Of a stretch of 64,000 nucleotides of DNA, positions 1-64,000 are shown piece after piece; position 1 is the stretch's first letter; each line of letters begins with the position of its first letter. The position numbers were made by a program, and so were the translations under genes. The DNA comes from Lineus longissimus. Its lineage: Eukaryota; Nemertea; Pilidiophora; Heteronemertea; Lineidae. The stretch covers positions 1,116,001-1,180,000 of the forward strand of contig NC_088312.1 of the NCBI RefSeq assembly GCF_910592395.1, written 5' to 3'. The notes beneath the pieces are model-generated. The model had not been told where the DNA came from. It searched no databases and worked only from the letters and a program-made list of their open reading frames with translations.

Positions 1-521
1 CAAGCACACGGCAATCGTATTCATACAGCTCCGTGCACGTGATTTGAAGGGACAGTTTGGGTGTGGGATTTAGGTGACCAGAAAGATGATATGTAATTTA
101 AATCTATCCGCGCGCCTGCTCATCACTGTAGTTACAAACTAAATGCTCATCACTGATAATGAATTTAGCGCCGACTTGTCAAACCTAATCTGCATGGAGT
201 GCTCGAACACCTAAATCAGTGCGTACTTCAGCTTGAAAAGTTCGGGTGAAGGGGTTTTCTTCGTGATAATATTCATAATGGTATAAGATGATGGTATAAG
301 AGGGCCGGCGAATCTAGGAACTGGAAGAAGAGGGAGCGTGCTCTGCATTTCTCACCATAATTCCTGGACAGGTGTGTTCCAAAATTTCATGAGTGGTAAA
401 TTAAAAACATTTACATCAATTAGGAGCCGTGCATCTGGTGCACCCGCTTGGATCCGCGCTTGATAAACGTACATGAATGAATAATAACAAGAACATTTTT
501 CAAAAAAACTCGAAAAAAAAG

Positions 522-600
522 ATTCGCCGGGGTTCGAACTCGTGACCATCCAATCCACAGTGCAACCGCCTAACCACCGAGGCCATCAAGGCTTTCATAG
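522..600 (-). mobile_element. tRNA-derived SINE head, copy 1
   Basis: Read on the minus strand, this segment has an A-box-like part (TGGCCTCGGTGGTTAGG) followed after about 35 bases by a B box (GAGTTCGAACCCC), the internal pol III promoter layout of a tRNA. Arm pairing is too poor for a working tRNA. A run of A on the plus strand next to it (T-rich on the minus strand) is compatible with a SINE tail, although the element's ends are not clear. Confidence 0.7.
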
Positions 601-1461
601 TAGAACGGGATTTTCGTTGTTTAAGCCGTCGCCATTTTGAAGAAGCGCCATGATTGTGACGAGGTCTCGCTGGCGGAAGGGTAATTGGGTGCAAATAGTT
701 CCAAGCTAAACGTATAATTCGATAGTGCGACCGATTTTTCTTGATATGTCGTATTTATATAGCTCGGTGATATAATAGATAATGTTCGTAGTTGATTTTA
801 ATGTGTGAATGGCTTTCTCAAAAATGTTTTAGAAGCGAGGTCAACAGGGTCAAAAGAAATAGTCTTTGGCGCCAATGATGTCAGCAATGGCGAATTTGAA
901 TTAAGATTCGAGTCGATTCTTTTGGTGTCGGAAGTGCGCAAGCACACGGCAATCGTATTCATACAGCTCCGTGCACGTGATTTAAAGGGACAGTTTTGGT
1001 GTGGGACTTAGGTGACCAGAAAGATGATATGTAATTTAAATCTATCCGCGCGCCTGCTCATCACTGTAGTTACAAACTAAATGCTCATCACTGATAATGA
1101 ATTTAGCGCCGACTTGTCAAACCTAATCTGCAGTGCTCGAACACCTAAATCAGTGTGTACTTCAGCTTGAAAAGATCCGGTGAAGGGGTTTTCTTCGTGA
1201 TAATATTCATAATGGTATAAGATGATGGTACTATAAGAGGGCCGGCGAATCTAGGAACTGGAAGAAGAGGGAGCGTGCTCTACATTTCTCACTACCAAAA
1301 TTCCTGGACAGGTGTGTTCCAAAATTTCATGAGTGGTAAATTAAAAACATTTACATCAATTAGGAGCCGTGCATCTGGTGCACCCGCTTGGATCCGCGCC
1401 TGATTAACGTACATGAATGAATAATAACAAGAACATTTTTCAAAAAAACTCGAAAAAATAG

Positions 1462-1540
1462 ATTCGCCGGGGTTCGAACTCGTGACCATCGGGCCAATCC
1501 ACAGTGCAACCGTCTAACCGTCTAACCGCCGAAGCCGTTT
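1462..1540 (-). mobile_element. tRNA-derived SINE head, copy 2
   Basis: This is the second copy of the tRNA-like segment, part of the 938-bp tandem duplication. It keeps the B box but carries a short insertion and a repeated TCTAACCG word in the region between the A and B boxes, so it has changed since the duplication. Confidence 0.7.
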
Positions 1541-1603
1541 TATACTATGTAATATATAAAGTGCAAGCTCTAGTGAACTCACACAGCTGTTTGACATGGA
1601 GAG

Positions 1604-1735
1604 CACCCCCCCCCCACCCTCGTCCTTCCGATACGTTTTAGCCAGTGCATTGGGGGGGGGGGGGGGGGGGGTCCCCAAAACCCTCCGTCCTTCTGACATG
1701 TTTAGCCAGTGCATTGAGGGTTTGGAAACATGTAA
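1604..1735. repeat. Poly-G tract inside a short imperfect tandem duplication
   Basis: A run of 20 G (1652-1671) lies between two similar segments (about 1614-1651 and 1681-1720), each ending in TTTAGCCAGTGCATTG. A C-rich run at 1607-1617 flanks the left copy. The ORFs on both strands here, 95 and 116 codons long, are low-complexity reads through the repeat. Confidence 0.7.
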
Positions 1736-1999
1736 GGGGGAGTCATTTTGTGTCTGGGTCTTGAATCTCACAAAGAAAAAATCTTCGAAATCTGGATACA
1801 TAATAAATATGATTGATTTATCGCTAACGAAACCGCCTCAGCTGATTTGTGATGCGAGATGGGTCATAGAAATGTTGATGCTACAAGATGTATATTGTGG
1901 TCCTTTAAAGCGTCTCAGAAGGACTTATAGAGGGGGGGGAGGTTAAAAATGATCCAGCATGATGCATGATGCATGATGCCTGAGAAGAAATATGAAATG

Positions 2000-2115
2000 T
2001 AAGAAAAATTTTTTTTAATGTGTTGAAATTTATTTTCCCACATGGGATTCGAACCCCAAACTTCTGTACTACTGGACAACATCACAACAATGAGCACACT
2101 ATTGGGCCATGTGCG
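2000..2115 (-). mobile_element. tRNA-derived SINE head upstream of RBM28
   Basis: On the minus strand there is an A-box-like TGGCCCAATAGTG and, about 45 bases later, a strong B box GGTTCGAATCCC (plus-strand 2044-2056), followed by an A-run tail. Its tRNA-like sequence differs from the copies at 0.5 and 1.5 kb, so it is another SINE family or a diverged member. It lies about 440 bases upstream of the RBM28 start codon. Confidence 0.65.
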
Positions 2116-2549
2116 TATGTTAATTGGGTGTACTGTGACCAATCAGAAAGCTCGAAATATATCTTATGCCTATCCTGTTTGGGAATTGTAAATTCGCTGC
2201 CCGGCAAGTGTGGAAATGAATTTCCCTCTCCGTCGCCGCCGCACCTTGCTCCATACGCTGCCGGTACTTCGGTTCATCTTAAGGAGGGTGGGAGGGACGG
2301 TAGCAGAGCACGAAATCACGAAAATACCGGGATTAGAATTCCTATGGAGCATGCAACCGCAAAATATTTCAGATTCATAGACATATGGATTAGAAATGAT
2401 TACGCGTAATCCTTAGACTCACACTTGTTGTGTGAGTTAACAATTTTACTGCCCAAGTTCAGATAACTTATTTACAGTGGCAATGTGATTTCGCATTTGG
2501 AACTTTATTGAGATGACCCCTCAATTTTGAGGTCAAGGCCACAGAAAGC
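2116..2549 (+). other. RBM28 5' flank
   Basis: This stretch holds the presumed promoter and 5' UTR of the RBM28 gene. I see no TATA box close to the start codon. A purine-rich repeat-like part (2270-2330) gives spurious ORFs on both strands. The transcription start cannot be placed from sequence alone. Confidence 0.4.
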
Positions 2550-5500
2550 ATGGCGGACGAAAAACTTGTTTCACCTGTTGGCAGAACATTATTCATCAGA
2601 AATCTGCCTCTAACAACCTCAAATGAAAAGTTAGAGGACATATTTGGGAACATTGGACCATTGAAAAAATGTTTCGTGGTGAAAGAGAAGGGTAAGTGTG
2701 GGAAGTTTCGTTTTAGAAAGTATTTAGTAAAAAATCTGAGGCTGAGGCTATAGCCTTTAACTTAAGAAGCCTAGGGTGCTTGAGGCTACCAACTTATCAA
2801 GTACCAGTCGGTCCAGTGTACGGTACATCATTCATTCATACATACATGTGCATATACAGCCATGCATCTATACAGATCATCTAGTATTCACATCATTCAT
2901 ATACATCATTACATGGCTAGTGTACGGTTTGAGCGGATCGAATGATGATGATGGCTGCCTGTCCGGCCTTGCCCTTGGGCCTGGGCTCTCACCAAAACAT
3001 GACCGATGGCGATGCTGATGACAATCACAATGACGGAGGTCGAGAAAAGATGTATCATTATCATGATTATGTGAATTATTTCTTTCAGGTAAAGACATCT
3101 GTAAGGGATATGGTTACGTCACCTTCTCTTTACAGTGAGTAGATTTCATTATTTCAAACAGAAACTGGTCCACGTGTCTTCATTGTTCTTCACTGAATCA
3201 AATTTATCCTAAACCCATCTGGGGCCCTTTTGCTTCTCCTAAATTTGTCTTGCTATCCCAAATGAATTCATTCTTTTCTTCTCGTTCTTAGGGATGACGC
3301 CAACAAAGCAAAGACCAATGTCAAAATCGTCGGAGGTCGAAAAGTTCAGATTGACTTTGCAGACAAGAAGTCTAAACGGAAACAGCAAATCAAGAAAGAG
3401 AAAAAACCGGTGAAATCGGCCCTTGATTCAAGTGATGATGAAGAGATAGTGTTGAAGGATGCAGTGAAATCATTGGAAGAGAAGAGCCCTGAGGGGACAG
3501 CGGAGAAATGTGCTTTGCCCGAGGATGTGCAGGCAGCGTCACAGGGCAACAGGCGGAAAGTTGGCATTTTAGATATGTCTGATCTGCCAAAAGGTGTCAG
3601 GAGAGCTGACTTGGATGTCTATTTGAAGTAAGTTATTGTTGTCTGCGAAAATGACCAGTATCTCTGTTGTTTTACTCCAAGAGAATTCTCACATAGATTC
3701 CTGTTCTCATCTGTGTTACCATGGAATGCGTTTTGCTTTGATGGATTGACAGAAAATGTAAGGCTGGCACCCTAACTGACATATCATTCTTTCAGAGGAA
3801 CAAACAAACATATGCTGAACTTGAAGTTTCCAATCAAAGGTCAAGAGGGTAGAGCCAGTGTGATGTTTACAAACAAAGCTACAGCAATGAATGCACTCAT
3901 GTTAATTAAAAAAAGGACACTAAAAGGTGAGTATCAACTTGTAAGAAACCCCAAATTGTTTTGTCTGTCCTTCCTGTGAAACAAGCATTTGAGGGATGTC
4001 AGTGCAACCATCATGAACTCGCTCTCATATGGGGAGCTGATTTAGCCTTCAGACTAAGTTATTTCAAGTCTAATATAACTGTGATGGTAGATTTAGGACT
4101 GTAAATCACAATTAACCTCTCACCGTTTTTGGTCTCACTAACTCCTCCCTCTTTCTAGGTCGTAAATTGAAGATAGATATCAAAACACAAGCTCCAGTTG
4201 TAAATTTGAAGAAAGCCAAGTTAATTGTTCGGAACCTGTCCTTTCAGGTGAGTCAGTGTCAAAGGATTAACTGAAGAATAGGTTGTGAACTTTTTACAAC
4301 CAGAGAGAAACCTCTCCTACCAGAGAATACCCAACTATCATTACTGTCACTAATGGCTTTGCCCTGTAGTGTAACTCCTTCCTTTCTCAATCTCATTCCC
4401 TGAACCAAAATCAAGTCATTAAATTTTTCAGTGCAATGAAGAAAATCTAAGACAGGTGTTTTCAAAGTTTGGAGAGATTGCTGAAGCCATCATACCATTG
4501 AGAGCTGGTGAGTTGTGTTTCTTTTTCATGTTTAGAGAATCTTCCTTAATGCCAAGCGTGCTTTAAACTGCTGGCATTATTTTGTAGCCCTCTTCTTAAT
4601 ATCAAGGAGAGATGAATTGTCAAGAGATACCAAAACTGAGGTCCCTGACTAAAATGACCAAACTTGCATGTACTGCATTTGTAGCTGACTCTTCATTGGA
4701 TATTCATCATGCATCTGACCTGACTTAAACTATTATTTCAGATGGCCGAAAAATAGGTTGTGGGTTTGTCCAGTTTATGCGAATGAGTGATGCTGCTACT
4801 GCCACGAAGGAGATGAACGCCAAGGAAATCCTGGGCCGTCCTGTTGCGGTTGATTGGGCCCTGGATAGGGAGAAATATACAACACTGTCGGGTAAGTGTT
4901 GCTTTGAGTCAATCTCCCTGGCATCGGCACCAATGCCAATGTTTGAAACATGAAATGAAAATGATAAAATCTTCAGGATCTGCCTTAACATGTGAATTCT
5001 CTGGTTCCTATATGTAGTTGGGACTATTCAGGGTTGTACTTAGCCTTTTCTGACACTAGCCAATACATTCTCTTTACCTTCTAGGTGCGAATACAGCCAA
5101 AGTACAAGACGCCCCTCCAAGAGATGTCACGTCAAAGACCCAGGAATCGGTGAGCGACAGTGATGAGTCAGAATCTTCTGAAGAGGTACCTGTCCATAAG
5201 AAACGGCACAAAGCGAGGCTGGCAGATACAAAGATACAGACTGAGTCTGAATCAAGTGATGAAAGTGAAGATGACATTAGTGATGATGATGATGATGATG
5301 ATGACGTCAGTGATGATGATGATGATGATGAGGGTACAGCGAGTGATGCCAATGACGATAGTGAAAGCGATAGTGACGACGATCATGATGATGACGATGA
5401 TGATGATGAAGATGACGATGAGGATGACCTTTCGTCTGATGGTAAGTATCTATGTTTTTATGAATGATGAAAATTTGTGAATTGTTGTTTGTGTTGATGG

Positions 5501-8500
5501 TTTTCTTTTCCATTTGGGCTTCTTCGTTTGTGGTGGCATCATTGTATCATGGTATGAGTGAAGTTCCAGAGACCTTTCTCTAGGGGACCTTAAGAGCCTC
5601 TCACACAAGGTACATGTAGCTGTGTAATTGGTTGTTAACCCAAGCTAGTTGTAACTTGGTAGCCAATAAAGAGGACTCCTTTGAACTGTATCAGTTATTG
5701 ACGATGTTTCCATCAACTTGCCACTCTTACATGTAGTGTATTGGGAATTCTCATCCATTACAGAGGATGAAATGCCCAAGACGAAAAAGAAAAAGTTGGA
5801 TGGCCCTAAACTTGCCGGCAAGAATGTATTGGATGAGAAGAAGACAGTGTTCATTCGGAATATTTCCTTTGATACTGAAGAAGAAGAACTGCAGGAATAC
5901 CTAGGACAGTTTGGCGAGATCGAGTATTGTCGTATTGTTACAGATCCGAACACAGAACATTCAAAAGGTACTGATTAGTTTGAAAGCCAGATTGAGAAGC
6001 CTGGTACAGTAGCAATGGATTGGGCATGGATCCAGGGTCCAGGAAAGTGTGTGTGTGGGGGGGGGGGGGAGTCTGTGAATGCTGTTAATTTCACAAAAGT
6101 CATGGTCAATTTCAAATATTATTCTATAATAACGGTGGGAGGCCATCCCCTGTATGAGTGCAGGGTACAATGCTTTTTGATCCTTTCTGTTCTTCTTCAA
6201 ATAACACAGTTACTTTGATTCAACAGGTACTGCATTTGTTAAATTCACTGCCGAGGAAAGTGCGGCAAACTGTTTAGAGAAGGCCAATGAGGTGGCATTG
6301 AGAGGTGATAGTGGGCTGGTGTTGGACAAGCGGAAACTCTTCGTTATCCCCGCATTGTCACGAGAGAAGGCCGAGGAGTTACGCCAGCCAAGGAAGAAAG
6401 AGAAGGAGGACCGGCGCAATCTTTACCTCGTCAGAGAAGGAAGTAAGTTGGATGCAATTAAAAGTTTGGTTCTGATAAGATTGAGTGAAAGTTTGCTCTG
6501 CGCACTTCATAATTCTTGAAGTTCATGGTTTGAACCTTCATTTACCAGAGGCCCTTTGCTTACCCCTTTGCTTACAGTTGTCATGGTTAGGTTACAAAAT
6601 GTTCATCATATATCTTTATTTTCAGTGATTAGGCCGGGTACTGCTGCTGCTGAAGGTCTTTCAAAAGCTGACTTAGCAAAAAGAATGAAGGTATGATATG
6701 AGAGAGCACAAGCAATGTTGGTTCGAATGACCACATTTACTTGTACAGTCATCATTGCCTTGCCAGTCATCACTCATACATGTAGCCGCGATCTGGACTG
6801 ACTAATTTCACAGTTAGAATTCTGGGCGGTTTCACACTATCTCCGATCAGTGGCACAGTGTGACAGAGGTGCTTCGATATTACAAGTAATTGAAAAGGCT
6901 ATTCATAGCACAAGTCTGTCTATAAAAACTCACAATGATGTTGTTTTCATGAATTAAGATGATAGAAATTCCACAACCTCTTCCTTCTGTGGTATAATTT
7001 CAGGTTGAAAATGTAAAACGCCAGAAGTTGAAAGATGGGAATGTCTTTGTTTCGAAGACTCGTCTCTGTGTTCGTAACATCCCTCCAACTGTCGATGACC
7101 AGGCATTACGGAAAGTCTACATGAAATCTGTCGACAATAGAAATGCTAAAATAACAGAGGTAGGATTAGGTTTTTGCCAACCTGGGAGGAAAAGTTATCA
7201 GCGTAAAACATTGGGGCATTTTTTGGTGAAACTTTTGCTCAATATTCATATAGAAAGCAGAAATATGATAAAGAAGCTGGAAGTAAACATTCTTTAATCC
7301 AGTATTAGCTTCAAAACTTCATTTTGTCCCATTCCATTTCAGTGTCGTATCATGAGAGACATGGGAAACGTTAATGCCAAAGGGAAGTCGAAGTCTCGAG
7401 GTTATGCATTTGTGGAGTTTACTCAACATGAACATGCTCTGAAGGCGCTGAGGAACACCAACAATAATCCTGAGATGTTTGGAGAAAATAAGGTGAACTA
7501 GACTTGAACAGTTTGATCTTTTTGATTGAGAGTCACGACCTTTTCTCCAGCCAATCAGTAGTAATGTTTTGTAAACAAAGCCACGCGGCGCGACCGCGAA
7601 CTGAGCGCTATTGTTATGATCGTACTTAAAGCAATTCGCAGGTACCTGCTGTTCATTCCAAGTAGAAGGTTCAATATACCGAAACGTCGGACAGATTATA
7701 TTACATTATGGTGCTTGTTTACTTATTTCAACATACTTTTTGATTGAGAGAACTTTAACTGAGTTAACTTGATGGATCAAATGGATTCCCGGCCTGATTT
7801 TTATGTCATGGTTTTGACATATCTTGACAGGCCAGATTTTGATTGGTACTAGTTGGAGCAAATTAAGAAAATGAACATGTGTAACAATGTCATTTGCTTT
7901 GATTGTCTTGTTGCTTGGTGGATAGCATCACTGATTTGTGTGACGGTTTTCTTTCCAGCGATTGATTGTTGAATTCTCGCTAGAAAACAAACGAGCCTTG
8001 GAGATGAAACAAAAGAGAATAGAGCGGGGCAAGGTGAGTAGAAAAGGTGTAGTAAAGGAGATGAGTGACTTACTGTAAACTCCAGAAGACATGCAAGTTT
8101 GGCAGTTTCCAGCAGCTCAGTTTGTAAAGTACTGAAGCACCAGTCACTGCATTTGATTTTGACTTTGAACTTTGTCTGCCAGTTGTTTTGATGCACCAGT
8201 GAAGATTTTCAGGAAATTTGAAATAAGACTGTTCCTGGCAACTGCCAGTATTCCAAGTAACACGGTAGCCTACATGTATGCCAGAACTGTTGATTTTCAT
8301 TTGCTGCATTAGTTTGAAATCTTAAAGTGTTACTTGTGAATAAATGCTCTTCTTCCATATTGCAGATGAAAGAGGCCATCTTGAAAGGAGGGGAGGCAAA
8401 CAAATCAAGATACGAGAAGCAAGCAACGCCACCACAAGGCTCTAAAGAAATCCAAACACAAGCCATGTCAGGGGTTGAGGCCAAGAAGGGTGTGAAAGGC

Positions 8501-11461
8501 CTACCATCACATTGGGGGCCCAAGATACGGCATAAACCGAGAGGCAATATCAAACCAGGAAACAAACCAAAGGGGAAACTCAGTCGGGAGAAGGCGCAGA
8601 AAAGGAAGGGGCCTGAAATTGAACTGGCTCAATCCGGGGGCCCTACGCCTGCCAAGAAGAAGAGAACTAGGGTAAGAGAGTTTTGTAATAGGCTCTTTTG
8701 TTTGATGTTGGATTTGGAGTATTAACCTGGGAGGGGCAGAATCAAATTACCTCTCAGTCTACTAGTATGTTGCTCAGACTCATGTCACTAGACATAACTG
8801 GTTTATCCCTGTTGCCTCACCATAGATGGAGCTACTGTTCAAAGAACATCTGACTTTCTTACCAAGCTCGACTGAAAGACCAGGCACTTTGTAAAAGCTT
8901 TCGTCTGAGTGGTGAATTTTGGTACAATATCTCTGAAACAGGTGGCAGAAGCTACCAGGCCTTCTCCCCTTTCCTTATTTAGTAGGAGCTACAGGTAGCA
9001 TTTACTCCACTTGTGGCTAACTGTAAAGTCCTCTACATTTTATGTTGGATGCATCGCATGATGTACATGGGACTGAGTCAACTTGGCATGGAATGGGCCT
9101 TGGATTTAACATTGCTGATTGCAAGCTGGCTCAGCTTACACACTATCAAATACCAATAGTTGATAGAGAAGTAGAGCATTCACTTGCTTTACCTGGAATA
9201 GCCCCTATGTTCTTTGCTCGGGGCTCAACTTGAACACGCCAAAAATACCTTGTTGTGAGATTTCGCAATGTGAACTAACATTTGCATGTTGGGCTCGAGT
9301 GCATCTTCCATGCATGCCTATGCATTCGTGCACACACGTCATGTTTCAGCATGTTTGTCTCTGCAACAACTGCACATTCAGTTGGCCACATGTAAACACA
9401 GTTCACCAACTGACCTTGCCTTTAAATCCAGATCAGTACTGGCTGAACACTGATGTTTGCAGTACAAATTGTTCACAAACCCCAGGGTCAGGACCAGTTT
9501 CAGACATTTCGACTTTTCAGGTTTTTAGTGTTGACCTTCAGACTTTTTGCCCCGTTAACCTACCTGTTCAATCCATGCACCAGGCTGTGTGTTAGTGGAT
9601 GTGCTGAATGTTTGCTGCTGGCTGGCACAGCCGCCTGTTACAGGGTCTATTCCTACTCTCCATCTAGCTATAGCTGGGCTGGCCATACACTGTATATTCT
9701 AGGTAGAAGCCATCATCATCTTGTTTCTGAGAATAATTGGTTACTTTCTAACGAGCTGATTTCTCCTGTGTAATGATTGCTTTTTCAAATCTGCCTTTCA
9801 GTTAAAATAGGTTTATTTCAAGGTCACAAACCAATGTTGCACAACAAATATCTGATCAGCTTTGCCGAAGTTTTAAGAATACCCAACGATCTTTCGTTTT
9901 AGATGAATACAGGATCAGAAATAATACACAAATGGTCTTCTGTTTCAGATGAATCAGGGGATGTAGTTATTTTCCTCCTAAGTAATTTCTCATCAGTGTG
10001 CTCTTGGTTATTCAATGCGGCTCACCTGATCAGATGATGATTTGATCATGGTCACCTTCTCCTTAACTCACGAATCGTCCATCAATCTGGCCACCTATCG
10101 AATGTAAATACGCTCAAGTATTTGTACCCGAGCTTATACATCTCATGTGTCCCTCATTTAAAACCAATGTTGTCTATTTAAATATTTATTGCAATCAGAT
10201 ATGGTTGGTCTCGGTTTTACCTAGGTCATGGGGTCAAATGTGGTGAACATGGTCACTGGACATGGTGAAAATAACTCCCATGTGTAAGATTGATAACAAT
10301 TCGGCTATTCAGTTGCAAGGGCAGCCCCCAGTTGACTGGGTGTGGCCAGAACTAGGACTGACCAGACCCTATGATATTGTACCACATCAACATAAAATCA
10401 GCATGGTTAGTGCATTAGCTGGATGTAAACAGAACATTGGCTGCTACACGCTGTGTTGGGAAGTGTTGATAACACACCTGAAGAAACAGGGCCTGTGCCA
10501 TGATAGTATGCAAGTAAACAGCACGGAAAAGGTGAAATAGGCCAAAGAAAAGCATTGCGCCTTCTGGCTGAGTTCTTCTCTACTGCCGTAGGTTTTAAAG
10601 TACAATTGAACTCACAAAGACTGCAAGTACAACTGTAATTAAAAACTTTGAGTATGGTTAACTACAGTCTGTACTTTTATCATCTTATCTCATCCTTGGC
10701 CATCTTCCCAATTTTAGAAATGTACAAAAATTTGAGTATTCTTGGTCAACCAAGTTATTCTATAATAATAAGACCAACTCAGTTCGTGCAGTATCTCTTA
10801 GACGACTATATCTTGCAGCCATCCTCTGTTCATCAACGAAAGCTTTGATGTTTGAAAACCTGTCTTCACTGAATTAGTTGCCTGCACTTGGAGCCAGTGG
10901 CAGATATTAAGTGACGATGTCTTACAATCCCACTGAGGCAATTGATTGTTCTCTCATGGCTAATGAGAATGCTTTCTTCCTGACAAATGTCTCCTTTGAA
11001 GTGGTATTTTGCATCTATCTACTCACATGTGGAGACGATGATCACCATGGTTATATATTGGTATTTCCAAACATCCTTCTTCTGTCAGAACAGTGAAATG
11101 ATCGGTGCATCAGTGGGCCAGCCTGGTCAACTAAAAACTGTGGTCAGGTGCCAGCTGAGGGTTTTGGGCAAAAAGTGTGAAAGATAAAAAGAAGATTGAT
11201 CAATGTTGTCCATTTCTTTCTGTGTTCGAGATAAGCTGCTTGCATGTTTCTGCCAAACCAATACTGGCCACCCATGAGCACCCTATCAGACGAGAGAGAT
11301 TGGGTCGAGAATCATTCTAACATAGTTTTCTTTCTACTTGTATTTTTCAGACAAGGAAACCGCAGAAACGAGAACAGTCTGATGACTTTGACAGCTTGGT
11401 AAACAAGTACAAGCAGAAGATAATGGGAAAAGCTGGCAAACGTGGAACCTGGGGGGACTAG
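2550..11461 (+). CDS. RBM28: RBM28 / Nop4-like nucleolar RRM protein, complete, 16 exons
   Basis: Exons: 2550-2691, 3089-3134, 3292-3627, 3796-3926, 4159-4247, 4432-4507, 4742-4891, 5085-5441, 5764-5967, 6227-6442, 6626-6690, 7004-7159, 7343-7492, 7959-8033, 8366-8671, 11351-11461. All introns are GT-AG and the phases join to 869 aa (the human protein is about 760). RRM folds are seen from about residue 13 (LFIRNL), 157 (degenerate), 238 (LIVRNL), 465 (VFIRNI) and 625 (LCVRNI), with RNP1 motifs such as KGTAFVKF and RGYAFVEF. An acidic Asp/Ser tract fills about 345-440, and residues 731-869 form a basic Lys-rich tail. This RRM set and basic tail are those of RBM28, the animal counterpart of yeast Nop4, a nucleolar factor for large ribosomal subunit maturation; human RBM28 is also reported with spliceosomal snRNPs. 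The start is an ATG in AGCATGG context. The last intron (2.7 kb) holds no recognisable exon. Confidence 0.93.
5266..5431 (+). repeat. GAT/GAC trinucleotide tract inside RBM28 exon 8
   Basis: Interrupted GAT and GAC repeats code for runs of up to eight Asp broken by Ser, Glu and His. They form the acidic linker between the third and fourth RRM folds. Such linkers are usual in nucleolar proteins, but the near-pure GAT runs (around 5282-5300 and 5312-5328) make the length likely to vary between alleles. Confidence 0.85.
6057..6069 (+). repeat. Poly-G run in an RBM28 intron
   Basis: About 13 consecutive G follow a short GTGTGTG run in the intron between exons 9 and 10. It is a simple homopolymer repeat with no visible function. 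Confidence 0.8.
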
Positions 11462-11971
11462 GTGATGGTGGTGAAGGTTGGACAAGGACTTGAGTTACTG
11501 TGGATGAGCTGTGGTCCCTTGAGAAGCTGGTGGCACAAACTCATGAAATGTTATCAAATGATCAAGTTTCCAATTTGTTGTGCAAAGATGACAGTAATGA
11601 CAACTATTGATATTCAACATATTGATGGAATCAGAAGTGCTTAAATTATTTTCTCACAAATGAAATTAGTGCCAGACAATTGGTTTAGAGATTGCTTGGT
11701 GGCTGGTGTGAAGGTGTTTATTAGTTTGTTGAGAATGCAGTCTGTGGGTTGAACTGTCAGCCCTACAAGCAGAAGCAATTAAAGGATTTCCATGGTAACA
11801 ACAGGCTGAAATCTGAAAAAAATCAATGTACAATGTATGTGGAAACACTGGTACTTTATATCAGTCTTAAATGAAATGAAGCATCATTCAAAAATAACGA
11901 TATATCCACAATATTCTGCTCTGCAGGCAGATTTGCTATGCATTGATGTACCTCGATTGGTCCAGTCATAA

Positions 11972-11977
11972 AATAAA
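11972..11977 (+). terminator. Polyadenylation signal AATAAA for RBM28
   Basis: An AATAAA lies about 510 bases after the RBM28 stop codon and is followed within 15-35 bases by T/GT-rich sequence, as expected for a cleavage site. It would give a 3' UTR of about half a kilobase. Confidence 0.65.
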
Positions 11978-11989
11978 CAACGTTTTGTT

Positions 11990-14140
11990 TTATTCAATTT
12001 TGTTTTGTTTTCTTTATTCATCTCGTTAATTACATTTGCATTGCCCTTCCTTCATTTTGACGTGCACTCAACCTAATCAAATAAACTAAACCCATAAACA
12101 CCAGTATTTGCGAATCCTACATGTATGATCCCTGTGGTTCTCCATTAACTGGTACTGTTGCTCTGGATCTGGGGTTTGTAGAGAAGCACAGTCTTCGTGT
12201 TTTGGGGCACCCTGTATACGAGATGATTCACATAAATACTTGAGAACTCAGAAAAACTCAGAAAAATGAACATCGAGTTATTGGCAATGAATTGATGATA
12301 AGCTGATCAGTGGGCTGTATGGTTATGATTCACTTGAGTGGTTCTCAGAATAGAGTTTCGATACCTAGGATGCTGTAGGCATCTAGGACCTGGCCAGAGA
12401 TTCTTGGAAAACTCGATGTATCTTGAGATGGAGCTGGTTTGAATGGTTGTTCATTAGGTGAGCTTGGATCTTCCCAGGCAAGTGGTTTGCTTAACCCCCT
12501 TTCCTTTTGATGGGTTTTCTCTGTGCTCAAAATGAGTAATACAACTTGGGGTCTGCTTCAGACAGTAATACTTTAATAGCCATCTCACTGCCGCCCTGGA
12601 CCTGGATTTGACTGCATAAGAATGAGACATATTGCCACTGTCGGCCAAAACCTGCAGTCTTCAAAAGATCTGATCAGACATTGAGGTCATGCACGTCTTA
12701 AAGGGATAATACAGGAAGGAGCTAAAGTAGTGTTCAGATAGAGGCCGATAGGTGTCTCTACTGTCTCGCAGTACATCAACAGTGCAGGCTTGAACGAAGG
12801 CTCGAACAGACCTAGTTACGAGACACCTGTGAGGATCACCAATTAGACTCTTACCTCTATTCCCATTTTAAAGTTTCTCCGGAGAAAAGGAAGGACACCA
12901 TACCCCGCCCCCCCCCCCCCCCCCCCCCCCCAACTGTGCTGTTCAGGTCACCCCGAGGCGAAACCCAGAGACAAAAACCTACTTGCACACCCTAGCTCCG
13001 CCTGTAGTCCCCTTTTAACGGTGGGAACTGTCTGATCGTTTGAGCCTGTGTGTGTTGGCATTCTGAACATCTTCCGAGCTTCAGGGCCTTTCACCCAGTA
13101 CTTACCGAGCTAATGGAATGTGTGCACAAGGTGAGGACATACAACTGACCCTGGTATTCGAGGATGGACATCTACTGGCAGGTGTGAAGGCGGAGATGAT
13201 AATTACAATAAGCGCGATCAAAACTGCCGGTTTGCGGAAACTATCGACTGAAACGCCGAGATAAAGGAACTGAAAGGCATTCCATCACTCTGCTCACTCA
13301 TGAGATGGTTCGATATCTTAGGTGTCGGAGTCCTTCTGAGATGCGCAACATTCTTCAGTTTAGTGTTTTTTGGATGCCATTGGTGCATGTCACTTGGTGC
13401 AGTTGTAAGTTCGGCGAAGCAACGTAAATGTGATTGCTGGTTTTTCGTGGTTTATATAACGATGGCCATGAAACAACCAGTCAGTTATCAGATCTGACGC
13501 AAGTTATCCCAGAGACAAAAAGAAAAGCAACAAAAGTGTCTGTAATGTCACTGTAACAATTTGACAGTATATCCGAGACAAAGTCTCAAACCGACAGGAC
13601 AACGGACAATGACAGTCACAATCTGACATGGGCAGTAAGAGCATCAAACAAAGTCACGACTAGCCAGTGTGTGTCCTCCTCACTTTGTGACACCATCAGC
13701 CAGTGTCCGCGACTCTACAAGTGATATCATCGACGAATGCGCCCAAATATTCGTCCTCAGTCGGCCTTTATTCTCGTAAGATCGGTAAAAGGCTTCTTTC
13801 CTTCTCATCAGCGTGTATAAGCAGGGCGGGTCTCCCAGGCGTCTGATGATGATCATGGTGTACTTTTGGACACACGTTCTATAAAACTTCCTCTATAGAA
13901 CAAGAACAGGTATTTGAACTAAATCAAGTTTGAGATGAAACCTAGACCTCGAATCTTGTCCAGGGTTGTAGATGTTGTTGCTCCAGTAGGAAGCTTGCCA
14001 ACTGCAAGCAGTCAAAGCATCGCCAACGAGACTGCTGACTCATCTAACTACCTTTTTGATAAGGAATACCGATTAGATCCGAGTTTTAGTACTACGACTT
14101 GGGTTAGGGTAAGGGTTATTGGTGGTGAATAAAAAAACCC
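11990..14140. other. Intergenic stretch, no gene seen
   Basis: Only short unsupported ORFs occur. A run of 24 C at 12908-12931 is the only striking simple repeat. This is the gap between the 3' ends of RBM28 and of the minus-strand gene at 17 kb. Confidence 0.5.
12908..12931. repeat. Poly-C tract, 24 bases
   Basis: This is an uninterrupted C run, with CCCCG just before it. On the minus strand it is a G run capable of quadruplex-type structure. The length may be unreliable because homopolymers are prone to assembly error. Confidence 0.85.
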
Positions 14141-14149
14141 AAAAAAATG

Positions 14150-14320
14150 AAAACAATATTTGGACTTAGAAAATTTTTCATCCTCCAGAGTTGAATTTGT
14201 TCATAAGTTCAAAATTCTGAAAAATTTTCAAAGTCAAAATTTTTTTGGGGCTGATGATGTTTCTTCATTTTGAGCAGTAAAAAAGGTGAAAAAAATATTT
14301 GGACTTAGAAGTTCAAAATT
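14150..14320. repeat. A/T-rich dispersed repeat, copy 1
   Basis: This holds the words AAATATTTGGACTTAGAA and CTGAAAAATTTTCAAAGTC, a T-run, and GGGGCTGATGATGT followed by TTTTGAGCAG. The same words in the same order occur at 48582-48795. It is a dispersed family of unknown class, with internal repetition of the ATATTTGGACTT word. Confidence 0.75.
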
Positions 14321-15250
14321 GTGACAATCTTCCATAGAGTAACAAATAACACGAATGTAGACAAACATTTTTTATTTTCAAAATTATTCCTTGTACACAC
14401 GTTGTTTATTCATAATCTACATTGCGAACAGAGAGTGAATGTACATAATTTCTACAAGACCAAAGCCCTTCAATTGTCACGTATTTACATGAGAAAGATT
14501 GTTAACTTAACTAAACCATTGAAGATATACGCGAAGCTCGGCGATAAGAAAGAATATTCACATTTTGTAGGCATTGCTATAGGTTTCTTTCCAGTTTCTT
14601 TTAATCAATCATCTTCGTAGTCTAAAAAAGATTCTGCCTCTAGTGCGCATTCGGCGTTATATCCTGAACCTCATGGTCTATACTCTAAACATAGCCGGGG
14701 TATATCTTGATAAGATGCAAAAACCTTGGTGGTCAAGATGCCTATATACGGTTGCTTAAACCACCGAGGACGCCGTATAAGCACTTTAATTTCAGCGGTA
14801 CAAACATAAAGACCTGCTTTGTGTATATATAGAAGTTCACAGAAAGCGTACTATTTAACATAAACGATAAAATACTTTATTTATTATTCGTTGTTATCTG
14901 GTAACGAAAGCTTAGGCCTACATGTAGTCTGTCCAAGTTAACATCTAAAAAAACCAGTGCTCCCTTCCCCGATCGAGATCTTTTGAAGAAATAGGCCCCT
15001 TCAAGACTCTGAACAAAGTATGAGAGATCCTTACGGATTCGCCACAGTCAGCAACCCATGCTGATGACATTCACCAAATCCATTACAAAATTATTAACAA
15101 ACTCAGACAAAACAAACATACTAATCGCAACCATAAATCATGTTTCAAATGCTATGTACACAGTTTTATGTATAAGATTGCTATAAACAAAAGACCCCGT
15201 GGCCAATTGAAGCGCAACCAAGTCGGCCATTGCTGTACCTGCATCATCCA
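14321..15250. other. Intergenic stretch, no gene seen
   Basis: A 99-codon plus-strand ORF (14321-14620) has no recognisable domain, runs out of the repeat, and lacks a plausible start context. Nothing else stands out. Confidence 0.4.
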
Positions 15251-15269
15251 AGTTTCCAAACAGCTTTGA

Positions 15270-15430
15270 GTGGAGATTGGTGGCTTTGTTAGAGTGCTGG
15301 GCTCAGAAGGTTGCGGGTTCGACTCGCGGAGTGATCACCGCTACTTCATCTCCGTGCCCTGAAGCAAGAAAAAGCTTCTCTCCACCCATGAGAGCATAAC
15401 TGGTACAAGGCTTGCACAACCAGCATCCCA
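15270..15430 (+). mobile_element. tRNA-derived SINE, plus strand
   Basis: An A-box-like TGGCTTTGTTAGAGTGCTGG (15280-15300) is followed 15 bases later by a B box GGTTCGACTC (15316-15325), copying the layout of a tRNA with its pol III promoter. The flanks do not pair as an acceptor stem, so it is not a functional tRNA. The body continues into a non-tRNA part rich in AAGC and CTCTCC words. Its end is not clear. Confidence 0.7.
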
Positions 15431-16847
15431 GTGATTGACCAACAGTACTGTCCAAACAGCCCGACACTCCTGGTCCACGACTCTTAACGCAACAGAAACC
15501 GGCATGATCAGGGCTGATCGGATGAGCTTTTCGACAGCTCATGCAACAGCCAAGCACACAAACATTCATCAACCTCACCAAAAGAGTTTATCGAAAATAT
15601 CAGAAGTACTTTCGGTTATTTTACCACTCATTTCTGTAGTTCAACGAATTTTCCGTCGACGACGAAACAGCCTTCAGAATACAAAGCGATGGAAATGTCC
15701 CCAAGCGGTGCGGGTACGAGTCATTTTTTACAAATGTTATTGAATTTGATGAATTGTCTCTCGAGCTCATATCGCTTATCTATAAACATCCCTGATGAAT
15801 TTATCAATTTTCTTCCCATTTACCTTAGTTACGACAATCAGTTGATTAGACTGAAAAAAGCAAAGGTTTGTGTTGTTCACAGATACCCTATAGATGTGTG
15901 TTTGCCGTCGCTATGGTTAAGCGCTGTATTGATATGGCAACCTGTTGTTAGCCTGGTTCAACCACGTAGGCATATTCTCATGAATACAGAAGAGAAATGA
16001 TAGAAAAAAGAATTTACCATTGCGCAATTTTGGCAGTCTGAAAAACTCAGGTACAACATGACTGAACGATTCTAATACGAAATTTGATAAATAATCATAT
16101 ATATGAAGAATTAACATAGCATATCTAACCACCCTGATGAAGCTTTGATCGATTCATCGGTTCATTACAAGCGTGGGTGCTTCCATTTCGCATAATTGGA
16201 TCTACATGTAAGCCTCTTTGATGGATTATGGACTCACTACAGCAACGGACCGAGTGATCCCAAACAGTGACAGAGAACCTTGCCCCGGTGCACTCAGTCT
16301 GCAGAATATACAACGCCCTTTAGATAGAGACTGCGACAGCACCATCGAATCACTCATTTATCAAACATCCACATAGTATAATACAGAATCAGATATAAAT
16401 ATGTCAGAACTGGGCCCAGTTTCATAAAAGATATCATTTAGAGCAACAGGGTGGAAAAATGAAATTGTAGACAAAGTGGTGGAAATCTCCCGTTCCATCT
16501 CTTCAGGCCGAAAGGATATCTCAAAAGCTCTGCCCTGTCAACCAGATACTGACTGGTTAAAGGGAGATGGTCCTTAAGTACCATCGGACCCCCCCCCCCT
16601 CCTGCAATCATGCTGCATGCTATAGAGCTGGAGGCTAGATCTTGATCCGCGTAAAAGCGACAGACTGTCGTCAAAACTCCGCTCAAGGAAAGTGGTGACT
16701 GCCCCCTTCCGTCTTCAGTTGTTGCACTTGGAAACCTTTTATCTTTATATTGTTTTACGATACTGGGCCCGGCCTGATAGATACATATCAAACCTCTGTG
16801 TTTACCACTTGCTATTCCTCCTCAAACTGCATGGCTATAAGGCACTG
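15431..16847. other. Intergenic stretch, no gene seen
   Basis: Several 60-117-codon ORFs on both strands overlap each other and carry no recognisable domain. A run of about 11 C lies near 16590. On the minus strand this includes the 3' flank of the 158-aa gene; a TATAAA variant signal on that strand (16848-16853) lies about 42 bases after its stop. Confidence 0.4.
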
Positions 16848-16894
16848 TTTATAAACGCACTGTACAAAATCGTCCTTTCCATCACATCATGAGA

Positions 16895-17371
16895 TCAGTC
16901 AGGGGCTATCCTTTGTTTAGCATTTTTGTTCCGTTTTCTGTCAGGTCGCTTCAGCGCCGGGTACGTTGGTTTAGGCGTGGAATAGTTCTCTGATTCACTT
17001 GTTTTAGTCAGTAACTCATCCTCCTCTTCCTCCTTTTCTAACGGCGCCTCGGCAGCAGCCGCCGATAACTTCTGCGCAACTAAACCGTCCATGGATTTGG
17101 AGAAAGCAGAAAACTGACTCTTGATGCCATCGAGATCGTCCCCGGCCTGCTTCGGACTCGGTGCACTATCCTCATCCACTTCCTTTATTTCGTCAAACGT
17201 GATTGGTTGCGTCCTGTAACGTTGGCCAATCCGAGCAGCCATCTTCTTCTGTCGTCTGCTTGGCGCTGGGAAATCCTGATTTACATACAACCGCGAGAGA
17301 CGCTCCGGGAAGTGAGTGTCAAAGTGATAGAGGGGGTCTCTCACAGGATGATGGTGGGGATCGACCGCCAT
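16895..17371 (-). CDS. Single-exon 158-aa protein, family not recognised
   Basis: The ORF starts at ATG in AAGATGGCGG context, with an in-frame TGA 36 bases upstream, so this is its first ATG. The N-terminal part (residues about 5-65) is rich in His, Arg, Pro and aromatics ([36 protein letters not shown]) and reads like a conserved short-linear-motif protein. Residues about 80-110 could form one amphipathic helix. An acidic EEEEDEL run follows, and the end is basic ([12 protein letters not shown]). No signal peptide or membrane segment is seen. The biased composition and good start context suggest a real gene, possibly an intrinsically disordered nuclear or ciliary protein, but that role is a guess. 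A spliced 5' UTR is possible. Confidence 0.65.
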
Positions 17372-20300
17372 CTTGGAAACGATCCAGTCCGCCTCCTCAA
17401 CTCAATAATTCCAGTTAGATCGCCAGCTTGAATGGTTCAGGTTTGGCAAGTAATCCAATGCTGGCCTGACCCGGACAGCCACGACGGCAGTCTCCTTTCT
17501 TCGACCTGCAACGGTAAAAATAAATCGTCATCAAAAAATGGTATAAGATTCATTCTGCGCTTGCTGAAAATGCTATTGGAGCGAAAAGGTCTTATAAGAC
17601 ATTTGCTGAAAGACAAATAAAGTAAAAAGGTCTTTCATTGAGACGTTTACTGAAAAGGAGATACATGAAAAGGTATTATACAGTTTATTGAGAATGTACT
17701 GCTGTAAAAAAAGAACATTATGAAGATGGGAGAAATATCACTGAAACGCATTGTCAAGTAAGTATTAAATAGCTTTCTGAAATGAGCATTCAGCCAGTAT
17801 TCAGCAGTGAGAACTGACTGCTTTGCCCTAATTGCAACCCCTGGAGATATTTCTCATTACGTAAACAACTCTGGCCGTCGTTTGCATAAGAAAAAACAGT
17901 CAACAACATCTTCGGTAAGACCAACATATTGCGAGTTCTGGTCCCCTGTAGGCCAATTACCTGTAAGCCCGCTCTTATAGTCTGAAGGTGGTTGAACCGG
18001 GTTGGAATATACGCTGGGGATACGCCATGAAAGTGATGAATACGGCCTGGTAACGACCAATATTTTATAAATTCTGGCTGAGTGATGACTGTGGAATTCT
18101 GCAGCCGGTGTGAGTATAGGCTATATGGCACCCACTGGGGTGATCAATTGGTTGTTAAGGTACAACGGGTAATTTACGGTAGTCACGTATCTTGCCGCTA
18201 CTTAGGAAGGCGAACTGGAGCCAGGCACCTCCGTATGAAACGATAAATTCTTCAGACGCTAAGTTATACATGTATTTCGTTAAAAGTTTAACACATCTCG
18301 ATGATTTGTACACGTTGGGGTTCAACGCAAATCAAGTGATCCTAGTATCCCCTAATTATCAGCAGCATAATGTCCACGCCTTGTCGAGGCTTTGGCTTGA
18401 TTGATCATGAATAATTCGTGATGGAATATAATCGCGAATGGACGTGTCCTTGAGCGGATTCTCCGAATGGTATGAACGATCAATGTAGGCTATCCTATTT
18501 CAGCACAGTTCCTTGCCCAGCCGGTATGTTTCGAAAGCGTCAAATGAAAGGTAACTGCCTGTACTCTCTAGGATTATGCCAGAGTGAAGTTAATGTAACA
18601 TTCCTGGTCGCGAGCAGGATCCTGAGTCTGGTGACATGGTTTAACTTACCTGAATGTTACGTGAATGTAAATTGTGATACAAAGGTATGAGACCGAGATT
18701 AGTCTTTGGATATGACTCTTTTATGGTACATTGTACATGATTTGGTCAACAAGTTACATCGCCTTGCGAGGTGACACTTTTTAGAGTTTCATGCAAAACT
18801 TCCTCTCCAACTCCTAGAATACCGATAAGACACTATCCCGCGGGTTCGGTCACACAAAAGGTCATACCCGCTTATCCAATAAGACCACCCATTACCCCCA
18901 GTGGAATCTTTCAGGTCTCATCAAGTTGGCCCCGTCATCTGTCAAATCGAAGTAAGCTTTTCATTCACGTGAGTAGAAATCGATGTTGGTTAATGTACGC
19001 TGTCGATCCTAACAGGGACCTTGGCGTGGAGTAACCAATAGCTATCGATATATTCAATATCTCACTAAGTTATAGAAATATACTCATATCATGGCAGGGA
19101 ATCAACTGAAATTGGGCGCCCTGGGGCGGTCTGACTATTACCTTCACGTTTTGAACACAACATCACAACAGATCTAGTTCCCTTTAGTAGTCAACACAAT
19201 ACGAAAGGATCGATTTGTTAACCGAGCCGTCCAGTAGCAGACTGATAACCCAAGTGGACCATTCCGAGACAGTACCAAATGACATTTTAACTCTGTTAAA
19301 TGGTCTGTAGATGACTGTTTCGGGTGGAATAGAAACACCAACAGTTTTTGATTTGATAGATTTTCCTGCTTTGAACACCATTGCTTCTTTTCCATTTACG
19401 TTCCCTTCTTTGTGGTGCAGGAAAATCCACTTTACGAGTCTGTTGACAACTTGTAAAGGATTACAATCGAGATGGCTTATACTGAGTTAGATCCTATCAT
19501 TTGACTAATATTCAGCGTCACAAGCATAGAATATCACAGGGATCTTCTCTGATCGGATAAGATAATAATGGATGACGCCGTGAGAGTATGTCAACCTATG
19601 ATATTGCAACAAGTCAAGGCAGGAATGTAGAGCAGGCCCTTTCGGGAAGAAGATCAGTCTTATCAGTACTTATGTTTACTTAAGTACTTCACAAGCTTGA
19701 ACATAACGTGAATGCAACAACTACAGAACTAATCTCACAACCATCACGATAAAACTTTTATCTGGTAGTATTAACTTAATGTCGAATAATTGTTGCTTTT
19801 TTCTTTGAGTATGCTTTCACGGCAGTGCATACAGTGATACGCCCTCTCAACAATTCGTTTCGACCATTTTTCAGTAAATCACCTGCCTTCCATACGATGG
19901 TAATACCCTGTCACGCGATAATTGAGTGTTGGTACCGGGAAAGAACTGGAGCCATCGGCCTTGAGGACTTTGCCAATGCCCCGAGACATTTCCAAGGAAA
20001 CTATTAGCTTGCCACACTACCGTACGTAAACAACAATAAGGTTAGTTTTGTCAGGTAGTGATGAAGTTGGTACACATTAGGAAGCACTTACTGCATGTAC
20101 CTGATATCCCACGTGCCAACCCGGAGTCAATCAACAAAGCAAGACCAATTAACAAAGTGCTTCATGTAAGACACGAATACTACCAGGCTCAGCGATGGAG
20201 TCGAATCAATGCACTTCCTGGTGAGATCGTGTAACTGTTCCTGTAATGATTGCGCTCATTTGTTAGGGAGGCGAGGTATTGTCAGCTGCTAATATTGCCC

Positions 20301-22360
20301 AAATGAGCTACGGTTTTTGATGTCAACAGTCATGGCGACCGCTGGAATTGGCCTTCAAAGCCGAGTAATGCTGATTGGTCCGTAACCAGTGTTACCTCCC
20401 AAATAGTGATGCTTTTTACAACCATGTTACAGGTATAAAAAGCCACATCCCTAGGATACCTCATTAAGGAACCCATTGATTGAGTACGCTAATTTCAAAA
20501 GCTAATGAAAGACACTGGAATCGAGACGAGGTAATTCCATCAATCTTCGTGACTGATCTACCGCTGCTGCGAGAGATTCCAATTGCAGACAGATATGGTA
20601 TGACCTCCAGGAGTTAACGTTTAAGTTTTAACATCGAGAGAAGTTGGACTGAGGCTGGGATAGAAGTAGCTACATTCATTACCGTTTACCTGTTTCAGGG
20701 AAATGGCACTATAGTATCGATTCGAATTTGAACAGCATGCGTGCGGGATTCTGTACCAATTAGCGTAATACAGGCGATTCCGAATTGCCGGTAATTGGCT
20801 TGAGGACATGCACGATCAAATTACACTGTTGACAGGTTAGGTTAGTGGATGTCGGCGCACCATTAAGGCTGATGACATTGCATTATCAATTCATGAGGAC
20901 ATAGAGATATGGATATCCGTTAGTCAGTTTCGATATATAGACAATGTCGACCCTACAGAGAGGCAATCTGTCCCCAGGCCAAAATGTGGAAACTATGTAA
21001 GCACAATACTCTATGATTCCTGCAGACCGTTTTGCCGATAAACTCATACTTGAAGTACATGTACATTAGGTCTATGAACATGATGAAGGCATTCTGCACA
21101 GTTCACATTGTTGCTTTCCGTTTGTTTCCTAGTCATCCTGTGGCTCGGAAACAGATGTTGCTGTTCGCCATCTTCCCCACATCCATCAATGGAAAGAATA
21201 ATCAATACCTTTTGAGACACGTCTTCGTCAAATTGATTATTGATTATAATAACACGATACTCATTTTCGTCCTCGCAACACTGATTGTCTCTCTCGATCA
21301 CCATCAAGCTGTTTCACGCACGTTTCCTCCATACATCGCCTTACGTACCGGTGCAGCGGTTGCCGCCCGTGCCAGCCTTTTCAGATAGAACAGGCCAATT
21401 ACGGTATCATCAACACGAGAACTGGTTAACTACAAGAAAGCCACCATGCTATCCTCTCTCGCTAATGAGAGGGAGAAGATAAGTCGAATCAAACAGAACC
21501 TAGAACCCATCAACAGATCAAAGGGGAAGTTATACCCCGGCTATTGGTAATGAGCTCTTTGGCTATTGATTGGCTTTCGATAGGTAGGTAAGTTATGAGG
21601 TGAAAGCTTTTGATACTGGGTTCGCCGACCATGGGAGGGATCGGAGGAGAAATACGCTGTACATTCCTGTGGTGAGGCTTAATATCACCTCTTAATCAAG
21701 TATGCCAAAATGAAGGTTCAAGCGTTACTTTAGATGGAACCAAGGATGTCGAAATGAAGACCTGTCCATGAATCTTCAGGCATATTCAGATAAACTTTGG
21801 AATGTGGTTTGGCTGGCAATGGTATGGAACGACGAAGAAATACGCTGAACATTGGGTGACCTAAAGTTGTTGCATCACACAAAGTCTCCATTTTGTAGAA
21901 AGATGGTGGACTCGTGTGTTGAATGGACGTTTGGGTTATGACCTCCTGATATCAGGCCTATGAATTTGATATTATTGCTTCGATTACATAAAAATTAAGA
22001 AAATCAATTCCACTTACCACTTTAGTAGGCCTATAACCAGTAAAGTCTGCAGTAATTGTGACTGTACAGATGTCAAGCACGATATGAAGCGATGTGATAA
22101 CGCCTATGTCTCTATTCACCTGAGTGTACGGTGGCATATTGCCCCAGGAAAGGCAAGCGCGGCAGACTTGCGATATCGATTGAAAGTCAACTCTTCCTGT
22201 ATCCTCGACATGCTGATGTGACATCTATTATATATTTATTGTCGTTATCACGGAGATCCCGGGACTGCGATCAGGTAGGCTCTTGTTAACTCTTTCTAGT
22301 GGATGAGAGATGAAGCGTAAAATTTGCGGATCGAACCAGATACGCATTTCAATTTTATTA
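17372..22360. other. Gene-poor stretch, nothing supported
   Basis: Only short ORFs (up to 118 codons) are present and none shows a domain or a consistent chain of splice sites. The first few hundred bases should hold the promoter of the minus-strand 158-aa gene. Confidence 0.45.
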
Positions 22361-22362
22361 GC

Positions 22363-22792
22363 CTTTGATTGCCGCAAAAGCCTCAGTAAAAGCACGCCCA
22401 GTTAGCCTTTGGTCAAGGGGATATGAATGCCGTTCAGGTTCAGGAAAAGCCCCTGTAAAGACACGCCCAGTTAGCCTTTGATAATGGTGATATGAATGCC
22501 GTTCAGGTTCAGGAAAAACCCAAGTAAAAGCACGCCCAGTTAGCCTTTGATCATGGCGTTGTGAATGCCGTTCAGGTCGGAAAAGCCCCTGTAAAGACAC
22601 GCCCAGTTAGCCTTTGATCATGGCGTTGTGAATGCCGTTCAGGTCGGAAAAGCCCCTGTAAAGATACGCCCAGTTTGCCTTTGATCATGGCGTTGTGAAT
22701 GCTGCTCATGTTCAGGAAAACCCCTGTAAGGACACGCCCAGTTTGCCTTTGGTCGTGATGTTGTGAATGCCGTTCAGGTCGGAAAAGCCCTG
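22363..22792. repeat. Minisatellite, six units of 67-69 bp
   Basis: The word CACGCCCA (or TACGCCCA) recurs at 22393, 22462, 22531, 22598, 22665 and 22733, so units are 69, 69, 67, 67 and 68 bp. Units share AGTTAGCCTTTG and GAATGCCGTTCAGGT. The minus-strand ORFs here read a 23-residue repeated peptide only while the unit is 69 bp and break when it becomes 67 bp, which argues against coding. Confidence 0.9.
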
Positions 22793-25661
22793 GTGATGCA
22801 GGCACAGAAGAATAGTAGATAAAGCTAGCCCTGGGCATTAGGTAGATTGTACATCATACAGCTAAATATACCTGTAGCATTCCAGACAAACATATGGTTA
22901 GCATTTTTCTCGTGTGATTACAGAGGATCGCCGACTTACTCAACTCGGACGAAATTAGAATGTGCAAAGTTATATTTGGCGGCAGAAACCTATAAATAGT
23001 TCTTATGCATAAACTATAGTAAGTTGTTATGTCTTAGAGGTTTCGAGTACATTTTCATAGCTTACCAACGAATTTGTCGACCAATGTAATTATCTTCTAG
23101 GTGTTGTCAAGCTCAGCAATGGCCAAGTCCTATAGTCCAAGCAGAAAACCAAATGATCAGAGCAGGCAAGAATGTTGATATTGGAAAAAGCCTCCATGTT
23201 ATCGCTCATCCCCAGGAGACTGCGATATGGATCCACGCCAGCTTAGCTACCCCTAGAGACACCCGGGACCATAAATATTTTGTCGTTTCTGATATCGACT
23301 CTCAGTAATATGCATGTAGCAAACAGACCAGGCCTTAATTGATTTTTTTAAACCTTGTAAATTATATAGTCTATATCAGTTTCATCACATTCAAATGTTG
23401 CGAAATCTGTCCATATAACTGTGCTATAGTTTCATCACATTCAAATGCTGCGAAATCTGTCTATATAACTGTGCTTATAGTTTCAATATTTAGTAACACT
23501 CGGACATAAATAGCCTACGCTGTATATGGAAATCAATGATATGACGGCGGACAGGCACTCCAGGACACGTTGATGTGATGAGACTCCTATCAAGAAGCTA
23601 ATTGTCACGCGAGCTCGAGGGCTTATGGTTGGTGACTTCTTAGCGGATGCTGAACTTGTTGTCAAGATCGACAAGAGAAACTCCATTATGATGGTCAAAC
23701 AACAGACATATGATATAACCCTAAAGTGATCCCGAGGCCATTTGGTAGTTTTAGATCAACAGGTATTTTCAATGTTGATTTATTTCCAGCAGCCTCATGA
23801 CACTTTCAACTGACTGTATGAGTCAATTTGAGTGTAAGGCGAGCACTACGCTTGTATGGCGCTTCAAAGTATTTGCCTGCCTAAAAAAAGACCCCGGGAA
23901 CCTACTTGGTATTGTTTGTCATGACAGTTTGGCATGACATCACTTTCATACGACCATCGCTTTCCTACACCAATTCCCATGGCGCTAATGGCGTAATCTT
24001 AGCAATTTTCCATGATTTATAAAACTCATGGCTTATGCACGTAAGAAAATTCTCTTGCAGTTTTCTCTTCTAACGAGATCGATTTCACTGCACTTCACGT
24101 TGGTTGATGATATAACAAAGGAAGCCTTTTAGTCTGTCAATCGTCTGACATTAAGAGGGCCGTTCAAATTTCGATCAATGTCGAGCAAAACAACGCATTT
24201 TGAAGTAACTGTTCACTACATCAGAATGTGTATTATACCTTGAACAGTTCGCCTTACAATACGACATGATTCCATTGCTGCTTCCTTCACAATGAGAGAT
24301 CAAACAGCTGCAGAGGGTCATATAACCTGTTTTCTTTCGGGAAGCATCGCATTAAATCTTGACTACATCCGTAATTGAACATTTAATAGATTTCTTCCTA
24401 AACGTATGTGTACAGTTTTATCACACCAGTGACTGTTTCAAAATGTGAACTTAGCCTATGCATGTGATACAGAAGTTATGAATTAATCATATAAGGTCAA
24501 AATAGATGCATCATGTATGAGTCCATGATAAAGATCTGTTGTTGTAGGCTGTGGTACCGCTTTTGAAGTATTGTCAAAGGTGTTGTTAAACTCATTGCGG
24601 GGTAAATTCGGCCACTGAACAGTCAAGTCAAATGTGAACGAAACTGCTTTTTTCATTGCTCTGCGGATGAAGCTCACGAACACAAGCAAATAGTTTGCAA
24701 CGATGGGTAAGGAAGAATCTATTTCACAAGATCGATGCGATGATCTGCCAAGGCTAAATGTTGGAAAACACAACGACCACCAAACGACCAACTGCACTCG
24801 AAACATGATAGACAACCAGCGACCCCGCTAGCGACTGGTCTCACTTCACTACCCAAACAACAAGTTCATTAACGAGACAGGTGTCAGAGACGCTTTCGTG
24901 TAAAGAAAAAGTGGAAAATATTCCTCTGAGAACATGTGTTTGCTGGCCTATAGGGTATCAGTGATGACACATCGGAACACGACATGCACCGACTGTCTCA
25001 CTGCAGCCGCTGTCTTTGATTTACAAAGCAGAAGGATTAGGCTTATCCTATACATCACCTCTTCACAGACATTGCATATGTCCCTTGGAAGCTAATCAGC
25101 AGCTCTTTGTGACTGGAAAAAAACTTAGAGAATAGTAACTTGCGCAGGGCCGTATCTGCTACATGCATTCTGAATAGGGATGTGTGTGAGAAAGGTCAAA
25201 TAACTCTTACGTTCTTCTGCAGAAGAAACGTCATCATGTCACGTCTATGGCTACGGCGGATGTTTGTTTTTGTCTTGTAAGTTATCATTGCTGGTAAATG
25301 TTTGATAAGTCTCCCTGAGTATGACAAGGGCACTGGATTTAAACCAAGTAGCCTTTACGCTACCTTAACGTCCATACAACCAACCTCAACTCTTGCTTCA
25401 AGGAACGAAGTGCTAACATCAATGATAAACCATCAGCCTTTTGCACGTCACCTGTAGTGCAGCCTGGATGGTGACAAATCGCCTGAATGAGTTAACTGGG
25501 ATGTCATTGTGATATCACATTCCATTCGTTTAATGAGATAATTGGGATAGCTTCATTATGGATTGTAATATCATATGATATTCTTCCAGCTGTATCATTG
25601 TCAGGACGATGCCAAGTGATCAGTTGCTATGATATACATATAAAACTGTTGATTGGGATGG
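22793..25661. other. Gene-poor stretch, one weak ORF
   Basis: It holds a two-unit 50-bp repeat at 23379-23481. A minus-strand 110-codon ORF (24483-24815) begins with a hydrophobic, signal-peptide-like stretch but has no recognisable mature domain. I do not call it a gene. Confidence 0.4.
23379..23481. repeat. Tandem duplication of a 50-bp unit
   Basis: GTTTCATCACATTCAAATG begins units at 23379 and 23429; each unit ends in CATATAACTGTGCT or TATATAACTGTGCT. Two copies are nearly identical and the start of a third (TAGTTTCA) follows. Confidence 0.85.
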
Positions 25662-25927
25662 TTGGATCCAGCCAACAACTCGAAAGCTCGGTGCCAAATC
25701 TTCCATGAAGAAAGCAACTTTCTCTCCAGCACATCCAGCAGTAGTAATCTACTGCTGGTAGATCTTATGGCATAACTTTACTTTTCAAGGGAGCTTGGAT
25801 CCAGCCAACAACTCGAAAGCTCGGTGCCAAATCTTCCATGAAGAAAGCAACTTTCTCTCCAGCACATGCAGCAGTAGTAATCTACTGCTGGTAGATCTTA
25901 TGGCATAACTTTACTTTTCAAGGGAGC
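25662..25927. repeat. Two near-identical 133-bp tandem copies, each with a hairpin
   Basis: The copies at 25662-25794 and 25795-25927 differ at only about one base by eye, so the duplication is recent. Each carries a perfect inverted repeat, CAGCAGTAG then a TAAT loop then CTACTGCTG (25736-25757 and 25869-25890). Confidence 0.9.
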
Positions 25928-28900
25928 TTGCTTATTGAACTTGCCTTAATTTGAGTGAACACTTGATCAGACCGCAGGAACTACCTGCTTTCCCAAATGC
26001 CAGGTAGAACAGTACGTCATTGCTTTTGCATGACTCACTGATCTGATGTATACGTTAACCATTTAAGTTCGAAAGACAGCTATTCCTCAGAGACTAGTTC
26101 CATACCAGCACAACCATCATTACACTTTGAAGACATAACGCGTCAGTACAGAATCCCTACCAAATTTCCTATCTTACCAGCCTTATAAACTCTAAACATG
26201 AAGAAACTATAATCTCATCAACCACAATATTCGCCTCTTTCTGCCAAAGGCACGAGCCAGACTACCAAATCTGGACCTTAAAAGCTTTTACAAAGCAGAA
26301 TTGATGAGATAATTCTTCCGGTACACGGCCGTTTATTTCACTTAATGAGCGTTGTCTGATGAGCGATTAACCTAGAGAAGCAGCTGGTGTCTGGTTGACC
26401 AGTTTGGCTTTCAAGGTTGGGACAAGGCTTTGGGCATTGCTAGCTAGATATAACATTTGTGTCGTCTATGTCATGCGACACAAGCCAAGTATGACAAGAC
26501 ACGATCAAGACATGATGAGATCTGATGACACTACCCAGCTATCGGCTACCTCGAACTTAGACAATGTGTGAATTTGAGTTAATCGGACATCGCCTATACA
26601 TGCTTCCCGAAATTGGTGGCTTGCATTTGAACTAACTTTTTCCCCCTTGTCCGTCATCAAAGGCATTCAAGTGTGTTGGTCAACCATGACTATTTCCTTT
26701 GTCCCTCCACCATAAGGCCTAGTTTCCCCTTTTGACATCACTATTTCGGACACTCAGCGCCCCATTTCTGGAAAGGTGTATATGTATGCCCAAGTAGTAG
26801 TTGGAACGTTACCATACTGTTCATTGCGTGCAACTTCTCTATCAAAACAAACCAATACAAACCCATCTATGAACACATTAAAGCAGAGCAACCGAAGGAA
26901 TCGCTTGCATTCCAAGTGCTTGCGTCAACATGCTATAACTGAAAACAAAACCAGGTGATCTACTTTACCCGACCAGTGTTAGCAAATTGCTATATGTATT
27001 ATTAGACTTGATGAACATAACTTAAGGACCATTCGATGGTATTCGTCTGTGGCCGCCAATGAAATACAATCATGTTTTTTGGTCCATTTGCTCTATTTCA
27101 ATGTGAATGTAAACTCGGTGCAATGTATTCCCCTTAAATGATATAACACAATAGGACCGACTGGAGAAAAAAGAGGATTCACAGATTCCTTAGATGTGAA
27201 CAGTGTTGGTAAAGAGTCAAGGTTTGACATTTTAGAGGCAACCATGATGGCGTATCCCTGTTTTTGTACGCTTACCGTTACTGACGTTACAAAGCTACAT
27301 GTAAAGGTGAATGCTATGAGTTTCCTTTGCACGCAGATGACGTGTGACCTTGCCCTGGAAACCAGGCACTGAAGATATGCTAGGTATTCATATCATCTTC
27401 ACCGTGGACAAACTAGATGTACATTTTGTTACATGGAATTTACCATGGTAGTAAAAAATACAATGCATACTAGCATGTACATTACACGGTAGAATACTTA
27501 GCTCAAAGCTAGAGTGGTGCGATAATGTGTAACGGGTTTCTGCCGATGGTTTACGGCGAAGATGAATACGTGCCGATGCACTTCTGAGTTCTCTATGCAA
27601 ACATCCTTCAGAGATTTCGTTGCTGTGTAGCCAATCCGAAGCTGCCAGCCCATTACTTCGCCGAATCTGCAAGCGTGAAGGCTTCTGGTAGCAAATGTTG
27701 ATAGAGGAAATTCTAAAAATCCAGCCCGAGGAATACGTAGCTCAAAAGTCAGACTCGTCATCAACACACACTCCGGACACATTGGACCGCTCGTGCTGTC
27801 GCATAAGGCGATCCAGTTAGGATGACGCAATGGACTGCCCCTGGAGTCTACATCAACATGGCTAAGCTAATTTCGTAGACTACGCTCAATTTGAATGGCA
27901 TTTATTTTTGTATCAAATCTACCATCCAGCACCGGCCTAAACAAACAAGATTCTCTTTGATGTACTGTAGAGAAACATGTATTCCAACATCATATCCTTA
28001 GGGAATGTTTTACTCCAGCATTCCGTGGATCTGGGGCGGCAATGGTTAACCAACAAAGCAGCTGGATGCTCACACAAGTAGGCTACTTGCGCATACCCTA
28101 GGTTATCAGGAATATGTAAGACAGATTTGCTGGCTCTTTCTCGAGTTACGGCAAACATTTGAAGCCATGCCAATGTTATCTCCGCAAATGCAGGTTTACC
28201 TTAGATGTATGCATCCGGACCTAAGTTGTGAAAGCTTCGTTTTGAAAGAAGCTATTTTGGCAGCCATCTTGTGTCGTCCACATGAAGTCATTGTATATGC
28301 TTATCATCCGCAGGGACCGAGGGTAGTTTACTGCGGCGACGACCGCAGCGTGAAGACGCCAGAGTTGAATCACGCCTTATGTGAGGCGTCAGAGTTTACT
28401 CCGTCAAATCGGTTCCGCAAACACACTGACAATGATTTCCACTCAACTACTCGACTCGGCTACTTTTTGGGAATAAAGAAAAACTGATTATTTCACCGTG
28501 CATGCAGATGGGCACCATCTTCTTCTGTTAGGATGGCCATTTGTTATCCATTCTTTTCTGCCTTAGATTCATTATACATACATTTCAGGGATTCTGAAAA
28601 AACAGAGTTTTCCTGACACTCTCCACTTAATGTTTGCTGAATTGTCTAAAGTTACATTGAACACGACAAGACATGCATTGCCTAATGGACAAATCTCATC
28701 ACTTGTGCTCGAGCGCTTGTAGAGTTTTCTTCGAGAGCACTTGCAGGGGTAATTCAATACTTTCCGCTTAACATGTACGAACATCGCTAAGCCTTTCATA
28801 AATTTACAAAAAAGAAGTGGAAAGATGCCCGATTTATGAGGATGTTCTGGGTATATGTACCAACGTTTTAGGAACGAGCCACATCCCTCCTTGCCTGTAG

Positions 28901-30150
28901 CAGGGCTACAAGAACGACACGGTATACGGAAACGCCTAACACCGCGAACAATGGTTTCATAGTCATAGGTAAAGCCATTGTTCGCCGGCGTATCTCACAA
29001 CGTGTTGCTAGCTCTATGTAAACCTGGATTTGAAAGCAGTTACATGGAGCTGCACGGTACAAGGACACGCCAGCGGACAATGGTTCCATGGTCACATGTT
29101 TATGAACACTTTGTGAAGTGAAATCATTGTTCACCTGCGAGTTGGTATTCTGTATAACTCTATGTTAACCCGGCCTTAGTGCTCCGTTGCATGCATATTT
29201 GAGCCTATTTTAGCCTTTTTGTGGGAATTGGATAACATTCTGATAAACGATGCACTGCCAGGGTAAAATGTAGACTTCATGATTTAGCTAAGCAATGTAA
29301 ATACAGCGCACATTTTTCATTTTTATTGCAGTTCTTCTACTAGATAATTCTTGGCAACGTGACATTTGTCGATTTATTTCCATGAAAAATCGCACTTTCG
29401 CCTCGAGTTTCCCGGTATACCAATATTTCAAAAGAAAAAAGGCAACTTGTTTACATCACATGTCCGATAAAATTTCGAGAGGCAAAATGTCCGATATATA
29501 TACGGTACAGATCCTGGGGCTCTACATTACAGGATATGAGCGTGATATTACAAACAAGAACCTCTCCATAACACCGGAGTGGCGATGCAGTCAAAACTCA
29601 GACAGGGATCCTCTCGATGGACGAGCCTGATCAAGCTTCGCCCTTCACTGTTCACACCTAGCGATTCGACTGAGCATCCGTAGTTGCTTTAACGGGCAAC
29701 CTCTGTCAATCAACGTGTGTCATCGCAGGCGCACATCTGAACAGTGCACACACTCAATGCGCAGTCGCCTGGAGGCCACCAATTGGACTGCATGGAGTCC
29801 CTCTTTAGGCTACAAATGTTGCAACTGAAACCTCGTTTCACGACACAATATAACATGAGGCAAAATGCTACCGCTGGTATCTTTGGTGTAGGGAGGCAGC
29901 TAACTGTTTCACCAGATGTTTTCTCGACCATGATAAAATGGTAACCTGTACGACCTTCAACTGTGAAGCGAGATGTTGTTGTTGCCAACACCTAACCCAT
30001 GATATATAGCGTCTGCATCAATAAAGATGTTTTCCTTGGTTGAATCAAGGGCAAGAAACACAGTGCAGGCCCAAACATTTACCATGATTGATGAACAGGG
30101 CCGGATATCCGTGGTTAGGGTCATGCTGTAATGTAGGGAAGGGCAGGACC
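25928..30150. other. Gene-poor stretch, nothing supported
   Basis: ORFs of 60-110 codons on both strands overlap and lack recognisable domains. A pair of diverged repeats with an inverted repeat is at 28868-29160. Confidence 0.4.
28868..29160. repeat. Diverged direct repeat with internal inverted repeats
   Basis: Two segments of about 140 bp are similar to each other (for example ACAATGGTTTCATAGTCA and ACAATGGTTCCATGGTCA; TCTATGTAAACCTGG and TCTATGTTAACCCGG). The first contains a perfect 11-bp inverted repeat, GCGAACAATGG and its complement, at 28944-28954 and 28975-28985. The layout suggests an old non-autonomous fold-back element or repeat pair. Confidence 0.6.
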
Positions 30151-30785
30151 TCATTACAATGACAGGTGGTCCTTCCCAAAACAAGAACTCCGTGCTTCAG
30201 TGTCCACGTGTTGATCTCCTTGGTGAACCAAGAACAGATCAACCAGCGATCAAAAACCTGGTGACGCCTCAAAGCTTTCATGTTCACGCGATACAAGATA
30301 ATGAAGAAAAAAGAGGGGAAAAAATTGGCAGATTCAACGGGGGTCGAACTCGTGACCAGCCGACCCACGCGGGTCTAACACTCTAAGCGCGGTACCGTCA
30401 TGGCTTTCATGCTCACGTGGGGATTTATTTGCCTGATATCAACGAGCCAGGTGATGCATGACTAGATGACATCCCTCTAATACCATTCACGTTGTCGCCA
30501 TATTGAAAACGCGCCACAATTGTGATTAGTTCGCGCAGGTGGCAGAGTGATTGACCGAAATAGTTCCAAGTTATCTTATATTTCGATAGCTGTACATATT
30601 TTTCTCAATATATCGTATCTATATACCTCAGTGATATAAAAGATAATACTTGCAGTTGATTTCACGTTTGAAGGGTCCTTTTGAAAAAGTTTTTAGAATC
30701 GAGGTCAACAGGGTCAAAAGAAATAGTTTTTGGCGCCAATATAATGTCAGCAACATGGCGGATTTGTTCTAAAGTTCGAGTAGAT
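30150..30785 (-). mobile_element. Diverged copy of the 5' repeat family with SINE head
   Basis: A tRNA-like segment on the minus strand (about 30331-30410, B-box region around 30341-30350) is followed by sequence matching 600-900 in order: CGCCATATTGAAAACGCGCC, AATAGTTCCAAG, TCAGTGATATAA, GAGGTCAACAGGGTCAAAAG and TTGGCGCCAAT. It is the third copy of the family in the window, clearly older than the two at the 5' end. Confidence 0.8.
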
Positions 30786-33700
30786 AGGTACTGAACCAAG
30801 ATGACAATGTTCGAATTCCCTTCCGTGCACCTCCTCATTCTGCAATATACTTATTCTCGCTAAAACTGATTTTGCAAGTGTTGTGAGGTGGTTTGTATAT
30901 GTCTTGCAAATCTCAGGCCAACAGGTACATTCTGTTTTGGTGAGATCTTTATTGCACTTTGTGATTTTTTAAAGGCTCACGGCGTCTGCCCGTTCACTGA
31001 TTGGTCGTCGCTTCAATGAAAATGACACAAGCCACTGCCGTACCGGTACTCCTGTAAATATATGTGAAGGAACGGCGATCCCCTAACATCCTGGCAGGAG
31101 TGGTTTCAATCTACTTCGCCTCTCGATAGACAGTTACAGAGATTCATGAAGGGAACGTCAGTGAGAGGATCGCAGCGGGTAAACGTTTAAAACGGTGGGG
31201 AAGGTGGCTGCATTACGACAAAAGATTGTTGTCCTTGCCAAAAAAGACCCTGCACTGTCCTAAACCCTTGCGGTGACGAGAGTTGATGTTCTTTACGGTG
31301 TACCTCAACCCTTTGATTTCCAAATCAGTCGCTAACAAGCCACCTATACTCCCTGAATGTCGGATGAAAGGAAACCTAGTTAGCCCTGGCGTGGACATCA
31401 GTGTTTATTTCGCGAAAGCTCTTTTCCAATACAAATAATGCTTTTGGTACAAGATGTCAGAAATGTATGTACTTGCCTCCCCTGGGCAGCGGGTATTGTT
31501 TCTTTGGTCAATATGTCATTTCCGTATGCCAACTGCCTGGGGTTTTGTTGATATGAAATTAATAGGACACAGTTTATAACTGGCAGGGGATTGTTTTCTC
31601 TCATGAAGGCGCCTTATCAACAGTGTTGGTCACATTTTGCATTACATGTATATCTTGAAGACGTTGTCAACGTTGTTGCTTAGAAACCAATTTGTTTGTT
31701 GGTTAGCAACTTCATGGAAGCAGTGTTGTCAGAACGTGACAAAAACAGATTGCTTTCAAATGTTTGGTCTCGATCGTTTAGCAACGAAGTATGGGAAGAT
31801 AATCGCAGTCTCCATCTGTTCACTCTCCGTAGCAGAGGTTACGAATTTGTCGGGGTTTTTGTCGATATTCTGTGCCCGTTGTGCCAACAAAATGCATTGC
31901 GGTTCAAAAGGGAGAGTTAGTCGACCGACAAAGCTACGCGAGTGATTCGGCAATGGCTTATCTATTCATAGAGCCAAGCCGTGTGCCGTTATTTTCGGCA
32001 TCATGGCCGATTACGGACACTTCTGACGGTCTTCTGAAAGTTTCCGAGGAATGTCCGAGATGACGGCAAAAATGACGTCAAAATGTGCATCCATTGAGTC
32101 TGGGTGTTGTTCTTTGGGAGCGACTCCGATCGTCAACTTCTTTCCAATAATTCCATCCCTTTGAAGACGCTGCGAGAGGCGAGGCGTTCTTCTCTGTCCC
32201 CTTTTAAATGAAATGCTTGTCAATTCAAATCATTCGGAGTGAAAATGCAATTACCAGAATGGGATTGGCTTAGGAATTAAAGAACCTCATAAGTTCTTAA
32301 AGTTTCCTCGGTAACCAGTTCCTTAACGAATTGGTAGGTGCACGGAGGTAGAGCTCTACACCCGTGGTATAGGTGTGAGGCAGGATTGCGCCGTAAACTG
32401 TGGTGAAACTGTTAAGGCAATGGAGCAGGATGCGAGGTAGTTGAATCCTTAGTATCCAAGCACAGTAATATGGATCAACCAATGAGTCTGGAGTACTCGG
32501 CCTGCAGAATGTCATCCTTGCATATGGTGGAGGTGGGTTGGTGTACCTTGACTTAAGGTATATGAGGATTTATGTTGAACTTCTTGCCTTGAATATACAT
32601 TTGCTGCTGTATGCTGTCAAATGTGATGAGAAGCGGAGTAGCTTATGTGTGGCTTCTTGCACCCGTTTCCAGGTCGGCTTCTAACGAAGGATACTAGGCT
32701 ACATGGTTATCAACCAAAACGGCCCATTTAGTAACAAAACGGAGTGGTTGCGAAACTGCGCACTTAGTATAGAGAGGTACAGCTGAGATATGGAAAGCGA
32801 ATCCCTTGCCAGGAATTCGATTAGTTCAATTCACGAGTTTTCTGAAAATACTTACATGTAGTAACTTTTTATAAATAATTGGCAACTAGCAAATAATCCC
32901 AGAGGGATGCGTGCGTCATCCGTTCCAATTAGCGGGCGATGTTGTAGCCTCCACTGGGCCCAAACAGGTTCTGTTCTGTATAAGGTGACTTTGTATCTGA
33001 TGAACTTTCATAAAACCCGTGACTGCTCACCTTTGGACTGGCGCATCTCTCGAATCAAATATTTGTAAAAAAAGAAGCAACAAGCACCAGATTAACATAC
33101 GTTGAAAGCGAATTCAGGCCAATGGTACAATAACAACCATGATTACTGTTTTCGATGCTGCATATAGCTACGGATAGAGCAAGATGATATAAAAAAATAC
33201 AATCTTAGTGATAGCAAAGATACTGCAAAGTGTTTACATACCTTTTCAACAAGTTGGAACAAACTTTTGACTCAATATTCCGTCGACTTCAACGTAAATC
33301 CGCCTATAACTTTGGTGGCAACGAAAGCTTAAAATCCGTTCAGTGAACAAAATCCTCTTCGGACTTGTTCCTAGGCATTTACTGTTGTGCAGGCTAGCAA
33401 GGCATTAGAAACCTGGCCAATGCAGCTGATGGAGCAAGAACGTACACAGTAAACATGTGATACCTGCACCCTGAAAGCGTTTATGGTCGATACGCAGGCT
33501 CCCGCGAGGTGTCACTGACTGCGCATGTCTCTCTTGCTGGAGAGTGGGATTGCAGCCTTTTCTACCGGAAACCATAGGTACTGGCAACTGTTGGATACAG
33601 AACCGAAGATTTTGAATTTTATGTTTCATTGTAATTCATAAGGTTCGTTTTCCTAAACTAGGCCAACCGTGTATCAGATTCAAGGTTTTATCCAGAGTTT

Positions 33701-36430
33701 TAATTTGCCTGTCCCAGCATATGATATCAAGCTGGAGGCCAAACAACTTTATAATTTCCTCACCACGACATGTATGTCGAGGAGATTTGGGGCACTGCAT
33801 CGGTGATCACCTGGTAAGCAATCCCGTGTGTGCGTTTGTGTGTGTGTGTGTTATGCTGTTTTGGACCGCATGCATATGCCACTCTTTTCAAAGCATCAAC
33901 TTCTTATTGTGGTGCTTGTGTGAGATAGTACATTATTTAGAATAATCTTCTCCTTCGAGAAGTTACCATTGCCGACAGGAACCATGGAAGAATACCAACT
34001 GAACACTCCTCCGTATACAGGCTTTAGTGGCTTCTCCATGTCGACCACAGCAATATCTGTCTAAACTCAAATGGATTTGTGGGGTTTGGCGTTGAAACTT
34101 TTTGTTCATTTCCATCGACTGAAGCAGCAACACAAACGCCGTGGTTGGTTCGTAGCTCAAACTAAGGACAAGATGGCAAGCATTCATAATCCTCCATCAT
34201 GGTAGAAAGTGACAAATATTATATCCTCGTTCAGAAATCGATCAGCTTCTCGAAGATTTGGTTGCAATGTATAATATGGCAATCTTGAGCCAAGAACGTG
34301 AGGTCCTGAGCGGAAGCTTTTATTCTTCAACTTACCAAAGCATCCCCAGCATCAATGGTGTTGCAGTCAAAAGCACATAGATGGCGACCACATCAAAGCG
34401 GCAACTGATGTATAGTTTTGAGCATTAGCTGATGGGTCAAACATGTTTTCTTGAGTAGGTCCGACGGAAAGCAAGCGGGTATGTTCGTGATAGCGTGGAT
34501 ATTACCATTACCCCCTTCACAACCGAAAGCGAGGTCATTCTCTGCAGGCTTCATGGGAAGCAATCTGAATTCGGTCATGTCGGTATATACTGTACATGTA
34601 TGATATAAAATGTCCGAACGGCGACATCGGAACTCGATTAAAGCACCGACCTCATGACTCTTTCAATTCGTCTGTAGCTTTCAAATCATTCAACGCCGAC
34701 ATATCACTCTTCATTTATTAAAAATTATGTTTTAGTGTTGAATATGACAGCAAATTGTTAACCATCTCTATAAGGTTGAAGAATCTGCGCTTACAGGAAG
34801 GCTTATAAATTATCTGTACGTATATAATAACATAAGCAAGATTCTTTACTTACGATCAGAAACACCGACGGTACAGGTAGGCTTCCTCTCTTATTAGTAT
34901 GTTATATGTACTGATGAGAAAAAGGATATCAGACTAAACAAAGTTTCTTCTCACAAGTGGTATTTTGAGTTCTCTAAAGGTAAACTCTTATTACTGCCAA
35001 AAATGTGTCAGTAGCTGTTTTTTTACTGGCCTATCCACATCATTGCCGTTTCCTGCACACTTTCCTGTACCAGTAGAATCACTGATGTTCGCCTAGGTAC
35101 CATTTGATTCTTGATGCCGACATAGCGATACCACCTTGGACCTGAAAATCCAACTTTTTAAAATCTTGTATATAGGAAATTATCATTGCAAGAAATATAA
35201 TGGAAAGTTTCTTCTAATATCTGTAATGTACTAAGTGCAAGAAAAAATGACGAACAAAACATCATGATTTACTTATAAAAGCGAAAGAAAGACAGACACG
35301 ACGGTATAAGGTCAAAGGGTCAGGCGATGTCATCTGTGAGCGTTGCCAAGGAAATCTGTGCACACGAGTCGGTGGTTGCTAGCCTTCTCCGCCTGTATTC
35401 CCGGCACCAGACGACCCCTCTGTCTGACCATCATACTATTGTAAGCCCAGCAACTCGCAAATAAGAGCAGGGCAGCTTTATGATTTATACAGCATAAGCT
35501 CCGCAGCTATGGAGATGAACCCAGCACTCCAGAACGACATTATAGTTTGCTTACACCACGTTGTGTACAAACTATTGGCCGCCATGTTGATTTACGAGCA
35601 AGTGTAGCCATCAATATTCCACGCAGCCCTGGATTAAGGATATTCCAGAGCGAGTTAACCTAAAAAGGACAAATGACACCCGGAATACGTTGGATTTCTG
35701 CGTGCCTCGGATCATATTAAAACATCATCTGGTGTGTCGTCTCAACACATTTTACATGTTTCGTTGATAAAGTGATTGTACTGGTATACGTTGATGAGAA
35801 GGATATCGAAATTACACCTGCGCGATTTCAAATGCACTGGTGACATTTATTGCGTAAGCATTGTGTGTATGTGTGCTTTGTATCTTCTATTGGCTTGTAT
35901 ATCGACTGCGTTCTATGTTTAGAATTCTGACCCGTCTAGTCTGTCGAAATCGATATTGGAACAATACGTTCATACGCTATATGGAATCGACATTGATTGA
36001 AACTGATGCCTTGCAGTTCTTGATTCGCAGTCTGATGTGATATATATTGAAATAACATTTGGATTTCCTGAAAATTCTACCAGAAGCGAAGTTATTTCTC
36101 AAGTTGGACTCATTCTCTACGGACGTGCTTCATTTTTAGATTGGTACACGCACGACAAAACATCATTCCAGCAGTAATTTAGTTGTACATTGAGTGGAAC
36201 TATAGCTTTATATTGTCTCCCTGCAGAGAGGGAGAGTTTGATCGATAACTGTGGCTGGCGGTTACTAGTGGAAACACCATGTGCATCACCATGTTAATAC
36301 ATACGCTTCAATAGACTTTGGCAACACCATCGAAAGCTTCAATTAACCGAACCAAAGAGACCATCGACTTAAGACGCTTGAACGCTGATGACGCTGAGCC
36401 CGAGACGCTTCAGGACGATAATCCTACAAA
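30786..36430. other. Gene-poor stretch, nothing supported
   Basis: No ORF above about 102 codons and no recognisable domain on either strand. A short GT-dinucleotide run occurs at about 33830-33850. Confidence 0.45.
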
Positions 36431-36720
36431 TTAAGTGGTAACCACGATAGCTGAGCAAATACTTTGCAAATTGAGTTTTTTGCTTGCAGTGCAAACATTG
36501 GATAACAGCAGGGAATAGAGGATAGCCTTTTTGTCGTCAGATCGTAGCGAGTGGTGGATTCGCGTTTCATTGCAGAGGACGTTTTGTCGTTGAAATTTGC
36601 AATAGGAAGCCACATGTCCCTTCCAGGAGCATTTAAAGCATGTTAGACTATCTCCCATCATAACGTGTGCATCATTCAGTGCTGCAACTTGTGACATTGA
36701 CAGGCTGTTTCCTCGAGGCA
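36431..36720 (-). pseudogene. Zinc-knuckle (CCHC) relic, probably from a retroelement
   Basis: A minus-strand reading of 88 codons contains C-F-K-C-x4-H-x4-C (plus-strand bases 36599-36640), the exact C-x2-C-x4-H-x4-C spacing of a nucleocapsid-type zinc knuckle, with hydrophobic and Gly residues in the usual places. No capsid, protease or polymerase could be read in frame around it, so it looks like a decayed Gag fragment or, less likely, an exon of an unseen gene. Confidence 0.4.
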
Positions 36721-39312
36721 GTAGATCAGAGAGAGCAGGGGAACAGTCATAGCACCTCTACATCATCGCACTACATGGTATTGAGGAAGCGAGTGATTTG
36801 TGATCAAACGGTCTTAAGGAACTTTGGTTCGACATAGTATTTCATCTGACGTTCACACCCTGTATTTATTTTACGGTTTTCTGTTAAGGAAATTGGAATA
36901 CATAGCTTCACTACTGCAGGTAGATGAATTCGTTGTCAGCAGCAACCAAAAAATCAATCAGTTAAGCTGACTCAGCAAAAATAGTGCAGATTCTTAAGAC
37001 ATTCGTAAGAGGAAATACAACGAAACAAGTTGTAATCTTTTATGGATGATGTCTTTCTTCACGCATCTTGAGGGCTGTGTAAATATCGCATGAACACACG
37101 TTTACGATTTTCTGCAAGGATGGCAGAGAATGCATATTTCATGAGATTGTGAATGAAAGAAAGACCTTTTCTCTGGTACATTAACTTTATGTCGTGTGGT
37201 GATAGATTTGCCCATTTCTTTGTGTTGCTACTGAATATCAACGGATCGGGATTGCAACAGAAGTCCTGGGTTTCAGTTTTTGCTTGATACGTTTCTTTGA
37301 AGTTTGCCATTGCAATCCATACCTATGAACAGTTCACGCATTCCATGTGTAATTGTGGTTAGCAAGAGGAATTGACTTATGGCTAATTGATATTGCAAAC
37401 TTTGAAAAAGGACGTGCTCGGAATTCGAGGTCTGTTTGCTGATGTTGTGTCTGCATGAGAGGAACAGCAACCTGCGGGCTAATGCTTGCCTGTACGGATA
37501 ACTTCATTACCGCGGGAATGTAACAAGACTCACTAATAGGCTTATCTGCCAATTTTCAGAGAATTCACATCGCAGTGTTTGATAAAGTGGAAGAACTGCA
37601 TTGCGATACCTCAGTGTTCTTTCAACGGTGAGATCGGTCTGGTTACAAAAAGTGAAGTGAATTGAGCATTTCCTGTGAAAATCTTCAGGTATAAACTTCA
37701 TACTGGTAAGACGACTTTCAAGTTTGCTTTAGGATTTCCCATCGTCTGTGGATGTTTCACCAGCCTTATAATTGGCAGAACGTCTGTCCTTCAATTCCTT
37801 GATAAATCGTCGGAATCAAACAGTTTTGAAGACATTTTGAAGGATAAAATTTAAGGCTTTCGACAAAATTCATCACTTTTGAATAACACGATACGAAACG
37901 CTTGAAACTATAGCAAGTTCGTGAACCTGGACGTCATTCGCGAGCTTGTTCATGGACAAGATAACGTGTTATATTGCAGAGCCTTTTATACTTGGGAAAG
38001 GAATTTTCACGAAGTGTAAACCTTTGGAAATATAGCAATCTTCTTTCGGAAGGAATTCACAAGGTGTTTTTCTAATAGTTCCCTACGATCGCCTCATCTG
38101 AGACCAAACTCCCCCAGAGGACAGCTCTCCCTGTGGATCAGTGTGCGTCAATCATATTGCATTTAGCCGGTGACTCCCATTTCTATGGTAACCATCGGGA
38201 AAACCTATCTTTGATCGGGAACTAATTAAGACTGGCGGCTCATTCACTCTTGCTGTTCTATTCTTGCAGTTGTCAGCCAGCATAGCCCGAGGATTATATC
38301 CTCGGAGAAGATCGGCTTGTGCTGTGGTGACATTTCAGAACATATCAATTAATTAGGACTTGCAGCACATTGTCGTCTTGTACTGTGATTCTCTCTCCAG
38401 GATCGTCGTTGAAGTACTGCTCTTCTTCCTATTTTATGTTGATGACGTTGCGACGATCGACGCCGTATAACAATTAATTAAGACAAAAGGCACTTCACTT
38501 GCGTCAGCCCACTATATTCAAGTGAAGCCTGATGGTAATCGGAGCTATATCGTTGGATAGGAGAGCAACCATCTGTTGGTACTGTCAGAACATTAACCAC
38601 ACTTAACCAGCGTGTTCGTTGTGTGGACTTGTGTACTGTTTTGGCTAATTGACAACTCTGCTCCGCTGGGAAGCGTCTAATTACATTTCGAGACACACGG
38701 CAATGATATGGTAGTATTACGCTCATTTTAGAACAACATACGAGAGAATATCGGATGACAGGCACGGATATTACTAGTATACGACCTAGTGTTTGCTTTT
38801 CTGTTCGAGTGCGTAGAGTGATAGTCGTAATAATTACTCTTTTCATGCTAACGTCTAATAACTGTGGATATTGGACGGATTTAACGCATCCCTCTTATGG
38901 TGCGTATGACTCGATTTGATGTGACCCCTGGAAGTATCTCGGGAAGTGACTGACACTTGAAACGCTATGAGCAGTCGCCATTAACAACACAAGCTAAGAA
39001 CTTTCGATTCACATTTGCTCATCTCTGTTCACGCTATGTAGGGTTAGACGCTTTTGATTGCACTAACTATTCACCTTTTCTTGATCACAATGAAAGGCAC
39101 TTGTAAAATGACTGAGTCTTAAAACGAAATGACTAACAAACGGAAACAAGTTTGAGTGCATTCCTAGACACTCATCGCCTAAGTTTAAAAATCTCTTCCT
39201 ACAGACGCAAGCCGTGCCGACTCCTTCACTAATTGGACGTCGCAAAAGGAACAGCTTGTTTTTTATATTCATTTTATAATTTTTCTTTTTTCTCGTTTGA
39301 TTACTCATTTCG
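36721..39312. other. 5' flank of the Gag-fusion gene, no other gene supported
   Basis: Several overlapping short minus-strand ORFs (37059-37701, 38478-38846) show no domain. This should hold the promoter and 5' UTR of the long plus-strand ORF that follows. The 70 bases before its ATG are very T-rich. I see no long terminal repeat by eye. Confidence 0.4.
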
Positions 39313-42300
39313 ATGGATAAAGCAGAAGAGCAAAAGAAAACCAAAAAGCTAAGAAAGAAAGTCTCTTTTGCTGAAGTGGATATCATACACGGCAGTGACT
39401 CTGACGATTCAAACGAACTCTCCGAACAGAGTTATCGAATTGATGACCACAGAGAAGAGGTTTCAACTGACACTTGTGATTCTGATTCAGATGAAATTAC
39501 GGATTATGGTATCACGGCATGCTCGTCTGACAGCTATGACAATATTTTAGTTGAAGCCGATTCAGATTCGGAGTCGGAGTCAGATTCTGGAGTCATGGAT
39601 ACCCCCGAACCAACGAATAACAACGGCTCGTCCGTCTGTGAGGGCGAACAGCCGACAGTTGAACCTGGTGTTTCCTCCGAAGAGGTGGACAATGCAAATG
39701 TCATCGCAACGTCTAGCACACCAGATACGTCTAACACTGTTGACATGTCTGCTTCGGATCTTTGGAATAAAAATGACTTTTGTATTGATGACAACTCCTC
39801 AGTTGAGAAAGGAACTGATGATGCTAATCAAATCAGTTCTGCTTCGGATATGGAAACGTCTTATGAGAGCTCAGCACGGGGTGAAGTCAGTGCCATGGAA
39901 ATAAGCTTTGTTTCTGAAACTACAGAACTTGCCAGTGAGCAGACGATTGAAGTCGCATCGCATGTGACGTCCTCCGAAACGGATGCCGTTGCTGTTTATG
40001 TGGATGAAAATAAGACGGATGAGCCTAAAGCAGTATGTTCTGATAGTGACGTCAGTGGAACGGAACCTTGCCCTGAGGATACTGTAACATTGGATGATAG
40101 TGCTTTGTTAGAGGACAATGTTGCATTGGGATTAGTGGCAGATGAGCCAGCCTATGAAAGTAACAATGCTGATGGTGTAGATGTCGATACGGCCAATGAT
40201 TTAGTGGATGACTCTAATGACAATGTCAGCGAAAGCCAGATCGATGGTAATAAAGACACTACTGACACTGTTACTGGTGATTCTCCTATTGTGGAGAGTG
40301 ATGCACTCGTAGTGACACCAGTAGCTACTGGTTGTGGTGATGACATTGACAGCATGAGTCCGACTCCCGATGAAAACGATGTCAACGAAACCAGTGACGT
40401 GCCAATGGATAATGGGCAGGTCAATCATCATGTATCAGAGAGTGAGGTATTAGCTCCACCGCTCGAAAGAGTCTCTCCAGCGAACGATGACATCGCTGTC
40501 AATGGGCCCGTTGAGGTTGGTGATGACATTGACAATGCTCCTTTATTCGATACTACCAGCAACGAAATCAATGAGGCACCAGTTAATGAAACTAACGATG
40601 TCGATGGGTTCGCTGACGATGCGACAAATACAACTGAACTCCAGGAGCATGTCGTAGCTTTAGATTCTGATGGTGTAGATTCTGACTTGAATGGTGATGA
40701 CAGTGCGACACACGTAGTTGGTACATGCACTGAAGCGCCCGCCGAGGGCAGTGTGCTGGGCGTGGCACCATGCTCACAGGTAGCAAATGATGCAGATGTT
40801 GAAAAAAGCGAATCTATTGATCAGAGCCTGGTGGAGGAGAAAGAGGGTATCGATTCAGACGACGATTTAATGAAAGAAACCATTACCGCTGTTAATGTGG
40901 CGCCAATTGAAAATATTGACGAGTCTAATGACTTTGGTACGGCTAATACTGAGATTGAATCTTGCGGGGATGAGCAGAGCGTGACACCTAAGGAAATGGT
41001 TGATGGTAGTGAATTCCAGGCTGTTGGGGTTTTAACTGAAACGAACGTCACCGGGGAAAGCAGTGGCCAAGGAATTGACGATGCACCTGACACAAAATAC
41101 ACACACGAAACCCAACCTAACTTTGCAACAGATACCACAGATATGGTAATTGAGACAGAGGATTTAATGCCAGCTGATAATACTGAACAAGTTGAAATAA
41201 GTGCTGAACTCGAGGCAACACATGTTGAACTTGTTGAGAGTGATGATGCTTTTGATAATGTAAATGTCGTGGAGGAGACTAACGTTATGGCGGCTGTGGA
41301 TGACGACCACAAGGTTGAGGTAGAACAGAAAATCGTAACTAATCAAACTATTGAATCTAGCGTTGGGCAAGACTATGTTGAAACTACAACTGTCGTGACA
41401 ACTGAAATGCGAACCACAGTTGTGAAGATAGAACCAGCCATGTCTGGTGGCTCGAACGTTGCTTTAGACAGCGGAAAGGTAAACAACAATGTTCCAATAA
41501 ATGAAACTGACAGCGTGGCTGATGCTACAAAATCGGATTCAGAGCTTGAGGTAGCCAAGGAAGAATCCAAAGTGGCTTCTTGCGATGAAACTGATCCGGT
41601 TGGTGTTAATACCGAAAGTATGTCTGCGCCCGCAGGTGAATCCAGCATTTGTGGAACTGGCGAGCAGTTTGCAACTGATATTGTACCCGTAGTTAGTAAT
41701 GCTGATGTAGTAGTTATTGATGTTGGCGAGCCTGCAGTAGAACATAAAGGCCTCGGTGATCAACCTGCATTGGAAGAACCGACCACAGTTGACGACACTG
41801 CAGCACAGGAAGTGGTTGATGACGTAGCCGAAAGCCTGTTGTCTTCTAAACTTGTTACATCAGATACAGCAGTTTGTGGAACTGACGGTAACACAGGGGA
41901 CGAAATTGCCGAATTGGTTGATTCTGATGATCAGTTAACAGCAGATCTAGAGATACCCGTTACTAGGGAGAAAGAGGAATTGCAACTAGCAGGTGGTATG
42001 ATCGAAACTGTCTCCACTGATGACGTAGACGTGGAAACAAATGATGCTGTTGCCTCTGATAGCCAAGTAATAGAGGATAAACTTATGTCGGAAATAAACG
42101 ACGAGAGTGAGGAACTTGACACTGTCCCTGATGATACGTCAGTCGATAATTCCCAAGAAGGTGGGGATAACCTTGCAATCAAACAAGGTGACAATAGTAA
42201 AGTTGAACTTGCAACAACTGTTCGAGATAATGGGTCCAGTGTAGGTTTGGATTTAAATGTATATATTGAGCAAGAATCAAATGCTAAAGATGCTGTGGAT

Positions 42301-44601
42301 GAACGCAAGGCTACTGAGGACATGGTCCGAGATCAAGAAGATTTAGAAACGGATCGTGATGAGAATCGTCAACTTGGTGGCAGTAAAGAACTCGAAAACA
42401 AAGTGGATATTTCTGATATTTCAAATGTTGAATCGGATGATGTTATTAACTGTGCGGTCATAAATCGTGAAGCATCGATTCTGTCGAAGGATGGTGAAGT
42501 GAATCTGAGTGATAAGAATGATGAAAAGGATTTTAACGAGGAAATTGGTACATCTGTAGAAATGGATACAAGCTTATCAGTAGTTTGTCACGAAACGGAT
42601 ACTGCTTCTCATGTGGAGATGGAGGATGAAATCTTGTCAGACGCTGGTGCCAATGAATCGATTGTAATGCTAGGTGAGAAGGATTACGTGCCAGGAATAG
42701 CTGTGGAAGATCCGAGTCGAGTTTCTGATGTCCCTGACAATGAGGATATGTCATATCAAGGAGAAAATGGGGAGAAAATAGTGGTGGATAAACAGGACAC
42801 TTGGGTAAAGAATGCTACTGCGGAGAAGCTTGAGGAGAGTGTTTCAGTTTCTGAGATCATAACGGTCTCATCTGAAGAGACAGTGCAGACATTGCCATCT
42901 CAAGAGGCCATGGGAGTACATGATTCTGAGCCACTGGTGTTGACAGATACTACCCCCGATGAATCTGATTTTGTAGTAGACACTGGAGTGGTCTGTGTGC
43001 CAAACAAGGACGAAAGCGGGGATGGTCGTTCATCAGCAAATGCTACGATTGGAATCTTATCAACTGAAGATACGAATCTTGATGAAGAGGAAGTGGTAGA
43101 GCCGTCATCTGGACTGACACCAACAAACGAACTGTCTGAGGCCAGTAAGGACACACAAGTCTGGCACGGCAACCCCATAAATGGTCCAGGACCATGTCAT
43201 TCAAGCCTGGCCAGCAGTTCGGACAAGTATACTGTAATTGACCATGGAGAAGTTATTCATGAGGGTGGGTCGGAAGGAGAGGAGTCCACAGATATTTGCT
43301 ACGGAACTGGCACAGGGACGTCGACCAAGTCAAGGTTCCAAGACACGAGCGCGGTTCTGTTCGCTCAGGCTTCGAGTGCGTACGAATATTCAATCTGTCC
43401 TACGAAGATACCAGACGATGAAGATACCGTCTGCTCTGATAACACGCCAAAGGAGGAAACTGTTATTTTTCCGTCGTCAGAACCACCTGTTGTTGTTGAG
43501 GATGTCATCCAGCAGGAACATGCCCCAAGAGAAGAGGAAATCCCTAACTTTGTAGCAGTTGTTGATAACAGTGACATAGGGCAAAGTCATGCTGAAATTT
43601 CTCGTAGTGAACCGATAAGGATTGCAACTGGCAAAGCCCCTGATAATAAGGTTGATGAACTTCATAAGCTTACCATTGAAATAACACGTAGTGCTGAACT
43701 AGAGCCTGGAGCTAGCAAACTATTTGACAGTTCTCCTCTGTCAGAACTAGAGGACGAGGATCTTGAACTTTTAGAAAGGGCGTCTAATCGGGCATCCTTT
43801 GTCGGATCCCTTGATGACCTGAGCCCCATTGATGAGGTCCTTACCAACGCTTCTGGGACCCTTATCTCGTCAAATAAGGATGTCACTAATGGTGAAAGCA
43901 AGGTTGATGACTACCCCGACGTGGATCTGTCGGAATCCGTTGGTTTGGAATACTTCACTGGTGGCTCGTCTTGGAGTGAATATTTCCAACATTTTGAAGC
44001 GTTCTGTCGGGCAAAGAAATGGAATAAGCAGGTGAAGGGATCTTACTTGTTCGCCCACCTTAAGGGCAGGGCAAAGCAAGTGGCATGCAAACTGCCTGCC
44101 GAGAATCAGCGCGACTTCGATCATTTGGTCGCAACTCTTGGAAGATTCTTTACTGCACGCGATGAAGCTGAGTTGTACTTGTTCGAGTTGAGGAATCGTG
44201 TTCGGAAGCCTGAGGAAAGGTTGCGAGATTTGGGCAGCGACGTCCAAAGATTAACCGACCTGGCCTACCCAGAGATACCAGTGAACCAGCGCAAACCCTT
44301 AGCGAGAATTCATTTTATGGATGCGTTGAAAGACAGTGGAATGTTGAAGCATATTTATCAGGGCAGGCCAGATACGTTGGAGGATGCTGTCAAACTTGCA
44401 ATTGAGTACGAAGGATTCAGAAGAGTTACGGAAACCAGCGAGGTTGCAAAACCTCGACCGAAGTCGATTGAGGAGGTTGTAAACGGAGGAGATAGATCAG
44501 AAATGGAGAAGCGCCTTGCAGAGCTTGCTAAAAGTATTGGAGAAATAAAGTCGACGCTAGGGAATGCGGATAAGTCATCAGCTGCTCGAGATATTTCGTG
44601 A
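39313..44601 (+). CDS. 1762-aa acidic protein with C-terminal Ty3/gypsy-type Gag capsid domain
   Basis: One uninterrupted exon; an in-frame TGA 15 bases upstream makes this the first ATG. Residues 8-16 are Lys-rich and lead into KVSF (16-19), which fits the RVxF docking motif for protein phosphatase 1, followed by an acidic DSDDS run. Residues about 23-1540 are low-complexity, dominated by Asp, Glu, Ser, Thr, Val and Asn, with very few aromatics, so probably disordered and strongly acidic. From about 1545 to 1705 a folded domain reads as a Gag capsid of Ty3/gypsy elements: LEYFTGG, WSEYFQHFEAF, a LKGRAKQVA helix, FELRNRVRKPEERL, LTDLAYPEIP, then FMDAL and LEDAVKLAIEYEGF. A short coiled-coil-like tail follows. 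No CCHC knuckle, protease or reverse transcriptase follows. I infer a domesticated gag gene; a degenerate or non-autonomous element remains possible. Confidence 0.85.
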   Translation: MDKAEEQKKTKKLRKKVSFAEVDIIHGSDSDDSNELSEQSYRIDDHREEVSTDTCDSDSDEITDYGITACSSDSYDNILVEADSDSESESDSGVMDTPEPTNNNGSSVCEGEQPTVEPGVSSEEVDNANVIATSSTPDTSNTVDMSASDLWNKNDFCIDDNSSVEKGTDDANQISSASDMETSYESSARGEVSAMEISFVSETTELASEQTIEVASHVTSSETDAVAVYVDENKTDEPKAVCSDSDVSGTEPCPEDTVTLDDSALLEDNVALGLVADEPAYESNNADGVDVDTANDLVDDSNDNVSESQIDGNKDTTDTVTGDSPIVESDALVVTPVATGCGDDIDSMSPTPDENDVNETSDVPMDNGQVNHHVSESEVLAPPLERVSPANDDIAVNGPVEVGDDIDNAPLFDTTSNEINEAPVNETNDVDGFADDATNTTELQEHVVALDSDGVDSDLNGDDSATHVVGTCTEAPAEGSVLGVAPCSQVANDADVEKSESIDQSLVEEKEGIDSDDDLMKETITAVNVAPIENIDESNDFGTANTEIESCGDEQSVTPKEMVDGSEFQAVGVLTETNVTGESSGQGIDDAPDTKYTHETQPNFATDTTDMVIETEDLMPADNTEQVEISAELEATHVELVESDDAFDNVNVVEETNVMAAVDDDHKVEVEQKIVTNQTIESSVGQDYVETTTVVTTEMRTTVVKIEPAMSGGSNVALDSGKVNNNVPINETDSVADATKSDSELEVAKEESKVASCDETDPVGVNTESMSAPAGESSICGTGEQFATDIVPVVSNADVVVIDVGEPAVEHKGLGDQPALEEPTTVDDTAAQEVVDDVAESLLSSKLVTSDTAVCGTDGNTGDEIAELVDSDDQLTADLEIPVTREKEELQLAGGMIETVSTDDVDVETNDAVASDSQVIEDKLMSEINDESEELDTVPDDTSVDNSQEGGDNLAIKQGDNSKVELATTVRDNGSSVGLDLNVYIEQESNAKDAVDERKATEDMVRDQEDLETDRDENRQLGGSKELENKVDISDISNVESDDVINCAVINREASILSKDGEVNLSDKNDEKDFNEEIGTSVEMDTSLSVVCHETDTASHVEMEDEILSDAGANESIVMLGEKDYVPGIAVEDPSRVSDVPDNEDMSYQGENGEKIVVDKQDTWVKNATAEKLEESVSVSEIITVSSEETVQTLPSQEAMGVHDSEPLVLTDTTPDESDFVVDTGVVCVPNKDESGDGRSSANATIGILSTEDTNLDEEEVVEPSSGLTPTNELSEASKDTQVWHGNPINGPGPCHSSLASSSDKYTVIDHGEVIHEGGSEGEESTDICYGTGTGTSTKSRFQDTSAVLFAQASSAYEYSICPTKIPDDEDTVCSDNTPKEETVIFPSSEPPVVVEDVIQQEHAPREEEIPNFVAVVDNSDIGQSHAEISRSEPIRIATGKAPDNKVDELHKLTIEITRSAELEPGASKLFDSSPLSELEDEDLELLERASNRASFVGSLDDLSPIDEVLTNASGTLISSNKDVTNGESKVDDYPDVDLSESVGLEYFTGGSSWSEYFQHFEAFCRAKKWNKQVKGSYLFAHLKGRAKQVACKLPAENQRDFDHLVATLGRFFTARDEAELYLFELRNRVRKPEERLRDLGSDVQRLTDLAYPEIPVNQRKPLARIHFMDALKDSGMLKHIYQGRPDTLEDAVKLAIEYEGFRRVTETSEVAKPRPKSIEEVVNGGDRSEMEKRLAELAKSIGEIKSTLGNADKSSAARDIS
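43945..44427 (+). other. Gag capsid-like domain (residues ~1545-1705)
   Basis: This segment of the long ORF carries the capsid-like fold region. The order of conserved blocks matches retrotransposon Gag proteins of the Ty3/gypsy type: an aromatic-rich start, the WxxYFxxFE helix, a helix ending in the LxGxA-type turn, an R-x-K-P-x-E-x-L block, the LAYP block, and a final LEDAVxLA helix. Its amino-acid make-up (many Arg, Lys, Leu, Phe, Tyr) is quite unlike the acidic part before it. Confidence 0.85.
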
Positions 44602-47600
44602 GCTGTGTGATAAATGGTGGAAGCAGTTGGACGATTTCAAATTTGGTGTTAACAAACACTGTTTACTCTATGTTTACCTGACACCAGAAGCACATTGGTA
44701 GCCTATTTGTATGTGTAGATATTTTCGGATTGGCCCGCCCCGTAATGTATACAACTGCATGAAAACAAATGCAGAATACATGTTCCCGCTGTTAATTTCC
44801 TCATACAATGTATTTGGTGTCATTAACAGTAGGAACTTTTTTCTGCCATAGAGTGAGACAAAGCAATTTTATCACAAAATCTACTGAGATGGTTTTTCTT
44901 CATGATCTGGCATTTCGATGTTGACTCTATTCATGCAATTTGGGGGTGGGACCATCGGTTTTTCTATCACTGTATTTCCCCTGCACCTTGCAATACATCA
45001 CTAAGCAATAACATATCATTGAGAAAACTTGACTTTGGTTAAGTGTGGTTTAAAGATAAACACAGATAGCTGATCAGGTCATGAAGAGTCGCTGTTGCAT
45101 TCATTAGTCTTGAACCTTTCTTCAGCCTAGATATTTTTTTTTGCATTTTGGTGTGATTGTTGGCTATGGGTTAAGGTTCTCCACTTCAATTGCTTTTAAA
45201 TGTGGCCACAGGCCGGGTTTTATCGCACGATTCTTGAGAGTATGTGATACTTTCTTCTGAAAATAGCGTAGTTGCAATAATGACATCGTTTTCTTTCAAT
45301 GTACATCAACAATGCTTTCATGGCGCAGTGATTTGGTCTCACAACGATGACTGTTATTAATGGTTTAAATGCAACCACGGACCCAACTTCTGATACTGAG
45401 TTTTTAGGCTGGCGATGCTACTAGCGAACAACATCTCATTTCAACGTAGTTTGATGTGTTTTAGAATAGAAACAGTTCCTGTTCTGTCGCATTATCAAAT
45501 CCGGCATGCAAATGTCGATGAAACCCATCGTGAATATTTTGCAGTGATATCGGTCATTGCTGTATTTTTATCGTCATAACAGTTGGTCTGTGACAGACAC
45601 AGTTACTTCTGAAGTCATATCTGTCAACCAATATCATGACTATTAGCCATGTCTGTAAATATCATTTGGTAACAGTGAGAACTTCTCATGACCGTTAATA
45701 ACATTTCGTAGTAAAAGTATAGGTTGGGAGTTATGTAGGCTTCGTGGTGAAACCATGGTTACCATGTCTTAGCATTTGGGAGGAAAACGATTGTAAATGT
45801 GCAAATGGGAGATTTGCGTGTTGCTGCCAAGCTTATTAGAGGCGTAGGACACGGGCATCAATATAACTGGATACTACGAATGCATAATTGACTTAAGAGC
45901 ATAGTCATATTTTTAATTACTAAGTACCATTAGCTTCAAATCGCAAGCCTAACTGCTTTTAGATTTAAAATGGTTGTGTTAGTGAGCGCATATTGTGATA
46001 CAATTTCTATGTGTCGAAACAATAACTGAAAGGCAGTATTTCAAATTCATTGCTATAATCAAACTTACTACAGAGGATTGCAATATCATGTTATTTATGA
46101 ATGTTTAGTTGTAGATAATGCATGTATACCGGTATGGAGTTTGAAATCGCTAGAAGGTCTTTCTTGTCACATCATATCAATCCGCATGCATAATAGAGAT
46201 GCGCTTATCAATTCATTTTTAAAACAATCACACACAAAATCCATGACATGCTATTTTAAATCCATTTTATATAGATTCATTATTCATAGACGGCAGGCCC
46301 GTCGCATGGCTCACAGAACGGAGTTCACACTTGAGACGGAGATAAACGGGGATGAGAATATTCTGGCTGCGCCTAACATCGGATTTTAGAGTTTCTCTCA
46401 AAATTTCCAAGACAAAACATTCAGTAGATGAATATTTCGTACAATTCACCGAGATTTCATATACTGTATGTCCCAACTTGCCATTCTCATCCCTGGAAAA
46501 AATCGGACCTGCACGAAGAAATGTTAAGAATTGTAAGTTAATTACAAGAGATTATCGAAAGACTGTGGAATTTGAACCTCGTCTTCTGTAGCAGGCGTGT
46601 ACTTGCTGTAGCATGAATACATGTTTAACCTGTTCAATTAGATGGTAAATTCGCTTTTGAAATCCAGTGTACGTGTTGCATTCAGAGCTTATTATCACGC
46701 TAGTATGTATAATGTGTACAAAACAGCCAAAACACAATGGTGTGGTGTGTTTTTCATGCTTTTTCAATTAAAAAGAGGTTTTCGATGATGATGGTGAGAT
46801 GTATCGCATTACAGGGTCATATCAATCATTTTTTGATATCTCCTTCGATACCGGTACTGATTCTTTGTTTAGACTCGATGGAGAATCGGCGCCTCCTGAC
46901 ACTGTAGATTCTGCTCTGAGTCGTATCCATAAACCTATGAGACATGATGGTCATTTCTGAGATGGATCAAACAGATACTCCCTACTGTTTGATCAGCTCT
47001 GCATGCCCGATGCCTCAGAACAGTTTCTACAGTGTGCAAGAAACAGCAATAAAGGATCATGTACATTACTTGGCACTCCTACTTGAGTAAAGGGCTTCCG
47101 TTCTCCTTTGAAACGTCAATTTCAAGTGCTGCTTTTACTGTATGATTATGTACCTTAGAAATATATCACGTTTTGAGTTCTTTTAGAGAAGCTTAAGTTT
47201 ACACCTTCAAGTACTGTGAGGAATAAGTTATTGATCTTTCCAAGTCAACTGAGCCTTCATATCACTCTTAAGCTGCACTTTCAAAGACGTCTAGTATGGG
47301 CATTAAAGAATATAGCTCAGCATTTCCCTGCCTGAGTGAAAGTTGACCCGGCAATCTCAGGCCCTGAAATGGGTTAGAAAGAAACCTTGCATCAGTTTAG
47401 TTTTGCGCATAAGTTCACTTCTCTTTCATTTGATATTATCAAGTTTAAAGCATTTTATTTGATATCATCAAGTTAGGAAAGAGAGTCACGGTGTCGTGTG
47501 GCTGTACTGCAATGTCTGCCATCGTGTTGCATGTTTTGAAATATCTCGCCATGGTGTCGAATCCAGAAAGAGGCACAGAGGGCCTGCGTTCCACCAAGAC

Positions 47601-47830
47601 ATTATTTGAAAAAGTCTTGGAAATTTGCCCAGGATTCCTCTAGGGTGTCGCTCTTTTTCCGACTACTGAATTCTCCCCTGCTAGAATATCATTCGAAAGA
47701 GCAAAGAACGCGATATGTAGGCCTAGTTAAATATTGGTGTTAGTGAATGGGACCTTTGTTTCTCGGTATGTCTTGGTGTTTCAAGCGAATGTGTTTTAAT
47801 GTTAAATAAAGTTTCATGGTCATCCACCTT
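44602..47830 (+). other. Probable 3' UTR of the Gag-fusion gene; no pol
   Basis: No ORF longer than about 105 codons and no reverse transcriptase, integrase or protease motif is visible on either strand. Candidate AATAAA signals occur at 47048-47053 and 47805-47810. Nothing else explains this stretch, so a UTR of up to 3.2 kb is the simplest reading, but transcript data would be needed to confirm it. Confidence 0.45.
47805..47810 (+). terminator. Polyadenylation signal AATAAA, possible end of the Gag-fusion transcript
   Basis: This AATAAA has G/T-rich sequence just after it. It lies 3.2 kb after the Gag-fusion stop codon; a second candidate is at 47048-47053. Confidence 0.45.
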
Positions 47831-47885
47831 GCGTTAGACTTCTTTTTCTCCGGTTGATCTACCTCATCTCGAACCTTCAGCCGAT

Positions 47886-48140
47886 AGAAGCTTGCTCGCA
47901 AGAGCACTGAGTTATGGCGGCATTAGCCCATAGAGGCTTGCTCGTAAGAGCAGTCATGGCGGCATTAGCCCATAAAAGCTTGCTCGCAGAGCAATCATGG
48001 AGGCATTAACCCACAGAAGCTTGCTCGCAAGAGCAGTCATTGAGGCAGAAGCCCATAAAAGCTTGCTCGCAAGAGCAGGCATGGAGGCAGTAGCCCATAA
48101 AAGCTTGCTCGCAAGAGCAGGCATGGAGGCATTGGCCAGT
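47886..48140. repeat. Minisatellite of six ~42-bp hairpin-forming units
   Basis: GCTTGCTCG starts units at 47890, 47936, 47978, 48019, 48061 and 48103 (46, 42, 41, 42 and 42 bp apart). Each unit contains CTTGCTCGCAAGAGCA, in which CTTGC pairs with GCAAG or TGCTC with GAGCA, so two alternative hairpins can form. The repeated minus-strand peptide (ASMPALASKLLW) is a product of the repeat and not a gene. Confidence 0.9.
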
Positions 48141-48581
48141 AATGGACTGGCGTTGTCAAAACTCCCTTTTATCTGAGATCGACACTGAAAACGTTTCAAA
48201 TCAACTTGATGCACCACGGACTGAACTTTACCATCGCGTTTCGACATAGTTTTCTTGAGATAATGGTACTAGCCAGCCATCTTTTTAAAAGCAGTTGGAT
48301 CTCTCTTCCAATTCCCAGCGTTTGTTTCCCCCAACTAAACACGTTTGCACTAAAGTTATTTTGGACGCGCCTTCCCAATTGTTTAACCCAAGAATGCCCC
48401 GATGGCGATTTCGATCAACTCCATGGGCAAGTGTAGAAGGATTGTTGGTTCGACGATGAAAGATATACCTAACCGGGGAAACTGTATACAGCAGACGTTG
48501 GAAGGAATTGAAGCACACCTCTACCTGTTGGATTAGCAGCCGTCGGATGATATACCTGAGCTGAGTTTACGATGGAGAAAT
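48141..48581. other. Intergenic, no gene seen
   Basis: Short overlapping ORFs on both strands with no recognisable domain. Confidence 0.4.
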
Positions 48582-48795
48582 GGTTCAAAATTCTGAAAAA
48601 TTTTCAAAGTCAACATTTTTTTGGGGCTGATGATGTATCTTCGTTTTGAGCAAATGATCGATGTTTCTTCGACTGTTTTTTCATTTTAAGCAGAAAAAAA
48701 TGAAAAAAATATTTGGACTTGGAAAAAATTTTTGGGACTGATAATGTTTCTTTATTTTGAGCCGAAAAAAACAAGTGAAAAAAATATTTGGACAA
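48582..48795. repeat. A/T-rich dispersed repeat, copy 2
   Basis: It shares with 14150-14320 the ordered words TTCAAAATTCTGAAAAATTT, GGGGCTGATGATGT, TTTTGAGC and AAATATTTGGACTT. The second half is an extra, partly diverged tandem copy of the same unit. Confidence 0.75.
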
Positions 48796-50823
48796 AATGT
48801 TTTCATCTGTAGCATGACACATTTGCCGCGAAGAGTTTCTACCGTACACAACGCTGTCCATCAATCGTTGCCTTTTTGCTGGTGCCAATTGCAAGCATTG
48901 CTTTCAACGACTTCCTTGAGTAGTGCTTGTATTTTGTTGTCCGTCAAGGCAATCATGATCCAATGCATATTAGAAGTTATTTATTGCGGAATTGCTAGCC
49001 TTATCGACCGCTTGTGATATGAATGACGAATGGTTATTTGACATGACATCTGCTGACAGGCTAAGCTCCCTTGGGCAAACTAGTGAAATGCTTCAACCTC
49101 TCTGATGTGATATTTTCCGTTGGAATCCATTCGCGACGTAGACTCCGGGATGCCATTTGCGAAAAATGTATTCATAGGCCTGTAGACATCCGTGAGTTGT
49201 TGGCCATTCTGCCAGAACTGCATCCTGGAAGCATAACCGTGTGATATAAACGATACTATATTGTAAATGGACGGGCAAATTACATATGATTTTGTTTGTA
49301 AGGCACCCTGGAGACAACTAACTGTAGATTTATCGAGACATCGCCATCATATTTCATGACAAACTTGCAAATACTGATTCACATCGACCAACCCGTCATA
49401 TCTTAATGTCGATGTTGAAAAGGCAAATCGTAGATGCCTATATCGATCTCAATAACCTTTCATTGACCAGGGACGCCAGACTCTAAAGCAGTAGCATATC
49501 TAGTTAGATGACGTAATCCCTCGAAGGAATTGCCAGAAAAGAATCTTATTCGATTTTCCAACCCACAGGGGATTAGACGATTTGAAAATCAATAGGATAC
49601 AACCCTCAGCGTTACATTTTTTAGTGTCAGCTTCTTATGGAAGTGCGTGGTGAAATGTCCCTTATCCGATGGTACTTTCCACGCTGTGATTCATCAGTGG
49701 TAACTATGGTAACCTCTTCACCAAAGAAAATTGAGCGTTTCTCTGTTCGCAGTTATTCTCAGGGGGTTCTTTGATAATGTAATGGACATTCTTATCATTC
49801 CCAAAAATAACTTAAAAAATCTAAATAGATCGTGTCCGGCCCATCAGGATTACTAAAAAAGACGTAGAAGTATTCCGCGTCTAAAATTTAGATTTGCCAT
49901 CCCAAGATATGCAGCACATTGTTTCATCGGCGACCAGAAGTTTTACGTGATGAACGGCTCAGAGTAGTCTTTACAGTATATAAAATGCACTCTCGCGACG
50001 AGTGTTCCGTAACCTGTCATTTCTGATACTGCTAATTCTCTCTGGTGATGGGCGTTTCCTTCTGATTGCAGATCAATAAACTTAATTGAGACTTTCGCCT
50101 CATGTGAGTCTCGCATAAAGTGTCATCTTGATAACCCGAGTCGGGTGAGTCAACGCGTGCGTTGCTATGGCAATTACCTCTTGCAAACCCTGGAGATCCT
50201 GTTTGTCCCTCGGGTATACAAAACTTTGCAGCGTTTGCAGAGGGTTCATGATTTTTCTTCTTTTTTTTTTAATCAGGGTAAACCTTTTCAATTATATTTC
50301 CATTATAAGAGCAAAAATATTTATCTCTCTGGCTTCATACTCTGTGCCTTGCCCTGTTCACGACCAATACCAATTCTTTCAAGTAATTTTACTACATTTT
50401 TTTCGAAACACCTTGTATGTACTGCGGCACCTAGCGGATAATAATATAACTATATTTTCATAACCAAAGTTATCTTATCAAATGTAGTCGCCGCATCGTA
50501 GGATAGCTTTAATGTTTATTTCACACCTAGAAATCAGTATAATGGACAGAACCAGATTGTAGAGACTTTAATGCGTTAAAAGTTATGTTATGGAATTTAA
50601 GTCGATTCAATATAAAAGTTATGATAAAATCGAATCGTGATATTCAAGAAATGAACTTGAAATTCAAAATGGCCGTCTGAAGGAAAATAAAAATTTTGTT
50701 GAACAGGTTTTTGCTGCAAACCTCTCGATTTTGAGAAATAATCAAGCGAAATAACGTTTTTCACACTCACGTAGTTGTTAGTATGTCACCACACTTTAGC
50801 TGTTAGAGCGATACTGTGATAAA
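48796..50823. other. Intergenic, likely upstream region of the HECT ligase
   Basis: No supported gene. The A/T content rises towards 50 kb. The promoter and any 5' UTR exon of the downstream ligase gene would lie at the right end. Confidence 0.4.
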
Positions 50824-50836
50824 ATGGCTGCGAAGG
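50824..50836 (+). other. Candidate 13-base start exon of the HECT ligase
   Basis: ATGGCTGCGAAGG precedes a GTAAAA donor and its one-base carry-over joins in frame to the next exon at 51262 (M-A-A-K-E-G-D-E). The context AAAATGG is good. The donor is below consensus and such a short exon can match by chance, so an alternative upstream start exon is possible. Confidence 0.45.
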
Positions 50837-53800
50837 GTAAAATTTTCATTTTCTCAGTTTTCCAAATTTTCGAATTTTCTTCAAGTTCAATCAATCAATC
50901 AATCAAATCATGAAATCAAAGAAATCATAAGCCGATAGGCTACAATGAATAATGTTGGAAGAATGCTAACCCAACATACATTCATCTCTTTCATTTGTCA
51001 TCGTGGTGATGCAGTTTACTGAGCATGTTGAGCTGAGTGTGTATTATAGGAGCCAGTCTACTTAGTTGTGTATGTTATCATATCATGTCATGATGTTGGA
51101 TGTTACATTTAGTTGCAGCACGGTACCTATATTCAGAGTCCCAATACTCTGAATATAGGTAGATATCAATTCACTGGTTGCAGTTGCAGGACAGTCAATG
51201 ATGACATTGACCACACACGCAAACACTGGTGAGTTTATAGCTCTTCTTTTCTTCTTTGCAGAAGGGGACGAAGTCTTCAAAGTGCCAGTTGGGCGTGCTC
51301 CACAGGCAAAACGTGCTTCACTTCCGGCGATAGAAATCAGCAAGGCCACAAGGTGAGTCTACAAAGTGACAGTGTCTTGCAACTTGCTTTACTAATTCTA
51401 GAAGAATGTATCACAAGTTCGTTCCAACCAGTATCAGCAAAACTCTCAAATTGCACTTCAGGGCAAATGAGCAAGGAAGGATGATGAACCGTGAGGTGCC
51501 TTCGAGCCGTTCATTCACCAATCTTCTGCAAGTCAAAGATGGACTGTCAAAGTAAGTTCGAAAGGCTTTTTTTCTCACAGAAAAGTCCGAGTTTGTAGCA
51601 GTCAGTGTCATTAGAATAGAATCAATTATTAGAATAGAATTAATTATTAGAATAGAATATAATTCGAACATCACCATTATTTTCAGGACTTTGAGTGCAA
51701 GTAATTTGGCTGCCTTGTCTGACAGCAATCTGTCAATCCAGGTGAGGACAATTTTTTAAGTTTCATCCACTTTATGTCCCACTGTCAGAACAGCTTATTT
51801 GGCATTTGATGATGAATTGAAAAATGCTAAATTCCACTAGACAGTGGCATTATTACCATATTGATCATTACTATTTTGTCTAAAAACAAATCATTTTAAT
51901 TTGTGTCTTGAATTGAAATGTCCTCTAATCGCACCTTAGATTAGAAATTGAACTCAAGTTAGAAATTGCACCATGGTTTCAGTTGCTTTTAATATCTTCT
52001 CTGTTACAATTCCTAGGAAGCTGTGCCTGCCAGAAGTTACGATGCACCATACACATCTAGTCATGTTGCAAAGGTTGGTATTCTTTCATTATTTCAAGAG
52101 ATTTAGAAGATTTTTGCAGGGTTGGTGGAAACCCATAGGTGTATTAGCCAGGATTTTTGTAAGAGTTATTTTGCTCGAGAAAGGGGTGTTTTCCTAATGC
52201 TGAGAGATTTTTGCATTCTTTGGATTTAACGATGTCTATCAGCGCTGGGGATTTTTATGGTCAAATTCAAAGATTCTTCCCCAAAAAGTGGATAATTCTG
52301 CTTTTCTTACTGTATAGTAGTTTTTGACTTTCGTCATCATATCTTTCATTTCAGCAATCTTTTGAGAATTCAGTCAAGCAATACTACTATCAACTCACAG
52401 AAGGTTGCGGTGATGAGAAATGTCTCAACAAATTTTGCTTTTCATCAAAAAGTGAGTAGCCTCATCATGACTATTGTATACACTCGGCACCATCTCCTTG
52501 ATGTTCATGCTTTTCTTTAAAAAGACCATGCCTTAGTTCAGGGGTGGAGTGTCTCATTGCTTTACTGAGTGTTTTCTAACAATACTTTATCAAACTTAAC
52601 ATTCTACTTGTATTGTAGATCAAGCTAATAACACCTAAAACAAACTTTTCATTTCCCTGTGATTATGTTCTTAATTCCTTCATATTTGTTCAGACTGTGT
52701 TCAGCTGACTCCAGCACTCACCCTGCTGTTTAGCATAGAGCTAGCTGCAAGCAACAGGGCATGCCTCTGCAAGACCGACAAGAGTTCACACCGACCACTG
52801 CCAAAACCTGAATTCCAACCCGACTCCGAGGACACCACAAGTCCCTCTTTCATCTATGCACTGTACTCAAGCTCACCCTTTGAGACGCTGTTCCGTGAAG
52901 CATCCCGGCCACCATCTCGTTCCAGTCTTCAAATCCTACTTCCATCGCCACTTCATCACTCACGCATCGGAAGCATCAGCCTCACCCCCTCGTTAGAAAA
53001 TCTGGCGTTTGCTTGTAGGAGCAAGGTTGATAGTAATAATGTCAAGATGCCCTCTGGTCTCATTGTGCCCACTCCGAATGACATCCGTAGTAGACTCATC
53101 GCCGCTGATGACAGTATTGTAGGCCAGCCAGTCAAGCCAAGGGCCCTGTGTAGACAACTGAGTAACAGCCTAGGCAATCTCTCTGGGTCGTCGGAACTCA
53201 ATTCCTTTGGCAGGTAAATAAAGTCAGAATAGATACCGGGTACATGTGCATGTAGTACAAACTCTTCATTACGCCTAACTGATGAGATGATTTTGTTGAA
53301 GTCAACTCCGATTGGTCTTGGTGAGGAAGGTTTCGCCATGCACATTTGTAACTTGTTGTTCATTGAATTGACAGTGCAAATGCAGTCCAAGCACCTTTAG
53401 AAATGTTTTGAAAGTTATGACCAAGTGTCCAGTTGTGAGCAGTAAACTATGTTGTTTTTTGGTTTCAGTTTCTCGCACGTGCTGAGTTACTCCCTGAACC
53501 AGATCCGCCTCGAGAACGCTCTCCTTGTCCCAAGCAGGAGCATGAGTCACAGCAGTTTGAACGAAGTGTCTTCCATTGGTTCAGATGGCTTACACTTTGA
53601 TCCATCTGTGGACGGGGACTTTGGAGACAACCTCGAGGAGTTAGAAAGGCAGCTACAGCTCGAGTTGAGCTATGGACGAATGCAGGAGTTCTCACTGACC
53701 CATCTCAACATTCCTATGTTACAGGTATGTATAATGTCTTACCACCAATTCGGGGATTTGAGGGGCTTTAATGTGCTTGTCCTGTGGTGAAGCCTCAACA

Positions 53801-56800
53801 GAACAAGAACAGATCCTCCGGTTAATATGAGTATTCTGTCAGGGTATACTTATTCCAGCAGATCCGAACCAAGGCTGATGTATTTTGACCTAAGTATGTC
53901 TACTCTTGTTTCCTTTCCAGTGTGCTCTTGAGAAGTATTCTGAGACTCAAGATCCATCATTTTTGCTCAATACAATCCGCACTGTCTTCTCTTCATCAGA
54001 CTCACTCAACAATAGTTTTAAGGTAAGGTTTCAAAACAATCTTTATCAATTCCTGGATTGACGTAATTCAGAACTCAGAACCCCATGTTGTTGTTTCCAT
54101 GACCAGTTTAGCTAAAGCCTAAGATCAAACTGCAGCTGCCTATCATTGAGTTGCTTGAAAAATAAATGTTGGTGACTGTGCATTAATATACAAGGAATCT
54201 TTTAAAGGTGAAATCAGATTGGTTTTTGACCAGATTGTTCTAATTACTTGTGTCAATTGACATTTACAGAACGATGAATCCCTACCGATTTGTGCCAGGA
54301 ATATCGACTTGAAGGGCGTTCGACAGGCTTATGACCTCTTGATAAAACAGGTAGGTGGCTAGTGTTACATTGGAATGCCGATATGAACGAGTTTCCCCTG
54401 TACTCAGCTGCTGTCCATAACCACGAGTTTTTAGTGGCATCCAAGCTTGCTTTTGATTTGTCAATTAGGATATGATATGAAATATCTTCTTTTGAAACTT
54501 ATTTTTCTTCCTCTATTTCAGGACTCGTTGGTGCCCTGTCTGCGTAATTCAATAGAAATCCTCCTCTCTCATTTACCAAATGTTCAAATACAGCCACAGG
54601 AGGTGAACCAGCTTGCGATACTCCTCGAGTGCCCACTCTTCCGGAAGAGACGCAATCATGCTCTGAGGCAGAAACTGTGCGTTGTCCTGTCTGGTTTGCT
54701 GCCTGCCACCAAGGAAGCGTTCTGTGAGGTGATGATTATGTACGATGGTGATCTCTTTGAGAAACGTATGGGAATGCTGAAGGATCATTTGATGTTGTCA
54801 CTCAGGCATAATCAGAGGTGTGTAGTTGGTTTACTTTCCGGTGCAAAAAGTCATTGTCTGATCTAACCTTATGCTGCTTGATTGAATTGACCCCCACAAG
54901 ATCACATGATCACAGAGAATCACTGATATTGGGTGTTGGTATACTGAAACCGGGGTTTACTTATAACATAGCTGCGTAGCACTTGTTTGCCTGAAGGATT
55001 GAAATCATGTGTGTATATCACTAGACCCGTATCAAGGTCAGAGTATTATCTCTTATATTTTTCAGGTCTGAGCCTCCCATGATAGCTATGGCCGAGACAC
55101 TGTCCATATTCTATGAAGCTAATGCACTCCAGGAAAAAAAGACGGGTACTCCTATCATTCCATATCGAATGTTCTATGTTGGGGAGCTTGGCAGGTGAGG
55201 GAGGCTTGGTGCTTGAGCAGTTACTTTGAATGTTAGGAACCCATCATGGGTGATTCACTTATTGCAGCTACACTTGCTTGGTAGTGCCATGTGAGGAGCT
55301 TTGAGCAATGAAACCGCATTGGATTTAGCGCTTTGGAAATATCATTTTTATAGTAATAGTTATTTTGGTGATATTTGGTGTCGGTCATCTCTGGTCGGTT
55401 TTCAAACTTTCTTGCTTGTTAACATGGTACTAAATCATCACTTCGTCATGCAGGAAACTTGACTACAAGGCAGAATACGAGTGCTGGTGTAAAAGCCACC
55501 TTGACCCTGTCACGCCGACATCAAGTCAACCCCAGCACGAGACATCACTTCTACATTACTCATTCCTACTCGATCCTTCTTCCAAAGTTCACGCACTACA
55601 TCTAGACGCTGTCATTCAGATGAGACGGGTGTACCAGGAGGCCATTCTTCATCAAGCAGTAAGTGAAAGTTTTTCAGCTCAGTACATGAGGCAACTTGTC
55701 TTAAACTTTTAATCTTCACTGACCTGAATTATCATTGATGGTTTCCTTATCTTTGCAGAGGGTCAACCAGGTACAGAAATACCTGCGCGATTTCAGCCGG
55801 TGTCCACGCCTGCCAAATGCCGTCAAGTCAGCCATGTGTCCATATTTGGTGCTCGAGGTGCGGCGGGATCACCTCATCGATGACACGATATCTCAGATCA
55901 GACTGAAAGAAGTTGATCTCAAGAAGCCTCTCAAGATCAAGTATATTGGAGGTGGCGAGCAGGTAAATAATATGCATGACATTTTTCTTTTTCTTAACCC
56001 TTGTGCTTAAGGCCAAACTGATCCCATCCCCCCAGTTCCTGAAGTAAAATTTAGGTGTTCATGGCCAAACATCTGATGAAACAGATGCCGCCATTAGGCC
56101 TCCAAGTCGTTTACTACCAATAGTACAATCTGTTTGCAGGGTTTGGACATGGGCGGGCTCCAGAAGGAGTTCTTCCAGTTAGTCTGCACGGAGATCTTCG
56201 ATCAAGACTATGGCATGTTCATATATTCAGAAGAGACGAGGAATCTCTGGTTAAATGGTGCTTCATTCGACTCTGATGAAGAGTTTGAATTAGTAGGAAT
56301 ATTATTAGGTGAGTTTGGTGACCTAAATCAGATGTGATACTACAGTTTTGAAACCAAATTACTTGTGCCAACTCCAGCACTTCAAATGGACTTTGGTTTC
56401 TTGAGAAGTTTATGTTGACTTTAGCAATCAGAAATATCAGCCCTTGTTGCCTGCGACGTTGCTTGACTTTTCATTCATCTGTTGTACATTTCATATGCAT
56501 GTTGACATAGTCTTTAAGCTCTAGGTTGAAAGTCATTGATTGGCTAGTGATGCCAAATTTATTCTCGAAATCTTTTCTCAGGTTTAGCAATCTACAACGG
56601 CATCATCCTCGATATCCGGTTCCCGTTAGCGATCTACAAGCAGTTGCAAGAACAGGCACTCACTCTGAGTGACTTGAGTCAGGTTGAGCCTGTCATCTTC
56701 AGCAGCCTGGTCGAGCTGTTGGCCTTCGATGGTGATGTTGAGGACACATTTTGCCTTACATTCCAGGTAAGGTTGGATGATTATGCTGGCACTGGCATGG

Positions 56801-58675
56801 TTCCTTACCATTGGTGCTACATGTAACCTCCTACCACACTGCTGCATCACCTCTCCATTGAAACAATTGGGAATAAATACAACCAAAGATATGCTGGAAC
56901 GTCTGCTTTTGTTTTACTTGTAATCCCGTTGTTTTGGCCAGTTTAATACTTGAGACAAATCAACTTATTTACAATGTATTTCATATAATTCTTGACCATT
57001 TTCAGGCAACAACTCAATGGTACGGTGAAACCATAACTGTTGATCTCATTCCAAATGGTGCTGAAATCATGGTGACCAACGAAAATCGCCATTCTTACGT
57101 CGAGTCTTACATCAAGTACCTGCTTACTGAGAGTATAACCAAACAGTTTGCGGTGAGTGCAGTTTCTGTTGAGCAGTGCCACACAATCTAAATTGGCAGT
57201 ATAAAAGACAATCGTCTTCATGAAGTGGTTTTCATCTGTTTTGTTTGACAGACATCACAGAAGATGTTTGCTGTGATGTATATTCAAAACTGATTTGTTC
57301 CCGAGGTCAGACAACACAAATCAATGAGAAAAGTTCCAATCCATCCATATTTTAAACACCATTTTCTTTTCAGGCGTTCACGCGTGGATTCCACAAAGTC
57401 TGTGATAGCCATGTATTGTCCTTGTTTAGACCTGAAGAAATTGAATTACTTGTCTGTGGGAGCCCAGATTTCGTAAGTTTGTTTCTTTTTCTTAACACCT
57501 TCAGCGCCAAACCACGTAGCTCTACGTGGCCCGAATCCCCCTCCCCTTTGAGCTGGTTAACGGAGTCTCATGGACTTCATGAAAGAACTACGCCATCGCC
57601 ATCTTCAGGGCTAGAGAGGAACTGAAAAGACAAGAAAAGGTCCTTTCAGTTCCTGACTTACCCTGAAGATGGCGATGGCGTGGTTCCTTCACGAAGTCAT
57701 TTAAAGTTCTGAACTACGCCATCGCCATCTTCAGGGATGGCGTAGTTCCTTCACGAAGTCATTTAAAGTTCTAAACTACGCCATCGCCATCTTCAGGGAA
57801 CGGGAGGAACTGGAAAGACCGTTTAGTATTTTCAGTTCCTGCCTTGCCCTGAAGATGGTGATGGCGTAGTTCTTTCATGAAGTCCATGAGACTCCGATAA
57901 CCAGCTCAAATAGGGAGGATTTGGGCTACGCAGATCAACGTGGTGTTGAAATGTTATAGTGCTCTTTGGTTTCATAGTCTTTGTTAGTTCACTTTCATAG
58001 AGGTTGAACATTATGTGTGGTAGGACACACATTATTGTTGGCTGGTAAACAAGGTATCGTTAGGGCATATTTGTGTTTAAAATTTTCCTTCTTTTTTCCT
58101 TAGGACTTTGATGCTTTTGAGCGTTCAGCCTCGTATGACGATGGCTACCACAAAGACCATCGCGTGATCAAGTGGTTCTGGCTGACGGTTCATGATTACT
58201 CGCCGGAGCAGAAACGCCAGCTGCTGCACTTCATCACGGGCAGCGATCGGGTCCCGCTGAAGGGCCTGAGTCATCTTCCCATCATCATACAGCGAAATGG
58301 AGCAGATTCTGACAAGTACTAGTATTTACACATTGTTTGGGACAGATAATAGTTTGGGTCATGAAATGAGAGAAGTGTCAAGAGTTGACCAATGCAAGTG
58401 GTGTGTTGTGTTGCTACCTGATGACTAACTGTGAAGGTCAGATTAGCTTTGGCCTTACTCTGATCCTAGTCATGGCTGTTGACGATATGGGATGTAACAA
58501 CATTACTTGATGCCATCATGATGACTCACTCAAAAGCTCTTTCTTGTTCTGCAGATTACCAGCCGCTATGACGTGTTTCAACAGATTCCTGTTACCAGAG
58601 TACAGCTCTGAAAAGAAGGTTCGAGAGAAGATCACAATCGCCATCGAAAATGGGAAAGGTTTTGGACTGCAGTGA
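50824..58675 (+). CDS. AZUL-HECT E3 ubiquitin ligase of the UBE3A/HECTD2 group, 20 exons
   Basis: Exons: 50824-50836, 51262-51352, 51402-51551, 51687-51741, 52017-52073, 52355-52451, 52694-53213, 53469-53724, 53921-54022, 54270-54350, 54522-54817, 55066-55194, 55454-55658, 55759-55962, 56140-56308, 56582-56766, 57006-57152, 57374-57472, 58104-58315, 58555-58675. All are in phase, giving 1062 aa; only the 13-base first exon is uncertain. Residues 123-180 match the UBE3A AZUL zinc finger (YYYQLTEGCG, Cys 140, 145, 150 and 178 or 180). Residues about 712-1062 are a HECT domain (VRRDHLIDD, GLDMGGLQKEFF, LVGILLGLAIYN) with catalytic Cys1030 in TCFN, 32 residues from the end. It should accept ubiquitin from an E2 and pass it to substrates. 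LVCGSPD, LLHFITGSDRVP and the GFGLQ end favour HECTD2; YLVLEVRRDH, LFRPEEIELL and the AZUL favour UBE3A. Confidence 0.9.
57500..57950. mobile_element. Fold-back / MITE-like element in a HECT ligase intron
   Basis: The left arm (about 57503-57612) and right arm (about 57848-57948) are inverted copies: both read GAGCTGGTTAnCGGAGTCTC, then CATGAAnGAACTACGCC, then GCCATCTTCAGGGC on the appropriate strand. The middle holds further direct and inverted copies of the GCCATCGCCATCTTCAGGG word. The left tip has its own perfect hairpin, CCACGTAG-CT-CTACGTGG (57512-57529). It has no coding capacity, so it is a non-autonomous fold-back element. Confidence 0.8.
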
Positions 58676-61460
58676 AGAAGATTAGTGACAGTGGAGATAT
58701 GTTTATTTCTGTGGCTTCTGTGAGCTTGACTCAAGGCTATGATGGGTGTAAAGAGACATCTTTCATTTCAACTGTTTGTGCCCTGCTACATTGGGAAGTC
58801 TGTTATGAAGACATTGGATAATTAAGTGGTATGATATTGGACTCTCTCTGTGGATGTTAGCAAGGGACATGACTGCCATGGTTGGTTTCATCATGGCTGT
58901 AATGTAGTCCACACTAATCAGTTCTCCATAACTATTCATCATTACCGGCTGTGCACGAAGTTATAGCCAAAGTTAATGAGTCAGAAGGGAGGGTTGGCCT
59001 GCGGTGCTCTGGTATTGTCCAGAATCTGAATCTGAAGTGAAAAGTAAATGGGCCATTGTGAGACGAGAGTTGTGGGAACAAACTGCAAAGACCATGTGAA
59101 GCCAGTGTGGGCTCAAGTGTTGGCCGAATAGGCTAACTGGTTAGTTTGAAGGGCAGAATCTGCTGGTCAGATAATAGGCTTTTAGTGTTATTTACATGAA
59201 AGGAGGGCAGAATTGAAATGTCCAGGTTCAGAATACTAGCAATGATTTGACGACATAGGGAAGGACCATTGATTGACAATCACCAACATTTCATTTTCTT
59301 TTTCAATAAACTACCTACTCGAAACTTAATTGACATCTGCTGGACAGATTATAAATGTTGTGAGCATCATACTTAAAGACTTTTTCCCTTGTCAAATATT
59401 TTACTTGAATCTGAATATGGTCGTTACTACGTAGCTTTATGATACTCTTATTCAACAAATTAGTGTGATACATAGATATAATCAGTACGGTACTTTTAGC
59501 ACACAGTCGGGACTATGGCAAATGTACAGTAAATGTAGACAGCGATGGTTTATTGGCTCGACAGTATAGATGAATTTTTCGACAGTTTTCAGTGAAAGTT
59601 CAGGCAGTGTTCTCCGCTGCCCATTTTACGCTGGTGGTATTAAATTCCATGCCACGAGACTAGAAATGGAGAAGTTCAATCTCAAACATCTAAGCTTACC
59701 ACCAAGCTGAGGTGGAGAGTTGAGAGACAAAAGTATTTTTTGCACCAAAGTTTTCACTTTGGATGAGAGACTTTCTCTATTCGTTCTGATAATTTTCATT
59801 TGGTTACTGCACTTACCTGTGTATGTTGCACATCGTATCTGTTCCGAAATACTTTCTTAATGTTCTCTGTGGCGTACTCAAAATAATTGTACAATGTAGA
59901 CTGGCCATCTTGGCCCAGAACTTTTATCTTCCTCAAAGCATATATATTTTATTCAAACTTAGGCATTTTGCCGCATATTTTATTCTTCAAGCAGCAATTC
60001 ATAGTGCAGTGAAGGATTTGTTTTGTTTCAGATAAATTTATTTTATGGAGTGATGCACTCTCATATTATGAAGACCTAGTAGTTTTAGCTCTTGATACAA
60101 ATATGAATTTTGTTATTTCTGTTGTAGTTTGTAACTAAAAACTATCTGATGAGCTTTAATGGGAAACCCAAGGTTACACTTCAACTATTTCAGTATGTAC
60201 TGAGCTTTTGTATGAAACTCAAACTTGTATGTTGGGTGAGGCATTGTATAGGTGCAAAATGGCAAAGAAATACAAAATATTCAGATCATTACATTCGGAG
60301 CTATCCGTTATACACAGAAAAGTCAGCATTTTCAGGCAATCCATCAAAAGATCTTTGAAAAAACAAATTTGTGATGGCTTCCCGCTCAGATGTGTACATC
60401 CTAAAATGGATGGCGCCTACATGTATCTGTTCGATATTACTATAAAGTCAACAATATGTTTTAGATGGAACATCTAGATAGTGGCTATTTACTTACATTA
60501 AAATGAAGATTGTACATACTAGTAATGATGCATCCTAAATTATTCAACCCCAATTAGCTGTACATTTTATTTATTTCTCTTTCAATTTTTTTTTTTTCTG
60601 ATACATGTACCTGTTAATGTGAATTATAGCCAAATGACAGTATTTCTTCCATCTTATTATTCAAGGTAATAACCAAGAGAATGTTTTGTGTACATGTAGT
60701 CGGAAATTTGACCATTCTCATAGCATTCGTACAACTGGCAATATCCACTATATTTGTATAAGAAGGAATTTCTCTCAAATTGTTCATCTTCGTTGTGTGC
60801 AATTTCAAGCTTCAGTGGATTATAAGGAAGTGATGTTGCAATGGAGTGGAAGTTTTTTGTAAATCTGAAGATGTTTAGCTAACTTTCTTTAAAACTTAAA
60901 AAAGCCTTAGACTTGATGACTAAGATTTGAATTAGACTATTTTTCATTTTGTCGATGAGGATACTTACATGTACCAGAGGAAGAGGTATTGAAACGGTTG
61001 TTTCTGTTTGAGTAAAAGTATCTTCTCAGAGGTTTAGGATTGTGTGCTTAAAGCATTTTTATTCTTTACCCTTGAATTGTACCTCGTCTTTGACACACTA
61101 ATGAAGTCTCCTTCAAAAGCACAACCTACACTACATCCCTTTGATAATATCGTGTGACAAACAAATATGATGTCTTCAATTTTTGCCATGCAGTTTGCCG
61201 ATTTTGAGGCAAAACAAAACTCGCACAGACGGCTCTTATCTTGTATTATTGTAAAACGTTTGACTTTTCCTTCCATATGTATTGTAATTCCGTTTGCTTG
61301 AGAAAAATATGCTCAAAAAAGGCTAAGAAATCCCGGTTTTGCCCCTACAGCTTGTGGATATTGCTTTACGTGACATCATATTGAATTAATTCTCTGATCA
61401 GTATATTATAACTGTAAAATTTTGTCATTGTGCCAATAAATGATGAAAAATTATTAAAAA
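58676..61460 (+). other. 3' UTR region of the HECT ligase
   Basis: No ORF above about 90 codons. AATAAA occurs at 59305-59310 and again at 61435-61440, so short and long 3' UTRs (about 0.6 or 2.8 kb) are possible. The A/T-rich tract and the convergent PLAC8 gene just beyond support transcript ends here. Confidence 0.5.
61435..61440 (+). terminator. Polyadenylation signal AATAAA, distal end of the HECT ligase
   Basis: This AATAAA is followed by A/T-rich then T-rich sequence. An alternative proximal signal lies at 59305-59310. Confidence 0.5.
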
Positions 61461-62080
61461 TCATCCATTTTTCATTCATTTGTGTAAGTGTATCTACATC
61501 TAGTGGATCATACAAGCACCAGTCTCTTCGACATTCATTGAAGATGTGACATGAACACTGGTGAAGTAACTAAGGAAGGTTTGATCCTGATGTCTCCCCA
61601 TGGCATTTGTCAATATTAGGTATGTCAGACGTCCGGGATGTTGGTTTCGAAAAATCTGGCACCTATGGCCAAGTGAAAGATACTCGAGGACGGAGGACTA
61701 GAGAACTTCAGATGTTGATTGTGGGGACGTCTCCTCGTAATCATTATGAAGTTATGGAGTGACTCCCCCCTACATCATGAAGGGAAGTTAGGGGGAAAAG
61801 ACTTCTGGAAGTTGAGGAAGACGCATTAACTACTCCCCTGTGTGGCACGGTGAGACTGTCACAACCCAACCACAGTGAACTTCACTTACACCATGAGACA
61901 TCACTTTGAACAATGTCAGGATTGTTTCAAAGGCAGGACTGGTAACACATCTTCAATGGTGGACTGGTTGTGACACTGCACAAGCAGTGCTCAGGCTGCG
62001 CCGAAGACCAAATTAGGCCCATGTTGCCGACATCGTGAAATGATAAAAAAGAAGACGATTCTCTTTATCGAAAATAACAT
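61461..62080. other. Short gap between convergent genes, nothing seen
   Basis: This stretch lies between the distal ligase poly(A) signal and the PLAC8 poly(A) signal. No feature is recognisable. Confidence 0.4.
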
Positions 62081-62087
62081 GCATCTA

Positions 62088-62093
62088 TTTATT
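62088..62093 (-). terminator. Polyadenylation signal AATAAA for the PLAC8-family gene
   Basis: TTTATT on the plus strand is AATAAA on the minus strand, about 600 bases after the PLAC8-family stop codon. It implies a 3' UTR of about 0.6 kb. Confidence 0.5.
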
Positions 62094-62692
62094 TGAGATC
62101 CATTACAGCAGTCTGATCTGGCACTGGTTCATAGAAATGAACACTGCATAGTGCCGATGATAAAGATATCAACTGATTCTTGTTACGAGTATGATCCAAA
62201 GAAGGACTTTGATACCCAACTGTGCGCATGGCGGGCTGACAGGGTTGACAGTCGTGACGAACCACAAACGCAAGCAATGTCCCGCGATTGCGAAGCGACA
62301 AAAAAGAAATATTAACAAAGAAATGATCCCTCAGTTATGACAGTCTAAACCTCAAGAACTTTATCACATCCTGATGGATGGTCATCGCTAAAACAAACCT
62401 GAGGAGAATGACAGTCTTATGCTTCTAAGTTGCGGGATGTGATTGCATTGGAGCTCGCCAAGTATATTCTTTCAGATCTTTTCAGGAGTAAATGCATCAT
62501 TTTCTCAATGCAACTGTGGACATGAAATAAACACATGTACAATTTGATCTTGTATCTCTTTTGATATTGTTCAGCGAGATGAACAAGGGTCCATGTGGAG
62601 GATATGCACATCTAGCGTCTTGACCGCGTAAGGTGATTAATGATGGTTCTCAACATCAGTCTTAGATGGGCTCTATCACCTACACTCGTAGC

Positions 62693-63607
62693 CTATAGTC
62701 CCACATGGTCCGCTTCTCGGGACATCTGGCAGGTGGCACAGCACAAACAACACTGGGCGACACAGCAATCTCCCATGATGGAGCCCTGGGGGAAGAGAAG
62801 ACATCATTGGTGACCAATTTAAGCACGGAAGTCTCGGTTTCGATTTATCAGCATTAAATTTGACATCGTTACATGATTTTTGTTCATCGATACCGACTTT
62901 GCCTCAAGATAGCCCCCCCCCCCAAAAAAAAATCATTTTGCGCGAATATATTCAAACTTACCTCAATTCCGTACTGAACTCTCATCTTTGTTCTCATTGC
63001 CACCACTCCACCGGGACAACATGGAGTACATATGTTTTCCTGTTGTCGTTTGGCAATTCCACATAGCATACAAGGTAAGCAAAAGAAGCCATAGCAACCT
63101 GAAAACAAGACATCCATGGCCGTAAAGAATGTTGACGGAGCAACGAGAAGGGACCTGCATGGAGAAGGAGGAGTGGAACAACGTTTTTATTCTTCTGATT
63201 ATTGAATTACAACCCGGTGTCGAATTTGACTAAACATCTTTGGAGTGATTTTCCCACTTAACAACTTACACGTTTTTGCTCCTCCAACGCAGCAGCCCAT
63301 GAGAGGTGTCGCGAACGGCCGGCCAGCCGCTGGGGTCTCCATGGCCATCGGCTGCCTAGTTACTGGTTCTTCACCTAAAGGTTAAATCAAGATGTATGTA
63401 ATCATGATATGATAGCTCGGTCTGAGGATTGTTCAGAGAAGATCATTTCACTATACCGAACATGAGCGAGTGTTTTAATCCGAGGAATTTGAGGTTGTGC
63501 AGTCTCTAAACACATTTGAATGCAATTTCCGATGAGAATTTGTTTGAGAAGATGTCTCCGAGTTTGTCTCTCTCTAAATTCGCATAGTTACCTTCGTTGA
63601 TGGACAT
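62693..63607 (-). CDS. PLAC8-family (cornifelin/onzin-like) cysteine-rich protein, complete, 4 exons
   Basis: Exons in coding order: 63607-63592, 63374-63270, 63098-62962, 62785-62693. All introns are GT-AG and phases join to 116 aa, the usual family length. The first exon is only 16 bases, with ATG in GCCGCCATG context (a consensus Kozak). After a Pro/Ala-rich N-terminus of about 38 residues comes CC-x4-C-x-P-C (CCYGFFCLPC), then ICTPCCPGG and the family block AMRTKMRVQYGI, then a second Cys-rich stretch GDCCVAQCCLCCATCQM near the end. PLAC8 proteins are small Cys-rich, often membrane-associated proteins tied in animals to cell growth and differentiation and in plants to organ size and metal handling; the exact role here cannot be inferred. 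The gene is convergent with the HECT ligase. Confidence 0.88.
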
Positions 63608-64000
63608 GGCGGCTTCGAAATGTATGCGCTCGATACTACACTAACCCCGTTGCAAGTGAAAATGATTAAAATCAACTCTGTCTACATTTAAGTTTGTTAC
63701 AGAAACATACCTGGCAACTAAGCCTACTTAGCTCCCTAAGACGGATTAAGCTAGCCTAGACTTAGGCCCTACGACCACGGCAACGGACAAAATATTCGAC
63801 AGGGTTACAAGTTGACTGGAAGGGCCTACTCAATCTATCATTATCCTTTAGCTAAATAAAAACTATAACTTTTAAGAGGCTAATGCGACGAGTGGGGCCT
63901 TATACACAAATGCTCCCCATTTTAATCTTCATTACATCCTTTAGCCTTTCAGTCGCCTGATAAATATCACCCCAAGGCATTAAACTCGTCACCCTATCCT
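63608..64000. other. 5' flank of the PLAC8-family gene
   Basis: This should hold the 5' UTR and promoter of the minus-strand gene. No TATA box or other feature is clear, and no plus-strand gene starts here. Confidence 0.4.

Follow-up and report, generated by a model that had tools for sequence, protein, structure and literature searches.

A candidate domesticated gag gene joining a Ty3/gypsy-type capsid domain to a very long acidic region in the Lineus longissimus genome

Organization of the locus

The window analysed here is a stretch of 64,000 nucleotides from Lineus longissimus contig NC_088312.1, and its most prominent feature is a forward-strand open reading frame (ORF) of 1762 codons. 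The predicted product has a short basic N-terminus, an acidic region of some 1.5 kilo-residues, a Gag capsid domain and a short C-terminal tail, and the ORF is flanked by candidate untranslated regions. The features at and around the locus are as follows.

39313..44601, + strand: candidate gag-derived gene, intact ORF of 1762 aa (ORF scan; single DNA-level match in the genome)
39205..39312, + strand: candidate 108-nt 5'UTR without ATG, following a candidate splice acceptor AG at 39203-39204 (consensus score only)
39355..39369, + strand: basic N-terminus with RVxF-like motif KKVSF, residues 15-19 (regex)
39379..43932, + strand: acidic, probably disordered region, residues 23-1540 (composition, net charge -304)
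43945..44442, + strand: Ty3/gypsy-type Gag capsid domain, residues 1545-1710 (BLASTP, profiles, and trees with Gags of the same genome)
44443..44598, + strand: residues 1711-1762, a short C-terminal tail that stops ahead of the zinc knuckle position of related Gags
44602..47810, + strand: candidate 3'UTR with AATAAA at 47048 and 47805; protease or reverse transcriptase (RT) remnant not found
628-917 and 30494-30785: 78% repeat pair lying wholly upstream of the ORF (self-comparison)

The stop-to-stop frame spans 39301-44601 (1766 codons), with an ATG at 39313 and no internal stops; the next longest open frame in the window is 180 codons. Elsewhere in the window stop triplets occur at 0.053 per position, and at that rate a frame this long has a chance of ~10^-42, before allowing for ~10^5 starts. 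A preliminary description of the locus had reported one intact exon of 1762 codons, and the coding part is indeed uninterrupted from 39313 to 44601, with an intron in the 5'UTR ending at 39204 as a possibility. The acceptor at 39204 is fair (its score is reached by 137 of the window's 3954 AGs, and four of these, in the 1.6 kb upstream, surpass it); the splice and AATAAA signals point, as suggestions only, to a host gene. A search against Rfam gave no match and a tRNA search found none.

The acidic region and the N-terminus

Residues 23-1540 contain 24.5% D+E and 4.5% K+R for a net charge of -304, in agreement with the acidic stretch of about these limits described previously; the net charge of residues 1541-1762 is +3. 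The acidic region is probably disordered, as judged from composition alone. A tandem-repeat origin was considered and rejected, with a top internal block score of 65 against a mean top score of 66 for 20 shuffles. The protein begins with the basic segment KKTKKLRKKVSF, which fits the RVxF motif by regular expression; KKVSF at residues 15-19 may be a docking site for phosphatase PP1 or a nuclear signal.

A Ty3/gypsy-type capsid domain

The capsid domain is not recognized by general domain models. Four versions of the capsid piece searched against Pfam matched no family at E up to 10 (Retrotrans_gag and PNMA included), the full 1762-aa protein matched none at E up to 1, and searches of the NCBIfam and PDB sequences with the protein returned rows at chance level only. 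The ORF is likewise not among the 35 Retrotrans_gag places of the genome, and the local score of human Arc against the window protein is not significant, being reached by 254 of 5000 shuffles.

Relatives are found within the same genome (391 Mb, 30 contigs), where a set of Gags was assembled from 28 of the 35 Retrotrans_gag places (8 loci and pieces at 20 more places). BLASTP with the last 218 residues against the frames of these loci gives matches to L029 (E 1.8e-37, 35% identity), L027 (1.6e-35), L030, L025 and L026 (~5e-32 to 3e-30), L021 (2e-13) and L015 (5e-9), and all four of the own-genome Gags tested (L029, L030, L021 and L010) pass the Retrotrans_gag cut-off. A profile of eight own-genome Gags built without the window row matches window residues 1546-1703 at E 6e-35, and none of 500 tail-shuffled controls matches it at E up to 10; this profile search bears out the assignment to Ty3/gypsy Gag capsids that had been proposed from the letters of the DNA. 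When the window row is added, the profile matches dArc2 (2.5e-5), PNMA2 (4.3e-4), vertebrate Arc (9e-4) and dArc1 (1.3e-3) in the PDB, with nine of the ten matching rows being Arc, dArc or PNMA2 and the tenth a circular tendon repeat protein.

The residues that characterize the domain are also retained. The comparison of Gags, with L027 omitted as a near duplicate of L029, gives 29 columns that are hydrophobic throughout (six or seven sequences having a residue at each). In the window capsid 28 of these are hydrophobic, against an overall hydrophobic share of 41%, and it also shares 11 of the 13 positions at which six or more of the seven Gags are identical. At the level of sequence, the homology of residues ~1545-1710 to Ty3/gypsy Gag capsids is proven by way of the own-genome Gags, not through Arc or Pfam directly.

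Structure prediction contributes little to this assignment. Two single-sequence AlphaFold models are all helical and poor (mean pLDDT 46 and 55), and Foldseek and VIA-align searches with them gave only noise-level matches; in a check for the two-lobed fold, a match of the Arc CTD to these models ranks 13 (E 5.4) and is not counted as evidence. A long helix at residues ~1728-1759 is predicted at low confidence. Neither of two protein-based scans of viral contigs found a relative. Three loci picked out by a DNA pattern scan were set aside, their frames matching the capsid at E 1.6 at best.

Element parts not found at the locus

The preliminary description had noted that the capsid is followed by no zinc knuckle, protease or polymerase, and each of these points holds in the searches made. 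No CCHC zinc knuckle occurs anywhere in the ORF. The comparison is with L032, a longer piece of the genome around the L029 element. Its Gag, of 416 residues, includes a zinc knuckle and is followed by a reverse transcriptase frame (RVT_1 4.4e-25; Retrotrans_gag above its cut-off; zf-CCHC 20.1 bits against a cut-off of 20.8). The L032 Gag aligns to window residues 1548-1760 (34%, E 1e-32), the alignment stopping before the zinc knuckle.

A motif scan found no protease or RT in the 10 kb downstream (+ strand) and none within 1.5 kb of the capsid. A tblastn search with Gag and protease-RT pieces of L032, L030, L036, L021 and L010 found no trace besides the capsid itself; at E up to 1 a single further match came up, at 55447-55569 with a pol piece of L032, and its E of 0.57 is at chance level. 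RT-like hexamers occur at 37039, upstream of the ORF (FMDDVF, inside an 11-codon frame), and on the opposite strand at 43515, and HHCC-like regular-expression matches occur only at 2080 and 15057, far upstream.

Self-comparison of the 64 kb (BLASTN, E 1e-5, a threshold at which strongly diverged LTRs would escape) found no LTR-like pair flanking the ORF. The only repeats that flank it are short (~40-70 bases) and lie near 14.2 and 48.6 kb.

Copy number and relatives in the genome

Searched at the DNA level against the 391-Mb genome (very common words skipped), the whole ORF gave a single match, itself. A search with the capsid protein at E up to 10 gave at least 141 places (150 of 238 candidates scored), among which the window matches at 100% and the next best of those listed at 37% (E 1.6e-36). 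Many near-identical copies with LTRs and pol, which had been named beforehand as evidence against a domesticated gene, were looked for and not found.

The nearest relatives are the 29 loci L038-L066 from the capsid protein search, Ty3/gypsy elements (e.g. L032/L041) with capsids 30-39% identical to that of the window and, in L032, a similar tail. They differ from the window gene in being mostly multicopy, in having a zinc knuckle in the Gag frame (22 of 29) and in having a protease (PR) or RT motif in the locus (28 of 29, against 18 of 400 random window stretches and none at a window locus of equal size). Their Gag N-terminal regions, measured from the first methionine to the best-scoring capsid match and with some frames cut by the end of the locus, range from 0 to 496 residues or more with net charges of -8 to +2. 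Live elements of this genome thus reach ~500 residues, so that N-terminal length alone is no evidence of domestication; it is charge, not length, by which the N-terminal region of the window gene stands out from own-genome Gags.

Three of these loci (L025, L026 and L030, the same as L058, L059 and L054) belong to one element family, in whose Gags a QLQSREQLAPQH-like repeat precedes the capsid in differing copy number, which demonstrates lengthening of gag N-terminal regions in live elements.

In a tree of the nearest relatives (36 rows, with profile matches below 100 positions dropped and one frame per locus) the end branch of the window capsid is 0.77, and 28 of the 29 relatives have end branches of 0.05 or less, the exception being L066 at 0.49. 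In a wider tree (29 rows, with ORFs whose profile match is below 110 positions dropped) the window branch is 1.06; among the other 27 Gag rows 15 are at or below 0.05 and 12 above it, four of them exceeding 1, so a solitary long branch is also seen for Gags that are possibly relics of elements. The same wider tree puts the window capsid in a 100/98 group to which Arc does not belong; the Arc branch has a length of 3.2. Capture of the window capsid independently of that of Arc, as the preliminary description proposed, is therefore likely from the grouping but, given the length of the Arc branch, not proven.

Origin of the gene

The best reading of the locus, to which we give a probability of about 0.6, is a host gene that arose from a captured Ty3/gypsy gag capsid joined to the acidic region. 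A domesticated gag is favoured because a homologous capsid occurs here as a single copy at the DNA level and in an intact frame, with no nucleocapsid, PR, RT or LTR pair found, and the test that we applied for such a gene (one DNA-level copy, an intact frame and no mobile parts detected) gives that outcome.

The intact frame also bears on age. By count, 3.1% of random point changes in the ORF create a stop, and the probability that it would remain stop-free under neutrality is 0.19 at 1% divergence, 0.037 at 2% and 0.0003 at 5%; these values consider stops alone and are lower when indels are included at an assumed rate of 0.1 per substitution. Because stop-free survival is improbable at 2-5% divergence, an old unselected relic is unlikely on these sequence-based estimates, and a young unselected ORF is disfavoured because kin, LTRs or pol would be expected and none were found. 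The argument for selection is indirect, since some of the long branch may have accrued while the sequence was still an active element, and the possibility that this branch dates partly or wholly from such a life is a point against the host-gene reading.

Two alternatives concern what kind of host gene this is, and each retains perhaps one chance in five. The main functional rival is that the domesticated gag serves as a restriction factor, its acidic-tailed capsid co-assembling with the Gags of live elements and spoiling their particles. Truncated or captured Gags act in this manner elsewhere (Fv1, Ty1 p22), potential targets are at hand in related families that are multicopy with near-zero end branches in the same genome, and the zinc knuckle needed for RNA packaging is absent; against this, a capsid identity of at most ~39% to any compared family seems low for co-assembly.

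The second is that an older host gene for an acidic protein had its last part replaced by a gag capsid through exon capture, with the acidic part carrying the function. Nothing comparable to the acidic part occurs in the 29 nearest Gags, which have near-neutral N-terminal regions by the charges given above, and the acidic part shares one frame with the capsid. The acidic part is nevertheless found nowhere else in the genome by DNA search, and the well-kept capsid core (28 of 29 columns) suggests that the capsid itself matters.

Somewhat less probable than either, and the main rival as to identity, is that the ORF is not a host gene and instead encodes the Gag of an LTR element that is unusual or non-autonomous, or is an undecayed one-off insertion or fusion: its nearest relatives are transposons, some with long N-terminal regions, and other Gags too sit alone on long branches, but the window has no detected LTR pair in its 64 kb and no protease or RT trace, the ORF has no second copy by DNA search and no near capsid by protein search, and close kin, present for 28 of the 29 nearest Gags, would be expected of a fresh insertion.

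A possible function

Related capsids have their N-termini pointing outward, and RNA is bound in the interior by the C-terminal nucleocapsid. If the gene is a captured gag, its capsid domain may still self-associate to form a multimer or shell, on which the N-terminal acidic chains, with a charge of about -300 per subunit, would form an outer polyanionic brush. The assembly would be expected to be RNA-poor because the nucleocapsid is gone, and it would not package RNA, unlike the RNA carrier Arc. A brush-coated multimer of this kind could act as a multivalent scaffold for basic proteins, and the basic start could add nuclear targeting or docking of PP1. We infer the multimer, brush, phosphatase and nuclear steps alike. 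The complete proposal, in which an independent capture in an invertebrate has produced shells or multimers with ~300 negative charges per subunit, no RNA packaging and possibly PP1 recruited via KKVSF, is speculative and rather improbable as a whole; if true, a capsid that once carried RNA would have become a giant polyanionic scaffold.

Relation to known captured capsids

Host use of captured retrotransposon capsids has been studied most thoroughly in mammals and flies. Arc of vertebrates and dArc1 and dArc2 of Drosophila also derive from a captured Ty3/gypsy capsid, and these are the proteins matched by the profile that includes the window row. Arc differs in lacking a significant pairwise match and in its N-terminal part, a coiled coil of ~200 residues in the account of PMC11011659.

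Among the genes of eutherian mammals, RTL9 (SIRH10) is described as having a 1169-residue N-terminal region, predicted to be helix plus disorder, followed by CA (PMC11011659), and as conserved with dN/dS below 1 (PMC10573853). Like the window gene on the best reading, it is a domesticated metavirus capsid behind a very long N-terminal region; unlike it, RTL9 derives from sushi-ichi in mammals, and the passages on RTL9 in these two papers (PMC11011659, PMC10573853) report no charge of the order of -304. RTL5 (SIRH8), given as 599 aa with a pI of 4.39 (PMC9641642), resembles the window gene as a strongly acidic Gag-derived host protein, but its long acidic region is C-terminal and the protein is about one third as long.

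The window gene combines the long N-terminal region of the one with the acidity of the other on a larger scale and has a full-length capsid alignment. The earlier remark that no described gene of this architecture was known is accordingly weakened by what these sources give for RTL9 and RTL5 and by the long N-terminal regions of live elements: the architecture is the extreme of a known theme and not one without parallel. The open-licence literature, as searched here, yielded no description of an acidic region this large joined to a gag capsid.

The window gene looks like a new and independent case of the type of capture that gave mammals the Arc and RTL genes. If such a capture is clearly single-copy and shares its genome with multicopy kin, as would be so in this animal, captured and mobile forms would become comparable. 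It would also test whether a capsid can work once it has lost its RNA-binding part and bears a very long acidic chain.

Other features of the window and the genome

A HECT ubiquitin ligase exon (PF00632, E 1.9e-12) lies downstream of the ORF on the same strand at 56877-57188 (+). At the left of the window, frames at 3266-6516 (+) contain acidic stretches and, at 6205-6516, a match to the RNA-recognition motif (19.7 bits against a cut-off of 20.7); they resemble exons of a gene for an RNA-binding protein. Two reverse-strand frames are also present, one of 168 aa at 16895-17401 (-) whose DUF4695 match falls just short of the cut-off (26.1 bits against 27) and one of 108 aa at 36434-36757 (-) that contains the zinc-knuckle-like CFKCSWKGHVASYC and has no Pfam match.

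Repeats include a 95.6% direct pair at 1-575 and 939-1519, which encloses the segment 628-917 that recurs at 78% at 30494-30785, a 434-base self-pairing inverted repeat at 57511-57944 (78%) that is probably a foldback element, and tandem arrays at 22376-22790 (67 bases), 25662-25930 (133) and 47879-48137 (42), the last of which begins just past the candidate polyadenylation signal. Elsewhere in the genome, seven Gag-like matches fall within 0.53 Mb (C3:10416383-10947828), five of them, with frames of 253-320 aa, at 10.81-10.95 Mb; the cluster may be an element nest or a local family.
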